Below are positions 1-64,000 of a DNA stretch of 64,000 nt, piece after piece; the first letter of the stretch is position 1, and each line of letters opens with the position of its first letter. Under the pieces are notes generated by a model. The model saw only the letters and a program-made list of their open reading frames with translations. It did no database searches and had not been told where the DNA came from. Source of the stretch: Heligmosomoides polygyrus polygyrus (Eukaryota > Nematoda > Chromadorea > Rhabditida > Heligmosomidae); NCBI GenBank assembly GCA_947396885.1, contig OX377202.1:86532408-86596407 (forward strand). The letters are read 5' to 3'. The position numbers and the translations under genes were made by a program.

Positions 1-810
1 AGTTTAGGTTCGTTTATTGAAGAGTTTTGAAGTGTCGTCAACACCCTGTCGCGGCACTTCACACACCACCTGTCGGAGTACAAGGTTCCATCCCAGTGGA
101 GGACCAGCAGAACCGTCTTTTTGAAAAGAAGGGAGACGTGCACGAGTGCACAAGCTGTTTATTAGAGTCGTCCTGAATAGGATAAGCAGAACGCTGGAGA
201 AGGACAGCTATGCGAACAGGCACGATTTCGGAGAGGATTTAGCGCGGGCGACCTTGTACACACAATTACGAAGCTCGTCGAAGTGTCTCTGCTCCTTACG
301 TTCATAGACCTGAAGAAGGCGTTCGACTCCGTAGAAAGTGAAGCGGTCGTCGAAGCCCTGCGCGAACTAGAATGGGGAGACATGGGAGTGAAGGTCAACG
401 AACGGCAACTGCACCACCTTCGCTTCGCCGACGACATCGTGCTCATAACACCGAGCATCAGCCAGGCGGAGTGAATGCTGGCCGACTTCGATCGTGTGTG
501 TGGGAATGTTTGTCTGCATCTGAATCTTACGAAGACGATTTTTATGAAGAACAGACGAGTTTCTGATGCTCCATTCTGGTCAATGGAACGAACGCCTCCG
601 AATGCTCCAGCTGCGCGTATCTGGGTCGCAAAGCCAACAAGGCCGACGACCTAGCACCAGAGCTGGGCAGGAGGAAACGAGCGGCTTGGGGAGCTTTCAG
701 GAGCTACGAAGAAGACGAAGAACGTCCGACTCCGTGCGCACCTATTCGACTCCACTGTTCTTCCTGTGCGCCTCAGAGACCTAGGCCGTACGAGCACAGG
801 ATGAACCTTC
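1..810 (+). pseudogene. LINE reverse transcriptase fragment, degenerate
   Basis: Scattered frames of one decayed non-LTR retrotransposon reverse transcriptase. Recognisable pieces, in order, are a segment like the stretch before RT motif A (KLFIRVVLNRISR near 148-185), motif A as FIDLKKAFDSVESEAV near 301-345, an ADD-box remnant LRFADDIVL near 416-442, and a C-terminal piece (GAFQELRRRRR, then an ASET-like end) near 690-785. The last piece matches the better-preserved copy at 51780-51900. Several frameshifts and stops make it non-functional, and the 5' side runs off the window edge. It belongs to a different LINE lineage from the near-intact element at 26.7-29.7 kb. Confidence 0.8.
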
Positions 811-1436
811 AAGAAACCTCCGAAGTTAAGTCGGCGCTGACGTTCGCCAATTCGGAATACTGGTGCTTGATCTTGTTGTAGAAAATTAGGGGGTCGACCG
901 TGTAGTACGTACCATTGGCATACGCTGAACGACGGTTGTAACAGACTGATCTCCACTGGATGCTAAAAGGCTTTTAGGAGGCCCACCAGCCCGTAGATAG
1001 TTTTTTCTCCGGAATACTCTGAGCTTGGTACGCCCACTTGGCTACTATGGCACGCGGCAGTGTTGGGTAGAGTTGTTGCCTGCGCTCGCTATTGTAACTG
1101 TCGCAGAAAGACGGTCTCCACACTGCAACTGAATTCACCGTCCTTTTTGCCCTCGTCTAAGGAGGCGCGTTGCTACTTCCTTCGCTCGCATGGGGTTAAC
1201 CTTACGAAGCGAAATTCGTGTTTTTTCGCAGTTGCTTATATTGCCCTTCCTCGCTTAGTTGCGGCGTTTCTGGAATGTTAGAGCCACTTTTCCCGATCAA
1301 ATGCCTGATCAGGGTGCAATCTAGCCACATTTAATGACTGATGCAGCTTGTCAAGCCACCGCTGCTTTGGTCGCCTTTGTAGCAGCCTTCTGGGCACATC
1401 AAGACTAGGACAGGTCTTTCTACTGATGCCCATTGA
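811..1436. other. unassigned sequence
   Basis: No exon, repeat or RNA gene could be supported here. The short open frames have no recognisable motif and no splice context. Confidence 0.5.
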
Positions 1437-1702
1437 TTATTGAATTCTTCCGGCAGATGTAGCAACGTCTATCGTTCCTGTCGTGTGCCAGTGTGGTCCA
1501 GTGGTCCCTCTTTCGCGCACAAGGGCACGAAGAGCGTCCCACCTTGTGTTTAGGGCTTTCACGAAGGAGTCCGACCCTCGCGTTGGTGGACATCCTGGTA
1601 TGTCTGGAGATCCCGCGGGATCGAGTCGGTGACGAATTTCGTCCATCCGGCGTCTGTGAAACGCATTGCATGGTCGAGCACGTAATTTTCGACAACCAGT
1701 TG
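1437..1702 (-). pseudogene. LINE 3'-end fragment (second LINE family)
   Basis: Read on the minus strand, the sequence matches the C-terminal tail of the LINE family best seen at 52060-52330. Recognisable words are FTDAGWTKFVTDSIPRD, a proline-rich threonine-tryptophan stretch and the conserved arginine-rich end before the [12 protein letters not shown] motif. The frame is broken by indels. It abuts the palindrome at 1703-1893. Confidence 0.65.
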
Positions 1703-1893
1703 CCAGATTCATCAACGACTTACAGTAATCTAACGGTGAAAATACTGTCGAAATCCCTGATCGCGCTACTTACCAACAAGCAATATGGTGAGAATTGAAA
1801 CATTTCACCATATCGCTTGTTGATAAGCCGCGCTGTCAGGGATTTCGGCAGTATTTTCACTGTTAGATTGCTGTAAGTGGTTGATGAATCTGG
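1703..1893. repeat. imperfect palindrome, 92-bp arms
   Basis: The sequence from 1703 to about 1794 is repeated in inverted orientation at about 1800-1893 with few mismatches and almost no spacer. It starts CCAGATTCATCAAC and ends GTTGATGAATCTGG. The nearly mirrored reading frames on the two strands are a consequence of the palindrome. A fold-back MITE is likely. Confidence 0.8.
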
Positions 1894-2214
1894 CCTCAGG
1901 ATCATGCGAAAGCGTCCCTGATTTTTGAATGACGACTAGGCTTGGCGTCGTTCGAAGATCAGCAGAGGATTTATTGCACTTGCAAGGCTCCAAACATCGT
2001 TCTCCAATTCTTAGTAGTGCGACGCTGATTGCGGGCTCACCTTGCTTTAGTAGGGCCAGGTATCCGAGGCGTACGTTAGTGCAGAAGAAGCGGTGGAGCC
2101 GGAGGTTTTTCGCACCTTTTCTTAATAAGGAGCGTTTTTCAGGATCTCAGATTAGGGTGCTTCAAGGGGTTCTTCGATTTGATTTTTGGCGCATTTTATC
2201 CATCAATTTTTAAG

Positions 2215-2730
2215 GAAATGTGTGCGGTTGTCACGAGAGATATTCGCGTTGAAGCCATTCGACCCATATCGAGGCGAAGAACTGTCTCCCGGCAAGGACG
2301 TGCAGACCGATGCCCAGATTGACAACTTCATAAAGTGAGCTTTCGCGTTATATTCAGTCTTCCTGTTCCCTAATGAGTATCCATTTCCAGAAAGGAGTCA
2401 GCATCGGCCTACCATCCGTCGTGTTCGTGCAAAATGGGCTCGGAGAGCGATCGCATGGCGGTGGTTGACCCGGTGACAATGGGCGTCTACGGCACACAAA
2501 ACCTGAAGGTATCCGCTGGAATGATGGTCGCAGATCGCTTTTAAAGGGAGTTTATGGGATTTCCTGTTCAGATGGTGGATGCGAGTATTATGCCATCGAT
2601 TGTCAGTGGAAATCTGAATGCGCCGGTGGTGATGATGGCGGAGAGGGCGGCCGATCTGATCCAAGGCAAGTCGCTTCCGCCACTGGACGTGCCGATCTGG
2701 AGTCATAAGTCGAAGGAGAAGAGCTCTTAA
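2215..2730 (+). CDS. chdh: choline dehydrogenase (GMC oxidoreductase), C-terminal three exons
   Basis: Choline dehydrogenase is a mitochondrial FAD enzyme that oxidises choline to betaine aldehyde. Three exons join in phase: 2215-2334, 2391-2508 and 2572-2730 (stop TAA at 2728). Acceptors are TTTTTAAG, TTTCCAG and TTCAG; donors are GTGAGC and GTATCC. The product reads [14 protein letters not shown], then [15 protein letters not shown], then [18 protein letters not shown]. This is the GMC C-terminal domain with the conserved active-site His (in AYHPS) and Asn (in GNLNAP). It ends with a short tail containing DVPIW, as in animal choline dehydrogenases. About 440 N-terminal residues expected for the family are missing. 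The preceding 2.2 kb is LINE debris with no exon, so the rest lies outside the window behind a long intron, or the locus is a truncated copy. Splice sites and frame are intact. Confidence 0.92.
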
Positions 2731-3187
2731 ATGCGTGTGTGATGTAGGCGTGTACGTCGATCCTACCACAATAGTATTCTGATGCTGTAGCTTCGTCCTA
2801 ATTGCATTTATAATTAGCTCATATTAATGGTGCTGCTGTTGTTGTTGACAAGATGAGATGAGTGTACACTACGAGTGAATACTTGATGTGATATCGTAAC
2901 TAATGTGTGGTGGTTATGAGAATAGAGACTATTAAGAGTTCTAGGGTCGTATTCGCCTTGTGTAAAGATGAAATAGGGCGCTACCGCCTCTGTGGCGTTG
3001 CTAAAAAATTATATTTATAGGTCGTTTCCTATCGCCTTGCCATAAAATCGGTAAATAAATTATTTGTATTAGAAACCTGTGCTGTTCCAAGTTGTTCGGA
3101 TCAATATTGTACTTCGCTTGTGAAGATGAGCTTCTGTTGGGAGGTCCTCCAACGTGTTCCGCTGTTAGCAGCTTCGCTTTGAAGGAT
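2731..3187. other. intergenic region between choline dehydrogenase and eIF3d
   Basis: It must hold the 3' UTR of the choline dehydrogenase gene and the promoter or trans-splice site of eIF3d. An AATAAA-like word (AAATAAATT) lies near 3053. No TTTTCAG-type spliced-leader acceptor is obvious just before the ATG at 3188; the closest AG-ended candidates are GTTAGCAG near 3168 and TTTGAAG near 3184. Confidence 0.45.
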
Positions 3188-6100
3188 ATGGCACTACCAA
3201 AGTTCGACTTCTGCGATATTGCCGCCAATCCGACCGGTTGGGGACCGCTTGGTTCACCGCCGGCGCTGGACACATCGATCCCGTTCCAACAGTACAACAA
3301 GGTGACGTTTTCGTGTTTACGTGATTAAATGATTCAATGCACTACGGCTCTGGGAGGCAATTTGTAACTCTTGAATCTAACGGAGGAAGTAAGCAAAATC
3401 AACAGGCTATATCCACTGCCAGGGTGCGTGTAGAGCAGTCGGTGGAGGTGCTGGCTGTTGCGTGAATCCGATACCGGGTTCTTGGTTTCGATTTCCCGCC
3501 CTGGCCAACCAAGTCATCCATCAAGTAGTCATGGGGTCGGTGAATTGGTACCAGACTTGTCTTGGAAGGATAAAGCGCTGACTTCTTCATCGGCTGGCCA
3601 CTGTAAGTAATTGTATGGCCGAATACGCATTCAATTCGACTCTCGAAGTCCCGAAGAAGTAGAAGGCATGACGCATCTCAAAAAGGATTAAATAACGCCG
3701 TCCTTTACCCTCTATCGTTGTCCTGATAATTACTTAATTGCTAGTTTAACACATTGACGACCGCGCTGCAAATGGCGTGTCTGGCACTTGGGACCGCGCG
3801 CAGGGACCACACGGACGCCGGAGTCTCACTGAAACACTACTTCACGATATTCCAAATAAATCTCCCTCTCCAAGGGTTAGCCACACATTGGAGAAGGCTG
3901 TAACAGGTTTGGAGCAAACCATAAAAGATGTTTTTGCTGCTGTAAGAAGGTCTGCAAAGAAAAAGGACGCACGTCTGCCAGAATCGTGCAATTAAGGTGA
4001 TCGCGTGATGTGGCAGGTGTTTGACGTACTTTTGCCTAAATTGTTTTCAAAATTTTTACAAGAAATGTGACTCGTTATTTCTCTGTATGACCATTTTTAC
4101 AAGATGTGAGTAGCTGTTTGTGAATAATGCCGATCTTTGTGCAGCTTGAATAGCGTGTAGTGTTGATTATTTGTTTTTATCAGTGCTTAGAAGTAAATGA
4201 CTGCCGTACCACAGTGCAGTAGCATTGCTAGGATCCACCATATCTAATGATTACTCGTAAACTACGAAAAAGGCGAGAAATGGGCCGTAGCGAACATTAT
4301 AACCGCGGGCCGAAATCGGTCCGCGCGTTCCCATGCAACAGAAAAACTGCGGGTCGAAATCGGCCCGAGCGGTCGCCAATGGGTTAAATGCTGGTGCAAG
4401 TCTTGAGAAGCGGGTCCACACCACCCTGTATCTCTTTCATTAAGGACATACACAGCAAAAACAAGCTTCCTTCTACGATTATATAAACGTGTATTATTGC
4501 TCATGCAAAAATTTAGAGCGTGTTGGCTTTAAAAGCCTTTGGACAAATGACCTGGATGTTATAAATAGGAATAAGAGTGAATCTGCGCTCCAAATCTGCT
4601 CTTATACGCTATTTTTGGGAAGGGTTGCAGACGAGAAGTGTTTGATTTATGAAATCATCTTTGCTAACCCATTATTTAGAACAACAAGTTTGATTTTCTA
4701 ACACCATTTCAAAATCTCCATGTCATGATTGGTTCAAGGCCAACTTAAAGATGGAATAGCATGTTATTCTTCGATCAGTGCACGTTTTTCTTTACTGGAC
4801 GGAGGTCTCGCTCAATTACATTGTTGTGATAGGTAGGAGTACGCTATGGCCGGCCAATATGCCAAAAATTCACCCCAGCGCTATCTAAGATATATATCTA
4901 AGATAGAGGCAAGGGATAGATGGTGCGGTAGTTGGCGTATACGTGGTCATGACGTAATACATGACTTTCGTCTTTCCTAGAATTCATGTTCCGAGCGAAA
5001 AAAGAAGCTTCCTGAAAAATTACGTTGGCTACACAGTTTTAAAATCTAACTCAGAGCGCTATTTGTGCTTTAGAATTTATTCTGTAACGTTGGAGAGTCA
5101 AAATTCCGTTGAAAGGGTTCACAAGATTGGTGGATTCGCCAGTTGCAAAGCTATGTGATTAGTAGTTACATCATTTTATCGTTGAGATACTCGTTATATG
5201 GAAGTGGCCTGCTTAGTTTTCTGTTTCTGTCAGTCAAAAAAAAATCAGAAAATTTTCACTGTATTTGACTTTAGAAACTAGTAAATCAATTCTAGACAAC
5301 CAAGGGAGTAAGAAATTAATCCCCAACCTAGAGGTGAAAATTTTGGGATGTGTATACAGCGCCAAGATTTTGCTTCAGTAATTATTCAGTCAGTTCTGTT
5401 TTTTAGGCTGATCGAATTGGTCGCGTTGCTGACTGGATTGGAGTCGATCGTTTCTTCTACAGACGAACAAATGAACGGTAGGATTACTTTCCTAGTACCG
5501 CAGAACTTATTCCTAGCCTCCAAAGCTCCCTACGGTAACCACAGTTTTGTCGCGATAATATTAAAACACGCCAGATTTGCGGGAAAAGTTTTGGTACGGA
5601 AATGTGACTCCCTTTGTTCCCATTTTCTTGATATAGACGGGAATAAGGGCAGCTTTATGGAGTTGTTTGCAGTTATAATGAACGGATGTATGGATCTGCG
5701 GCTAATGCAGGTAGTCAGTTTGACTATGTGCATGGTATGGACGAGAACAACTTCCAACTGGTGCGTCTCTTTTGGTCTAGGTTGGTATTTAAAAAGTTAG
5801 TAAAACTATTTGCATTCCGACTTATTCCAGGTCGACTCATCGAAGCCGGTTCAACGCAATCCTCAACGCAACTATCGCGCACGTCAGCTGCAGTTCAAGA
5901 AGCTGCTGCAGAAGGATCAGGAGAGACGTGAGCAGGCGTTGCAAGGACAGAATGTCAAGATGAAGAGGAGCATTGCCAAGTACGTGTCGTCCGTCTGGTT
6001 CTTTAGCTGTTGAAATGAGCTCCTCCCTTGCAAGTGATGGTGATTCTCTTTTCAGGGAGCAACAGCGCGCCTTCAAGATGTGGCAGCGTCGCGGAGGAAA

Positions 6101-9100
6101 CGCCCGTCAAGGCCAGCGTGGTATGGGTGGGCGCTATCCTGGAGAGAGACCGAAGGTAGCTTAATATAATAGACTACAATGTTAAAGGATATACTAGAGA
6201 ACGTCAACGAGTCCTTTCCAAACGTGTATAATAAGGAGACGGAATCTATCCTAGTCGGGGGGGGGGGACAAAACTTTAATAAAAATTGTGTAACCAATTG
6301 ACTTCAGGCTCACAGAGCGGCTTTAAGAGGGCAAAGTGGGGCTCAAAAAACAAACAAATCACCGCCGTTGTAAATAGGTCTTCGCGGCAAAGCAAATTCT
6401 AAAACAACTGAGCGCCGCCTGACATGTTATAAGCCGGATCCACTATAGTGAGGGAGTGGGCACATATCTTTGTTTGTTTACAGCTGCGTCGAAACCAACT
6501 GTTTTTTTTTTGTGAATTTTGCCAGTTTAGGTCCTATTTTGTCCTATAGAAGTAACTCCGTGCATCCATAGTGAAATTGTTACATAATTTAAGTTATGTA
6601 CCCTCTTCCCCCCCCCCCCCGTCCGTCCGGCTAAATCCAGGAGATGTAATGAGTAGTCATTGGATCCGACGCCGATTCGGATAAGATGTATCCGATTTTT
6701 TTAAGCTGAAAGGATTGTGCGAACAATGGGAATTTTGAAAGCCTCGATATTAGGGCGATTTAGTTAGGGGTGTTTTTTTTTTTGAAAATGAAGCAGTTAT
6801 TCGGGTCATCCGAAAACCCTTGCTAAAGCTACTCTCAACTGAATCATCCCAAGATCTGGAGTTTTCAATAATGTCGTTATTCGAATATTTTTTCTTTTCA
6901 ACAGGATTCAAAAAGTGACGAATTTGAATTATCCTAATCGGTGTCGGATCCACTGTCTAGTAATGATGAAGTGCTTTTAGTGCCCATTTTTAAAGCGAAT
7001 TGTCCACAAACCTTCTCAGCGGACAGCAACGTTGTCCTTAATCCTTAAGTGGTGCACTTGCAATCCTTTTATTCAACCAAATGAAGTAAGCTGGTAGCTG
7101 GGAAGCGATCAGACATGTCATGTTTTTTCTCACTATTTTTGGGTTTTGGTACGGCGGATAGTGGTTGAATAAAATGTAAAAACTGTACGTACGTTGCGCT
7201 TTGACACTCCTACAGTTAGATCTTAATTTTAAGCAAAATTAGACGATGATAACGAAAAATTTTAAGCTTTGATTGGTACATTTTCAGAGGTTAAAGTGTA
7301 TAATCTTAGGATCGACTGCCGTCCGTGCAAGTACGTCCAGAATGGCAGGTTATAGAAGAGATGGACTTCCCTCGACTACTGAAGCTAAATCTGCCAGGTG
7401 TAGGCACTGGCGAGGATATTGGCAAGCACCTCTATGGAACGCTGCACTTTTACGATAAGGTATGAGGATCTTTTGTTGAAAAATCGCAGCTTTCTAGTAA
7501 AATGTAGCGCAACAAACCTAGGACAGGTTAAAGTATGCTTAAAAGTACCCTCTTCCGTCACTTCAACGTTGTACTCGCTTCAGGCTATCGATCGCGTGTC
7601 AGTGAGAACGCCAATCAATCTGCAACGCTGCGGCGGTAACTTCTACAATGTCACGACAACGGAAGATCCAGTCATTGAGGAGTTGGCGCAGCAAGGAATA
7701 GGAAACGTGTTCGCCACCGACATCATTCTCGCGACCCTCATGACCGCGACTAGATCGGTGAGTTGGCGCTAGCACTTCTGCTTCGGATGGGGATCTATCC
7801 TAGTCGGCAAGGAGCATACAACCTTTTATTCCTCAAGCCAAGTTCGGTATTCTTGTCAACGAACACTTTATTTAGGTGTTTATTTTTTATCAGTAGTTTT
7901 GGAATCTTTCTTAGCACTTATATTAGAATATTTTCCATGCGTTTTGAGTGTCCCGACCTCTAGGAAGGGTAAGGCTGCTTCCGTACGGAGAGTGCTCAGC
8001 TGGGTCACCAGGTTAGTGAAGGGACTCCGGGGGTGTGGGCCATCCAAGCTGCTCGTATTCAAACCGCTCTCGTTGCTGAGTGGGGATTACGCATCGATCG
8101 AATGTCCATGTGGACGCCGACCCAACACACGACGGAACGGCAGCAACCGCACGTTACAGTATGGCCTATGTTATACTTCGGCGACGCTGTTGTCGGCAAC
8201 GTCGGCGTCAATGTTACGCGGCTGCTACGCAGTGCGTATCAGCCCGCGCAACACAGCGTCGCCGAAGTATAACATAGGCCTATCCCGCAAACCTGCACAT
8301 CAATTCGCAATTCAAACGGCAGCAGGGGATTAGCTTTAAGTAAGGCCAAATTCTGATTAGCTTGAACAGGCGATGAAATTATTCATACACTTGGACGCAA
8401 CAGGGTTTAACTTTATACAGAATTATATAATTTCAGTGTTACCTTGTTTTGTCTATTTATCTTTCCTATTTTATTTTTGTTCTATTACATTAAATATTTT
8501 TCTTTTATTTGTTTCATAATTTATTATATTCTGCTTTCCTGTTCCATTTTCAAAGTCGTTTTCAAGAGTATTTATGTGGACTAGAATTCAATCACATTCC
8601 CAGGTGTACTCATGGGACATCGTGGCCCATCGAGTAGGAGACAAGCTCTTCTTGGACAAGCGAGATACTGGTGGCATTTCAAACCCTGTCGACGCGCTGA
8701 CTGTGTCGGAGACGAGCGGTGACCCACCGTCATTCGAAGGTGCTGGAATCAATAACGCGAAGGTAATCACTAGGCGATTTGTTATAAAATTATTTCATGA
8801 AGCGCAGCGTTGTGTGAAAATCTAAGGTGCCACATTTTCGACGTGTGTTCTTCGGGAAAATGAGGGCTTCAGATCTTTTTGTCGAGGCCAGGTTATCTTG
8901 ATAGCATGTGCGCATCCTTATTTGCAAACTGTAATTTTAGTATTTAATCTCATACATATTTTTTCTTAGGACTTGGCCACCGAAGCCTTGTTCATCAACC
9001 AAAACTTCCGTCGTCAAGTCCTGAAACGAAATGAACACCCGTACGTGATGGCCCATCCACGTGCGCCGTTTGAAGAGGAAGGCGGAGAGTCGGGCTGTGG

Positions 9101-12100
9101 TTATCGGTGAGGTTTTCTATTATTTTGACCTACCATTGCCTCGACGACAAATACCTCTATATGTAGTCACTACGAGGTCCTCTGACGAGCTGATGAGAAG
9201 GCGCTGAAGTGTTGTGAGATTGATCATGAGTAGGTTAGCGTTGTTGTGTGAGGGACAGAGTTAACGTCATATCATTCGCCATGAACTAATTCTGCTGATG
9301 TGTATGAGAGGCGTGATAAAAGTGACAAGGGATATTGGATAAAGGACGGTGTTACTCATTCCATTTTGGGATGCGCCATACATTCTACTTCTACGGGATG
9401 TCGTGGGGGGGGGGGTGATTAGAATGCGTATTCCTCCATACAATGACTTGCGCTGGGCAGACCATAAACAAGCCAGTGTTTTATCCTTCTCAGACAAGTC
9501 TGGTACCAATTCTCCGTACATCGCGTAGCTTTTCTCATTTATTGTCGAGTAGGAGAAGCAGTTATCGTCACCGTACTCATAGCCTGAGATGGATTCTCAG
9601 CTAATATTAGGTTGAGTCAGAAATATTGCAATATTTCTGTGTTTTTCTGGAATTCAAGGCAAACCTGCTGAAGTGTTATATTTTGTTTGAAAGCCTGCTT
9701 TTCGAAGAACACTATAAATTGAGAATCGCGATCTTTGAACTTTGCAAAGAATTTGTTGAAAAGTTTTAGTCTCTAGAACGATAACCACTCAACGTGAAAA
9801 AGTGCGTGATTACATTTTCAATCAGTTTAAGCTCGGCGGAAACCCAGCGCCGGAAAAGTTGCAGTGCATGTCCACCTACTTTGCTCGCAGTTTTCCCGAA
9901 GAATCCGTAGGAGCAATAGCAGCTGGCGGCAGCGATTGAGTTCGGCTCCTCAACGCATTTTCCACCGTTCAGGCAGTCTTCGTCATGATGGCAGTTGGCT
10001 GAAATTCAGACAGTGGGTGACTGTTTAGCAAAAAGGTCTTTTGCTGCCAGGAGCTTTTCGTGCGGCCCCACAAGCTAGTTCTTATAAAAGCAAACAAGAT
10101 CACCTACTTCTATACTGACAAATGTCGCCCTTGTAGCCGTGTTCGCAGACGCATCGGTTGTTGACGAAGGTTCCATGGCCATTGCATTTATCGTCTTCTG
10201 AAAGTACAGTAGTTATAAGGGATAATGGAGAAATGACGGCGTTACTCAATCCTTTTTCGGACGCGCCACACATTCTACTTCTACGGGATGTCGTGGAGGC
10301 GATTTGAATGCGCATTTAGCCATATAATGACTTGTGGTGACTAGCCGATGAACAAGTCAGTGCTCTATCCTTTTCAGGCAAGCCTAGAACCAGTTCACAG
10401 ACTCTGGGGGGAGGAAGCGCTTGGTTGGCCTGGCCGGGACCAAAAACTTGGTAGCGAGTGCACGCGGCAGCCGGTACCTCCTCTGACTGCCTTACACGTG
10501 CCCTCATGCCTGTTATGAATCACTTTTTGTTCGCATTCCAGTTTATTTGACCAAATCGCCCGCTGTAATAATAGTGGTTTGAAAATACCCTGAAGAAGCA
10601 CTGGATTATCCGTCCGCTGATAACTCAAGAATTCAGTTTCACGTTTTGTCGGCCTCTACGGTACACTCTTGGGCTCGGATATTTTACTACCTATACATTG
10701 AAACATTTCCTGTTCTTATAGTTTACTAGCAATATCTACAGGTACCGCAAATGGACCCTTGGAAAGAATGCGAATGGCAAGCCGATCGAAGTGGTCTGTC
10801 GCACGGAGCATGACGGAGTTATGGTCAGTTTCCACCTTTATGGCAGACACGGTCAGGGGCTCTAATCGAAGGGTTCATTACAGCTTAGTCCCTCTGGAGA
10901 CGTTCAGTTCTTGACGATAAAGTCGTTTAACGAGTGGGACAGTTCGCAATCAGGTGGTGTTGACTGGAGGTAAGCTCAAGTCTCGGTTTTCACCTAGACA
11001 ATAGAATTCTCTAAAGCATGAAACTCCACTGAAGCGTCAGAATAGTTGTTCAAGTTTTGTTTTGTTCAGAGTGAAGCTTGACGGACAAAAAGGAGCCGTC
11101 CTGGCCACAGAGATTAAAAATAACAGCTGTAAGCTGGCTAAGTGGACCGTCCAGGTAGGGGATTGTGGCTGTATTGTAGCTTCATTCAACTGCTTAGCAA
11201 AAAGCATTGCTTTCAATGAGTTCAGGCGTTGCTGGCGAACTCGGACGCCATCAAGTTCGGCTACGTGTCCCGCATGTCCGTGCGTAACAGCGCGCAGCAT
11301 GTGATTCTCGGCACGCAACAGCTGCGGCCTGTCGAATTCGCGCAGAACATTTCGATGAACATGGACAATGGATGGGGAATTCTTCGATGTGTGATTGATA
11401 GGTACGTGCAAGAAGAGGATTTGGTTTCAAAACTTAAAAGAAAATAGCGGGTTGTCGTCGTAGGTGAATATGACCACTGTCTGAAGGGATTATGGGATAG
11501 TAGTTCTGATCGAAGAAGGATATGTGATTCTTTGGTCGAGATGGGGTTTTGGAGATCATTCTGTCCGAGAATTTTTCTCAATTGAAACATAACAATGCTT
11601 TAGTACGTTTGTTTAAGCCAGGGCCGGCTGGTAGAGACACTTTATGTTATTTTTGGAAGTTTTGTTGCAATCAAAGCCCTTGCGCCTGGCGGCACTTGAA
11701 CCCTCACCTTCTGTTTTCCAGGCAGCGATGCTACGCCTTACTCCACCGATGCTCTTTGACCGCACTTAACATCCGCGATGTCCTGAAGGCCTATCAGCAC
11801 TCACTCGTGATATAGGGATGGGCCGGCCGCTGATCGCGGATATTACCTGCGGTCAAACAGCGTCGATGGTGTAATGCGTCGGTAGCATTGCTTCCCGGAA
11901 AGCAGAACGTGCGCGTTCGAGCCCGACCTAGCCCAAGAGTTTTGATCGCAATAAAACATCCTGTATCAGCGTCTGAGACGTAACAGTTGGAGGGACACTA
12001 GGTGTCTTTTACCAAAATCTTTCTAAAAACTGTTCTGGTTCCGATATCAAGTATAAACACAAACAGTGATGATTTATAGATGAAATTTATGTAAGCGCCA

Positions 12101-14606
12101 AAGGCATGTCAGTTTCTCGTCAAGTTGGACACTTTTCAAAAAATTGGAAATTGTCAATTAGATACTCTTCTAAGCTAGTTGGACGCTCTTCGAACGAAAG
12201 TGAACATCTATGTATATCGTTTCCACGTCAAGCTGGACACCTTTGAAGTACACTTTTCCAATCTAGCCTAAGACTTTTGAAATCAGAGCGAACTCTTCAC
12301 CATTTGAAGAATTTCTGTTTGTATTGAGTATGACACCTTTTAGCGATGCAACAAAAGCACTGTAAAGAATACACATATCGTCACTTTGGTAGATCATGTA
12401 AGTGAAATTTCCCCTACCAATCAAATAAAAGTTGCGGCCAACTTTTTGTGTGTGGCGCGATCTGATCCCTTAATGCCTATATGCTTACCTGTTTAGGTCC
12501 CGTTTATAGTTCCGATGCCATGCGACGCGATTGCATGTATAGCGGCCAAACTGGACAATCAATGTAGCCACTATACGTGGCGTCGCATCGCTCCGCTTCG
12601 AAGTATGAACGGCCCTTAGGCTAGCTTAGAAGTGTCTAATTTGATTTGGAAAGTGTCCGATTCAATGAAAAAATGGGCAGAGACTCTCTAGAAAGTTTGG
12701 AATAATTTCTCGTTTGAGAATAATTGGTAAAACTTTTTTGAAGTTTAAAAATTCAAATATAGGTGAACACCACGCCATTGAAGTTGCTGGAATGCCGAAA
12801 GTCGAGGTTCTAATCCAGTGGCCGACTGGAGGTGCAACTTCCTCTGGACTGACTAAATTTGGTTTAAGGGCGTTAAAGGCCCACTTTTTGGATGCTTTGT
12901 TAGTCAGTTCAAGATGAACCTAGCTAATAGGTGTTTTTGGAGGGATCAAATCGGTCGTTATTTTCGCGTGGTTCAAAACGATTGAATATTCTGTGTTCAT
13001 ACTTCCGACTCCCAGCGACTCAATGACACGTATAGTGCCGAATTGATTGATCGCATCGCTTGATACGATATATTCAGCGGACAGCGCGTCAGGGTATGAG
13101 TGGGGATCAAGTGCAGAGCGTGGGGATTCAGAAAGTGTACCCTATTGTCGTTCAACATGCGTCAGGATTCAGAAGACGTGCCACAGACCTCCAGCTTGCG
13201 TAGGGTTTCCGAGTAAGGGGACCAGTAGGAGGGGATCAACAAAGGCGGACCACTAGAGGGAGGGGAGGGAATAAGGGGGAGCAATACTTTCCCTCAATAT
13301 CGTCCAGTGTGCGTCGGGTTTCTGAATACTTTCGAGCACCGGTTTGGACTCTCATGACCTGTTTCTCGACACGTCGAGAACGGGCACTTCGAAGAATAAA
13401 TCGAGTACATGCGATAGAGGTGGGCTTCATGGGAGCACTGTAAATTCTGACTCACCATATCCCGTTGCACTAATCTATATAGTGAAACAGTTTTTTTACT
13501 GTAGTAACCGTAAGAAGGCCTAAAGAAGAAAGGAGGAAGGTTCTTCTATTCTCTGGGTTTGTGGGCGAAGCCCGCAACCAGACCTTTGGCGGCCGATAGG
13601 CTACTGAACGTCCGGGAGTGATACATACCGATAGCAGCCGGGTGACCTTCACGGAGATTGCATGTTGAACCGATCTTCTTATTTATAATGAGGGGAGGCA
13701 GGATGCTAGCCAACCGACATCACTGGAGAAATGGTAGGTTTTGGCGGGCTTGCACCAGCTTCTGTCGAAGCGACAACGCTTCTCGCATCAGAGGAACGTG
13801 GCGGCACATCTGGGGGCAGGTTCCAACTTCTCTCTTCTTAAAACGTCGGCAGGAAGTTATGTTTGTCAATATGTTGTGCCGCTCGAGGTTTTGGTGGATC
13901 TTTATTTAGTGGCCTGACGTTTCGACTTCCCATCGTCTTCAGAGCCGCATAGAATCTAACACAGAGGCTGATGTTCGCCCACGTTATATAACCTGTAGAG
14001 GCGAAGTCCTATAGAGTATCTACTGGTCATATAGCATGGTCTAACATCAGCCACTGAGACGGCTCCAATACGCCACAAAAGACGACTGGGAGTAGAAACC
14101 TCAGGCAACGAAATAAGGATTTACCAAAACATTGAGTGGCACAACATGCTGACAAACATAACCTTCTATGCCGAGGTTTCAAGAAGAGAGAAGTTGGTAA
14201 CTGCATCGAAATGTTCGCCACGGCTCTTCTCTCTCTGTTGCGAGAAGCGCTGTCGCTGCGTCAAAGGTGATGCAAATCCGCCGAAGCCTACTATTGCTCA
14301 GTGGTATCAGTCGACCGGTATCCCTCTGCTCTTCATTACAGATAGGAAGATCGGATCAACCTGCAGTCTCAATGAAAATCACCCGGCTGTTATCGATCGA
14401 TGCAAAGGATCTGTTTACAATAGTATTTTTAATGAAAAATTCAACGGCACTCGCATTTCAGCTGCATGCGTCAACCTCAAGGCAAGTACCTGCTGATGAA
14501 GGACCCTCAATCACCGGTAATAAGGCTCTACTCTCTACCAGAAGGAACGTTCGAGAGCGAGCAGGATTCGAACGATGAGCACGGAGGAGACTCGGACGAC
14601 AGTTAA
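3188..14606 (+). CDS. eif-3.D: translation initiation factor eIF3 subunit D, complete, 14 exons
   Basis: eIF3d is the cap-binding subunit at the edge of the cytosolic eIF3 complex. Exons: 3188-3301, 5407-5477, 5673-5760, 5831-5979, 6056-6155, 7310-7459, 7584-7757, 8604-8762, 8970-9106, 10742-10823, 10884-10969, 11070-11154, 11226-11401, 14462-14606. All junctions are GT-AG and all phases match, giving 571 residues. Family signatures in order: [29 protein letters not shown], a basic [10 protein letters not shown] region, [134 protein letters not shown] and an acidic tail. An in-frame ATG at 3092 could extend the protein; I prefer 3188 because it fits the family length. Introns 1, 7, 9 and 13 carry transposons, and intron 9 holds a partial copy of the convergent gene. 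Confidence 0.97.
3424..3725 (+). repeat. SINE-A copy (tRNA-derived)
   Basis: Full-length copy in eIF3d intron 1. The tRNA-like head has an A-box-like GTAGAGCAGTCGG and a B-box-like GGTTTCGATTTCC. The body runs through AAGCGCTGACTT to the tail CGCCGTCCTTTACC. Confidence 0.85.
3750..4383 (+). mobile_element. piggyBac-type non-autonomous element
   Basis: The element is bounded by TTAA at 3746-3749 and 4384-4387, the target site of piggyBac transposons. Its ends are inverted repeats: CACATTGACGACCGC on the left, and CCCATTGGCGACCGC when the right end is read in reverse. Near 3949-4000 one frame reads [13 protein letters not shown], which resembles the C-terminal cysteine-rich end of piggyBac transposases, so this looks like an internally deleted relic. 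Near the right end are two 23-bp direct copies of a motif with GGGCCGAAATCGG at 4306-4370. It lies in eIF3d intron 1. Confidence 0.7.
8163..8280. repeat. MITE with perfect 28-bp inverted ends
   Basis: Positions 8163-8190 and 8253-8280 are exact reverse complements (GGCCTATGTTATACTTCGGC and eight more bases). The 62-bp centre is CG-rich and has no gene. Related ends occur near 49116-49140. It is inserted in eIF3d intron 7. Confidence 0.85.
9320..9511 (-). repeat. SINE-A copy, truncated and mosaic
   Basis: Reads from the SINE tail (GGATAAAGGACGGTGTTAC at 9339) to ...TGGTACCAATTCTCCG, where it stops at a junction with the duplicated gene segment. From about 9440 on it is identical to 25176-25253, while its first half is unlike that copy. 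Confidence 0.8.
9512..10214 (-). pseudogene. duplicated fragment of the EGF/DOMON gene inside eIF3d intron 9
   Basis: Near-identical copy of 24369-25072. It contains part of exon 7 (from about 9512), a copy of exon 6 at 9880-9998, a copy of exon 5 at 10120-10197, and the introns between. Exon 5 is intact and encodes the EGF stretch with [20 protein letters not shown]. The exon 6 copy is 119 bp instead of 120: a run of five T at 24748 is four T here, which shifts the frame. It lies antisense to eIF3d with no gene start or end, so it is a pseudogene fragment. Both flanks are SINE-A sequence. Confidence 0.9.
10215..10508 (-). repeat. SINE-A copy, mosaic
   Basis: Its first part (10215-10285) matches the SINE at 25073-25143, including the diagnostic GATAATGGAGAAATGACGG. 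Its second part, with the tRNA-like head (complement of CTTGGTTGGCCTGGCCGGG and the A-box region at 10487-10505), is clearly different from that copy. Confidence 0.85.
11659..11966. repeat. fold-back element with tRNA-like arms
   Basis: The two arms (about 11668-11771 and 11845-11966) are inverted copies. Each reads outward through a tRNA-like block with a B-box-like GTTCGAGCCC (right arm, near 11917) and ends GTTTTGATCGCAATAAAAC. The same family forms the element at 22831-23114 and a single arm at 54290-54375. It lies in eIF3d intron 13. Confidence 0.7.
12110..12735. repeat. AAGTGTCC-family dispersed repeat
   Basis: AT-rich element built from words such as CAAGTTGGACACTTTTC on the left and AAGTGTCCGATTC on the right, in inverted orientation. 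It contains a nested MITE at about 12495-12618 whose ends (CCCGTTTATAGTTCCGA and its inverse near 12605) pair. No coding sequence is seen. Confidence 0.65.
13755..14272. repeat. fold-back element, arms of about 185 bp
   Basis: 13755-13945 and 14088-14272 are inverted copies of one another at moderate identity. Shared words are CGACAACGCTTCTCGCA, CAACTTCTCTCTTCTT and TATGTTTGTCA. It fills the end of eIF3d intron 13, about 190 bp before the last exon. Confidence 0.75.
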
Positions 14607-14701
14607 ACTCCCCTGTGATCCGAAGGTTTTATTGGAGGGATGGATTCTGCTGTTGACTTCAGTTTTAGTGGGAATTGTTAAGTGATGATGATGTTTCGTT
14701 G

Positions 14702-14707
14702 AATAAA
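14702..14707 (+). terminator. polyadenylation signal of eIF3d
   Basis: AATAAA lies 96 bp after the eIF3d stop codon. It is the only canonical signal before the convergent gene's last exon begins at 14779. Confidence 0.75.
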
Positions 14708-14778
14708 GCTATATTTTTCTCGACGAGCGGTCATGTTTAGAAGGTTTTATCACTATTTCGAACAGACATCACATATAT

Positions 14779-17700
14779 TTAATACATTACAATGAAGGCA
14801 GTAACGAGAACAAGTAGCAGTATCGTGGAGGATCGAGCTGAGTCGTCGACGTCGTGGTAGACATGAGGAGGTGCTGTCGTTGTGGTTGGCGGTGCTGGTT
14901 TTCGTGAGCTCGTCACCTTGGCAGTGGTCGCAGTGGGCGGCGGTTGCGTTGGAGCTGGTTCGGCTGAATGAAAACGATTACATCTGTCCAAGGCGCAGTG
15001 GTGGAGGACGTCGTTAGCGCCTGAATGACTAGCTCGGGTTCAAGACCGCACGCGAGTCAGAGTAACAAGGGATTTCTGTGCACTTACCGCCAACGATTCT
15101 CAACGAGACCTATGTGGTTCTCTAGGGAATCGTACTAGGAGCACAGTGGTAATTTTTTTGCGGCGGGTCATGCCGCTGGGTGCTACAAAAATGGCAAAAT
15201 ATTGTGCGTAATAAACCGGCCTCGCTTTGCAGTGGGCCCGAGAGGAATGGAGGCCATCTGGCTGACCCGTGTGCTGAAGAAATTCTAGCCCACGCCTCGG
15301 TTAAAATTTTGGTAATCTGCGGACCCCGCTTCTACAGCATTCCAGGGGTTTCGATGAAAAAACTCAGGGGGGGGGGGCACTTTTTAAGTTGCTCCCTTCG
15401 TCAAATTGTTTTTTCCGCAAATGGTTCGACAACGACGGAAACAGTCCGTCGAAGTAACGGCCGGTGAACACGGTGGGTGGGCAAGAACATCCGAAACACT
15501 GGTGTTTCTTCCGAGTCTCCCTTCCAACGTGTAGGCGCGCATTGTCGTGAATGAAGAAGACCTTGTCTTGTCTCCCACGAAGAGCTGCTTCAACGCGGTC
15601 CAGCTGCCTGCAGTAGACATCGCTGGTGACAGTAGTGCTTGCATGTAGCAGCTCCCAGTGAAAGACTCCTTTGCAATTCCACCAGACCAGAGCATCACAT
15701 TTTTTTTTTCGGTGAAATTCCTGTCTCGGAGTTCCTACTTTGCCGCGACTGAGCCACAGACGCTTTCGCGTGTGGTTAACGCAGGCTACCACTTTTCGTC
15801 CCTAGTCACCAGTTTCTCAAGCGAAGAAAAATTCCGCCGTAAAGTCAAGAAGTTCATGCACGCATCTTAGCGCACCTGTAGCTGATGACCGCTAAGTTCA
15901 TGCATCATCCATGTAGGATATCTATATCTCTTCCCAGGGCCACGTAGGTGTCCAGCTATGGTGGTGTGATTGCACTCGAGATCCTCTGCCAATTGGGTGC
16001 AACGCCGTGGGATCCTTCTTAGCCAGCTGCAGAAGGCGCTCCTAATTCGATGCGACTGGCCTTCCAGACCGCGGTTGGTCCTCCAAGCAGAAGTCTCTGT
16101 TCTTGAATTTCCGGAACTGTACTTTTCCTTCAATTCACTGCGACTGGCCTTCCATAGGAGACAGTGGTAGGTCCCCTCGTTCCACATATGTTATGCGACT
16201 CCTGAACTGCTTTGCTCTTTGAACTCGTAAAGCAGAAGCAGTCGTGAACGATTTTCTCTGCTATAGTCGTAACGGAATATGACGACAGTAGTGGTAAGAG
16301 CAGGTCAGCCTATAAAAACGTTGTTGGGAGAAGTCTTCAGAACACGTTTCAAAAATTTGGCGGAACGCCAAAGTGAGTGGCGCAAACTTTCCTTCCAACC
16401 TAACATTGTATTCCTCAGAATGCCAAACGGAGGTCTGGATGCCTACTACAACACAGTAAGGGCCGGATCAACATATCTCGCACTGGAGAGCAACATCAGC
16501 CCTACTTCTGAGTCTTTTGTATCTTTCAAACGAGTCGCAAAACATGCTCTCCTACAGAATTAGTGAGATTGCTGTTTCAAATTACTGAGTTACAGTTACA
16601 CGTTTTATCCTTTCTCGCTATGTTTCACAGTGATGTTTAAGTTTGGTTGATGCTATGTTGTATTTCTCACAACTGTCTTTTATGGTCGTAATAAATTGAA
16701 TTGAATTGAGTTGAGTTATCGAGCACCTTCGTGCTCTTTAAACGAAGAGGATCCACTGGGCTATTTTGGCACACGACGAGGGCCAATGAAGAGCATTGCT
16801 AGTCGTCAGTATTAAGGGTCAACGGGACAACAAATGGTGATGCCTATAAAACATCTCATTCTTTCCCATGAAGAGAAGATAGGCAGTATAACGGCTGGGC
16901 AGGGAGGAGTCTTTCTTAAGATGCGACACGACTCAAACAAGAACACGAAGGTAACTCAAAGGCATTGCGCCTAGTAGTGCATTTGAAGAAGGCGCCGGCC
17001 AATGCACGCATCTCAGATCAACGATGTTTGCTCGAGTCCCGCCCAAGCCAACCAAGCCTTCCATCCCTGTGGAGTCAAAAGACTGATACCACACTTGTGC
17101 TAATTTGTGCCACACAACATCTTCTTGAAACAGCATGCGTGGCGCCTCCCAAAAGTGATTCATTTATCCTTTCTCCTAAAATATCCAAAGGAGCGAAATC
17201 TCCGAACGATCGATATTCCTCGAGCGAGAAGAATCCAATGGAGCACTCTGGCACGCAACATGGAATGGCGACGCTGCTAGCCTCAGGTCAGGCAACTCGA
17301 GAATCAACGAAACGACAGGCAACAGCCAAAGGAGTTCTGTTTGTTGTGAAGAGAGTAGTGAATTACTAAGAAGTGAAGGTCGTGAGTGTAGCTATCTTAG
17401 ATTCTGATAAACGATACGCAAACTGAGCGGTCTTACCTGCAGCGATATTGACTCCGAAGGCGACGTCTCCAGGTTTCGGTAGCTTTACCGGTATGGTGAA
17501 GTCTATCGGATGAACGCCTCGATTCTTACCTGGAAGACGACTGAATAATGCAAACTATTCACCATTTTTAATCTGACGAGGTCATACATCCCGTTGCTAT
17601 GAAGATCTAAGCTATAAGCGAATAGGGCTCATCGTCTCTAAGGCGGTATTTATATTAGCTGATCGAAAAGTCTTGCAACACTAGCACAGCAATATTCAAA

Positions 17701-20700
17701 TTTGTTCCTATTTGCTAAAACAAAAACTCAGTCCACGATATATTCCTCATCCAATTCTATTCTGCCCCATTATTCAGGCAGCCTTTTCAATTCCTTTCCG
17801 CCAGAATTCCAAAGGCTGTGAGGAAAAGAATTCAGAAACCTCCATTTCCAGTTGACGTCGATCATCGAACTCTCTACCTCAAAGATACTGCTTCAGAGCT
17901 CTGAACAGGTGGTAGTCAGAAGGAGCGAGGTCCGGAGAGTACGAGAACTTCCCAGCCCAACTCCTGGACGCGTTGTCGTGCAGCAGGTAGACATCTTCTC
18001 GTCCTGGACGTTTTTGGCGCATGGCGTCGGCCAAGTTCTGGAGCTGGGTAGCATATACAGATGCTGCGACTGTGGTCTTACTATCCACCAACTCCCAGTA
18101 AAGCATGCCTTCTGAGTCCAACAGGCGGGCGTCCGGAACGAGGTCGACCTTCGAGAGAGATATCTCCAGCCTTGAAGCGCTGATGCCAACAGGCCGCTGT
18201 GGAATAGTGATTGACTTCCTCCTTGAATGCAGCGCAGATGTTGGAGGCTGCAGTTCTTGCCGAATGGCCTTGCAGAAATTCGTAGTAGACGATAGGTTGT
18301 AGGATGCTGCTGCCTATAGTTGACTATGTCGCTGTGTTCCTACTCGACGAGGCCTTATATAGTACGCTTGAGGAAGCTTCGAGAATGTACCGTGACGTCA
18401 CCGCACAAAATAAGTACTGTAAGAGCTTTAACAAATTTAACAGACAGTAGCATAAAGTGTTGCAAGACTTTCCGATCGACCCAATACTTCAGACGCCGGG
18501 CGACGCTGCTTTATGAAAGATACACAGTTCGCGTTGACGATCGATATTGATAGCTTTCATAAGCTCGCGATGTTCCGCGATGGAATATTCGTTTTTTTGC
18601 ACTTTTTTATCTGATGTCTGTCCTATAAGGCCATTACAATAAAATAAAATGAAATAAAATAAAAGTGTAAATGCTGGCGGAACATATGCTTCATACTTTT
18701 GGAAAATGATGTGCTCGTACCTAAAAGGCAAAGAAATGCCAAATAAATCGAGAGGATCGTTATTCACCATGAGCTCACTAAACCGCAAAATTTGTTGCAG
18801 CAAAATGGGAATTAGTTATTGTTCTTTCTTTGTCCTTGAGGTCGAAGAAAGAGTGGACGGAATTCTTTTCACCCAAACCTCGCCCAGAGTGTTTATTTGG
18901 AGGCTGATCACGAAATTAATGTCTGTTTTTGAAATTCGGCCGATTACGGTAGGTTACGGTAGGTACGAGTGACTACGGCTGTCGAGGTCATAATCGCCTA
19001 CTTCGCCGAGACTTTGGCTATAGGGGTTATCTGGGGTGCTGATTACGAATCTGACATCCGTTTTTCGTATTACGTAGGAGTACGGTAGGTTATGATAGGT
19101 GCGGGTGACTAGCGTCATGATGACTTAGTCAGCCTTAGTCACCCATGCCTACTGTGACCAACCGTAATACGCCAAATTTTCAAAACTGATATCAAAATCG
19201 TGATCAGAACCGCCAAATTACCCCCGGGCGAAGTTTGGGAGAAATAGGTGAATATGGCCTAGATGTCCTTAGTCACCGGTGCCTACCGTAACCCCACAAT
19301 CCTGGAGGTCGAGCAGAGCTCGAACAAAATTCGCCCAAAGTTCGCCAATGGGGGTTATTTAGGGTACTGATCACGAATTTGACATCCGTTTTCAAAAATT
19401 CAGCCGACTACTGGGGGTTACGGTAGGTACGAGTGACTACGGCTGTCGAGGTCATATGTAGTCACCGATTTCGTCGAAAATTTGGATATAATGGTTACCT
19501 AGGATGCTGTATACGAATCTACATCCCTTTTTCGTATTACACTGAACGGTAGCTGCGGTTAAGGAACGCTTTAGAATGGATTCCTGGAGGCATCCCTTGA
19601 GGCGATCGCTGCGGGACCACTAGCATACTGTGCTTCTACCGTATTTGCCCATTCTGTGAGTTGCTAGATTCGTAATCAGCACCCCGGATAACCTCCATAG
19701 ACGAAGTTTGGGCGAGGTCGGTGATTATTACCTCGACAGCTTTAGTCTACCGTGCCTACCGTAACCTACCGTAATCGCCGAACTTTCAAAAAACGAAAAA
19801 AAGTTTTTGACCTTGCCGGGAAATTTTTTATGAAAAAACACTCACTCCCGTGGTACTTCAGGATGTCGTCCGTATAGAAGGGCGCTTTGGAATTGGACCG
19901 TTCGAGAGCTGACGGCGCTCCATGCGCGTAGGCATCCTGTTGCTGGCCTTTGGCCCAGACGACGAACATCCGTCCCGGGCCGAGTGGGTGATCAGTGGGT
20001 TCGATCTCTGGAAAATAGGATCTGTTGACTGGTTCGATCCCTTGAGGTGAAATGGCACAATTACCTTGGATGGGTCTTCGGAACATGACAATCGTTCGTC
20101 CGTCAAGCTCACGACCAGCCACAGCAACCAGCGACATTTCACCTTCGTACCTGGAAGGGAAAGCTTTTAGAAACTACAGAATCGCGAAACAATGTCTACA
20201 GACTCATGGTGGACGCTTTGCTAGACTAGGATTAGTTTACTTGCACTTTATTGGCTTGTCGTTAATGCGTCCCACATGGGAAGATGAACCCGCCTTCCCA
20301 AATTGCATGGAACCGGCGCACCATTCGTGATTGGTTGATACGCATGTTCTTGTCGCCCCGCCTTCCTACGTAGGCGAGATTACCGACATTTACAGCCTCA
20401 TTTGTAACTAAGAAAGAGAACTACTAATTTGGACCACCTTCAGTCCATATTTATTCAGATGTTGAAACGGGAAAAATTAAACAATCGAACGCAACGCGCT
20501 TCACCAACCAGAAGTCCTCTAGCGGGGTGGATCGATCCCTGGAATAGGAGTCTTGCACTCGAGTACGTCCGTCTCGTACGGCGCCGATCACCACGTCAAT
20601 GCAGTCCATGGCATGGAGCGGTGCACGCAGAGCTGAGTCTACTGTAATACAGGAGAATTAGGGATTAGGGGGTTAACTGTAGGATTTTATTATTTACTAA

Positions 20701-23700
20701 AATAGAAACTCTTAAGCGGTTGTAAAAACTACATTTAAAAAAATGTTGTCCTTGGCAGTGGCTAAATTTTCTCAGCACAGAGGTTGCTCATACGTTTTCT
20801 ATCCAGTCTCTAACGCTGAACATGGCCTATGCTAGTCATTAGGGAACTCTGAAATATTCTAATTAATTATTTTTAGTTCCTTATACTATCATATTATAGA
20901 ATAAGCCGCTAAGCACTAAGTCATACTATCGATGGGCGCCGTCGGAAAAATTATAGCCATCAAATAGGGGAAAATTGGGGAACTGGTCATAAAATAGCGA
21001 AAAATGTCCAGACGCCTTCTACGTGCCAGAGGTCCAGAAGACGTGCCGAAGACGTCGCTCAACGTGCATGGAGAATCAGAAGATGTGCGGAACATGTCGT
21101 GCACTAAGTGGGATCATTGAGAGGGGCCAGAAGCAGTAACGGGGATCAATTCCAGTAAGGGAGGACCAGTAGCGGGGAACCAATACCAGTAAGGAGGGGA
21201 GGGGAGGGGATTAATGAGGGAGCAGTACCAGTAAGGGGGGGGGTAAGGGCGAACCATTAGGGAAGGACAGTAGAGGGGACTAACAATAAGTGGAATCACT
21301 AGGGAATGACTAACAAGGGAGGGTCTGAACGGGAGGAGCGTGTCATAGGGAGAAAAAACTTTTGAAAATGGTATAGACGACAGAATCCCCAAATCTCAAC
21401 CAGTCATTTGAAATGCGAAAATTCAGTAGCGCACAAGAACCAAGCCACTGACCTTCCTCGCATGAAGCAACCCCACTTCTACTGCGCTCCGAGCCGCTTG
21501 CCGGCAGAGGCATCGCGGGCGTACAAGACCCCCAAACTCGTGCTGAGCCGTATTCCTATGAGGTTCCAAGGACCCCTACTCCTTTGGTTTAACGACATGA
21601 CAAAAAATAAACACATTTTAATACTAATTGAAGAGTGGGGATTCGCCCCATATGACTTGCTTCCCCCGTTCAGACATACGCTTCGAACCCTTCCCTTTTA
21701 AGGGGGAACCTGTGAAGAGGGAACTAAAGGGATCAGTAAAGTGATCACCACTTACTTTCAGTCTAAAGTCTCTCAAATTATACCAAATCTCCCTTAAACA
21801 AAATAATATTCCAACCATCTTGGGGAGTCTGCAGTTTATCCTATAAGAAGCTCGTTTCGATTTGGAAGAGTTCGCTTTGATTTCAAAAGTGTTAGGCTTA
21901 GGCTTAGAAGACTGTCCAATTTGATTTGAAAAGTGTCCGATTCGACGGGAAATATAATATCTGCACGTTTGTTGGCTCTCTTCGTCGCCTAGTTAGTGTT
22001 TATTCATTTATCCATCTATCCGTCTACTCATTCATTTACTTATTTATCCATTGATTAATTTATTTATCCACTTAATTGGTTTTTTATCGTTGCATACGTG
22101 ATTGTAGTGGAGCTTGGGTGCATAGCCAGTACAAGGCTGTGCTCTCGATTTTTTTAAAAATGTATTCGAATGGTTTCGAATGCTCACAAATTTAGAACAT
22201 TCAAATCAACGGCTTTTCTGATTAATCGAATCGAAACCGAATAAATTCGAAAAATGCGGTTTCCTGAATATATGAATTCGAGGACAATCAAAGAATGCAA
22301 TTTTTGAAATATTCGATTTCGTGTATTCAAACTCAAATAAAAATCATTCGAATGCCTATAGGACAAATAGGACATTCGAGCACAATTATGATAGCCAGTG
22401 TGAGCGATGCAGTAAGTAAACAGAGACGAGGCACTACTCACGCAGTCCGTTGTTCCTCGGCATGACTGGACGTGGTCCTTCCTGGGCGACTTTCGCTGGC
22501 GGATGATCGCGATCAAAGATGGCTTCGCGTTGTTGTGCTTCTGTTTGTTCAGCCGTTGTATCGATCTGAAGACGAATCTTTTCGTGAAAACAGTGAAGCC
22601 CGAAGGACAATGACAACAACTGCAATGCAGGGAATGGGCAAGGGCCAGGTGTCATTTTCGTGAAAGAATCACTCGAGGTCTAGAGAGATTAAAGCCCTCT
22701 GTAAACGCTGTACCAAGGGTCCTTCCCCAACAACATTGGAGTTCTAGACAAGCAATAGGTTGAATAGCTGAGCACCAGCTAAATTGCTAAATATATGTAG
22801 TATAAATAGTGGTGGCTAAGCACCGTAAGCTGTCACAGCAATGTTTTGTTGTGATCAAACTTCTAGCGCCAGGCGGGACTCGAACCCGCACCTTCCTCTG
22901 ACCGGGCGGGAATGCTCTACGGCATTACATCACCGGCGCTGTTTGATCGAACGCAACATCCACACCTTGTGGGACCCATTAGCAACCACCCGCATATCGG
23001 GATGCCTCAATATATCGGGATGCGTAGAGCATTCCCGCCCGGTCAGAGGGAGGTACGGGTTCGAGTCCCGCCTGGCGCTGGAAGTTTTGATCGCAACAAA
23101 ACATCGCTGTAACACCTTACATTCTCGGTACCGGCCAATTGAGGCTTAAAGAAACTGAATTAAATACCGTATGCCTTTTGCAGGTAGATAGGGAGGATAA
23201 CGAGTGTGACTAGCGATAAATCACAGAATGCAAGAATACCAGCACCGACGGAGACCGAACCCGTGACCACCTCCTGCTAGGCGAGAGCACTACCACTGCG
23301 CAGCTAAGGCCTGCGCTAATTACGAGTAGCTCTGCCCATCGCTTCATCAGCGTTCGCGACATGCAGTCGAGAACGCGGAGTTTTGCCGGCCAGTACTCGA
23401 TGAGGAGGTCCATTTAGCAAAATCGGCCCGCATATTTGTAATCAGCGTTTGAAGCACATTCATTGGTCTCTTTACATAGAGAGCCGAAGGCATTCCCTGG
23501 TAATAAAAGCACCGGTTCTGTTGTTAAACCTTTTTATCGATTTTAGTTAATTTATTTAAAATCGTTTTTATAAGATTAGATTTTATTTTTAGGTTTTAAT
23601 TTTGTTGAATGTTCCAGGGTGCTAGAACCAATGAGCTTCACATTGTCGTTTCATTTGAGCCTTAAGCTTTGCGCCACGACTTGGAATTCGTGGCGCAAAG

Positions 23701-26700
23701 CTTAAAGGTTACTGTAGCTTTAACCAAATGTTTGTTGTTAAGGGAACCGGATTGAAGTCATACATGGATGGGCCGCGACGGTGGTGGCACGATAATCGGC
23801 GGCATCTGGACTTCTGAAGAGCGTTTGTTGCGAACTCCTGAAAAGGTTGAATAGTTTTCAACAAATGTTTTCACTCGTACATTTGTCAAATGCGAAATGG
23901 CATCTAAGCTGAGACCTGTCAATTAAGTAAGCACTACGACTAGCGCGACTGTAGCCGTAGCTAAGGACTAAGGGATTCTGCAGCCTTTTGGACGGTGACA
24001 GCACTTTTAGACCCTTAATCTACGGTGGGTCTAGTACAACCGTTCTAGATATCACACATTATTCGAACGACATCCACAGAAACAAGTATTCTTAAACGTC
24101 TCACCATCAGCGAAGAGCTCACCCTCTAGGTCGGGGAACAGTCGGCAAGACTTGTCCAGACCCTCCGGTCGCCATCCCAGCGATACCCAAGAGCTTGATG
24201 CGTAATCCATGATGACCTCAACGTCTCCCTAAACGATGGAAAATGTTTCACTAAAAAGTGGCTTTCTTAGGCGTGCATACGTCAGCCGTGTCTACCTTGA
24301 CTTTTCGGAAGTAGACAAAGTCGTTGTCGCTGAGTTTCTCCTTGTTGTAGCAGTTCGGATCGAACATACCGTACATCGCGTAGCTTTTCTCGTTTATTGT
24401 CGAGTAGGAGAAGCAGTTATCGTCACCGTACTCATAGCCTGAGATGGATTCTCAGCTAATATTAGGTTGAGTCAGAAATATTGCAATATTTCTGTGTTTT
24501 TCTGGAATTCAAGGCAAACCTGCTGAAGTGTTATATTTTGTTTGAAAGCCTGCTTTTCGAACAACATTATAAATTGAGAATCGCGATCTTTGAACTTTGC
24601 AAAGAATTTGTTGAAAAGTTTTAGTCTCTAGAACGATAACCACTCAACGTGAAAAAGTGCGTGATTTCATTTTCAATCAGTTTCAGCTCGGCGGAAACCC
24701 AGCGCCGGAAAAGTTGCAGTGCATGTCCACTTACTTTGCTCGCAGTTTTTCCCGAAGAATCCGTAGGAGCAATAGCAGCTGGCGGCAGCGATTGAGTTCG
24801 GCTCCTCAACGCATTTTCCACCGTTCAGGCAGTCTTCGTCATGATGGCAGTTGGCTGAAATTCAGACAGTGGGTGACTGTTTAGCAAAAAGGTCTTTTGC
24901 TGCCAGGAGCTTTTCGTGCAGCCCCACAAGCTAGTTCTTATAAAGGCAAACAAGATCACCTACTTCTATACTGACAAATGTCGCCCTTGTAGCCGTGTTC
25001 GCAGACGCATCGGTTGTTGACGAAGGTTCCATGGCCACTGCATTTATCGTCTTCTGAAAATACAGTAGCTATAAGGGATAATGGAGAAATGACGGCGTTA
25101 GTCAATCCTTTTTCGGACGCGCCACGCATTCTGCTTCTACGGGATGTCGTGGGGGTGATTTGAATGCGTATTTCTCCATACAATGACTTGCGCTGGGCAG
25201 ACCATAAACAAGCCAGTGTTTTATCCTTCTCAGACAAGTCTGGTACCAATTCTCCGGAGGTATGGAGGTTTTGGTTTGCCTGGGCGGGAAATCCGAACCA
25301 GGAACTTGGTATCGGTTGCATGCGGTAAACGGCACCTCCTCCGACTGCGCCCTGTAGTAGTTATAACTAGTATGTAATTACGTATATAGGGCACTTATAT
25401 AGGGCGGTGGAGCACAGCATCGATGTTGATGATACTGAAACTACTAGCGGACTACTGCAGGCGGGTGGCTCATCACAACGGCGTAAGGTGGCGTGTAATT
25501 CGTGTAATTAAATTTTCGTGCGCAATTCGTGCGCAAAGTATATGGTGAGAACGCTCTTGATTTTATTGGAGTAAAAAATGTTATTGAAAAATTCACTAGT
25601 TGTAAAGAAGTGGTGGGAAACAAAACCTTTTGATTGTGCTCCGTGCGGATGAGAGCGCATAAATACTGAGCCGGGGTAAGCAATCCAGGATGTGTTCAAT
25701 TTTGACACAAATGGTGTGACCACATCCTTAAATTTCTTGAATTCGCACGGGCTTTCTCCGCCAAAAATTAAAAACTTTAGAGAAAATTTCGTTGCAAATC
25801 TATCGAGAGAAGTCCATCCAAATTTCCTCAATAAAGTCCAAGGAATTTATCAAAAGTCCTGAAAGATAAAAAAACCTAGGTTGCCCTCCCTTTTTTTCGG
25901 AGTAAAACGGCCAGGTTTGGAAAAAAAATACAGGACGGAGGCTCCTCTTAAGACTTCACCGAAGTTTATGTTGAACTACAGGGTTAGAGTAGATCATCAG
26001 TGGGCAAAAATCCAACCATCTATAGGTGAATTTCCAATAAGTGACATGATTTTCGCCCTTCTATCGCAATTTGAACCTCGGTTCAAAAACAATTGCGGAT
26101 TCACCTCTGTTCCGGTGGAGGAACAACTACTCGATGTGTTGTTGTTCCTCCACTTTAACGGAGGTTCACCCGCATTCGTAGACCGCTAGGGGTGCGAACT
26201 AGAGTTGAGCTTTTCGACTTTTTTCGAAAGTCGAATAATCGAGTAACTCGATTTTTTGAAATTTTCGAAAGTCGAAGTCGAATAACTCGACTTTTTGCTG
26301 CTCTCGAAAAGCGAACAATCGTATAACTCGACTTCGAAGGCACGTTCCATAGAGAACCGAAAGAAGACAGAACAAGACCACAATTGTGGATGAAAAGAGT
26401 TGAATTTAGGAAGACAACTGAATAATCGTTTCAATCCAATTAGAAGACCAGAATAACAAAATACTTGGTCATTTCTTTCGGGAGTGGTGTATCTTCCCCC
26501 GGGTGGGAACATAGCCCAAACCTAACTAGGAATGCTTCCTCAGCTAGCGTTCGTCGCCGGTGCCGTACGCTGGACGTGCGAGCCACGCGGCCTGCCGGCT
26601 TCGCCGGCTTCGGGTACAGCATATTTTTTCAACACACATATAAAACCAGGTTTGTAAGGTAGCCTTTACCCGATTATGTTCAAGAGTCAGCTCTTTGATC

Positions 26701-29700
26701 ACAAGTCGCAATAGAATCAGTGTAAAGGCTAGGACGTCACCCGGAAGTGGAGCACAGAACCCCCGCCCGAGTTCTGTGGTCAGTATGCGAGGGCTACCGA
26801 GGGCCGAACGACCTCGGCTAAAGAAGCTAGTTCGACTGGGGACTCTGAATGTGGGAACGCTGACCGGGAGATCTAGGGAAGTGGCTGACCTGATGAAGCG
26901 CAGAAGGATACAAGTCCTGTGTCTGCAGGAAACGCGATGGAAAGGGGCGAAAGCCAAGGAGATCGGAGAAGGGTCAAGCTGTACTACAACGGAGAGGACA
27001 CCAAGATGAACGGGGTAGGGATAGCTGTCGCGGAGTCCCTCAAGGATTCAGTAGCGGCTGTCCAAAGAATAAACGACCGCATCATGTCACTGCGGCTGGA
27101 CACGAAGGAGGGTTACTGGACCATCATGTCTGTCTACGCTCCGCAGACCGGATGCTCCGAGCACGACAAGGATGACTTCTACCTCTCGCTCGAGGAAGCC
27201 ATAAGGTCCGTACCAGAAGGCGACTACCTCTCCATAGCAGGGGACATGAACGGGCATGTGGGGAGTGGCAGAAGAGGAGTGGAAAGGGTTCATGGAGGAA
27301 AAGGGATCGGCCTGGTAAACCCGGATGGAGAACGAATTCTGGATCTGGCTATCGCCCACGACCTGGCTGTCTGTAGCACCTTCTTCGCGAAGAGGGAGAG
27401 CCAGAAGGTGACCTATGCTAGCGGAGGAAGAAGAACGGAGGTCGACCACATCCTGGTTCGAAGGGCTGCCCTGAAAACAGTCCGGAATGTGAAGGTCATT
27501 CCGGGAGAAGACGTGGCATCACAGCACAGACCCTTGGTAGCCGACCTTAGCATACCTCTACCCACCAGGCCCAAAGTGAGGACGGAACCCAGGATCCGAT
27601 GGTGGAGACTGCGGGGTTCAGAGCGGAACGAGCTACGAAGGGCAGTGCTCGAAGCAGGCCTTCCAGATCCAGCTGGTCCCGTGAATGAGACCTGGAGGAG
27701 GGTAGCCGAAACAATCCTGAGATGTGCCAAGGAAACCCTGGGAGAAACAAAGGGAGGAACCAGAGGGAATAAATCGGCATGGTTCTGGAACGAAGAGGTG
27801 CAGGCTGCGGTGAAGAGGAAGAAGGAGGCCTACAAGCTGTGGCAAAAGACGAGGGCACCCGAGCATCTCACAGCCTACAGGAAGCTGAAGAGGCTGGCAA
27901 AAACAGCTGTAGCGAAGGCAAAGAACGCGGAAATGGATGCCCTGTACGAGAAACTAGACGGGCCAGAGGGAGAGAAGTTCGCCATCCGCCTGGCAAAGGC
28001 GCGTCATAGAGCTAGCCTCGACATTGGAGTAGTGAAGACTGTGAAGAGTGCTGACGGTAGAGTGTTACGGAAGCCGGTCGAGGTCAGAGAGAGATGGGAG
28101 GAGTACTTCAAGGAACTCCTGAACGAGGAGTTCCCTCGTCGGGAGGCCGAGGAAGAACAACCAACGGAAGGACCCATCCCACCCTGGACGCAAGAAGAGG
28201 TTCGCAAGGCCATACGGAAGATGAAACTCGGAAAGGCAGCAGGGCCTGACGGTGTGCCAGTAGAGGCTTGGAAGGTGCTCGGGGACCTCGGAATCAACTG
28301 GCTGACGCAGTTCCTCAACAGAATCACGAAAGAAGGTAAGATGCCGGATGACTGGAGGAACAGCACCATAGTCCCCATCTTCAAGCAGAAGGGAGACGCT
28401 TCCGAATGCTCCAACTACCGAGGGATCAAACTGATCTCACACACGATGAAGATCTACGAACGACTGGTCGACTCAAGGCTGAGGGAGATGGTACCCATCT
28501 CCCAGGTGCAGTGGGGCTTCATGCCTGAGAGGTCCACCACAGACGCCATCTTCATCGCTCGTCAGGTGATGGAGAAATATCGGGAGAAACGAAAACCCTG
28601 CTACCTGGCATTCCTGGATCTGGAGAAGGCCTACGACAGGCTAGCTCGGGCCGTAATCTGGAATGCCCCTCGAGGGAGGGGTGTCCCGGAACGTCTGATC
28701 ACGGTCATAAGGGACATGTACGAGGGCTCGAAAGCGGCGATACGAACTCCACACGGGGTGACAAGGGAAGTGGACATCACAGTGGGGGTACACCAAGGGT
28801 CGGCTCTGAGCCCGTTCCTCTTCCTGCTGACGCTTGACTCTATAGTGAACCACCTTGAGAAAGGCCCTCTCAGAACGATCCTCTACGCGGACGACATCGC
28901 CCTAGTAGCCGACAACCAGGAGGAGCTGGAGGAGAAGGTGCAGCTGTGGCAGAGAGCCCTTGCGGACAACGGCCTACGGCTGAACGTGAAGAAGACGAAG
29001 TTCATCAGCTCTGAGCAGTGCGCTGGATCGATCCTAGACTGCCAAGGGGAAACGATCGAGAAGGTGGAAGAATTCCGCTACCTCGGGAGTGACCTATCCG
29101 AGGAAGGAAGTGTGGACCAGGCGGTCAGGGGACGGATAAACGCAGCCTGGCTCAAGTGGAGGGAGTCCACAGGGATCCTCTGCGACCGTAGATGCTCCAG
29201 GACGCTCAAAGGCAAGCTCTATAGAACAGTTGTAAGACCTGCCCTCCTCTACGGCAGTGAGTGCTGGGCCCTGGGTAAGGCGCAGGAGCGGCAACTGCAC
29301 GCGGCAGAGATGAGGATGCTGAGGTGGGCATGTGGATGGACCCGTCGGGACAGGGTGCGAAACGAGGATGTTAGGGCAGTGATGAAGACTGCCCCGATCC
29401 AGCTGAAGATGAGAGAGCAGCGCCTGAGGTGGTATGGACACGTCCTCAGAAGACCAGAGGATCACCCCACAAGGTTCGCCCTAGATTACGAGGCACCCGG
29501 AAAGCGTCCGAGAGGAGCCCCTAGGAAAAGATGGAAGGACGTCATCAAGAGAGATCTCGCCGAAATCGGCGCCACGGCAGATGACGCCCTTGATAGGATG
29601 AGGTGGCGACAGATCACAAGAACAGCGGACCCTGCGACTGCGCGGGACTAAACGCTCAGGAGAAGAAGAAGAAGAAGAAGTCAGCTCTTTGTTCCTGTTC

Positions 29701-32700
29701 GGCTTTTTTCCAGGTCGGACAAGGAAAGGATACGGATAAAGGACGGCGTTAGTCAACAAATTGGTGGAGGGGACCACATTGTAGTCTGTGGCTTTCCGTC
29801 TTCATGAGAAGGTCCACGGATGTCGACTTACATCAAAAATGGAACAACAAGGGGTACGACACAGTAGTGTTGAATAACAGTTCCATTTTCGCACAACACA
29901 AAATGCGTCATGGGGTGCCTTAGATGGTGACCCCCTCCCTTCGAGCCCATTTGCACAAAGTTAACATAAAAGTGTGCTTCTACGCATAGTCAGTGTATGC
30001 GGTTTGAAATTCGCGCGTGAGTTGGTTGTGAAAAGAATGACGATTTTGACGTTCATAGAATGCGTTTTCCGACGGCGACAATTCGTCCGTAGTTTTAATG
30101 CACGTTTGATGAGGAAGTGCTCTGACCTGCACACAGTAAAACAGAACATTTTGTAATGCACTACGACCGCGCCGGTCGCGACGCACAGTAACGATCTCGA
30201 CGAGATTCCGTATGTTCAGATGCGCGCCGGCCTACACACACCTCTAGCGTACGACTACAACACGCAATACCTACCGAAACCGAAGCAACAAATAAACAAA
30301 CAGTAGGATTGCTAGAATATAGTAAACAATAGGATTGCTAGAATACGCAGGCACATAGACTCGTCACAATTGTGACGCCGCATTCCCATAGAAGCACACA
30401 ATAAGATCGGGCTCTCAACGATGCCCAAATTGCTTGAAATGGCCCACAGAAATAATGCAAGTTAGCATTTCACTGGTACATGCATACATGTATTTTGTAA
30501 TACATCATCACCTTTACAAAAAATTTTATTTTATCACTTGAAGGCGTTTTTCAGGCTTTTGTTTGTCAAAATCATAGTTTATTATCACTTATTATTATCA
30601 GTTGAAACAACCAGTATAGGATCAACTATACGCACAACTATAGTTGTGCTCTCGCAAAATTTTCGAATATTGGAATGGTTTCAAATGCCCACAGTTTTCG
30701 AGTATTCGAATTCGAACATAATCGAAAATTGGTCTTATGAAGATTTGGATTCGAATACACGCGAAAAACGGAATTTTTAAATTCCGAATTCAATATCCAG
30801 ATTAGAATGAAAATCATTGGAATACCTGTTCGAATAGGTCATTCGAATAAAACCGTACACAACACTAGGCATGAAGATGAGATAGTATCCAAAACCATAA
30901 TATCGCCACCAGAATCGGCTAGACAACAGTTTCGTGACGCTGCTTAATGCTCATGATACTTTCGAGAATTCTCAGCGACTGTAATAACCTAGAAAAATCG
31001 GACTCTTACATCATAGGTATGTTCTACAGCAACGAACAAAATATCGCATTACCTCTAGTTAACAGCCAGCTTTATTTGAACTCCCTCTCTATTCACTATG
31101 ACAAATCCCTCGCTCTCAAGCATTGCTCGATTTCGAACTATTAGGTTGTCCCATAAGTCCCCGCCGTTTTTTTCAACGATTCACTGCAGATTTCGCCGAC
31201 GGTCTCTTGCATAGCGCTGCATAGCTTTCGAAAGAAAATGATTTGCTCTATCAGAGCGTGTATTGCATTTCTTTTTTCATCATGAATTTTGTCAATTTTT
31301 AGGTCGTTGAAGTGAAAAAGTGAAAGTGAAAAAGTGAAAAAGTAGCCATTTGCGCACTTGTTCTCTCCGCTTAGGTTTGTAATTTTTTGCGCAGTTTTTT
31401 ATAGCACTTGGAAGAAAATGCTTTGTTCTACAAGAATATGTGTTGGTCCAATTTTCTCACTTGCACTTTATTGATTTTTAGGCCATCAAATTGGGAATTC
31501 CGACTTTTCCGTCCGAATTTTTACCAAAACTCCGGTTCTGTGGTTGGACTTTTTTGCTTGGTGTTATATGTCGTTTGGAAGAGGATGTCTTGCTCAGTAA
31601 GAATTTGTGTCGCGTCTATTGGTTCACGCTGATTTCTGTCGAATATCAACAAATAAACAAGGAGACGTAGTTGTTGGTGAGGATGATTTTTCTCTTTTTG
31701 GCATTTTGTTGATATTCAATAGAAATCAATAAACGCGACACAGATTCTTATAGAGCAAGACATTTTCTTTCGGATGACATATAACACCAATCCAAAAAGT
31801 CCAACCGCAGAGCAGGAGCTGTCGGCAAAAATAACCCTCCTCCTTCGGACGTCCCAATTTGATGGCCTAAAATCAATAAAGGACAAGTGAGAAAATAGGG
31901 CCAACGCATATTCTTGTAGAACAATGCATTGTCTTCCAAATGCTATAAAAAATTACAAACCTAAGCGGAGAGAACAAGTGCGCAAATGGCTACTTTTTCA
32001 CTTTTTCACATTCCACTTCAACGACCTAAAAATTGACAAAATTCAGGATGAAAAAAGAAATGCAATACATTTTCTGATAGAGCAAATCATTCTCTTTTGA
32101 AAGCTATGCAGCGCTATGCAAGAGACCGCCGGCGAAATCTGCACTGAATCGTTGAAAAAAACGGCGATGCTTATGGGACAATCTAATACGTTCGAAAAAA
32201 AAACGCGATTTTCAAATTCGAACCCTTCAAATGAAATCGCAGATTGATGATCGCGAAAAAGCATTGCCCGAAATCGAACAATATTCGAACACTGTCAAGA
32301 GTCGGCCGCCAGAACTCTCGAAACGAAATCGCAAATCGTTCCCGCCAACTAGTGTAAGCGCAGGAGTGGAGCGAGTTTGAACGTGGGTTTTTCGGGATCC
32401 ATAATCAGGCGGCCTACTCTTGATATTGTTCGAACATTGTACGATTTCGAACAATATCCGAACAATATTTTTTCGCAATATTCGATTTCGAACAATGTCC
32501 GAACAACGTCTTCCTACCTTTGATTTTGAACAATGTTCGAATAACGGCTTTTCACGAAAGTCGATTTCGAGTAATGTTCGAATAACGGTTTTCCTCGAAA
32601 GTCGATTTCGAATAATGTTCGAATAACGGCTTTTCGCGAAATACGATTTGTTATTCATTTATTATCTTTTGTTATAGACTAGAAGACTGTTATTCAAACT

Positions 32701-35700
32701 TTATTCGGCTGACGTTTTGGCGTAACCGCTTTCTTCAGAGTACGGAAGAGTCAAGCGAGGTTCGAAAGGTTGCTCGTCCAAAAACTATGTTTCCTCTTCC
32801 TATTAATATCTGAAACTCTCGTGACGTGAAATAGTTCTTGGACGAGTAACTTTTCAAGCCTCGCTTGATGCTCTGAAGAAGGCGGTTACGCCGAAACGTC
32901 AGTCGAATGAAGTGTGGATAACAAACATCACAGATCGAACAGTCGATTTCCAAATAATACCTAGTGATGTCAAAATAATCTCGATCTTTAGTCACTACCG
33001 GTTGGCCACAGGAGTGTAATCAGTTTCTAAAAAGCTTCGAATGATATTCAATCGTGAAAAAATGCTGGATTAAATCAAGAGAACGACCGTTATTGTCCTT
33101 AGGCAGTCGTCGATTGCGGTCAGTAAATGTTACCTGGCACAGTCTCCAACACGTTGACATCGGCGCAGCTTCGGAAACGATAGCTCTTTCCCCACTCGAG
33201 TGCTTGTCGTTCCAACAGAACGGTGCACTCGAAGCAGGCTCGTGTGAACCGAACGTTTTCCGATTGTGCTCTGAAGAAGACGAGGATTAATAAGCACTAA
33301 GAAATCATGTGGGCGCGTGTGGCGCAGTCGGAGGAGGCGCGACTGTCGCGTGCACCCGATACCAGGTTCCTGGTTCGGATTTCCCGCCCAGGCCAACCAA
33401 GCCTTCCATCCCTCCGGGGTCGGTGAATTGGTACCAGACTTGTCTGGGCGCTGACTTGTTCATCGGCTGGCCACCGCAAGTCATTGTATGGCCAAATACG
33501 CATTCATGTCGCCTCCACGACATCCAGTAGAAGTAGAATGCGCTGGCGCATCCCAGAAGGGATTGAGTAACGCCGTCCTTTATCCTTTATCCTAAGAAAT
33601 CATGTTGAAATGACCGAAGACGGAAGTAGGAGACAAGAAATACTCTCACATTTATTTCCGTTTAAATCGAATTGTAAGGGCAGGCCAGAGTATAAAAAAT
33701 TAAAAATTTCTATCTTTTCTAGGCAAGGAGGCTGCAAACGATTGGTTTATTAGCGCGTCTAAGAATAGATGCTTAAGAAAACCTGGGAGCGCTCCATAAG
33801 AATAAAGGATAAAGGACGGCGTTACTCAATTCCTTTTTGGGATGCGCCACGCACTCCACTTCTACGGGATGCCATTTGACCTTATAATGAATTGCTGTGG
33901 CCAGCCAATTAACAAGTCAACGCTTTATTCTTCCCATACAGGTCTGGTACCAATTCGCCGACCGCGGGAAATAGAAGGCTTGGTTGGCCTAGGCGGGAGA
34001 TCCGAACCGAGAACCTGGTATCGGGTGCACGCGACAGCCGGCACTTCCTGTTGCTGCGCTACAGGCGCCCCTGGAGCGCTTCATACGTAGAAGAAGTGTT
34101 CCCCAGCCATATCGATCAATACTCAACCCACTTCATTGCTGTGCTAAGAGCTCTGGTCTCCAAGTGTCATTCCAAAAGTTGCGAGTTCGCGTTTCAATAG
34201 CAAAAAGTAGAACCGAGAAGACAAGTTCTCAAGGCGAAACTTTTTGGCAGACCCTTACGGAGGTAGCGGTGTGATGGAGAGTAATAGATGTTTCGCCCTA
34301 CTGCTTCCAGCGGCAGGTGACGTCCTCTTATTGAGAACTGACGAAAAAAGATATAAAAACTGATTATGAAGGTCGACATGTTGCTTTCTCCACGAGCTAC
34401 GTAATTTACTCCATTTCTTGGTGAGCTCGAAAGAATTTTTTAGAGTTTTTAAAGCCAATATTCCCTAAGGTAGGTGCTGAGGTGCTTACAGGTTGTCGTC
34501 ATTGCCGGCGAATTCGATTCCGTTGATCGGCGCCAGCTCTTCGACGGTGTTGCCGTCCTTGTCGATGAGAGTGATCCGATAGCCGCCCTTAAAGAATGGT
34601 ATAACCTGAGGTGATCAGCTGAGGTCCGTGCCGAACCCTCTCAGATAATTTCGGTTCAATCTTAATATCCTGAATGGAGACCATACTAGAGAACGACTCC
34701 GGGTTGCTGTGACATTTTGAGATGATGAGATGGGTATATCAGTGGATACAGTTTTGAACAGTGGGAACCAGTGGTGTGTGATTCCACTTCCTGCATATAT
34801 TTTGCACTTTCTATGAAAGATCCGACACGATAGATCCGATTCGAGAGGGCTGGTTCGGGATCAGTGATGTGCGAAAATTTCAAAATTTTTTACAGGAAAC
34901 AGAAAACAGAAATGCCAGAAACGACAGAAAACAAAAAATTTAGAAATGATTGTGTTAGCCATCTATTATATTTACATACGCATTTTTTTTATTAACCAAC
35001 ACTTTTATATCATTTCACGTCAAACTGAACACCTCTCAAATAAAAGCGAATAGGTGTGTGATTCAAGCAGATCCTCTTTTTTTTCGAAAATTTATAATTT
35101 GCTTTCAGCAAGAAATTGAGTGCAGTTTTTGAAATTCTTTGAAATCTCGATTTTTAAAGTTAAAACAATGAATCAAATATTTTTTCAACGTAAGACAAAG
35201 CAGCAAATTTTGATGGTATAAAGGAGGCCAGACCCTGCTCTTGTCCAGGTCGAATGAATTTTTCTATAATTGACAGTGTAAATACTATCTTCTTGGAACT
35301 GTACAAACGATGTGTGGGTGTTTTTTTACAATCGTTTTTGTCGTTCTTCAAGTATGTAACAACGTAAAAAACATTCTTGTTATCAACAAAAGGAAAATCG
35401 CGACGTCCCAGACGGCAGTATGTTGAAAAATAAATTGCTTATAAAATTTTGAACAATGTGTTCACATTTTGTGGCAGGTCAATTAAAAAAGTCAGAGTAA
35501 ATTTTCCTCGTACCATAAATCATCAGTAAATTTTTCTAACCGTCTCGGAGTGCATTTGTTTTAATTTGGAAGGCAAAATGTTCAATTTGGTCTTAAAGGT
35601 ATCAGTTCACTTAGAAGAGTGTCTCTTTTGAAAAGGTGTCCGATATGAACTGAAAAGAAACACATCTTATCCAAAAGTGTCACTGCTACCTTTTTGTCGC

Positions 35701-38700
35701 TGTCCTGTCTACTAGACATCGAAACAAACAAGACAGAAGCTGAGGGCGTTCTCTACATTAACAGCATAGGTTGAAGCAACGCACCTGGTGCGGATACTGC
35801 ATCCTCCATGTGATGTTATAGGTGCTACCAACTGCTAAACTCGTGTAGTGTGCTGAAATTGAAGGATAAATGGCAAATAACAACAATAATCAAATCCTTT
35901 TGGGACCAATAATCAAATTCTTTTTAAGTAAATGGCAAATAACAACAATAATCAAATCCTTTGCATTCTACGTCTACGGGATGTCGTGGAGGCAACTTGA
36001 ATGCGTATTTGGCGTATGTAATGACTTACAGTGGGCAACCGATTGTCACATTCGTGTTTTAAAGGAGGCTAGTCTGATACCAATTCAACGACCCCGGGGG
36101 AATGGAAGGCTTGGTTGGCCTGGGCGGGAACTCGAAGCAGGAACCTGACTCAGGGTGCATACTACAGCCAGCACCTCTTCCGACTGTACTACACGCGCCG
36201 TGAAAGTGAACCAGTGCAGTTCTATTTTAAGTTCTACATCCTGTGATTGTGATGTGCAGATTCCAGGACTACGGCTATTGTCGGTCGGTGAGGGCTAAGT
36301 AATCACTTAGTGGTCAGATGAAGAAGCATCGACTTCGAAAACAAAGTTTACTCGTTCTCGAGGTGTGTACAAAAAATGGATTATTTTCACTTTTAACGCC
36401 ATTGTGGGACAGAAGTTAGTGCTCCTACCCTCTGGCCCTCACTAAAATGAATCCCATTCACTTATTTCGTAAGTAATGAGGTTTGAACAATCCTTGGTAC
36501 TGGTCGTTGATGTGGCCTACATGCTGATAGGCTGTCGCAGCTAATGATTGCGCTCAGTTCCTCCAACTTTTGGTCTCGCTCTCATATTGCGGCGATGAAC
36601 AGAGTTTCATGGTGACTTTTCACTTTCGCACCGCTTCGAAAGGGAAAAGCTTTTTGCCGGCAGTAATGCAGACAGCGATTCGAATCGCCTATAACGAGCA
36701 CGAACTTCATCAATCATCTAATTAGATGTCACGGTTTCGGCAATGAAATTTTTCGAATGGGTTTTCCATCACTTCAAGCGCATAACCGTATCTCATCTCA
36801 CCGTTGGTGGCTGGTCGTAAATGTCAGTCCCTTCGTGGAGGAGAGGAACAAGGACACAAGGCGGTTGAAGAGAAAGAAAAAGAGAAATGGAGCGCTTGTA
36901 GTTCTTCTATAGAACATGCAGGATCTATCCTATCAGGGAGAGGGGGGGGGGGGTGGGGAGCGTTTTGCGTCTCCAACCCCTCCTTTGAATTTATCCCGGT
37001 GCCTTAGCTACCGACAAATGATAAGATGGCACTCACTGGAGAGCCAGAGAATGTGATGCCTTGTCGTAGGATGTTGGACGCAGCTGTCACCTTAGCACTC
37101 CTCCCTCCCGACTAGGATACACTCAACATTCAGACTGGTCGGAGAGAAACTGCTCGAAAAGTAAACTCAAGCTCTTCTGACTAGAAAGCTCTAAAGAAAT
37201 GTACGATCTTGGGCTAGTCCAGTGTATCGCCTCTGTAAAATGGATTATTTTCAATTTTTTATTGTAAATCCCAATGACTCGACTTCTTTAAGAAAACGGG
37301 TTCGAACAATCCTTGGTCCTGGTCGTTAATGTGGCCTGCATGGCAGCGGAAGGTGGCGACAATGCACCGCATCGAAGGGGCGCGATACTACGAGAGGCCG
37401 ATGCCCTGACTGGCTAGCTGTTTGGTCGGTCTTTCAATTGGCTGTGATTGGCTGGCGCGCTGTCAGCTTCCATTGTAGGCCACATTAACGACTGATGCCG
37501 AATCCCTTTTTTGGGGTCTAGAAGAATTTGGCCATCAACAGCAACTGGTATCGTCGGAAAATGTTGGAAAATGGAGCGCTTGTGATTGTGATTCCTTTAT
37601 AGAGCGGTCATCCTAGACTGTGGGGGAACTGCTGTGAAATCGAACTAACGACAGACACAGTGGGCTCTTCTGACTAGGAAATTGCAATTGAAAGAAATAT
37701 ACGCTTTCGGGCTAGCGGCAGTGTATTGTCTTCATAAAAATGGGTTATTTTCAATTTTGATGCTGTTGTAGAACAGGAGTTAAGTGCTCCCACCCGAACC
37801 CCTCACGAAACAAAATCCCATTCACTCGATTTCTTATAAAAAATTAGGTTCAAACAATCCCTGGTACTGGTCGTTGATGTGGCCTGCATGCGAGAGGGAC
37901 TGACAGTGACAATACGTTTTGTCAAAATAGACCTCGTTACCGAGAAGAACACGGAGAAAAACAATAGCTAACGGTGATCGTATAAGGATACTTGAACAGA
38001 TCCGGTCCATTTATCGAGTGATTTCCTTCTTCTGCCAACTGGTACTTCTTCGCAGCGTATGATTGTTATTATTTATCATTCCACAATTGTAGTCTTTTAT
38101 TTTGTTTGGTCGTTTCGGTTGTTTTTTAACTCATTTTCAATAGCTTTTCCTTCGTTTTCTTCTACTGTGTCCTTTTCTCTTGTTGGTGAGTCATGGAGCA
38201 CTCGAATTTAGCGTGTCTACACCGAACCAAAATGCATGTTACTATAAGGGGCCGGTGCACAACGGCTAGATTCACCAAGTAGTAGGTATAGGTAAAGATA
38301 CCGTAGGGGAATCGTACCCGCTACCAGCAATGGGTAGCGGGAACGATTCGAAACAAAAAAGGAACCAAAGATATGGTTAAATCTAGTCTCTCGCGAGAAC
38401 AGTTGATTTCACTGGAATGAGGAATTCTCGTGGGTGTGCAGATATATCCGCGACGATCGTCGAGTTTTCTCTACCCACTGATATACCCACAATGTGACGG
38501 ACAAGGTTTATCATGAATGCCTCGTAGGTACGCTCACTCCTTATACCACGCATATCCGCGGTATGAGCCTCGATAAATCCGGCCCTTATTGGCGGCTGTT
38601 TGATCAGTCCCTCAATTGGTTGTGATTGGCTGGCGCGCTCCAACCTTCCAGTGTAGGCCACATTAACGACTGACGCCGAATCCCTTATAGAAATTAGAAT

Positions 38701-38933
38701 TTCGGGATTCTAGGCGAAACTAGCCATCACCAGCAACTGCGTGTCATCGGCAAATGTTGTGAATCGTGCGAGCACTCACGTTGACGCGGTTTCGGCACAC
38801 CGCATGGTCCAGACGTCCTTGAGGTGTCCAGAAAATCCAACGCAGGAAATCGGGCGTCCGGGAACGTCAGCGCCACATGCGCCTCGTTCAGCACCGGAAG
38901 TGACAGTAGTAGCAGTGGGACCAGGTCCCTCAT
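14779..38933 (-). CDS. secreted His-domain/EGF/DOMON protein, probably GPI-anchored, 15 exons
   Basis: Not assigned to a named gene. Exons in order: 38933-38780, 37104-37037, 34605-34490, 33270-33134, 25053-24976, 24854-24735, 24438-24296, 24228-24105, 23837-23764, 22565-22438, 21575-21483, 20150-20065, 20007-19846, 17529-17437, 14963-14779. Phases match throughout, giving about 586 residues. Residues 1-18 are a signal peptide (LVPLLLLSLPVLNEA); the mature chain then starts HVALTFPDARF, with GPCGVPKP following. RQALEWGKSYRF and RSCADVNV close this domain near residue 158. Two Cys-rich EGF-like modules follow (about 159-224, with CLNGGKC), then DOMON at about 272-515 (VIMDYASSSWVSLGWRPEG, YARDASAGKR, GRTIVMFRRPIQ, YHGSKNRGVHPIDF). 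A Pro/Thr stalk and hydrophobic STILLLVLVTAFIVMY tail suggest a GPI anchor. The exon 2 acceptor, exon 10 donor and exon 11 are the least certain parts. Intron 4 (8 kb) carries a LINE. Confidence 0.82.
15384..16190 (-). pseudogene. mariner transposase, degenerate
   Basis: Two adjoining frames give a mariner-family transposase. The N-terminal part (16187-15890) has TQLAEDLECNHTTIAGHLR, the helix-turn-helix region, then a WMMHEL motif. The catalytic part (15792-15480) has VWWNCKGVFHWELL and the second catalytic Asp in FFIHDNARLH. A stop and frameshift separate the parts, and the third catalytic residue and the C-terminus are not recognisable. It sits in the last intron of the DOMON gene. Confidence 0.85.
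16736..16830 (+). pseudogene. LINE 3'-end fragment
   Basis: Short remnant of the arginine-rich C-terminus of the second LINE family (compare 52240-52335), recognisable from GAAGAGGATCCACTGGGC and the GGTCAACGGGACAAC end. Confidence 0.5.
16975..17180 (+). repeat. SINE-A copy, degenerate
   Basis: Recognised by GAGTCCCGCCCAAGCCAACC and the tail ATTCATTTATCCTTTCTCC. The head is strongly decayed. Confidence 0.6.
17190..17315 (+). pseudogene. LINE 3'-end fragment
   Basis: Encodes RSIFLERE-like residues, then the ending CGAGCGAGAAGAATCCAATG ... GGCACGCAACATGGAATGGC of the second LINE family, as at 52230-52300. Frames are broken. Confidence 0.55.
17661..18477 (-). mobile_element. internally deleted mariner element with both ends
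   Basis: The terminal inverted repeats are 22 bp with one mismatch: GATCGAAAAGTCTTGCAACA at 17661 and its inverse at 18456-18477. Between them, read on the minus strand, lie transposase remnants: the block containing ACFTGSWWIV or, in another frame, GMLYWELVDSKTT, then DVYLLHDNA, then FSYSPDLAPSDYHLFRALKQ. The last is the canonical mariner catalytic region with its final Asp. At 817 bp it is shorter than a full mariner (about 1.3 kb) and frameshifted. It lies in an intron of the DOMON gene. Confidence 0.85.
18900..19790. repeat. array of short GGTAGG/CTACCG-rich repeats
   Basis: Segments such as TACGGTAGGTACGAGTGACT, GGGGTGCTGATTACGAATC and GTCATAATCGCC recur several times at 18920-19110, 19350-19520 and in inverted orientation at 19130-19300 and 19660-19770. 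Copies are diverged and of mixed orientation. No open frame is shared by the copies. The array abuts the DOMON gene exon at 19846. Confidence 0.75.
21845..21960. repeat. AAGTGTCC-family end fragment
   Basis: Contains TTCGATTTGGAAGAGTTCGC and AAAAGTGTCCGATTCGACG, the right-hand end of the family. The rest of this neighbourhood (20640-21440) is AT-rich and GGGAGG-rich unique sequence with no gene. Confidence 0.6.
22831..23114. repeat. fold-back element with tRNA-like arms
   Basis: The left arm (22831-22945, minus orientation) and right arm (23020-23114) are close inverted copies. Each arm contains a block of about 74 bp with B-box-like GGGTTCGAGTCCCGCC, a five-pair T-arm (GCGGG/CCCGC) and, in the left arm, complementary ends GCGCCGG and CTGGCGC like an acceptor stem. 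The D and anticodon arms do not fold normally, so this is tRNA-like rather than a tRNA gene. It lies in an intron of the DOMON gene. Confidence 0.75.
23205..23510 (-). repeat. SINE-B copy
   Basis: Read on the minus strand it starts TTACCAGGGAATGCC and ends GCATTCTGTGATTTATCG. An A-box-like CTGCGCAGTGGTAGTGC and a B-box-like GGGTTCGGTCTCC lie near the 3' end. Two other copies are at 47405-47725 and 57908-58232. Confidence 0.7.
23662..23705. repeat. perfect 18-bp hairpin
   Basis: TTAAGCTTTGCGCCACGA at 23662-23679 is followed by an 8-base loop and its exact complement at 23688-23705. It lies 59 bp past exon 9 of the DOMON gene on that gene's strand, in the intron. Confidence 0.9.
25073..25357 (-). 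repeat. SINE-A copy
   Basis: Full-length copy in intron 4 of the DOMON gene. Tail GATAATGGAGAAATGACGGC, head complement at CACCTCCTCCGACTGCGCC. It is the source of both SINE pieces that flank the duplicate in eIF3d intron 9. Confidence 0.9.
26190..26345. repeat. TCGAA-rich simple-sequence tract
   Basis: Imperfect iteration of TCGAATAACTCGA-like words. Similar tracts occur at 22150-22380, 30640-30850 and 32200-32650. Confidence 0.6.
26698..29678 (+). mobile_element. full-length RTE-type LINE retrotransposon
   Basis: An insertion of about 2.98 kb, flanked by perfect 13-bp direct repeats AGTCAGCTCTTTG at 26685-26697 and 29679-29691. It has a short 5' leader (about 87 bp), one long coding region and a 3' end in (GAA)n at 29661-29678 instead of poly(A), typical of RTE elements. 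The exact target duplication marks a recent insertion. It lies in intron 4 of the DOMON gene, on the opposite strand. Confidence 0.93.
26785..29651 (+). pseudogene. LINE endonuclease/reverse transcriptase, one frameshift
   Basis: The product is an apurinic-like endonuclease plus reverse transcriptase. Translation from ATG 26785 gives the endonuclease start LVRLGTLNVGTLTGRSREVA and CLQETRWKG, then loses frame at 26971-26973, where one G appears to be missing. The second frame carries everything else to the stop at 29651: VKLYYNGEDTKMNGVGIAV, the endonuclease motifs SVYAPQT, IAGDMNGHVG, VDHILVRR and SQHRPLVADL, then RT motifs GKAAGPDGVP, NYRGIKLIS, LAFLDLEKAYDR, HQGSALSPFLF and the catalytic LYADDIALVA. 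The C-terminal region with RMLRWACGWTRRDRVRNEDV and WRQITRTADP follows. Apart from the one frameshift, about 950 residues are open, so inactivation may be very recent or an assembly error. Confidence 0.93.
31141..32186. mobile_element. 1.05-kb palindromic element with mariner-like ends
   Basis: The whole element is one inverted repeat: its left 480 bp match its right 480 bp in reverse with scattered changes, around a centre near 31650. Ends are TTAGGTTGTCCCATAAG and the inverse of TTAGATTGTCCCATAAG, flanked by TA at 31139-31140 and 32187-32188. The ends and TA target suggest mobilisation by a Tc1/mariner transposase. No transposase is encoded. Confidence 0.85.
32520..32650. repeat. tandem repeat, 41-bp unit, about three copies
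   Basis: The unit begins TCGATTTCGAGTAATGTTCG and continues AATAACGGTTTTCCTCGAAAG. Copies differ by a few bases. It continues a TTCGAA-rich tract that starts near 32200. Confidence 0.8.
32685..32933. repeat. fold-back MITE, arms of about 95 bp
   Basis: 32688-32790 and 32840-32932 are inverted copies sharing CTGACGTTTTGGCGTAACCG, CTTCTTCAGAG and GCTCGTCCAA. A related end occurs near 13911-13943. Confidence 0.8.
33309..33596 (+). repeat. SINE-A copy, best preserved head
   Basis: The head reads GGGCGCGTGTGGCGCAGTCGG with a typical tRNA A box; the B-box-like GGTTCGGATTTCC follows about 70 bp later. The tail is CGCCGTCCTTTATCCTTTATC. It lies in intron 3 of the DOMON gene. Confidence 0.9.
33801..34074 (-). 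repeat. SINE-A copy, inverted partner of 33309-33596
   Basis: Tail GATAAAGGACGGCGTTACTC at its low-coordinate end; the head complement ends GCGCTACAGGCGCCCC. With the preceding copy it forms an inverted pair 200 bp apart in one intron. Confidence 0.9.
34985..35690. repeat. AAGTGTCC-family dispersed repeat
   Basis: Begins CACGTCAAACTGAACACCTC and ends AAAAGGTGTCCGATATGAAC. The middle holds TTGACAGTGTAAATAC, shared with the copies at 41-42 kb and 61-63 kb. No gene is present. Confidence 0.65.
35960..36203 (-). repeat. SINE-A copy
   Basis: Starts inside the body at TTCTACGTCTACGGGATGTCG and runs to the head complement CCGACTGTACTACACGCGCC. The SINE tail is missing. Confidence 0.8.
37325..37493. 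repeat. MITE with GTCGTTAATGTGGCC ends
   Basis: Left end GTCGTTAATGTGGCCTGCATG and right end TGTAGGCCACATTAACGAC are inverted repeats. Family members or ends also appear at 36503-36530, 37870-38675, 48540-48640 and 58512-58672. Interiors share GATTGGCTGGCGCGCT. Confidence 0.7.
38220..38780. other. upstream part of intron 1 of the DOMON gene
   Basis: Holds one end of the GGCCACATTAACGAC MITE family (38590-38680) and otherwise unique sequence. The GTGAGT donor of exon 1 is at 38779-38774. Confidence 0.5.
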
Positions 38934-39480
38934 TGGCCCGTTCTGAAAGCACCTGAGGAGGAGATCACGAGAGCGTCGACATCAATAATTGCGAGCTATT
39001 GATGCGTATCGATTGCTTAGAAAATTGAACGAAAACATGTTCCTGTAAAGTAATGAAAACATGACGAAGTCTACAAAAATTGTTAAAATTTAAGAAAATG
39101 GCATAGTAGAAGCGGAAACTACTCATTAGGCGATGAATAGAAGCACTTTCTGACAGTTTTGAAACGGACAAAAATGGAGTATGGAAGGCCTGGTTTTAAA
39201 ATGTGAAAGGGTTCTTTTACATAAAAAATTGCTTTGCAGTTTGAGCTCAGAACGGATAAAGAACATGCATTTATCTAAAGAAGGACATTCTATTTCAAGA
39301 AATCTTCAGAACTAAACACTCTAGCACCCAGCAATAAGTTCAGAAAGATTTCTAGTTTATTATACTCTTAGATAATGTGCACTAATTTTGTCAGCTTGTC
39401 TGTCCGATCGTTTAGCGGACGGATTTCCTTCATCATCCACTTTTTATTTACCTTCATATTAGTTCATTATCTATTTATAG
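38934..39480. other. AT-rich region upstream of the DOMON gene
   Basis: Presumed promoter side of the minus-strand gene. No canonical element could be supported; a TTTCAG lies 9-14 bp upstream of the ATG (38942-38947, read on the minus strand) and could be a spliced-leader acceptor. Confidence 0.4.
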
Positions 39481-39489
39481 TTTTCTTAT

Positions 39490-39800
39490 AGCCCCGGTTT
39501 CTGCGCAGCTCCGAGCTACGTCGACGTTCGAAGGTTGGAGACGCTGCCGCATGGACAAGTCGCTGAAAATTAGGTGGGCCGGCCACGTAGTGCTCTTCGC
39601 AGACACCCGCTGGACGAGAGCCGTCACCGACTGGATTCTGTGGGATGTCATGAGAACACCAGAGCACTTATCGAGGCGTTGGTCGGACTTCTTCTTGAAA
39701 GCCCTGATCGAACGATATGACGCTCTTGGTATCCCTCGAGCGAGGAAGAACCATTGGAGGACTCTGGCACGCGATAATGACCAATGAAGACGCTACACGC
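39490..39800 (+). pseudogene. LINE 3'-end fragment (second LINE family)
   Basis: Parallel to 52010-52300: the shared DNA runs through CGAGCTACGTCGACGTTCGA, then AAAATTAGGTGGGCCGGCCA, then CACCCGCTGGACGAGAGCCG, to CTCGAGCGAGGAAGAA. The frame is broken. Confidence 0.75.
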
Positions 39801-40204
39801 GCCTGCCAGAGCAACTTGGACGATGTAGGTCATTTATTTGTAGCGTTCTCGCTCCAAACTGGTTGTCCTACAAGTCACGATAGGCACGTTTCCGACGTTT
39901 TCGTTTTCAGGTGTAGGTTTTTCTGTTCAAAATTGTTGCGGTTAGAGGAGATAGAAGATTTATTCATTAAAAATTTGAACAAAAAAACCCCACACTTACA
40001 GGGGTTTCAAAGAACAAATAACTTTTTACTTCGAGTTCACCATAGGAGAATATGAGGCGAAGGATGTGGCATTCGAGGAGATTGCGCCTTGCGTTCGCGC
40101 GGTATGTCATGATGTTGATTCGATTTATAGGGGAAACACTATTTGGAACTGGGCGAACTGCGTTTTTGCTGTTGTACAAAGTGCTTCTGATTATTAAAAT
40201 AGTA

Positions 40205-40482
40205 AACAAAGGAGGCGTTACACGCTACTCACTTTGGAGTACGCCACACATTCTACCTCTACATGACGTCGCGGAAGGCGATTTGAATGTGGGCTTGGCC
40301 ATACAATAACATGCTGTGGCCAACAGATGAACAAGCCTGCGCTTTACACTTCTCAGACAAGTCTGGTACCAATTCACCGACCCCGGAGGGATGGAAGGCG
40401 TGGTTGGGCTAGGTGGGAAATCAGAATTAAGAACCTGGTATCGGATGCACGCTCCAGCCCACTGCGCTACACTCGCCCTTTT
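40205..40482 (-). repeat. SINE-A copy
   Basis: Runs from GGAGGCGTTACACGCTACTC to the head complement near CCCACTGCGCTACACTCGCCC. Confidence 0.85.
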
Positions 40483-41047
40483 CTCATGATTAGTGGATCT
40501 ACATTTAAATTTAATGAACATTACTAAAATAAAGCGTCGTCTGTCACTGTGTCCGTGCGTCCACGCTAAATTCATGACGATTAGCTTGAAAGATCGTTAA
40601 ACCAATATGCTCAACCGCTACTGCAGATGGTGGACTCAAAGGCTCATAAGATGAAATGAAAAAAATGAAAATGAAATGAAATGAAAAAAATGAAACTGAA
40701 TAAATTGTTCTGCTGATAGCTGGAATATCAAAATATGCGGCAAGAAATCGCCGTAGGTCTTCTTCTAATGATTTCTGAAACACTAGCCAGACAAAGGTGT
40801 TTCGTGTCAAAGTACGACTGCATAAACTCACATAAATAAAAGGGAAGCGTATATAAGAAGGTATTCAGCGCATTTCGTTTTATTAGCATATTCGCTGGCC
40901 ATCCTGGCTCACTGCTCATTTTTTCCTTTGTTGCTCAAAATATAGAATACTGCCACACCAAGCGACGTGCAGCTATACGGCGAAGACTTAAGCCTAATGA
41001 AGAAAACAAAAAAAAAACTATACGCTTATTTTGCTTTTTTATTGGAC

Positions 41048-41230
41048 GCCTGGTAGTGGGAGGTGCTGGCAATCGCGTGCACCTGATCCCAAGTTCCTAG
41101 TTCGGATTCCCCCCCCCCCCAAGCCAACCAAACCTTCTTTCCTTCGGTTGTCAGTGAATTGGTGCCAGACTTGCCTGGGAAGGACACAGCGCTGACTTGT
41201 TCGTCGGCTGGCCACCGCATGTCGTTGTAT
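41048..41230 (+). repeat. SINE-A copy, 3'-truncated
   Basis: The head has GGTAGTGGGAGGTGCTGG and the B-box-like AGTTCGGATTCC, followed by a run of C. The body ends at GGCCACCGCATGTCGTTGTA. Confidence 0.8.
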
Positions 41231-41231
41231 A

Positions 41232-42175
41232 CACTTTATACGTCAAAACGGACACTTCTCGAATTAAATTAGACACTCTTTCAAGCTAGCCTAGGACTTT
41301 TCAAATTCAAGAGAACTCTTCCAAAGTGAAATGAACTTATTTTATGTTGAACAAGAAACTCTTCAAAAAGGCAGGAGTAATTTTTTGTTCAACGAAAAAT
41401 TTAGTACAACTTTCTTTGAAGTTCTAATTCATATACCCAATAAGTGAACACGCTGTATGAAATTTCATTTCATTATTAAGTTATGGCTTTATTTTATAGT
41501 AAAAATAATGGATTAAACTTCCAGGCATCCATTTTTTAGTATCTAGTTTTTGAAAGAGATTGCGACATGCCCTCTTCCAGAACGGCGCGTTTTTAACATG
41601 ATTGATGGCAGAATTTCTGTTTGCATAGAGTTTGCCACTCATAAACGATACAACAAAAACAACTGTAAAGAACGCAGAAATCCTCACTTCGATAGTTCAC
41701 GCAAGTATTATTTTCACTATCAATCAAATAAAAGTTGCTTTTTTGGGGTGCATGGTATAGTCTGATCTATTAATGCGCTATATGCTAGTTTTTTTTGCAG
41801 TGCTTCAAAAAATGTAAGTTATTATTTTTGCTCTAAATACAAAATTTTTATAAATTTATTACATTTATTTAGGCAGATAAACGAAAAAATTTTGAAGAAA
41901 GTGACACCAAATTTTCATCGAACAAAAAATTATTCCAACCATCTTATTGAGTATGTATTTTAATTTGTATAAATTAAAATTAAAAAGTTTTAAACAGGTT
42001 CGTTGCCACTACTTCATACAAACCCTCTGATGTAGCATCTCCCCGGTGGCTGCTAAACTATCTAAAAGTCATTTCGATTTGGAAGTGTTCGCTCTGATTT
42101 CAAAAGTCTTAAAGCTAGTTTAGAACAGTGTCTAAATTGACTTGAAAAGTGCCAAAGTCGACATGAAGATGGTAA
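41232..42175. repeat. AAGTGTCC-family dispersed repeat, long copy
   Basis: Left end TTATACGTCAAAACGGACAC, right end AAGTGCCAAAGTCGACATG in inverted sense. The arms share CTAGCCTAGGACTTTT-type words. No coding sequence. Confidence 0.65.
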
Positions 42176-42390
42176 ACTCACTAGTAAGGTTCTAACAACG
42201 TTTCTGATCCTATTGCTTCGTAGTAAAGTACTTAATTAAACTTAAATTTGGTGAACCACTAAGCAACTTGGTAGTTTTCCTCTTTACTAAGTTGATTTTT
42301 GTCACTTGTTTTGTTTGTTTCAGCTCTCAGAGGCCTTATTTTATATCCCTTTGCTTTGTTTTTCTTTTGCATGGTAAATCATGTACATTG

Positions 42391-42391
<1 letters not shown>

Positions 42392-42429
<38 letters not shown>

Positions 42430-42431
42430 AT
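42392..42431. repeat. (AAAT)n microsatellite
   Basis: About ten uninterrupted AAAT units. Confidence 0.95.
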
Positions 42432-43089
42432 TTGTCGGCAGTTTTGAATTTCTCACTGTATAATAGCCAGAGTTTGACGGCGCACTTGTGCATTTCTGAC
42501 GATGTTGTAGTATCACTAAGCCTATGGACAAACACAAGCTAGCTGCTCTGCTTCTGCAGCTCTCTGGCCTTCCTAGCGCTACAAAAGGGAATATTTGAAG
42601 ACCTTATTATGCTCCAACCGTGCTCTACCTTCTTTAAGATAAGGTGAGTAGTTTTGCTGTATGAAGCCATCCAGCCTCCTCCACCACTATGCTCAACATC
42701 GGCATGATCCCTGATGCCTCTTAGCACAGTCCTCTCCACTTCACTCTAGCGCCAGTGGACTGCAGGCACTTTCACTCCTCATCCTGAAACGGTCGACCGC
42801 AAAAATCGACATTTTAGACAGGTGCTCAGCGTCTGATCGACTCTGGTCGCACGACGAAAGGCTTTTTTGCTGAAACCGAGGATTACCACCGCTTCTGACG
42901 TTGCGCAGATTTTTTTCCACGCGGGACCGCTGCAGTAGTGTCGCCGCTACTTGTCTCCCCTTACAAGCTAGGAAAATTTAAATCTGACCATTGAGTATTC
43001 CTTCTCTTGTGTTTCTTAGTATTGTTCGTATTACACGAGACATTGAGTTGGCACACATAAGTATATTGAGAATAATAATAATAACAATA

Positions 43090-43300
43090 GTTCTAACCTT
43101 TTTGGAGTCTCTGGTTTAATAAGGAAGGAGATCGTTTCGATTTGGAAGATGCTCAGTTTGATCTTGCGTGTTTTGGGAAGAGAACGCGCCAGGAACACGT
43201 CAAGTTTGTTTAATTTGATTAACAGTGTAAATGCCGCTTCAGAATCGTCAAGCTTGCTGTCTAGAATGTCCAACATGACGTGGAAATGGTATAAATAGGT
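43090..43300. repeat. AAGTGTCC-family end fragment
   Basis: Contains CGATTTGGAAGATGCTCAG and GTCCAACATGACGTGGAAATG, a right-hand end of the family. Confidence 0.6.
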
Positions 43301-43401
43301 AAAGCGACGATGTAGGCAAAATATAGCGTTGTAGCGATTCTGAAATGAAAAGAAAGCCCTTGCCATTGCGGGTCAACTTACCACTCCTCAGTGCGCTTAA
43401 C

Positions 43402-43602
43402 ATGGACGAACCTACTACCAATGGAAGGGAAGGAGTTGTGTTGGAAGGGAAGCGAAAAAAGGAGGCCTACGACGTGCTACAGCTACAGATGAAGCGAGTG
43501 CTAGAAGCTCTAAGAAATCATAATTTTCACAAAGCCGAGCTTCAGGTGCTGGGAAACAGAGCTGAAGATCCGACAGTGTGGGCTTTCGGTCCATTAATGT
43601 GA
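43402..43602 (+). CDS. possible small coding exon, unidentified
   Basis: From ATG 43402 the frame runs 66 codons to a TGA at 43600-43602. The peptide is charged, with a helical centre (KRKKEAYDVLQLQMKRVLEA). It ends DPTVWAFGPLM. I do not recognise the family. Composition looks protein-like, but there is no splice partner and no second gene feature nearby, so it may be an orphan exon, a pseudogene piece or chance. Confidence 0.25.
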   Translation: MDEPTTNGREGVVLEGKRKKEAYDVLQLQMKRVLEALRNHNFHKAELQVLGNRAEDPTVWAFGPLM

Positions 43603-43884
43603 CGACACAAGAGACGCGCTTCACTGAGCAGAGTGCACTGTTCGCTGCAGTGAAATTATGGTTGGGGTTTTTTGCCAACTCGAACGACCTGTCTCCGTCA
43701 ACTTTCACACGTCTGTGGAAACAATGGACTGAAAGGTCGCCGAAGATCTCGATCTGCTGAGCGCATCTCTCACTGCTTTCACTCGTCCGTCGCGAAAATA
43801 ACGTCCGTCTAGCCTAGCCGTAGCCTCCTCGCAGTTGCTTCTAGGAAACTCAGTATAGCCGATGAAAACTCCTTCCTTGTGTAC

Positions 43885-44800
43885 CATTTCACGTCAAGTT
43901 GGACACTTTCCTAAGCTAGCCTAACCAGGAGACCATCACAACGGTAGGTCGGAACGGCTCGAGTGTTGTATATGGGCAGAATCGCCTCTCTCTGGGAAAC
44001 AACAAAATGCGAATACCTCGACCCCAATACAATTCTACGCAGAGTTACGGACGGCGGAATTTGGTCCGTTGGCGACGTTAGCCCTCTGCCTGCACGTCTA
44101 GTGCGGGCTTAAGTTGGATGGAAAGAGCCGTGACGAGCGAACGGTGGTGGCGCAGTGGGTACGGGGCGTCGTAATCCCTGTGGTCGCTCCTCCAGCCAAC
44201 TTGAGCCCGTCCTTCGGGCGCAGGCAGAGGGCTAGCGCCGTCAACGGCCCAACCTCCGTCGTCCCTAACTCAAAGTTGTACTGGGGTTGAGATATTCGCA
44301 TTTTGTTGTTTCCCAGAAAGGGGCGATTCTGCCCATATACAACACTTGGGCCGTTCCGATTTACCGTTGAGATGGTATCCTTGTAAGTCTTTTGAGGTCA
44401 AAGCGACCACACCGAAATCAAGTTAAAATGACCTTAACGCAGGTTAAATGTCAAAGTCAAAGTCAAAGATCTCAAAGAAGGATGTTCGAATAATTTTTAA
44501 AAAATAAAAATAAAGATTTCTTAAAGGCTTTAGAGGACTTTTTAGAAGTTTAGAATAAGGAAAATTTGACACAGATGGTTTCTTTAGAATTTCTTAGTTC
44601 ACCAGTCCCAGTAAGGATTATAATTATATGAAACCTTCATTTTTAGAGAAGAATGTCAAATTAAAATTTGTCTTAAAACATAGCAAAGAAGCAGCCGTAA
44701 GCGCATTAAAGGATTAGATCACGCCAGGCACTCGGAAATGTCGTCGCGATTTTCATTTTATTGATAGTGTAAATTGTGTTTACATGAAGCATCTAAATGA
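43885..44800. repeat. AAGTGTCC-family repeat split by a fold-back insertion
   Basis: The left end TTTCACGTCAAGTTGGACAC ... GCTAGCCTAA is at 43889-43924. The family continues after the insertion with GTCTTTTGAGGTCAAAGCG at 44387 and on through TTGATAGTGTAAATTG at 44761. In uninterrupted copies these two parts are contiguous. Confidence 0.7.
43925..44383. mobile_element. fold-back DNA element with TAA target duplication
   Basis: Ends CCAGGAGACCATCACAACGG and the inverse of CAAGGATACCATCTCAACGG; long arms of about 170 bp, including GTTGTATATGGGCAGAATCG, are inverted. Both flanks are TAA (43922-43924, 44384-44386), the three-base target typical of PIF/Harbinger transposons. No transposase is encoded, so this would be a non-autonomous member. 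Confidence 0.7.
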
Positions 44801-44907
44801 GGGTATCTTTCTTCTCTCCAATCCAATTTTTGTGCCAGAGTAACCCAGGAAACACTCAAAGATTAAAACACCCAAACAGTTTGATATCAATCGCGCTCAG
44901 GGTTGTT

Positions 44908-45145
44908 ACGAGATAAAGGACGGCAATAGTCAATTTTTTGGGATGCACCATGCATTCTGCAAAACTGCGGGAAGTCATCAGGGCTATCTGAATGAGTCCT
45001 TTACAATGGGTAGTGGTATCCAGATGATGGACAAGTCAGTTTCTCGTCCCTCGTAGGCATGTTTGACACCAGAGGAACACCGAGCGGGACTCGAACCATG
45101 AACCGGAGGGTAGGCACCTTTTCCGACTATTCTACCTCTTTGGCA
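44908..45145 (-). repeat. SINE-A copy, divergent
   Basis: Starts AGATAAAGGACGGCAATAG. The head keeps a strong B box (complement of GGGACTCGAACC at 45088) and A-box region. Confidence 0.7.
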
Positions 45146-45251
45146 AAGATGATCCGAATAAGGGAGTAAAGGTAAAATAACGAATTGGGAAGGAAGAAAA
45201 TAGACACGGAAGTTTCCGTTCATAGGCTATGGATGGGTACAAAGGATAAAA

Positions 45252-45533
45252 CGATAAAGGACGGCATCACTCAATCCTTTTTGAGATGCGCCACGCATTC
45301 TACTTCTACGGAATATCGTAGCGGCCATTTGAATGCGTATTTAGCCATCGTGACTTGCGGTGGCAAGTCGATGAACAAGCCAGCGCTTTATCCTTCTCAG
45401 AGAAGTCTGGTACCGATTCACCGACCCCGAAGAGATGGAAGGCTTAGTTGGCCTGAGAAATCCGAACCAGGACCCCGAGACCGCGTGCGCGCGACAGCCG
45501 GCACCTCCTCCGACTGCGCTGCACGCGCTCAGA
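45252..45533 (-). repeat. SINE-A copy
   Basis: From ACGATAAAGGACGGCATCAC to the head complement CCTCCTCCGACTGCGCTGCA. It lies about 100 bp from another copy in the same orientation. Confidence 0.9.
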
Positions 45534-45539
45534 AAGGGA

Positions 45540-46460
45540 AGTGATGAGTGGTGGCACTTAATACCTATTTTCGGCGTACATGACGTCGTCAGTCGCCACT
45601 GTGAGTGGAGTCGATCGATTGTGATCTCATGTTTCCCGACTAACAAAATGTAGAATAAGACACATACGCAGCTTAAAAGCGCGATGCATTCAGCTAAACG
45701 CGACTCAATATTATCAAGGACACAACAGCGGCCATTATTTTCGTAGTATGGTACAGTATGGTTGTGAGCGGGGAAGACGTCGTAGAAAACGGAGGCGATT
45801 AGAAGGAAGTGAGAACCACCAGCGAACTTGAGGCAAAGTCCCCCGAATGGATCGCTTACTGAAGAAGTCAACTAGACAGTCGCGGCGCCAAAATCGACGG
45901 CAAAAGCTGTGGAACGTTCATGAGTCATATGAGGAGGAGGTGGAGAACGAAGGAGAACGCAGATCCGGATCACTCGGCGCGGAGAAGAGGTGGTCGGACG
46001 GCTCCTTCGTCCGCGGCAGAAGGAAACCCCATTCGTGGATTAAAATGGAGCGTGCACTGTAAAACAGCCGCCGCTGGTTTCGCGCCAAGACGTCTACATA
46101 GGTTTACGGGACTTTTTGCCCTGATCTGTTGCGCCATGTGGAAAGCGTAATTGGGCGTGTGGGCGGCTGGAGCAACAACCTGGTCAGCGGCTGCCTCTGG
46201 AAGGCCAAAATGCCGATGTGAACCATGTTTTATCCGTAGGAACCGTTAGAGAAAGTGGGAACTCCGGTCAAATAGTCGTCTAGATTATCACCAAAATTAT
46301 TCTCGTTCAGAAGAACGACAAATTGATGAAGTTACTGCTGACTTGTCCTGCATTTTCACTTCAAGTTTTCTGTCCCCCTAAAACATGTAATTTGTCTCAT
46401 AAGGGTCTTTTGGTAATTTGTAGGCTTTCTAGAATTTTTAGCAGTATCATCTACTATTAG
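45540..46460. other. unassigned sequence with short basic open frames
   Basis: Between 45847 and 46150 two overlapping plus-strand frames are rich in Arg and Glu. Neither shows a domain or splice partner. Nothing else was identified. Confidence 0.4.
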
Positions 46461-46461
46461 T

Positions 46462-46738
46462 GGCACGTGTGGCGAAATCGGACGAGGTGCGGGCTGTCGC
46501 GTGCACCCAATACCAGGTTCCTGAATCGGATTTCTGCCCAGGACAAGCAAGCCTTCCACCCCTCCGCGGTCGGTAAATTGGTAGCAGACCTGTATGGGAA
46601 GGATAAAGCGCTGACTTGTTCATCGGCTGGCCGCAGCAATTCATTATAAGGCCAAATGCTATCCTGTAGAAGTGGAATGCGTGGCGCATGCTGGAATGTA
46701 CTGAGTTACGCTGTCCTTTATCACTTCTTACCCTTTAT
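46462..46738 (+). repeat. SINE-A copy
   Basis: Head GGCACGTGTGGCGAAATCGG, body through AAAGCGCTGACTTGTTCATC, tail GCTGTCCTTTATCACTTC. Confidence 0.9.
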
Positions 46739-47069
46739 CGTCTACTATTGTGCGATACATGTGCGATATATTTAGCGGTATACTGCGATTGAATGCGTAT
46801 GACGGGTTATGATTTCAGCGTAAGGTAACACGTAATTTGAGTAGATTCGTAGGAAACGCCGCATAGCAAAGTTGCTTAGGAGTTATACTGTTCAACTACA
46901 GGAGGGCTGTGGGTCACCAGTGGGCCTGAACCCTGTCATCTACATATCATCATCTGTTATTGGCTGATCACTGCAAGTCATTGAGCGAACAAATTACGCA
47001 ATTCCATTTAGAGTTCAAAGCTGGCTACACAGTTGAGAAAACGAGTAGGGGAGCCCAAACCGCATTTGG

Positions 47070-47215
47070 ACAGGATAAAGGATAAAACAAAGGAAAAAAG
47101 ACGCCATCAATTTTACCTTTTCTAGAATGCGCCACGCATTCTAACTACCAATTATCTGGAGGCGTAGTTGGCCTGTACAACGATTTCCAGCCGATGGATA
47201 AGTCAGCACTTTATA
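47070..47215 (-). repeat. SINE-A tail fragment
   Basis: Contains GAATGCGCCACGCATTC and CGATGGATAAGTCAGCAC; the tRNA-like head is absent. Confidence 0.7.
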
Positions 47216-47279
47216 TATCATTTTTATGTCAAATTGAATTAAAGTCAAATTGGACACTCTTCTCAGCCAGCCTTTGTTC

Positions 47280-47965
47280 TTCTTCTTCAGCGTTTGTCCG
47301 GCTTAGCGGCGGGGTCCGCTCTTCTGGTATGATGGCGCCACTTCGCACGATCAAACGCTTGATCGGGGTGGATACCAGCGTCCTCTAACTCGTCGAAGAT
47401 AGGCCACAAAATGCAAAAACCCCGCCAGCGGCGGGAACCGAACCAATTAACCCAATCCTTCGGAGCGAGCACTCTACCAGTGCGCCGCCGCCACTGCTGA
47501 CGGCGCCGATAGCCAAACCGCTGATTACCGCGCAATACTGCGCCCAACGCTGATTGAGTGCGCCTAACACATGGAAGTCATCGCGGCTTCCGCCGGCCAT
47601 AACTCGCTTAGGAGATCCATTTAGCAAATTTGGTCTACATATCTGTGATCAGCGTCTAGAGCCCTTTCAAGTGATATAGGTCTCCATCCGAAGTTCCATG
47701 GGAAGCTGACGGTATTCCCTGGTAAGTCCATGTGCAACGTATCAAGCCAGCGTTGCCTAAGCCGTCCTTTAGGCCGTTTTCCGGGCACATCTATGTTGAG
47801 GTCAACCTTCTGAACGGTGTCGCCATCCGCTCGAAGAACATGGCTACACCACTGAAGACGAGCTTCTCGTAACTTGTCAGCAATTGGAGCGACACCAAAC
47901 CTCTGACATATTTCATCGTTGCGAATACGGTCCAGACGCGTAACACCAGCCGTCCAGCGCACAAG
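47280..47965 (-). pseudogene. RTE-type LINE C-terminus interrupted by SINE-B
   Basis: Read on the minus strand: MRWTAGVTRLDRIRNDEICQ, LREARLQWCSHVLR, DVPGKRPKGRLRQRWLDTL. After a foreign segment the reading resumes with DAGIHPDQAFDRAKWRHHT and RRADPA. These two parts together form the usual C-terminal end of RTE-type LINE proteins and are homologous to 29310-29650 of the intact element, though from another subfamily. The foreign segment, about 47405-47725, is SINE-B. Confidence 0.85.
47405..47725 (-). repeat. SINE-B copy inserted in LINE coding sequence
   Basis: Starts ACCAGGGAATACCGTCAGC, has the A-box-like GGCGCACTGGTAGAGTGC and B-box-like GGTTCGGTTCCC, and ends GCATTTTGTGGCCTATC. It separates two adjoining parts of a LINE open frame. 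Confidence 0.75.
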
Positions 47966-47989
47966 ACAAAGCAGAATAAATAACGCAAA

Positions 47990-49100
47990 ATAATAACTTC
48001 AAACGACAGTCTCTGAAGCGGAGTCGATTGAGTCGTTTGAGAATAGTTACCCAGTAGGATTTATTTTAGCTTACTGATTGTATGTAGAACCTAAGCAAGT
48101 TTCGATGGTTCAGTCCACATACATGAGTCGTTGATTACGTTTACCCCAAACTTGGGTAATTCAACTAACAGTATAAATATATCACATATAGCATATGATG
48201 AGAACGCCTTAAATAGCTAACATGAGAAATAAACGAAAAGGACAATGAGAAGAACACAATGTGGATTTCCCAGATGACTGCCCTTTATAGTAAGTTTTTA
48301 TTATCCTAGTGTGACAATGATATCATGTAATTGCGAAAATCTAATAATGTTCAACACTATATTCATTTGCGAGACCTCACGAGTTGTACCATGATCGCTA
48401 GAAGGTCGCGATACCACCCATCCATAGGCCGTTATTATACCGCCGTGCTTCTCAGATCGAGCGGTTTACCTTAATCATAGCATGAATCAATAATACGAAA
48501 CGATAACTGAAAGGTTTTCTGTCTGTGCCGTGATTAGCTGGCACGTGATTTGGTCGCTGTTCTGATTGACTGTAATTGACTGGCACTTTCTCTCCTCCTC
48601 ATGTTGGTCACGCTAACGATTAGTAGCGATTTGTACCACTTACAGATTTAGGTTAAAGATGAGTTACGAATAATACTGAGTTAGGTGTGTCTTGGACTGA
48701 GAACAGTTCATTATATAATAAAATGATCCCTTGAGCAAGTCCACAGCACTTGAAAGAGAACCATGGGCAGGGTCATTGTTCTCAATTCAACCGTGTTCCT
48801 TAGCAGTTGCATGAAAGGATTCCATTTTTCAGTCGGAACCGGAGCCAGTACCTAACCGTGTCCATTAGGGGAAAAATGACTCCGAATGATTTAGTGCGTG
48901 CGGATGTGAAAGTGAGTGTTCTCGACCGACCAGCAAAGACCAGCTACCTTCAGCAAACCTTGATGAAGAAGTAGCACTTGTCAGTCAGAGAACGTGTGCT
49001 CTTCTTTGGAAGGAGAGTGGTTGTGCAAATGGTTTCCACCTTACCTCAAGTAAATCGAAATCTTTTTACGAGAGGGCGAAACGGAATGCGCTATTGGTAG
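47990..49100. other. unassigned AT-rich sequence
   Basis: No exon or RNA gene was recognised. A piece of the GGCCACATTAACGAC MITE family is at about 48540-48640. Confidence 0.5.
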
Positions 49101-49109
49101 GGGACCAGA

Positions 49110-49335
49110 CCCGACATAGGCCTCGCTCATACTTCGGCGTCGAGCGACGTGGTTGTTACGCATTGAGGCAAAATTGATTGGTCGCGCTGCTCAGCGTCGA
49201 CGCTACGCGTCCGGAGTCAATCGCGTGAACTCGCAACCAATCGCCCGCTCAGCGTCGGATTGCGTCGCTCTCGAAATGGGCGCGATGCGATTGGTCGCGG
49301 TGGATTGGGGCGCGGTATTGCTGCTCCAGGGACCA
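49110..49335. repeat. GC-rich MITE-like sequence
   Basis: Starts CGACATAGGCCTCGCTCATACT, related to the ends of the MITE at 8163-8280. It contains several GTCGCG/CGCGAC words in both orientations. Boundaries are uncertain. Confidence 0.5.
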
Positions 49336-49869
49336 AATTCATAAAGGATTAACCCGCGGGTACAGAGGGTAAAGGTATTCACGATGAAGCCTGCGTCTCT
49401 TACCTTAGCTCTACCTGACTCTTATCTCAACCCCTTATACCCCGCATAAACACGGGTTTATTTGTTGATGAATCCGATCCCAGTTGTTCTTTGCAGTGAA
49501 CTCGGAAATGCGTGCACAATTACGTGAGTGCAAGTACGCAATTGTGCGTAATTGCGTGGCCGCGTCACCGGCTTTTCGGAATGCTCATCGTCGTCCGAAA
49601 CAAGGCGACGCGATGGGACGCATCGCTCCGTTCGAATCGCGTCGCCCGGCGATGGAAGCATAAACGAAGCCATAGGCCAGAAAGCGCTTCTGCTACAAAA
49701 CATGACAGCTTTTATTTGTTAGTAGCAAATATCGATCAGTAGAACTTGAAACTGCAGTGCGATCTTCCCTGCGACACTGACATGCTAAAGGAAGTGAAAA
49801 GAGTTCACAATGCCGACCTTAATTATCTCCGTTAGTGTAGGAAATGATGCCACAGAAGCATCGAAAAGC

Positions 49870-50400
49870 AAGCATTGAAACATGGCTGCATGGCTGGCAG
49901 GACTTTTCAACAAGATCGCCGAGGAAGAAGAAGTACCGAAGGAATGGAGATGATGGTGCCGATTTTCAGGAAGAGAGGAATCCCTGATGAATGCTCCAGC
50001 CATCGACCAATATGTTCGCTGTATCATACAATGAAGAACTTACTACACATTCTTGGAAACAGAATTCGCGACGTCGTTGAGATGAGTAGAAACCAGTGTG
50101 GTTTCGCCGCCCTACACAAGTCTTTTATTGAAAAAACATCGAAGAAAGTGGGAGATCATTCATTTTAGAGAAAGCGTGTGACCGTGTCTCCTACGAAGTG
50201 ATTTGTTTCTTAATGCAGTAAAAAAAATAACGTTCCGGGAAAACCAGGCATGTAGGTTAACTTCCGTGAACAAAAAGGCTCCGCACAGCTGCTGGAACAT
50301 CACGGAGATTCCCCTTTACTGCTGGTTCCGCACGGTCTACACTTCATGTCGTCACAAGAGATCTTCAACAACCAGCGCCGTGTACGTTGCTCTATGCTGA
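49870..50400 (+). pseudogene. LINE reverse transcriptase fragment
   Basis: Broken frames read LAGLFNKIAEEEEVPKEWR, then VPIFRKRG with PDECSSHRPICSLYHTMKN, then NRIRDVVEMSRNQCGF, and finally an ADDE remnant near 50398. This is the reverse transcriptase region before and including part of the palm. It may be the 5' part of the element whose 3' part is at 51740-52345. Confidence 0.8.
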
Positions 50401-50569
50401 TGACGAGATGACTTACTTGGAAAGAAGACTTGTAGAGTCGCAGGCAAATTTAGAATGATCAGAGAGCAATTTTGAGTTGATTCCTGTGTCGAAGATAATT
50501 GAAGGATCCACATGGTGCTGCCGGCATAAGGCCTCAATCTCGTTCGCACCACGCATTAATCTTCAATCT

Positions 50570-50775
50570 GCTTCTGAATGCGTACTGCATGCGACGGTGA
50601 CAGACAGTTCAGACTTTTATCCTTCTCAGATAATCCAGAACAAGTCAGAGGGACCACGCTGGAATACCAGGCTTGCTTGGCCTAGGCGGGATCCTAACCA
50701 AGAACCTTTAATCAGGTGCACGTGACAGCCGGTGGTTGACTACCGGTGGTTGACACGACTATGCTGCTAGTGCCC
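50570..50775 (-). repeat. SINE-A copy, degenerate
   Basis: Contains TTTTATCCTTCTCAGATAATC and the complement of the B-box region near GGCCTAGGCGGGATCC. Confidence 0.65.
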
Positions 50776-50779
50776 TATG

Positions 50780-51730
50780 AAAGGTAGCAAGCAGGGTTCA
50801 TTGAAAAAAAGCACGACGACAAGTGGACTATGTATGAACAGGCTCCTAAATAAATAAACTAAGGCAAAATCTACTGGACAATTATTGTCGATCGATCTTA
50901 TCTTTTCCTTTTCGAAGCCAACCATTCGAAGTGGGAATCACTCATATAATAAACATCTCAGTCACTGTTGTGGATCTCCCACCTAGTAATCTGAAGCAAC
51001 AGCTAATTCAAAGCCGCCTTTATGATTGTTTCTGCGCGACGCCTAATTTGTAGTCTACACAGGTTGTGATGAAGGAGACTGCACCGTATGCGGTATGGTC
51101 TACCTGATTCCATACCAATCCTGCGGAGCAGAAGACATCGGGAAAGTGGACGTCCTCTTCATGCGGGCGTCAAGGAATGTCTCGACGGGAAGGAAAAGCT
51201 CAGAGCCTTTAATGCTCTAGGCTACCATAGGGGATCCATTACCATGAAGGGGAGGATTTTATTATTTCAGGATCAAAGTGGAGATTCTGGGGCGCGAGGT
51301 TCAAACATCCGCGCGCAAGGCTCTTGAGACATTCTGGACATACTCCCAGATACCCTAAGATTAACCAGAAGGGGAGTGCCCATATACAGCGCGAGAGTTC
51401 AAGGTTTACCTCAGACTCGCATTTTGAACTGGGGTAGTTCTTGTCCCTGTCCTACACTACTTTCATTGGCCCTTCGGTGGACTACGTTCAGGTACCGCAC
51501 TTGGACTCTCTCTCTCTCTTGGTCCCCTTCTACAAATATGGCACTGTGCTCTGTAGGGTTCAATCGACGTTTGGCGGGATAACTTCTAATTGATTTGGCT
51601 CCTTTAAACCTCTGAAGAAAGCGATCTCCCGTCTGCCAACCTCGTGTAGAGTTCAACACATACAAGAGTAATCCACAATGCCGAACTTCATTGAATGTCC
51701 GTCGTGGCATATAATGACCGATGTATCAGC
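50780..51730. other. unassigned sequence
   Basis: No recognisable exon. It lies between two parts of a decayed LINE and may be old LINE interior or later insertions. Confidence 0.4.
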
Positions 51731-51739
51731 TTGAAATTT

Positions 51740-52345
51740 ACTACGGGTATTTTTGCCGCCTGCTTTCAAGAGGAGAGAGAGCTTGGGGAGCTTTCAAGAG
51801 CGTCGAAGAAGTCGTGAAGAAAACGAAGAACGTCCGACTCCGTGCCCACCTATTCGACTCCACTGTTCTTCCTGCCCTAACATACGCCTCAGAGACCTGG
51901 GCTATACGAAAGCAGGATGAACACGCGATCAGCGTCGCGCAGCGTGGAATCGAGAGGACGATGCTCGGAGTGACACGACTCACGCAAGTGAGAGAAGGTC
52001 TCCGGAGTTCCGAGCTTCGCCGACGTTCGAAGATCAGAGACGCTGTCGCATGGGCCAAGTCGTCGAAAATTAGGTGGGCCGGCCACGTAATGCGATTCGC
52101 AGACACCCGCTGGACGAGAGCCGTCACAGATTGATTCCGCGGGATGTCAAAAGAACACCAGGACGCCCACCAACGCGTTGGTCGGTCTTCTTCGTGAAAG
52201 CCCTGAACGACCGATATGACGCTCTTCGTGTCCCTCGAGCGAGGAGGATCCATTGGACCACTCTGGCACGCGACAGGGACGAATGGAGACGCTGCTGGCG
52301 CCCGCTCGAGCAAGTCGATGATCAACGGGACGACAGGTGATACAG
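51740..52345 (+). pseudogene. LINE C-terminal region (second LINE family), best copy
   Basis: An open stretch reads GAFKSVEEVVKKTKNVRLRA, LFDSTVLPALTYASETWA, QRGIERTMLGVTRLTQV and [24 protein letters not shown] at 52132 replaces what is probably TGG. A second frame then continues [20 protein letters not shown] to the arginine-rich end. This is the standard C-terminus of RTE-like LINEs. It is the reference copy for the fragments at 1, 1.4, 16.7, 17.2 and 39.5 kb. Confidence 0.88.
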
Positions 52346-52517
52346 GTGATACAGGTGATTTTTGCCGCCTGCTAGCTAGGTTACCTAGCTTTGCTGAAGG
52401 ATCATGGATAGGGATCGGCGTTAGTGAAAACATTGCTAGGATTTATCCGCTTTACACTTCTACGGGAAGTCGTGGAGTCGAAGAATGCGTGTTTGAACTA
52501 TAAGGAGCCTAAGTCTC

Positions 52518-52665
52518 ACGAAGTCTCTCAAGAGCCAACAGTTCGATCGATACATCGTGAAGCCTTCAGCTCGTAACTCAGAGATCGAAGTGCTAATCAC
52601 AGGAGGCGTGCGCGCACAAGAAATGGAGCGAGAACAGGGAGAAGGAGCGACGACGAGCATCTGAG
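52518..52665 (+). other. coding-like stretch, unidentified
   Basis: One plus frame reads LTKSLKSQQFDRYIVKPSA and continues with an acidic-basic tail to TGA. It has protein-like composition, but no motif, start or splice partner was found. Confidence 0.2.
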
Positions 52666-52749
52666 CGGCTGCTGCTCAACACCTCGGCACCCTTGCCTAC
52701 ACCGAACACTGCGACGGAGCACCAGGACTGATTCCTGTTCCTGTATCTA

Positions 52750-53999
52750 CATGGTGTCTCAAAAAAGTGTATAGACTCGTTGAAAGGTAATAACTTTGCT
52801 CACAGTAAAAGCTGAGAACTCATATGAAAGCTTAGGAAGATAGAAATCATCTGAGGTACCAGAAAGAGTGCGGCGTGTAAAGTTCGCTAAAGTTTAGCGT
52901 TTTACATTCGATTGACTGTGTTTCGCTTAAATACTTGCTACAGTCTTCCCACAAAGTGTCCGTACCGGCTGAATTGTGCTTTTTTAAGGTTTAAAAGATA
53001 AAAACACACTAAGCCTTACAAAAACTGCAGGGTATCCTAAAAAATACAGGAACTGTTCGAAATGTTCTAACATCGCTGCCTATAAAGCTTTTGAAGATGT
53101 TTGAGACACAAATAAAAGCACAGGGTGAGAAGATTTCAGTGGTCTGTAAAAGTCAAGATTGAGCCATCTCCCCGCGTGAGACATTGCATTTCTGAGTCGA
53201 TTGATTGTGCATAGGATGAACGCTAGTTACAGTCTCGCTATTAATTGGTCACATCAACCTGTGCTGTGCTTCTTTTAACGTTTTTCGTTGCTCAATAGCT
53301 GCAGTTATGCCGATTAACCTCTCCATTCAGCTTGTATGTTGCTTTGTCACACCAGAATCCGTCTTGGAAAATGGGGCTCCTTTTCACACTTAAGTTGCAC
53401 AATCAATAAACTCTAACTGTGACGTGGGTTTTAAGTGATTGTCAAGTTCTGAATGCTAAAAAAAGTACAGCAGAGGTGAATCCAGCCGTGTAGTAACAAG
53501 ATCGCACCAAGCATTCAGCCCATGTACAATCAATCGAGTCTGAAATGAAAGGTTTCAGGCGTGGGCATGGGCAGTGTCGACTGTTTATGCGTGTCAGACA
53601 TCTACGTAACCTTTGATTTTATATGAGTTTCAAACATCTTTAAATGCTTCACTAGCAGCAATGTTAGGACTCTTCAAATAATGTCTGTGTTTTTCTGATA
53701 CCTTGCATTTTTCGCAAGCCGCAGTGTGTTGGTTAAGTTTTAAAACTTAAAAAAGGACAGAAATCAATCGACACCGTTACTTGGTGAAGAAATGATAACA
53801 GACATTTAAGCGAAACACAATCAATCAAGTCTAAAATGCCAAATTCCAGGCGAGTGCAAGGCGCATTCCATACCGATCATATGTCATTTTTTTTATTTTC
53901 TTAAGCTTTCATATGACTCTTTATGACTCTTCTTCAATACCTCTACTGGAGCAAAGTTATCACCTTTCAAACAGTGTATACATTTTTTGAGGCACCCTG
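52750..53999. mobile_element. 1.25-kb palindromic element flanked by TA
   Basis: Left end CATGGTGTCTCAAAAAAGTG and right end, read inverted, CAGGGTGCCTCAAAAAATG. Flanking TA lies at 52748-52749 and 54000-54001. Internal words such as GTTTCGCTTAAATA and GATAACTTTGCTC (as inverse) recur mirror-wise along most of its length. No open frame is long enough for a transposase. It is most likely a non-autonomous Tc1/mariner-type fold-back. Confidence 0.8.
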
Positions 54000-54039
54000 T
54001 ATAACAAAATATTATATTCTGTAGTGGTATCTCTTGCTT

Positions 54040-54212
54040 TACCATACAATCACCTGCGGTGGCCAACCGATGAACAAGTCAAGTCTGCTGCAATACCAAT
54101 TCATCGACTACGAAGGGGCGGAAAGCTTGGATGACCTGGGTGAGAAACCCGAACAAGGAATCAACTCTTCGCCTAGTCGGCGCCTCGTCCGACTGCGCTA
54201 GCACGCGCATTC
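54040..54212 (-). repeat. SINE-A copy, head half
   Basis: From CACCTGCGGTGGCCAACCGA to CCGACTGCGCTAGCACGCGC. Confidence 0.75.
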
Positions 54213-54289
54213 ACTCAAATTAAGTGTTCCGAATTATTCGGCGGTCATAGACAGTAGGGACGCCCAATCGGAATCGAACTTAGTCATTA

Positions 54290-54375
54290 CTATAGCACCA
54301 GGTGGGACTCGAGCCCACACCATCTGTCAGCGGAATGAAATGCTGCACGGCATTACACTACCGGCGCCGTTTTGG
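54290..54375 (-). repeat. single tRNA-like arm
   Basis: Minus strand: GCGCCGGTAGTGTAATGCCG, then the B-box GGGCTCGAGTCCCACC and CTGGTGC. Ends pair like an acceptor stem. It is the same family as both fold-backs at 11.7 and 22.9 kb, but only one arm is present. Confidence 0.65.
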
Positions 54376-54759
54376 GGTCGCAATCGCTCCCTTCACCAAT
54401 TCTCCATACTCTCACCGCCAAAACAAAGCTAAGGCTCCTTCAAAGGTTAGAACTAGCCACAGACCTTGAGGTGCTGAATAGGCGAACCTAGAGTGACCTC
54501 CACCCTATCAGAAAGCCAGAAAGCCCAGCAGGAGTAAGAAATGGATTCCTACAAGAGAGTACAGAATGGGAACCCGGGCTGACACAAATTGGGACAGGTG
54601 GCCCGCTTATGTCGCGATTCTTCTAAGTAAGGCCGAACAATAGAAAAACGGCCAAAATGACCGTTTTTGAAAGCGGCGCGCGGCTGAATCGCGACGGTTT
54701 CGTTAAGAGTGCGGACCGGTTCCAAGCCTCCGGTCGAGGCTACTGTGTGGTGGTCTATT

Positions 54760-55080
54760 AGTAGAGGGATCGCTCGCTGAGTGGACAACGATAGCCGCAA
54801 GAATGTATGAGAAACGAGGTCGTCGGGACGGACGCACAGCATCAGAGGCCACGGCGAGGAGCTGGAGGATGATGATGAAGAGGGACCGTGGCAGTGGAAC
54901 GCTGCACCACCTCCGTGGAAGAGGCGTAAGCAGCCGACGGACGGGCGAGGTGGATCAGCGACGGAACTCGTTCGCCTAATGGAGGGTCAGCTAGCTGTCA
55001 CGTTGACGAACGCGCGGCTGAAGAGTTTTGGGCTCCCTTTCGGGCATCTTCGCGCTTCGGCCCGGCTGATACCGGTTTAG
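54760..55080 (+). other. coding-like stretch with frameshift, unidentified
   Basis: One plus frame reads SLAEWTTIAARMYEKRGR; a second then gives GEELEDDDEEGPWQWNAAPP and RLMEGQLAVTLTNARLKSFG to TAG at 55078. Composition suggests a decayed protein, perhaps the gag-like first protein of a retroelement, but I recognise no motif. Confidence 0.3.
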
Positions 55081-55851
55081 GAATCGTTTCGAAAACTATT
55101 GTGCAATTGCTCTCAAAAAACCTATTGACTGCTGCGGAGAGGCACGCGCACAGATAACATCGGTAGCATTCAGCGCGAAGGTGACAAACCCTGGATAGAC
55201 CAGGGTGGATTAGTTACCCAAGTTTGAGTCCGCTTCGCTACGGGCATTCTTTTGGGCGCGTTCCGTCGATCGGGAGTAACATACTGAGATTCGTGAAAAT
55301 ACGAGAAGGCTGTAGCGAAGACGGCTGAACAGGCGAAGCAGAAGTGACCGGTGAAAGGTTAGCTGTTTTACCCCATGAAGGTCGTCGGTCTGACATGCGA
55401 ACTGAAATCGCTCAGTTCGGTATCACCGACTTATACAGGGAAGAGTAGATGTTTGAAAGTTTCCATAAAATCCTTCTTTATGGAAGATTTTACCTTCTCT
55501 TCACCAACTGTTCCTTTCAGGCATCACTCCCCCCTCCCAATAGATAGAGCTAGAACCTCACTCTAGAACGTTGATCAGCTCGTTTTCTCACTGCTGATAG
55601 AACGATTCTGGAAACAAGCGGGTCGAGCAAACATCCACTGCACTCATTCCGCCTTCAGGCCTTTAGAATTACTTCTAAAAGTAGACTGCGTGGTGCATTC
55701 TGGAGAGGAATTCTAATTCTAACCTTCGCCATTTGTAGATGCATCAGGTCAACCGTTCCAGGAAAGAGAAACGAAGAAGGCTGGCCTCAGTCTCCTCTGG
55801 GATGCGCGACGCTTCCTGCTTCAGCGTGATATGCTAGAAGTAAGGACAATG

Positions 55852-55985
55852 ACAGAGGATAAAGGTCGACGTTAGTCATTCACTTTGAGGAATGCGCCAC
55901 GCATTCAACTTCTACAGGATGTCGTGGAGGCGATTTTAGAAGCGTATTTGGCCACACATTGGTTGGTGACTAGCCGTGAAAGAAT
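55852..55985 (-). repeat. SINE-A tail half
   Basis: GGATAAAGGTCGACGTTAGTC to TTGGTGACTAGCCG. Confidence 0.8.
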
Positions 55986-56029
55986 TTAGCGTATAACCCG
56001 ATCAAAAATCTACGCTTTATCCTTGCATC

Positions 56030-56187
56030 TGAAGGATATACCGGCTGACTTGTTCATCGACTTGCCACCGCAAGTCACTATGTGGCCCGATACGCATTCA
56101 ATTCGCCTCCACAACATCCCGTAGTAGAAGGGCGCATCCCAAAAGGGAATGAGTGGCGCAGTCCTTTATCCTTTATCTTTTATACGG
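56030..56187 (+). repeat. SINE-A tail half
   Basis: From GATATACCGGCTGACTTGTT to CAGTCCTTTATCCTTTATC. It is inverted relative to the preceding copy, 45 bp away. Confidence 0.85.
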
Positions 56188-56247
56188 TGTGAAGAGTTAG
56201 GGAGCTAGTCAGTACGACAGGAATTTTCTGTGATGACTTGATTTTAG

Positions 56248-56545
56248 GCGTATAGTAGCGCACTCGAAGGAGGAGGCGTCTGCCGCGTGCACCCGATTGT
56301 ATGTTTTTGGTTCGGGTTTCTCGCCTGATTCAACCCAGCTTTTCATCTTTTAGGGGTTGGTATATTGGTGCCACACGAGTCGGAAGAACAAAACACTGAC
56401 TTGGTCATTTGGATGGCCACCACAAGTGAGTGTGTGGCCAAATACGCATTCAAATCGTCTCCACGATATTTCACCGTAGAATTAGAATGCGTGGCGCATC
56501 CCAAAAAAGAACTCACTATCGCCGTCCTTTATCCATTGTCTCGAC
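56248..56545 (+). repeat. SINE-A copy
   Basis: Head GTAGCGCACTCGAAGGAGG, B-box-like GGTTCGGGTTTC, tail CGCCGTCCTTTATCC. Confidence 0.88.
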
Positions 56546-56567
56546 AGTGCAAGGCCTTATAGCCCCA

Positions 56568-56838
56568 TAGGAGTTACTCAAACCGTTTTGGGATGCAGTG
56601 CGCAATCTACTTCTACGGGGTGTCATGGACACGATCTGAATGTGCTTTTGGCTATACAACGACTGTGGCTAGCCGATGAGCAGGTCAGCGCTTTATCCTT
56701 CCCAGACAAGTCTAACGCCGATTCACCGATCCCGGGGGATGAAAGTCTTGGTTGGACTGGGCGATAGATCCGAACCATGAACCTGGTATCGGGGGCGTAC
56801 AACAGCCGGAACCTCCTTCGACTGCACTACATGTGCCC
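56568..56838 (-). repeat. SINE-A copy
   Basis: Starts GAGTTACTCAAACCGTTTTGG; the head complement ends GACTGCACTACATGTGCCC. Confidence 0.85.
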
Positions 56839-57029
56839 TGTAAAGGTGCTGTGGGTTGTCATAAGGATGTTTTGCGCAATTGCGTTCAAAGCTGTATTAT
56901 AAACTCAGGCATGAATCGAATGGCGTGCGGCATCCTGTCCCGTATGCAGAGGGTGCGGCTTCGAGTCGATAGTTTCCCTAAGACGACCTATGTAGTTCAC
57001 CGTCTCCAGAGATTCCCAGGAAGGCTAGT

Positions 57030-57905
57030 TTGCTAAACTTTTGCATGAAATTTCAAGACTCTAAAAAACGCCGGAGTTGAAAAACCAGCTGGGAAAAGGC
57101 AGCTATGTGACAGACAACTGAACTTCTTGACGGCTGCCTACGTGTGCGATGGTTTTCTGCATAAACCACCCTGCCGTTAAGCAATCACTGGTCTGCGGTC
57201 GAGGGCGACCTTCTATAGATGCCGTACGAAGACAGCGCACAGGATGTTGCACTGGTGGAATTGTAAAAATTCCTCATTGAATAAAAACGGTCATGGGAAT
57301 AAATTTTCGGCTCCGGAAGATGGATGATACCTGTGGTCGTCCCGGAAGTGGTTCCAGCCTTTCAGGAAAGGAGAAAGAATGCGGAAATCATACCCAAATA
57401 GCGCTACTTGGAAAAATGGCATTGAAAATGCAACAGTGTCCAGCAGGGCGGATAGTTCTGGTTGTGCAGGCAAAGCTCGGATGAGTGGAAGAAAATGAGT
57501 GAAGGGATGTCGGTGTCTAGAGGAATGCGCACCGGTGTAGGTCGTTAGCACTCTCACGAGTTCTCCAACCAATACCTGCTGATCATTGATGCGTTGCAAA
57601 ACCATCAGAACAGTGCAGAACTGCCTAAAAACGGACAAAGAAGACCAGTCGCCTTTTGCTCATGAAGTGCTACTTACAAAGTTTTATGCAGTCAGGTTTT
57701 GCCCTGAGTAATGAGAGATCGGAACATGTGGTTTCTGCTGTTAAAATCAATTCCATCGGGGAAAAATTGAGAAGGAGCACTTTGCACGTGCAACCGATGG
57801 CGTGCTTCTATAAAATTTAGAACTACTTGGAGCCTAATGAAGAAACGTCTGCGTTCTCATGACGGATAATCTCATGACGGATATGCCACGCACTCTGCTT
57901 TGACT
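57030..57905. other. unassigned sequence
   Basis: No exon, repeat end or RNA gene could be supported. Confidence 0.45.
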
Positions 57906-57907
57906 CT

Positions 57908-58232
57908 AACCTGGGAATGCCTCCAGCTTCCCACGGAATTTCGGTCAGAGACATATGCCATGTGAAAGAGCTTGAAACGCTGATTACAGAAGTGCTGACT
58001 AATCTGCTAAATGGATATTCTAGAGCCTGGCCGATGAAAATTCGCGCCGTCGACTGCATGTCGCGAGCGCTGATGAAGCATTGGGCGGAGCGTGGCGAAG
58101 CCAGCGTAGCCATTTGCCGCTTTCCAGTAGAGGCGATAGCGCAGTGGTGTTTCCGCTGTGCGGGATTTTGGTCAGTGGTTCGGTTCCCATCGATGGTGGT
58201 GGTTTCGCGTTTTGTGATTTATCGTCAGAGAC
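57908..58232 (+). repeat. SINE-B copy
   Basis: Starts ACCTGGGAATGCCTCC, holds A-box-like GCGATAGCGCAGTGGTG and B-box-like GTGGTTCGGTTCCC near its 3' end, and ends GCGTTTTGTGATTTATCG. Confidence 0.75.
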
Positions 58233-58239
58233 TTCCTTA

Positions 58240-59980
58240 TTCTCATTTCCAACACATTTTTGAGCAAACGCCTAGTAACAACTATCATATACCTTTCTCG
58301 AGCTATTTTAAGGAGGAGGGGTAACACATTTTAATTTTCATGTAATGTAAGTCAAAATCGGGTACTAGATGCGTGATCAGCGCCCGAAATAGACCCATGC
58401 CCAAAGGTGGGTGAAATTGGAGTTTCTGACCTCAATTTCTGAGTTTCACGAGAAAGTCGACGGTGAACACTAGTGTTCGATAATCGCGAAAGAAAAATAT
58501 GTGTAAAAGCGGTACTAGTCGTTAATGTGGGCAGCATAGAAAGAGGTATGGGGTGCTATACCGGTCAGGGCACATCGAACGAAAATGGAGGGTAAGTGTA
58601 TGGTCTATACTCAGTTTTGTTGGTGCTCTGATTGGTTGTATTTGGTTCTTGTAGGCCACATAAGTGACTAGTACCAAATTTAACACCTTGCAGATATAAG
58701 TTGCACCCGGTTGCAGTGTATAAAACGCTTATTCGATGTTTTGAAAGGGTTTTAAATATGAGGCCTCCACCCTCTCCGCGCCATTTTTTTTTACTGCTTT
58801 CACCTTCCATAAAACAGCGCCATTTTTTTGGAGGAAAAAAATAGTCTTCTCCATAAGGCCGCTTTTGCCTTATCGCACTCATCGCTCGCGGCGCACGTGT
58901 GGGCACCTGCGCTATTCCTCACCATTAGAAGCGCCGACGTCGCTAAAGCGAAGATGAAGCCGGATTCATGGCGAAGATCATCGCCGCGATATAACACCTC
59001 ACGCGCGTTTCATCTTCGGGGCACGACCGATGGCTGGGTTGAACTAGCCCGAAGGACGCGCTTTTTGAGGCATTCCATTCTCACCTTCAGAAGCAATGCA
59101 CTCCCAAGAACCAGACAATTGCTGTGGAAACGTCTATGCCTTAAATATTGTAATAAAACGTGAAAAAATAAAAGCGGCGATGATCAAAGACCAGGAGAAT
59201 TAACATCGACGTTTGGTTTACCCCTTGCACACTGCACATTTTTACAAGGTATCGAATAGACCTCGGTGCTGATCACACCTTCCAGGATTCTTCTAGATTG
59301 CGCCACGCATAGCACACTAGGACCTTACGAAGGGCGCTGAGCTAGGACTGGTAGGTTTCTAAGTAGGTTCGTATTTGATGAATCATCAGTGTGCGAAAGT
59401 TCTGACACCCACCATTGCATTTTGCTCAGTTTTTCCCTTAAAATATGGATTTTTGTCGAATCACCCAGAACATGCCGTGATCAAACCACTTTAATGTTTA
59501 CGGTGTGGTTACAACCTTCAGGCACAATTGCGATCCTAGCGCAATGAAGGGCCTTAAAGCGCCGGTCAGATTTGCACTAAACGACATTGCCATTGTCCCG
59601 TTCTCCCTTCAAAGCTACGAAAACACCTGTTGGGCAGCCTACGTGAATGAGCGATACCCTTGTGGGTTTTTTCCTAGCAGTTTTCGGAAGGCGAGAACCG
59701 GATCTGGGTATAGTGGCGGAAATGGAAATGTTACGCAAACAGTGCGGGTGCATAATCGAATATCGGAGCCCTAAGTCTTACTGTATGCGTGAGAATTATT
59801 AAGAATAATGAGTGCCAAGGTGTAAGCATGTTCTTCGGCGAGAACGAAGCACATGGCGCAATCCATTGGAGGCGCCGATTTCGCGCGTGTCACGAATCGA
59901 TTCCAGGTGCGAAACGCTTAAAAAGGAGCTAAGTGCTCCATCCACTCAAATTCGGTAGGTTGCCAAAGAAATATAAAGCA
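58240..59980. other. unassigned sequence
   Basis: Holds the GGCCACATTAACGAC-type MITE end pair at 58512-58672. Open frames at 58828-59163 and 59505-59774 have no motif or splice partner and are not called as genes. Confidence 0.45.
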
Positions 59981-59984
59981 TAAA

Positions 59985-60268
59985 GAACAGCATAAAGGAT
60001 AAAGGACGGTGTTGCTCAATCCCGTTTGGGATGCGCCACGCATTTCACTTCCACGGTTTGTCATGGAGGCGATATGAATGCGAATTTGGCCATACGATGA
60101 CTTGCGGTGGACAGGTCAGTGCATTGTCTTTCTCAGACGAGTCTGATACCAACTCACTTAGCCCGGAGCGATGAAGGCTTGGTTGGAACTGGCAGGAAAT
60201 CCGAACCAGGAACCTGGTATCTGATGTACGCGACAGTCGACACCTCCTCCGACTGCGCTACACGAAAG
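59985..60268 (-). repeat. SINE-A copy
   Basis: Tail GGATAAAGGACGGTGTTGC preceded by an extra TATAAAGCATAAAG-like repeat; head complement CCTCCTCCGACTGCGCTACA. Confidence 0.9.
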
Positions 60269-60589
60269 ACCTATAACCCCCTGAATCTCTTCTGATCTAC
60301 AAGCTGACATCGCAATTTATAGTAACATTCCAAAGACACATTTCAAGAGCATCCACGACTTCCCACAGCAGAAGCAGAATGTATGGTCTCAGAAGGTTGT
60401 AGACTGTTGCCGTTAATCGTCCTTTGTGAACGAAGCCTCTCGCCATTGTGCAAACCGTCAACCTCTTCAGCAGGAAAAGTGTAAAACGTTGTCTTGATCA
60501 CAATTGAGTCACGGATGCTTACCGCGCTTCAAATTTGCGCACAAAGCCTTCGGGATTTGTGGAAAATGGAGTTCACAGCGGTTCACAAT

Positions 60590-60705
60590 AAGAACCTCTG
60601 CGACGTTCAACTAAATACATTCCTTAGAAGGATACACTGGTCTACTTTGGCACACATTCGAAACAAAAGAGGACGTTTCTAGACAACTGGACACAGGTGG
60701 TATAT
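60590..60705 (+). pseudogene. LINE 3'-end scrap
   Basis: Encodes LRRIHWSTLAHIRNKR, the arginine-rich C-terminus of the second LINE family (compare 52245-52290). Confidence 0.5.
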
Positions 60706-60706
60706 T

Positions 60707-61400
60707 CTGTTTAAACGTCAAATTAGACACTTTCCAAACCAAAGTGGTCTCTCTTCTAGAATAGCCTAAAACTTGGAATAAATGTAAACGCCCTTCAAAT
60801 CAAAAGGTGATTCATACAGGGTATACTAAAGACTCTTCAAGATGGTTAGAATAATAATTTGTTCAAGCAGAATTTGGTATAACATCCTTTGGAATTTTTT
60901 AGTTTAGCTTTCCGCCCGAATGGCTGTAACAATTTCTAAAAGTTTTATTTTTGGCGGAAGCATAGCAAAGTAAATCTTGTTTTAAAGTTCTAAACAAGAC
61001 AACAAAATCAATTAGTACATTAAAAGACGAGATCTCGAGATGCAGTCAAAAAGTTCGTCGCGATTTTTGTCTGAATTTGAGACATCAAAATGTGTATATT
61101 TACATTCTTTACAACTGCACTTGTTGCATCGTTTACAAAAATTTATGCAACATGAATTTGGCCATCAATAAAATAAAAATCGCGAGGGCATGGCGGATTC
61201 TCTTTTTTAAGCAATGAAAAATGTTCTCAATCCAGCTTTGCAAAACAAGTCTTAAACAATTATTTTCCCAAGGAATTAAAATTTTTGTAAGATTTCGAAC
61301 GACACTTGTTAAGTAGGTGGATAAAACTTCAAAGAAAGCCGTGCAATTTTTTTTCATAAACATAAAATTATTCTAACTTTTTTGGAAAGTCTAGCAGTGG
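60707..61400. repeat. AAGTGTCC-family dispersed repeat
   Basis: Left end AAACGTCAAATTAGACAC followed by CTAGAATAGCCTAAAACTTG. It continues as AT-rich sequence to about 61400, near ATTATTCTAACTTTTTTGG. Confidence 0.6.
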
Positions 61401-61918
61401 CGGTGATATTTCCGGAGTTCACAATCATCAGATGCGATTGAATTCCTGACGAGGTGAAAGGGCAAATACGTGTCGTATGAAATTCATCTGAAGGCGACCG
61501 AATTTGCACCCATCGGTGACCGAATTAAAAATAAAACAAATTAAATACAATTAAACTACAGTAGTTCAACAGGATCACAAACAAGAGAGTTTTCAGTTTT
61601 CTTCGTTTAGCGTTTGCAATGTGAGACCTCTACGCAACTACACCAATTACGCATCATTGTGAGCCGCCATCTTCGTCGCCTCAAACACTCGTAATGGAAT
61701 AGTCATCTGGAAGGGTGCTATAGTTCACCGAAGAAACTGGCATCGACAGATGATAACACAGTATTTCTACTGAAATTCAACGAATTTTCTACGGAGGGAA
61801 TTTGAAACGTATTTTTCGACAAGCTCCAACTCCCGTCTTTCAAACTCCGACCCAAAGTGAATAGTCCCACTGCTGATGAAATTCTTCCCATCTATCAGTA
61901 AAATTTCACAGCTATTGT

Positions 61919-62143
61919 TGGCGGTTCCCACCCAGGCCAACCAAGCCTTCCATCCCTCCGGGGGGATATCAGATTTGTCTGGGAAGGATAAAGCACTGAA
62001 TTATATACATCGGCTGGCCACCGCAAGTTATTGTACAGCCAAATACGCATTCAACACGCCTCCACGCCATCCCGTAGAAGTAGAATGCGTGGCGCATCCC
62101 AGAGGGGATTGAATAACGCCGTGCTTCATCCTTTATCCTTATT
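61919..62143 (+). repeat. SINE-A copy, head-truncated
   Basis: Starts within the B-box region at GGCGGTTCCCACCCAGGCC; ends CGCCGTGCTTCATCCTTTATCC. Confidence 0.88.
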
Positions 62144-62869
62144 GTTGGTTGACTGTTATTGCCCTTCGGGTTCTCCTTTATTGCTTAAGCAAGGCACGAA
62201 GTATAGATTGAGAATGTCTCGCTCAGAAGTCTGTTGATCTGCAGTAGTGCCGATCACAGGGGGGAGGGGGCGAGAATCCTGATATTTATCGGTGATTTCC
62301 ATGCGACGAGTGGTTGTCCTTCCTCTTTCACTTCGTCGGAAGTTCACCAGCAGTTGACCGCTAGGGGTTTCAGGGTCGTCCTTGCAGCTGCCGTGCTCCA
62401 TTATGCTAAGGAAGCGCAGAAAAACGCGTCCTCTGCTTTTTTCCTACAGATTATTCTAGAGATTTAGATCAGGGTACAGAAGTAGGCAGTCGTTTGAAGA
62501 CATCATGGTTCAGACGAGTCGACGGTGCTGGATCCGTGTTCGATCAGTATTTTCGGGTCAGATGTTTCAATCATGGATTTTACAACGACGAAAGTCGATG
62601 TCCTTCGTTTGATTTTTCAAGTCGACATCCTAGATAAACGTCAAAATTTCGACCGACCTTCTTATGATGTCAAAGGGACGATTTTCCAGATTTCCATCCA
62701 GTTTTGCTGGCAATAAGCGAAGATTTCAGGAAATTGTGATCGCTGTTTTTAGGACAGCAGCAGCTGTCAAGGGAAATTGGGAATATCCTTTCACGCTTCA
62801 TAGGAACATCCAAAAATTAGGTCGACTTTTAGGAAGCGTATGACAGTGACAGATTGTTCAATCGTTAGG

Positions 62870-63420
62870 TATCGCTATATAAGCCTTCTAATCGATCGCG
62901 CCATATGTTCAAAAAGTTTGTGGCAACTTCTATTTGATTGATAGTGTAAACCAGACTATCAAACTAAAGACGTGTGTTCTTTACAATTGTTTTTGCTGTA
63001 TCGATAACGGGTGTCAAACTCCACGCGAGCAGAAATTCTGCTGTCAATCGAATAAAAATCGCGACGTCATATGCGAGTGCATGGCACAACCTTTCTAAAA
63101 CCAAAAATTGCTATTTTCCTGTTTTTTAAAACAAGCTATAAAGCATTACTTTTCCTCAAAAATAAAAATTTTAGGAAATTTCAACCAATGTGTTCACTTA
63201 TAGGTTAGATGAACTAAAACCTCAAAGAAAGTTATACTAACATTTTCCTTAAACCAAAACTACTCTAACCTTATAGTAGAGTTTCCAGTTTAATGTAGAA
63301 AAAGCTCATTTCGATTCGGAAGAGTTCGCTTTGATTTCAAAAATCTTAGGCTAGCTTAGAAGAGTGTCCAATTTGATTTGAATAGTGTACAAATCGACGT
63401 GAAATTGGCATAAACTTTAG
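62870..63420. repeat. AAGTGTCC-family right half
   Basis: Contains GATTGATAGTGTAAACCAG and ends TAGTGTACAAATCGACGTG. The flanking 62150-62870 and 63420-64000 hold no feature I can support. Confidence 0.6.
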
Positions 63421-64000
63421 AACTTTAGGTAACTTTGGATATATAGATAATTCGGGTATAAAATGTCATTTTGTTTTTTTGCCGTCCAGTCTTAAATTTA
63501 TTTATTTATTCTCCTTAACTAAATAACGTGCCAAAGAAGCAAAAAAGAAGTAGCACTACACAACAGCGCCGTGCAAAAATTTTAGTTCGGCTAAATGAAG
63601 TACAACAAAACTTTTAACCAAATTTCAGTGGTCAATTATTTTAAATTCCTATATTAAACTAATGCAAACTGAAGCAAATGTAAGGCGAAGTGATCGATCG
63701 AAGATGAAAATGGTATATAATTAACCAGCGGGATACATTCAACAGAGGTGGACAGGTTCTGAGCAGGCGGATCTGAAAAATTCTTCCAGATCAGAGGACA
63801 TCTGCAAGCCTGGAAGCATCTCCAGGCATAAAGAGAACACATCAGGATAATGAAGGAGCGGCGGATAGAGCACTCAACCGAGTAGTGTTGTGCTATTACG
63901 TGGTGGGCAGCGGCGGTTCAGCGGAGGAAACCGGCTGAGGAACTCCGTAAAGGCTGCCTGGACGTAGACACACACACAAATGGACAAAGCGAGTTATGTG

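What the first reader, a model, noticed from the sequence alone, without database searches (positions are those of the whole stretch)
33134..38933. Mature N-terminal histidine followed by a copper-domain-like module in a DOMON/EGF protein
Exon 1 gives a signal peptide that would be cleaved just before a His (NEA|HVALTF). Exons 1-4 then give a Cys-containing domain with GPCGVPKP and a closing RSCADVNV. A free N-terminal His after signal cleavage, an early GPCG and a C-terminal CADV word recall the copper-binding His-brace proteins (LPMOs and the X325/Bim1-like family). The same chain later carries a DOMON domain, known to bind haem or sugar and to pass electrons. A copper module and a DOMON on one membrane-tethered animal protein would be an unusual redox arrangement, loosely parallel to the pairing of cytochrome-DOMON and LPMO in fungi. 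The seen part is the sequence; copper binding and electron transfer are inference.
Basis: partly seen in the sequence, partly recalled or inferred. Interest (0 to 1): 0.75.

Follow-up and report, generated by a model that had tools for sequence, protein, structure and literature searches.

The report
Animal copper His-brace protein with DOMON
A nematode gene encodes a membrane-tethered protein whose front end looks like the copper centre of the enzymes that microbes use to cut tough sugars, joined on one chain to a domain of a kind that often carries electrons; it may be a self-powered copper redox protein of animals, but no activity has been measured.

The parts
38780..38933 (-). exon 1: signal peptide (residues 1-18), His19 (mature N-terminus, codon 38879-38877), first third of the copper domain with PxR and GPCG words
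   Evidence: homologs in register
35785..35852 (-). exon 2: second brace His73 in YPHQ (codon 35790-35788)
   Evidence: His aligns with TdAA15A His91
34490..34587 (-). exon 3: central strands of the copper domain
33134..33270 (-). exon 4: CxxC, RQALEWG, axial-position Phe139 and SCADV end of the copper domain
   Evidence: Phe at the position of TdAA15A Tyr184
24964..25053 (-). exon 5: first EGF-like domain
   Evidence: Pfam EGF_2/EGF_Teneurin
24735..24854 (-). exon 6: second EGF-like domain
24296..24438 (-). exon 7: start of DOMON domain
24105..24228 (-). exon 8: DOMON strands (GWRP, CRLFP)
23764..23837 (-). exon 9: linker inserted in the DOMON (tentative)
   Evidence: similar linker in P0001
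22442..22565 (-). exon 10: linker inserted in the DOMON
   Evidence: a stretch like FDRDHPPAKVAQEGPRPVMPRNNGL is shared with P0001
20509..20641 (-). exon 11: DOMON second half with LHAMDC (Met389)
   Evidence: PF03351 36.1 bits, cut-off 32.7
20065..20150 (-). exon 12: DOMON
19846..20007 (-). exon 13: DOMON with KYHG (His503)
17437..17529 (-). exon 14: end of DOMON
14779..14963 (-). exon 15: Pro/Thr-rich stalk, GPI-like C-terminal hydrophobic tail and stop
   Evidence: GPI anchoring is inference from the tail

Best explanation
The gene encodes a secreted, probably GPI-anchored animal protein. After signal cleavage, His19 and His73 form a copper histidine brace in a domain of the LPMO superfamily whose nearest known relatives, among the families tested here, are the bacterial SCE4755-type LPMO-like proteins. 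The site has an LPMO-type axial aromatic (Phe139) and lacks the extra Asp that closes the site in fungal X325/Bim1, so an equatorial position should be free for oxygen or peroxide. Two EGF domains hold it next to a DOMON domain of the fold shared by dopamine beta-hydroxylase and the haem cytochrome domain of cellobiose dehydrogenase. I propose that the DOMON passes electrons to the copper, making a self-contained extracellular copper redox enzyme that acts on a matrix, cuticle or eggshell glycan. Shown: gene structure, domain order, predicted fold of relatives, conservation of the His pair and the axial Phe, homology to LPMO-like families. Inferred: copper binding (about 0.85), redox-active open site (about 0.5), haem in the DOMON (about 0.45), electron transfer between the domains (about 0.35), glycan substrate (about 0.35).
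Against: No biochemistry. The window domain itself has no PF20238 or LPMO_10 match at E 10 or better, and its NF043005 score is below the cut-off. The N-terminal residues of both models have low confidence (29-37 and 14-28 below pLDDT 50), so brace geometry is not modelled; in the P0042 model the register at His1 is off by one from 5msz. Neither model is of the window's own protein. The Met of LHxMDCxD stands four residues before the conserved Asp, whereas CDH Met65 stands three before Asp68, and sequence alignment of the DOMON with CDH failed, so haem is uncertain; the DBH DOMON, the best structural match, binds none. Two Angiostrongylus sequences have Leu at the axial position, Auanema has Asn for His1, and Caenorhabditis lost the pair, so the function is dispensable in some lineages. 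The Caenorhabditis domains are also 11 residues shorter and changed at RQALEWG, so their loss of both His is part of a wider divergence and not a clean paired change. The residue two before the second His is Ala89 in TdAA15A but mostly Tyr here.
Confidence: 0.6

Rival explanations
1. Copper acquisition or storage: a GPI-anchored extracellular copper binder like fungal Bim1/X325 that hands copper to a transporter, with the DOMON reducing Cu(II) to Cu(I) for uptake.
Against: The Asp that stands in the GGDG loop of 62 of 64 fungal X325 domains is Asp in only 2 of 55 animal sequences, and the X325 Leu (64 of 64) is Phe in 53 of 55. Profile comparison of 46 animal with 64 fungal X325 domains aligns only the first 10 residues at 6.8%. 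The 6ibi alignment range runs outside the domain (to residue 499).
Confidence: 0.2
2. Non-catalytic matrix or glycan-binding protein: the copper domain and DOMON act as binding modules, as Knickkopf protects chitin in insects, and the copper site is an ancestral leftover.
For: Caenorhabditis keeps the architecture without either His. Knickkopf is a GPI-anchored DOMON protein that binds chitin (PMC4140639 passages).
Against: The His pair is kept in most nematodes sampled, a springtail and a tunicate, which suggests selection on the metal site in most lineages.
Confidence: 0.15
3. The N-terminal His and the motif words are coincidence and the domain is an unrelated beta-sandwich.
For: The window sequence alone finds no Pfam relative above threshold and no LPMO among PDB sequences.
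Against: Family-level profiles, two predicted models and bacterial relatives all point to the LPMO superfamily.
Confidence: 0.03

Closest known systems
SCE4755 family polysaccharide monooxygenase-like proteins (NCBIfam NF043005; seven Myxococcota loci and one Bdellovibrionales locus, L001-L008, all MAGs)
   Same: Signal peptide then His, P..R, PCG, W...H, CxxC, CAD[VIL] in the same order; 98.6% profile-profile probability over 120 columns with six of them; 27 of 27 selected animal domains match the model
   Different: No EGF or DOMON seen by eye in the bacterial reading frames; Tyr, not Phe, at the axial position (7 of 7); animal scores stay below the NCBIfam cut-off of 75 bits in the four proteins scanned singly
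AA15 LPMOs (Thermobia TdAA15A, PDB 5msz)
   Different: About 20% identity; some AA15 proteins are fused to carbohydrate-binding or chitinase domains (PMC5823890 passages), and no DOMON-domain or EGF fusion was mentioned in the passages seen
X325 / Bim1 (PF20238; LaX325, PDB 6ibh)
   Same: His1, second His, CADV end, PF20238 score in 4 relatives; GPI tail described for X325 (PMC9695133 passages)
   Different: Asp of the GGDG loop absent, Leu replaced by Phe; no profile-profile match beyond the first 10 residues; X325 is described as fungal (PMC10952591 passages)
Cellobiose dehydrogenase cytochrome domain (AA8-type, 1d7b/1d7c)
   Different: On a separate protein in fungi (recalled); here on the same chain; Met position differs by one
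Dopamine beta-hydroxylase / MOXD1 and Knickkopf
   Different: DBH copper domains are of another fold (recalled); its DOMON lacks haem ligands; Knickkopf has DM13 domains (PMC4140639 passages)
DOMON/EGF and LPMO_10 branch in the LPMO tree of Voshol et al. 2019 (PMC6950343, section 9 read)
   Same: [quoted passage not shown] very probably includes this family (inference)
   Different: One sentence; no species, residues, brace, structure or function of that branch given in that section

Membership tests
LPMO superfamily (His-brace copper proteins) | Mature N-terminal His after signal peptide | tested here: met
   Sequence and family register only: His in 49 of 53 readable rows, small residue at -1 in 47 of 47. 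The N-terminus was not determined by experiment.
LPMO superfamily (His-brace copper proteins) | Second internal His in register with known brace His | tested here: met
   Aligned with 5msz His91 by profile; His in 49 of 52 readable rows (two misread rows corrected)
LPMO superfamily (His-brace copper proteins) | LPMO/AA-type beta-sandwich fold | tested here: met
   [not shown]
LPMO superfamily (His-brace copper proteins) | Axial Tyr or Phe | tested here: met
   Phe in 53 of 55, Leu in 2 of 55; position equals Tyr184 (and range ends)
LPMO superfamily (His-brace copper proteins) | Copper binding and oxidative cleavage of a polysaccharide | not testable with these tools
   Needs purified protein
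AA15 (Pfam LPMO_10, PF03067) | Score above the curated cut-off of 23 bits | tested here: not met
   Window protein has no match at E 10; relatives come close: Haemonchus P0002 22.0 bits, P0059 23.5 bits
SCE4755 LPMO-like family (NF043005) | Score above the curated cut-off of 75 bits | tested here: not met
   32.9 bits, E 5.7e-8 for the window domain
SCE4755 LPMO-like family (NF043005) | Profile homology over the whole domain with His1, second His, axial aromatic and CAD in register | tested here: met
   hhalign 98.6%, 120 columns, 46 animal domains against six bacterial
X325/Bim1 (PF20238) | Score above the curated cut-off of 27 bits | tested here: not met
   No match for the window protein; 4 relatives pass
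X325/Bim1 (PF20238) | Asp copper ligand on a Gly-rich loop | tested here: not met
   Candidate Asp (eight before the Asp of CAD, in GGDG) in 62 of 64 fungal and 2 of 55 animal sequences; Ser in the window protein. That this Asp is the ligand is inferred from PMC7529816 passages.
X325/Bim1 (PF20238) | GPI anchor | tested here: inconclusive
   Hydrophobic C-terminal end without basic residues after it; no predictor available
DOMON domain (PF03351) | Score above the curated cut-off of 32.7 bits | tested here: met
   36.1 bits
Haem-binding DOMON (CDH/CYBDOM type) | Met and His haem ligands | tested here: inconclusive
   Met in 54 of 54 and His in 45 of 47 readable rows, but the Met is four before the Asp instead of three as in CDH, and alignment with CDH failed

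The most novel reading that the evidence does not exclude
Animals inherited an ancient single-chain copper monooxygenase with its own built-in electron donor: a His-brace copper domain related to bacterial SCE4755 proteins, tethered to the cell surface beside a haem DOMON that reduces the copper. It would be a fused counterpart of the fungal LPMO plus cellobiose-dehydrogenase cytochrome pair, retained from nematodes to tunicates and switched off in Caenorhabditis, which would explain why the model worm did not reveal it.
Probability: 0.3. Interest if true: 0.87.

Novelty: new variant of a known kind. Interest (0 to 1): 0.68.

Why it matters
In the passages read, the 2023 histidine-brace review names AA15 as the LPMO class that extends into animals, places X325/Bim1 in fungi, and marks electron transfer by His-brace proteins as unknown with a possible role for X325. 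An animal His-brace protein fused to a DOMON makes that question directly testable on one chain: does the DOMON carry haem, and does it reduce the copper? It would add another His-brace family to animals, link it to bacterial LPMO-like proteins, and offer a natural loss experiment in Caenorhabditis. Several parasitic nematodes carry the intact His pair, so it may matter for cuticle or eggshell biology.

Tried and rejected
X325/Bim1 as the home family: considered first because PF20238 passes in 4 relatives, then downgraded after the ligand counts and the failed profile comparison. A MAFFT placement of LaX325 in the family alignment was clearly wrong, and hhalign of A2 with LaX325 alone aligned 12 residues; neither was used. 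Asp38 of LaX325 was considered as the loop ligand; it is not among the columns conserved in 90% or more of 64 fungal domains, whereas Asp122 is.

CADV as a copper-site word: rejected, since it occurs in AA15 (YRNCADIAI), X325 and bacterial relatives alike.

Haem ligands by alignment with CDH: failed at sequence level. Loss of the DOMON His together with the brace in Caenorhabditis: true for 2 of 3 only (P0029 keeps a His), so it is not used as support.

Single-sequence searches of the window or P0056 domain against PDB sequences found no LPMO. The first prokaryote scan, with the animal profile, found no relative.

Rows dropped: alignment A2 holds 27 of the 48 extracted domains, all 27 with His1; the four non-His sequences were left out, so its 'invariant H1' is by choice, and rest on this selection. 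Conservation counts are taken instead. The pattern missed P0005 and P0032 (Leu at the axial place); one search includes them. P0041 (a Notch-like hit) is not a member. Eight of 72 fungal hits were not extracted by the pattern. P0003 and P0048 (odd gene models) were left out of the 46-domain profile.

Full report
What is in the sequence. The gene runs on the minus strand from 38933 to 14779. Fifteen exons with AG acceptors and GT donors in consistent phase give a 1791-base reading frame and 596 residues. The parts are: signal peptide (1-18), a Cys-containing domain (about 19-148), two EGF domains, a DOMON interrupted by a linker, and a Pro/Thr-rich stalk ending in a hydrophobic tail of the GPI kind. 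Pfam finds the DOMON (36.1 bits, cut-off 32.7) and the EGF domains; for the N-terminal domain it gives only noise-level matches (best Kre9_KNH, E 0.077). The exon joins are supported by nematode proteins that run through them: the A. ceylanicum protein P0001 is 73.6% identical over 598 residues. A database protein named Heligmosomoides polygyrus (P0034) is almost identical over the EGF and DOMON exons apart from differences that look like gene prediction, but it begins inside repeats and lacks the N-terminal domain. The window is therefore very probably from that genus (inference), and the copper-type domain is missing from that database protein.

The family. A search with residues 1-230 gave 41 proteins at E up to 0.01: nematodes of several clades, the tunicate Styela clava (P0038), unnamed metagenome or transcriptome proteins, and one Notch-like hit (P0041) that is not a member. 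A search from the unnamed P0035 gave 22, of which 19 were new, including the springtail Folsomia candida (P0055). The architecture (signal, His domain, EGF, DOMON, tail) recurs in the full-length ones. Nematodes, a hexapod and a tunicate together suggest presence in the bilaterian ancestor; this is inference from few named species.

The copper site. Of 61 rows (60 proteins plus the window), the first mature residue is His in 49 of 53 readable rows; the exceptions are Auanema (Asn) and three Caenorhabditis (Ser, Ala, Gly). The second His is kept in 49 of 52 readable rows, and the three exceptions are the same Caenorhabditis sequences (two rows that its pattern misread are taken). The profile alignment puts this His on residue 91 of 5msz, which the structure paper names with His1 as the copper ligands, with Tyr184 as the axial residue (PMC5823890, passages). 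In 5msz Tyr184 begins YRNCADIAI, five residues before the Asp. The animal domain has Phe at that place in 53 of 55 sequences and Leu in two Angiostrongylus; the bacterial relatives have Tyr (7 of 7). The ends of the aligned ranges in both models give the same equivalence (163 with 195; 152 with 195). Fungal X325 has Leu there (64 of 64) and a GGDG loop just before, with Asp in 62 of 64; the animal sequences have Asp at that place in 2 of 55, P0055 and P0056. Papers describe the X325/Bim1 site as bound by an Asp on a Gly-rich loop, and the LPMO site as leaving that place free for an exogenous ligand (PMC7529816, passages); that the conserved Asp of GGDG is that ligand is my inference. The animal site therefore resembles LPMOs more than X325. 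The family differs from TdAA15A at the residue two before the second His: Ala89 there, mostly Tyr here.

Limits of the structural evidence. The window's spliced protein was not itself folded. The first residues of both models are of low confidence, probably because the precursor carries a signal peptide, so the brace geometry has not been seen. In the P0001 model the aligned range to 5msz starts at residue 36 with chain residue 5, which puts His32 on residue 1; in the P0042 model it is off by one (24 with 5, His21).

How it most likely works. From the anatomy I commit to a cell-surface copper redox protein in which the DOMON delivers electrons to an open His-brace copper, used on a matrix glycan. 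Rivals are a copper-uptake role as for Bim1, and a non-catalytic chitin or matrix role as for Knickkopf (PMC4140639, passages). The loss of both His in Caenorhabditis with the architecture kept suggests that the protein can have a copper-independent role there. It is also a sign that the two His form one site, though a weak one, because those domains are shorter by 11 residues and changed elsewhere too.

What is known. [quoted passage not shown] In the listings and passages I saw, no paper described the His pair, the animal distribution or the link to SCE4755 proteins; that statement rests on those searches only, and none of them used the name SCE4755. The 2023 review names AA15 for animals and X325/Bim1 for fungi (PMC10952591, passages).

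Verdict. It is a new variant of a known kind, with a directly testable electron-transfer hypothesis.

Noticed in passing
9321-10400 and 24335-25256: Exons 5 to 7 of this gene, with introns, occur a second time about 14.9 kb downstream (two 300-base pieces 94 and 99% identical); the second copy breaks off inside the DOMON exon, so it looks like a recent partial duplication or an assembly artefact.
   Followed up: partly
26889-29648 (+): A 920-codon open frame with reverse transcriptase (PF00078, 124.5 bits) and a weak endonuclease match lies inside the 8-kb intron between exons 4 and 5, on the opposite strand: a LINE-like element that may explain why the database protein lacks the N-terminal exons.
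   Followed up: partly
17882-18313 (-) and 15367-15801 (-): Two transposase pieces (PF01359, partial DDE domain) in the introns around exon 14.
   Followed up: no
P0028, P0029, P0031 (Caenorhabditis): All three Caenorhabditis orthologs found have lost both brace histidines but keep the EGF and DOMON parts; two of three also lost the DOMON KYH histidine.
   Followed up: partly
22865-22939 (-) and 54294-54367 (-): Two tRNA-model matches above the Rfam threshold (34.2 and 29.1 bits against 29), possibly tRNA-derived repeats.
   Followed up: no
L001, L003, L005, L006: These bacterial SCE4755-type proteins end in low-complexity linkers and a hydrophobic segment followed by arginines, which looks like a surface-anchoring tail (by eye).
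   Followed up: no
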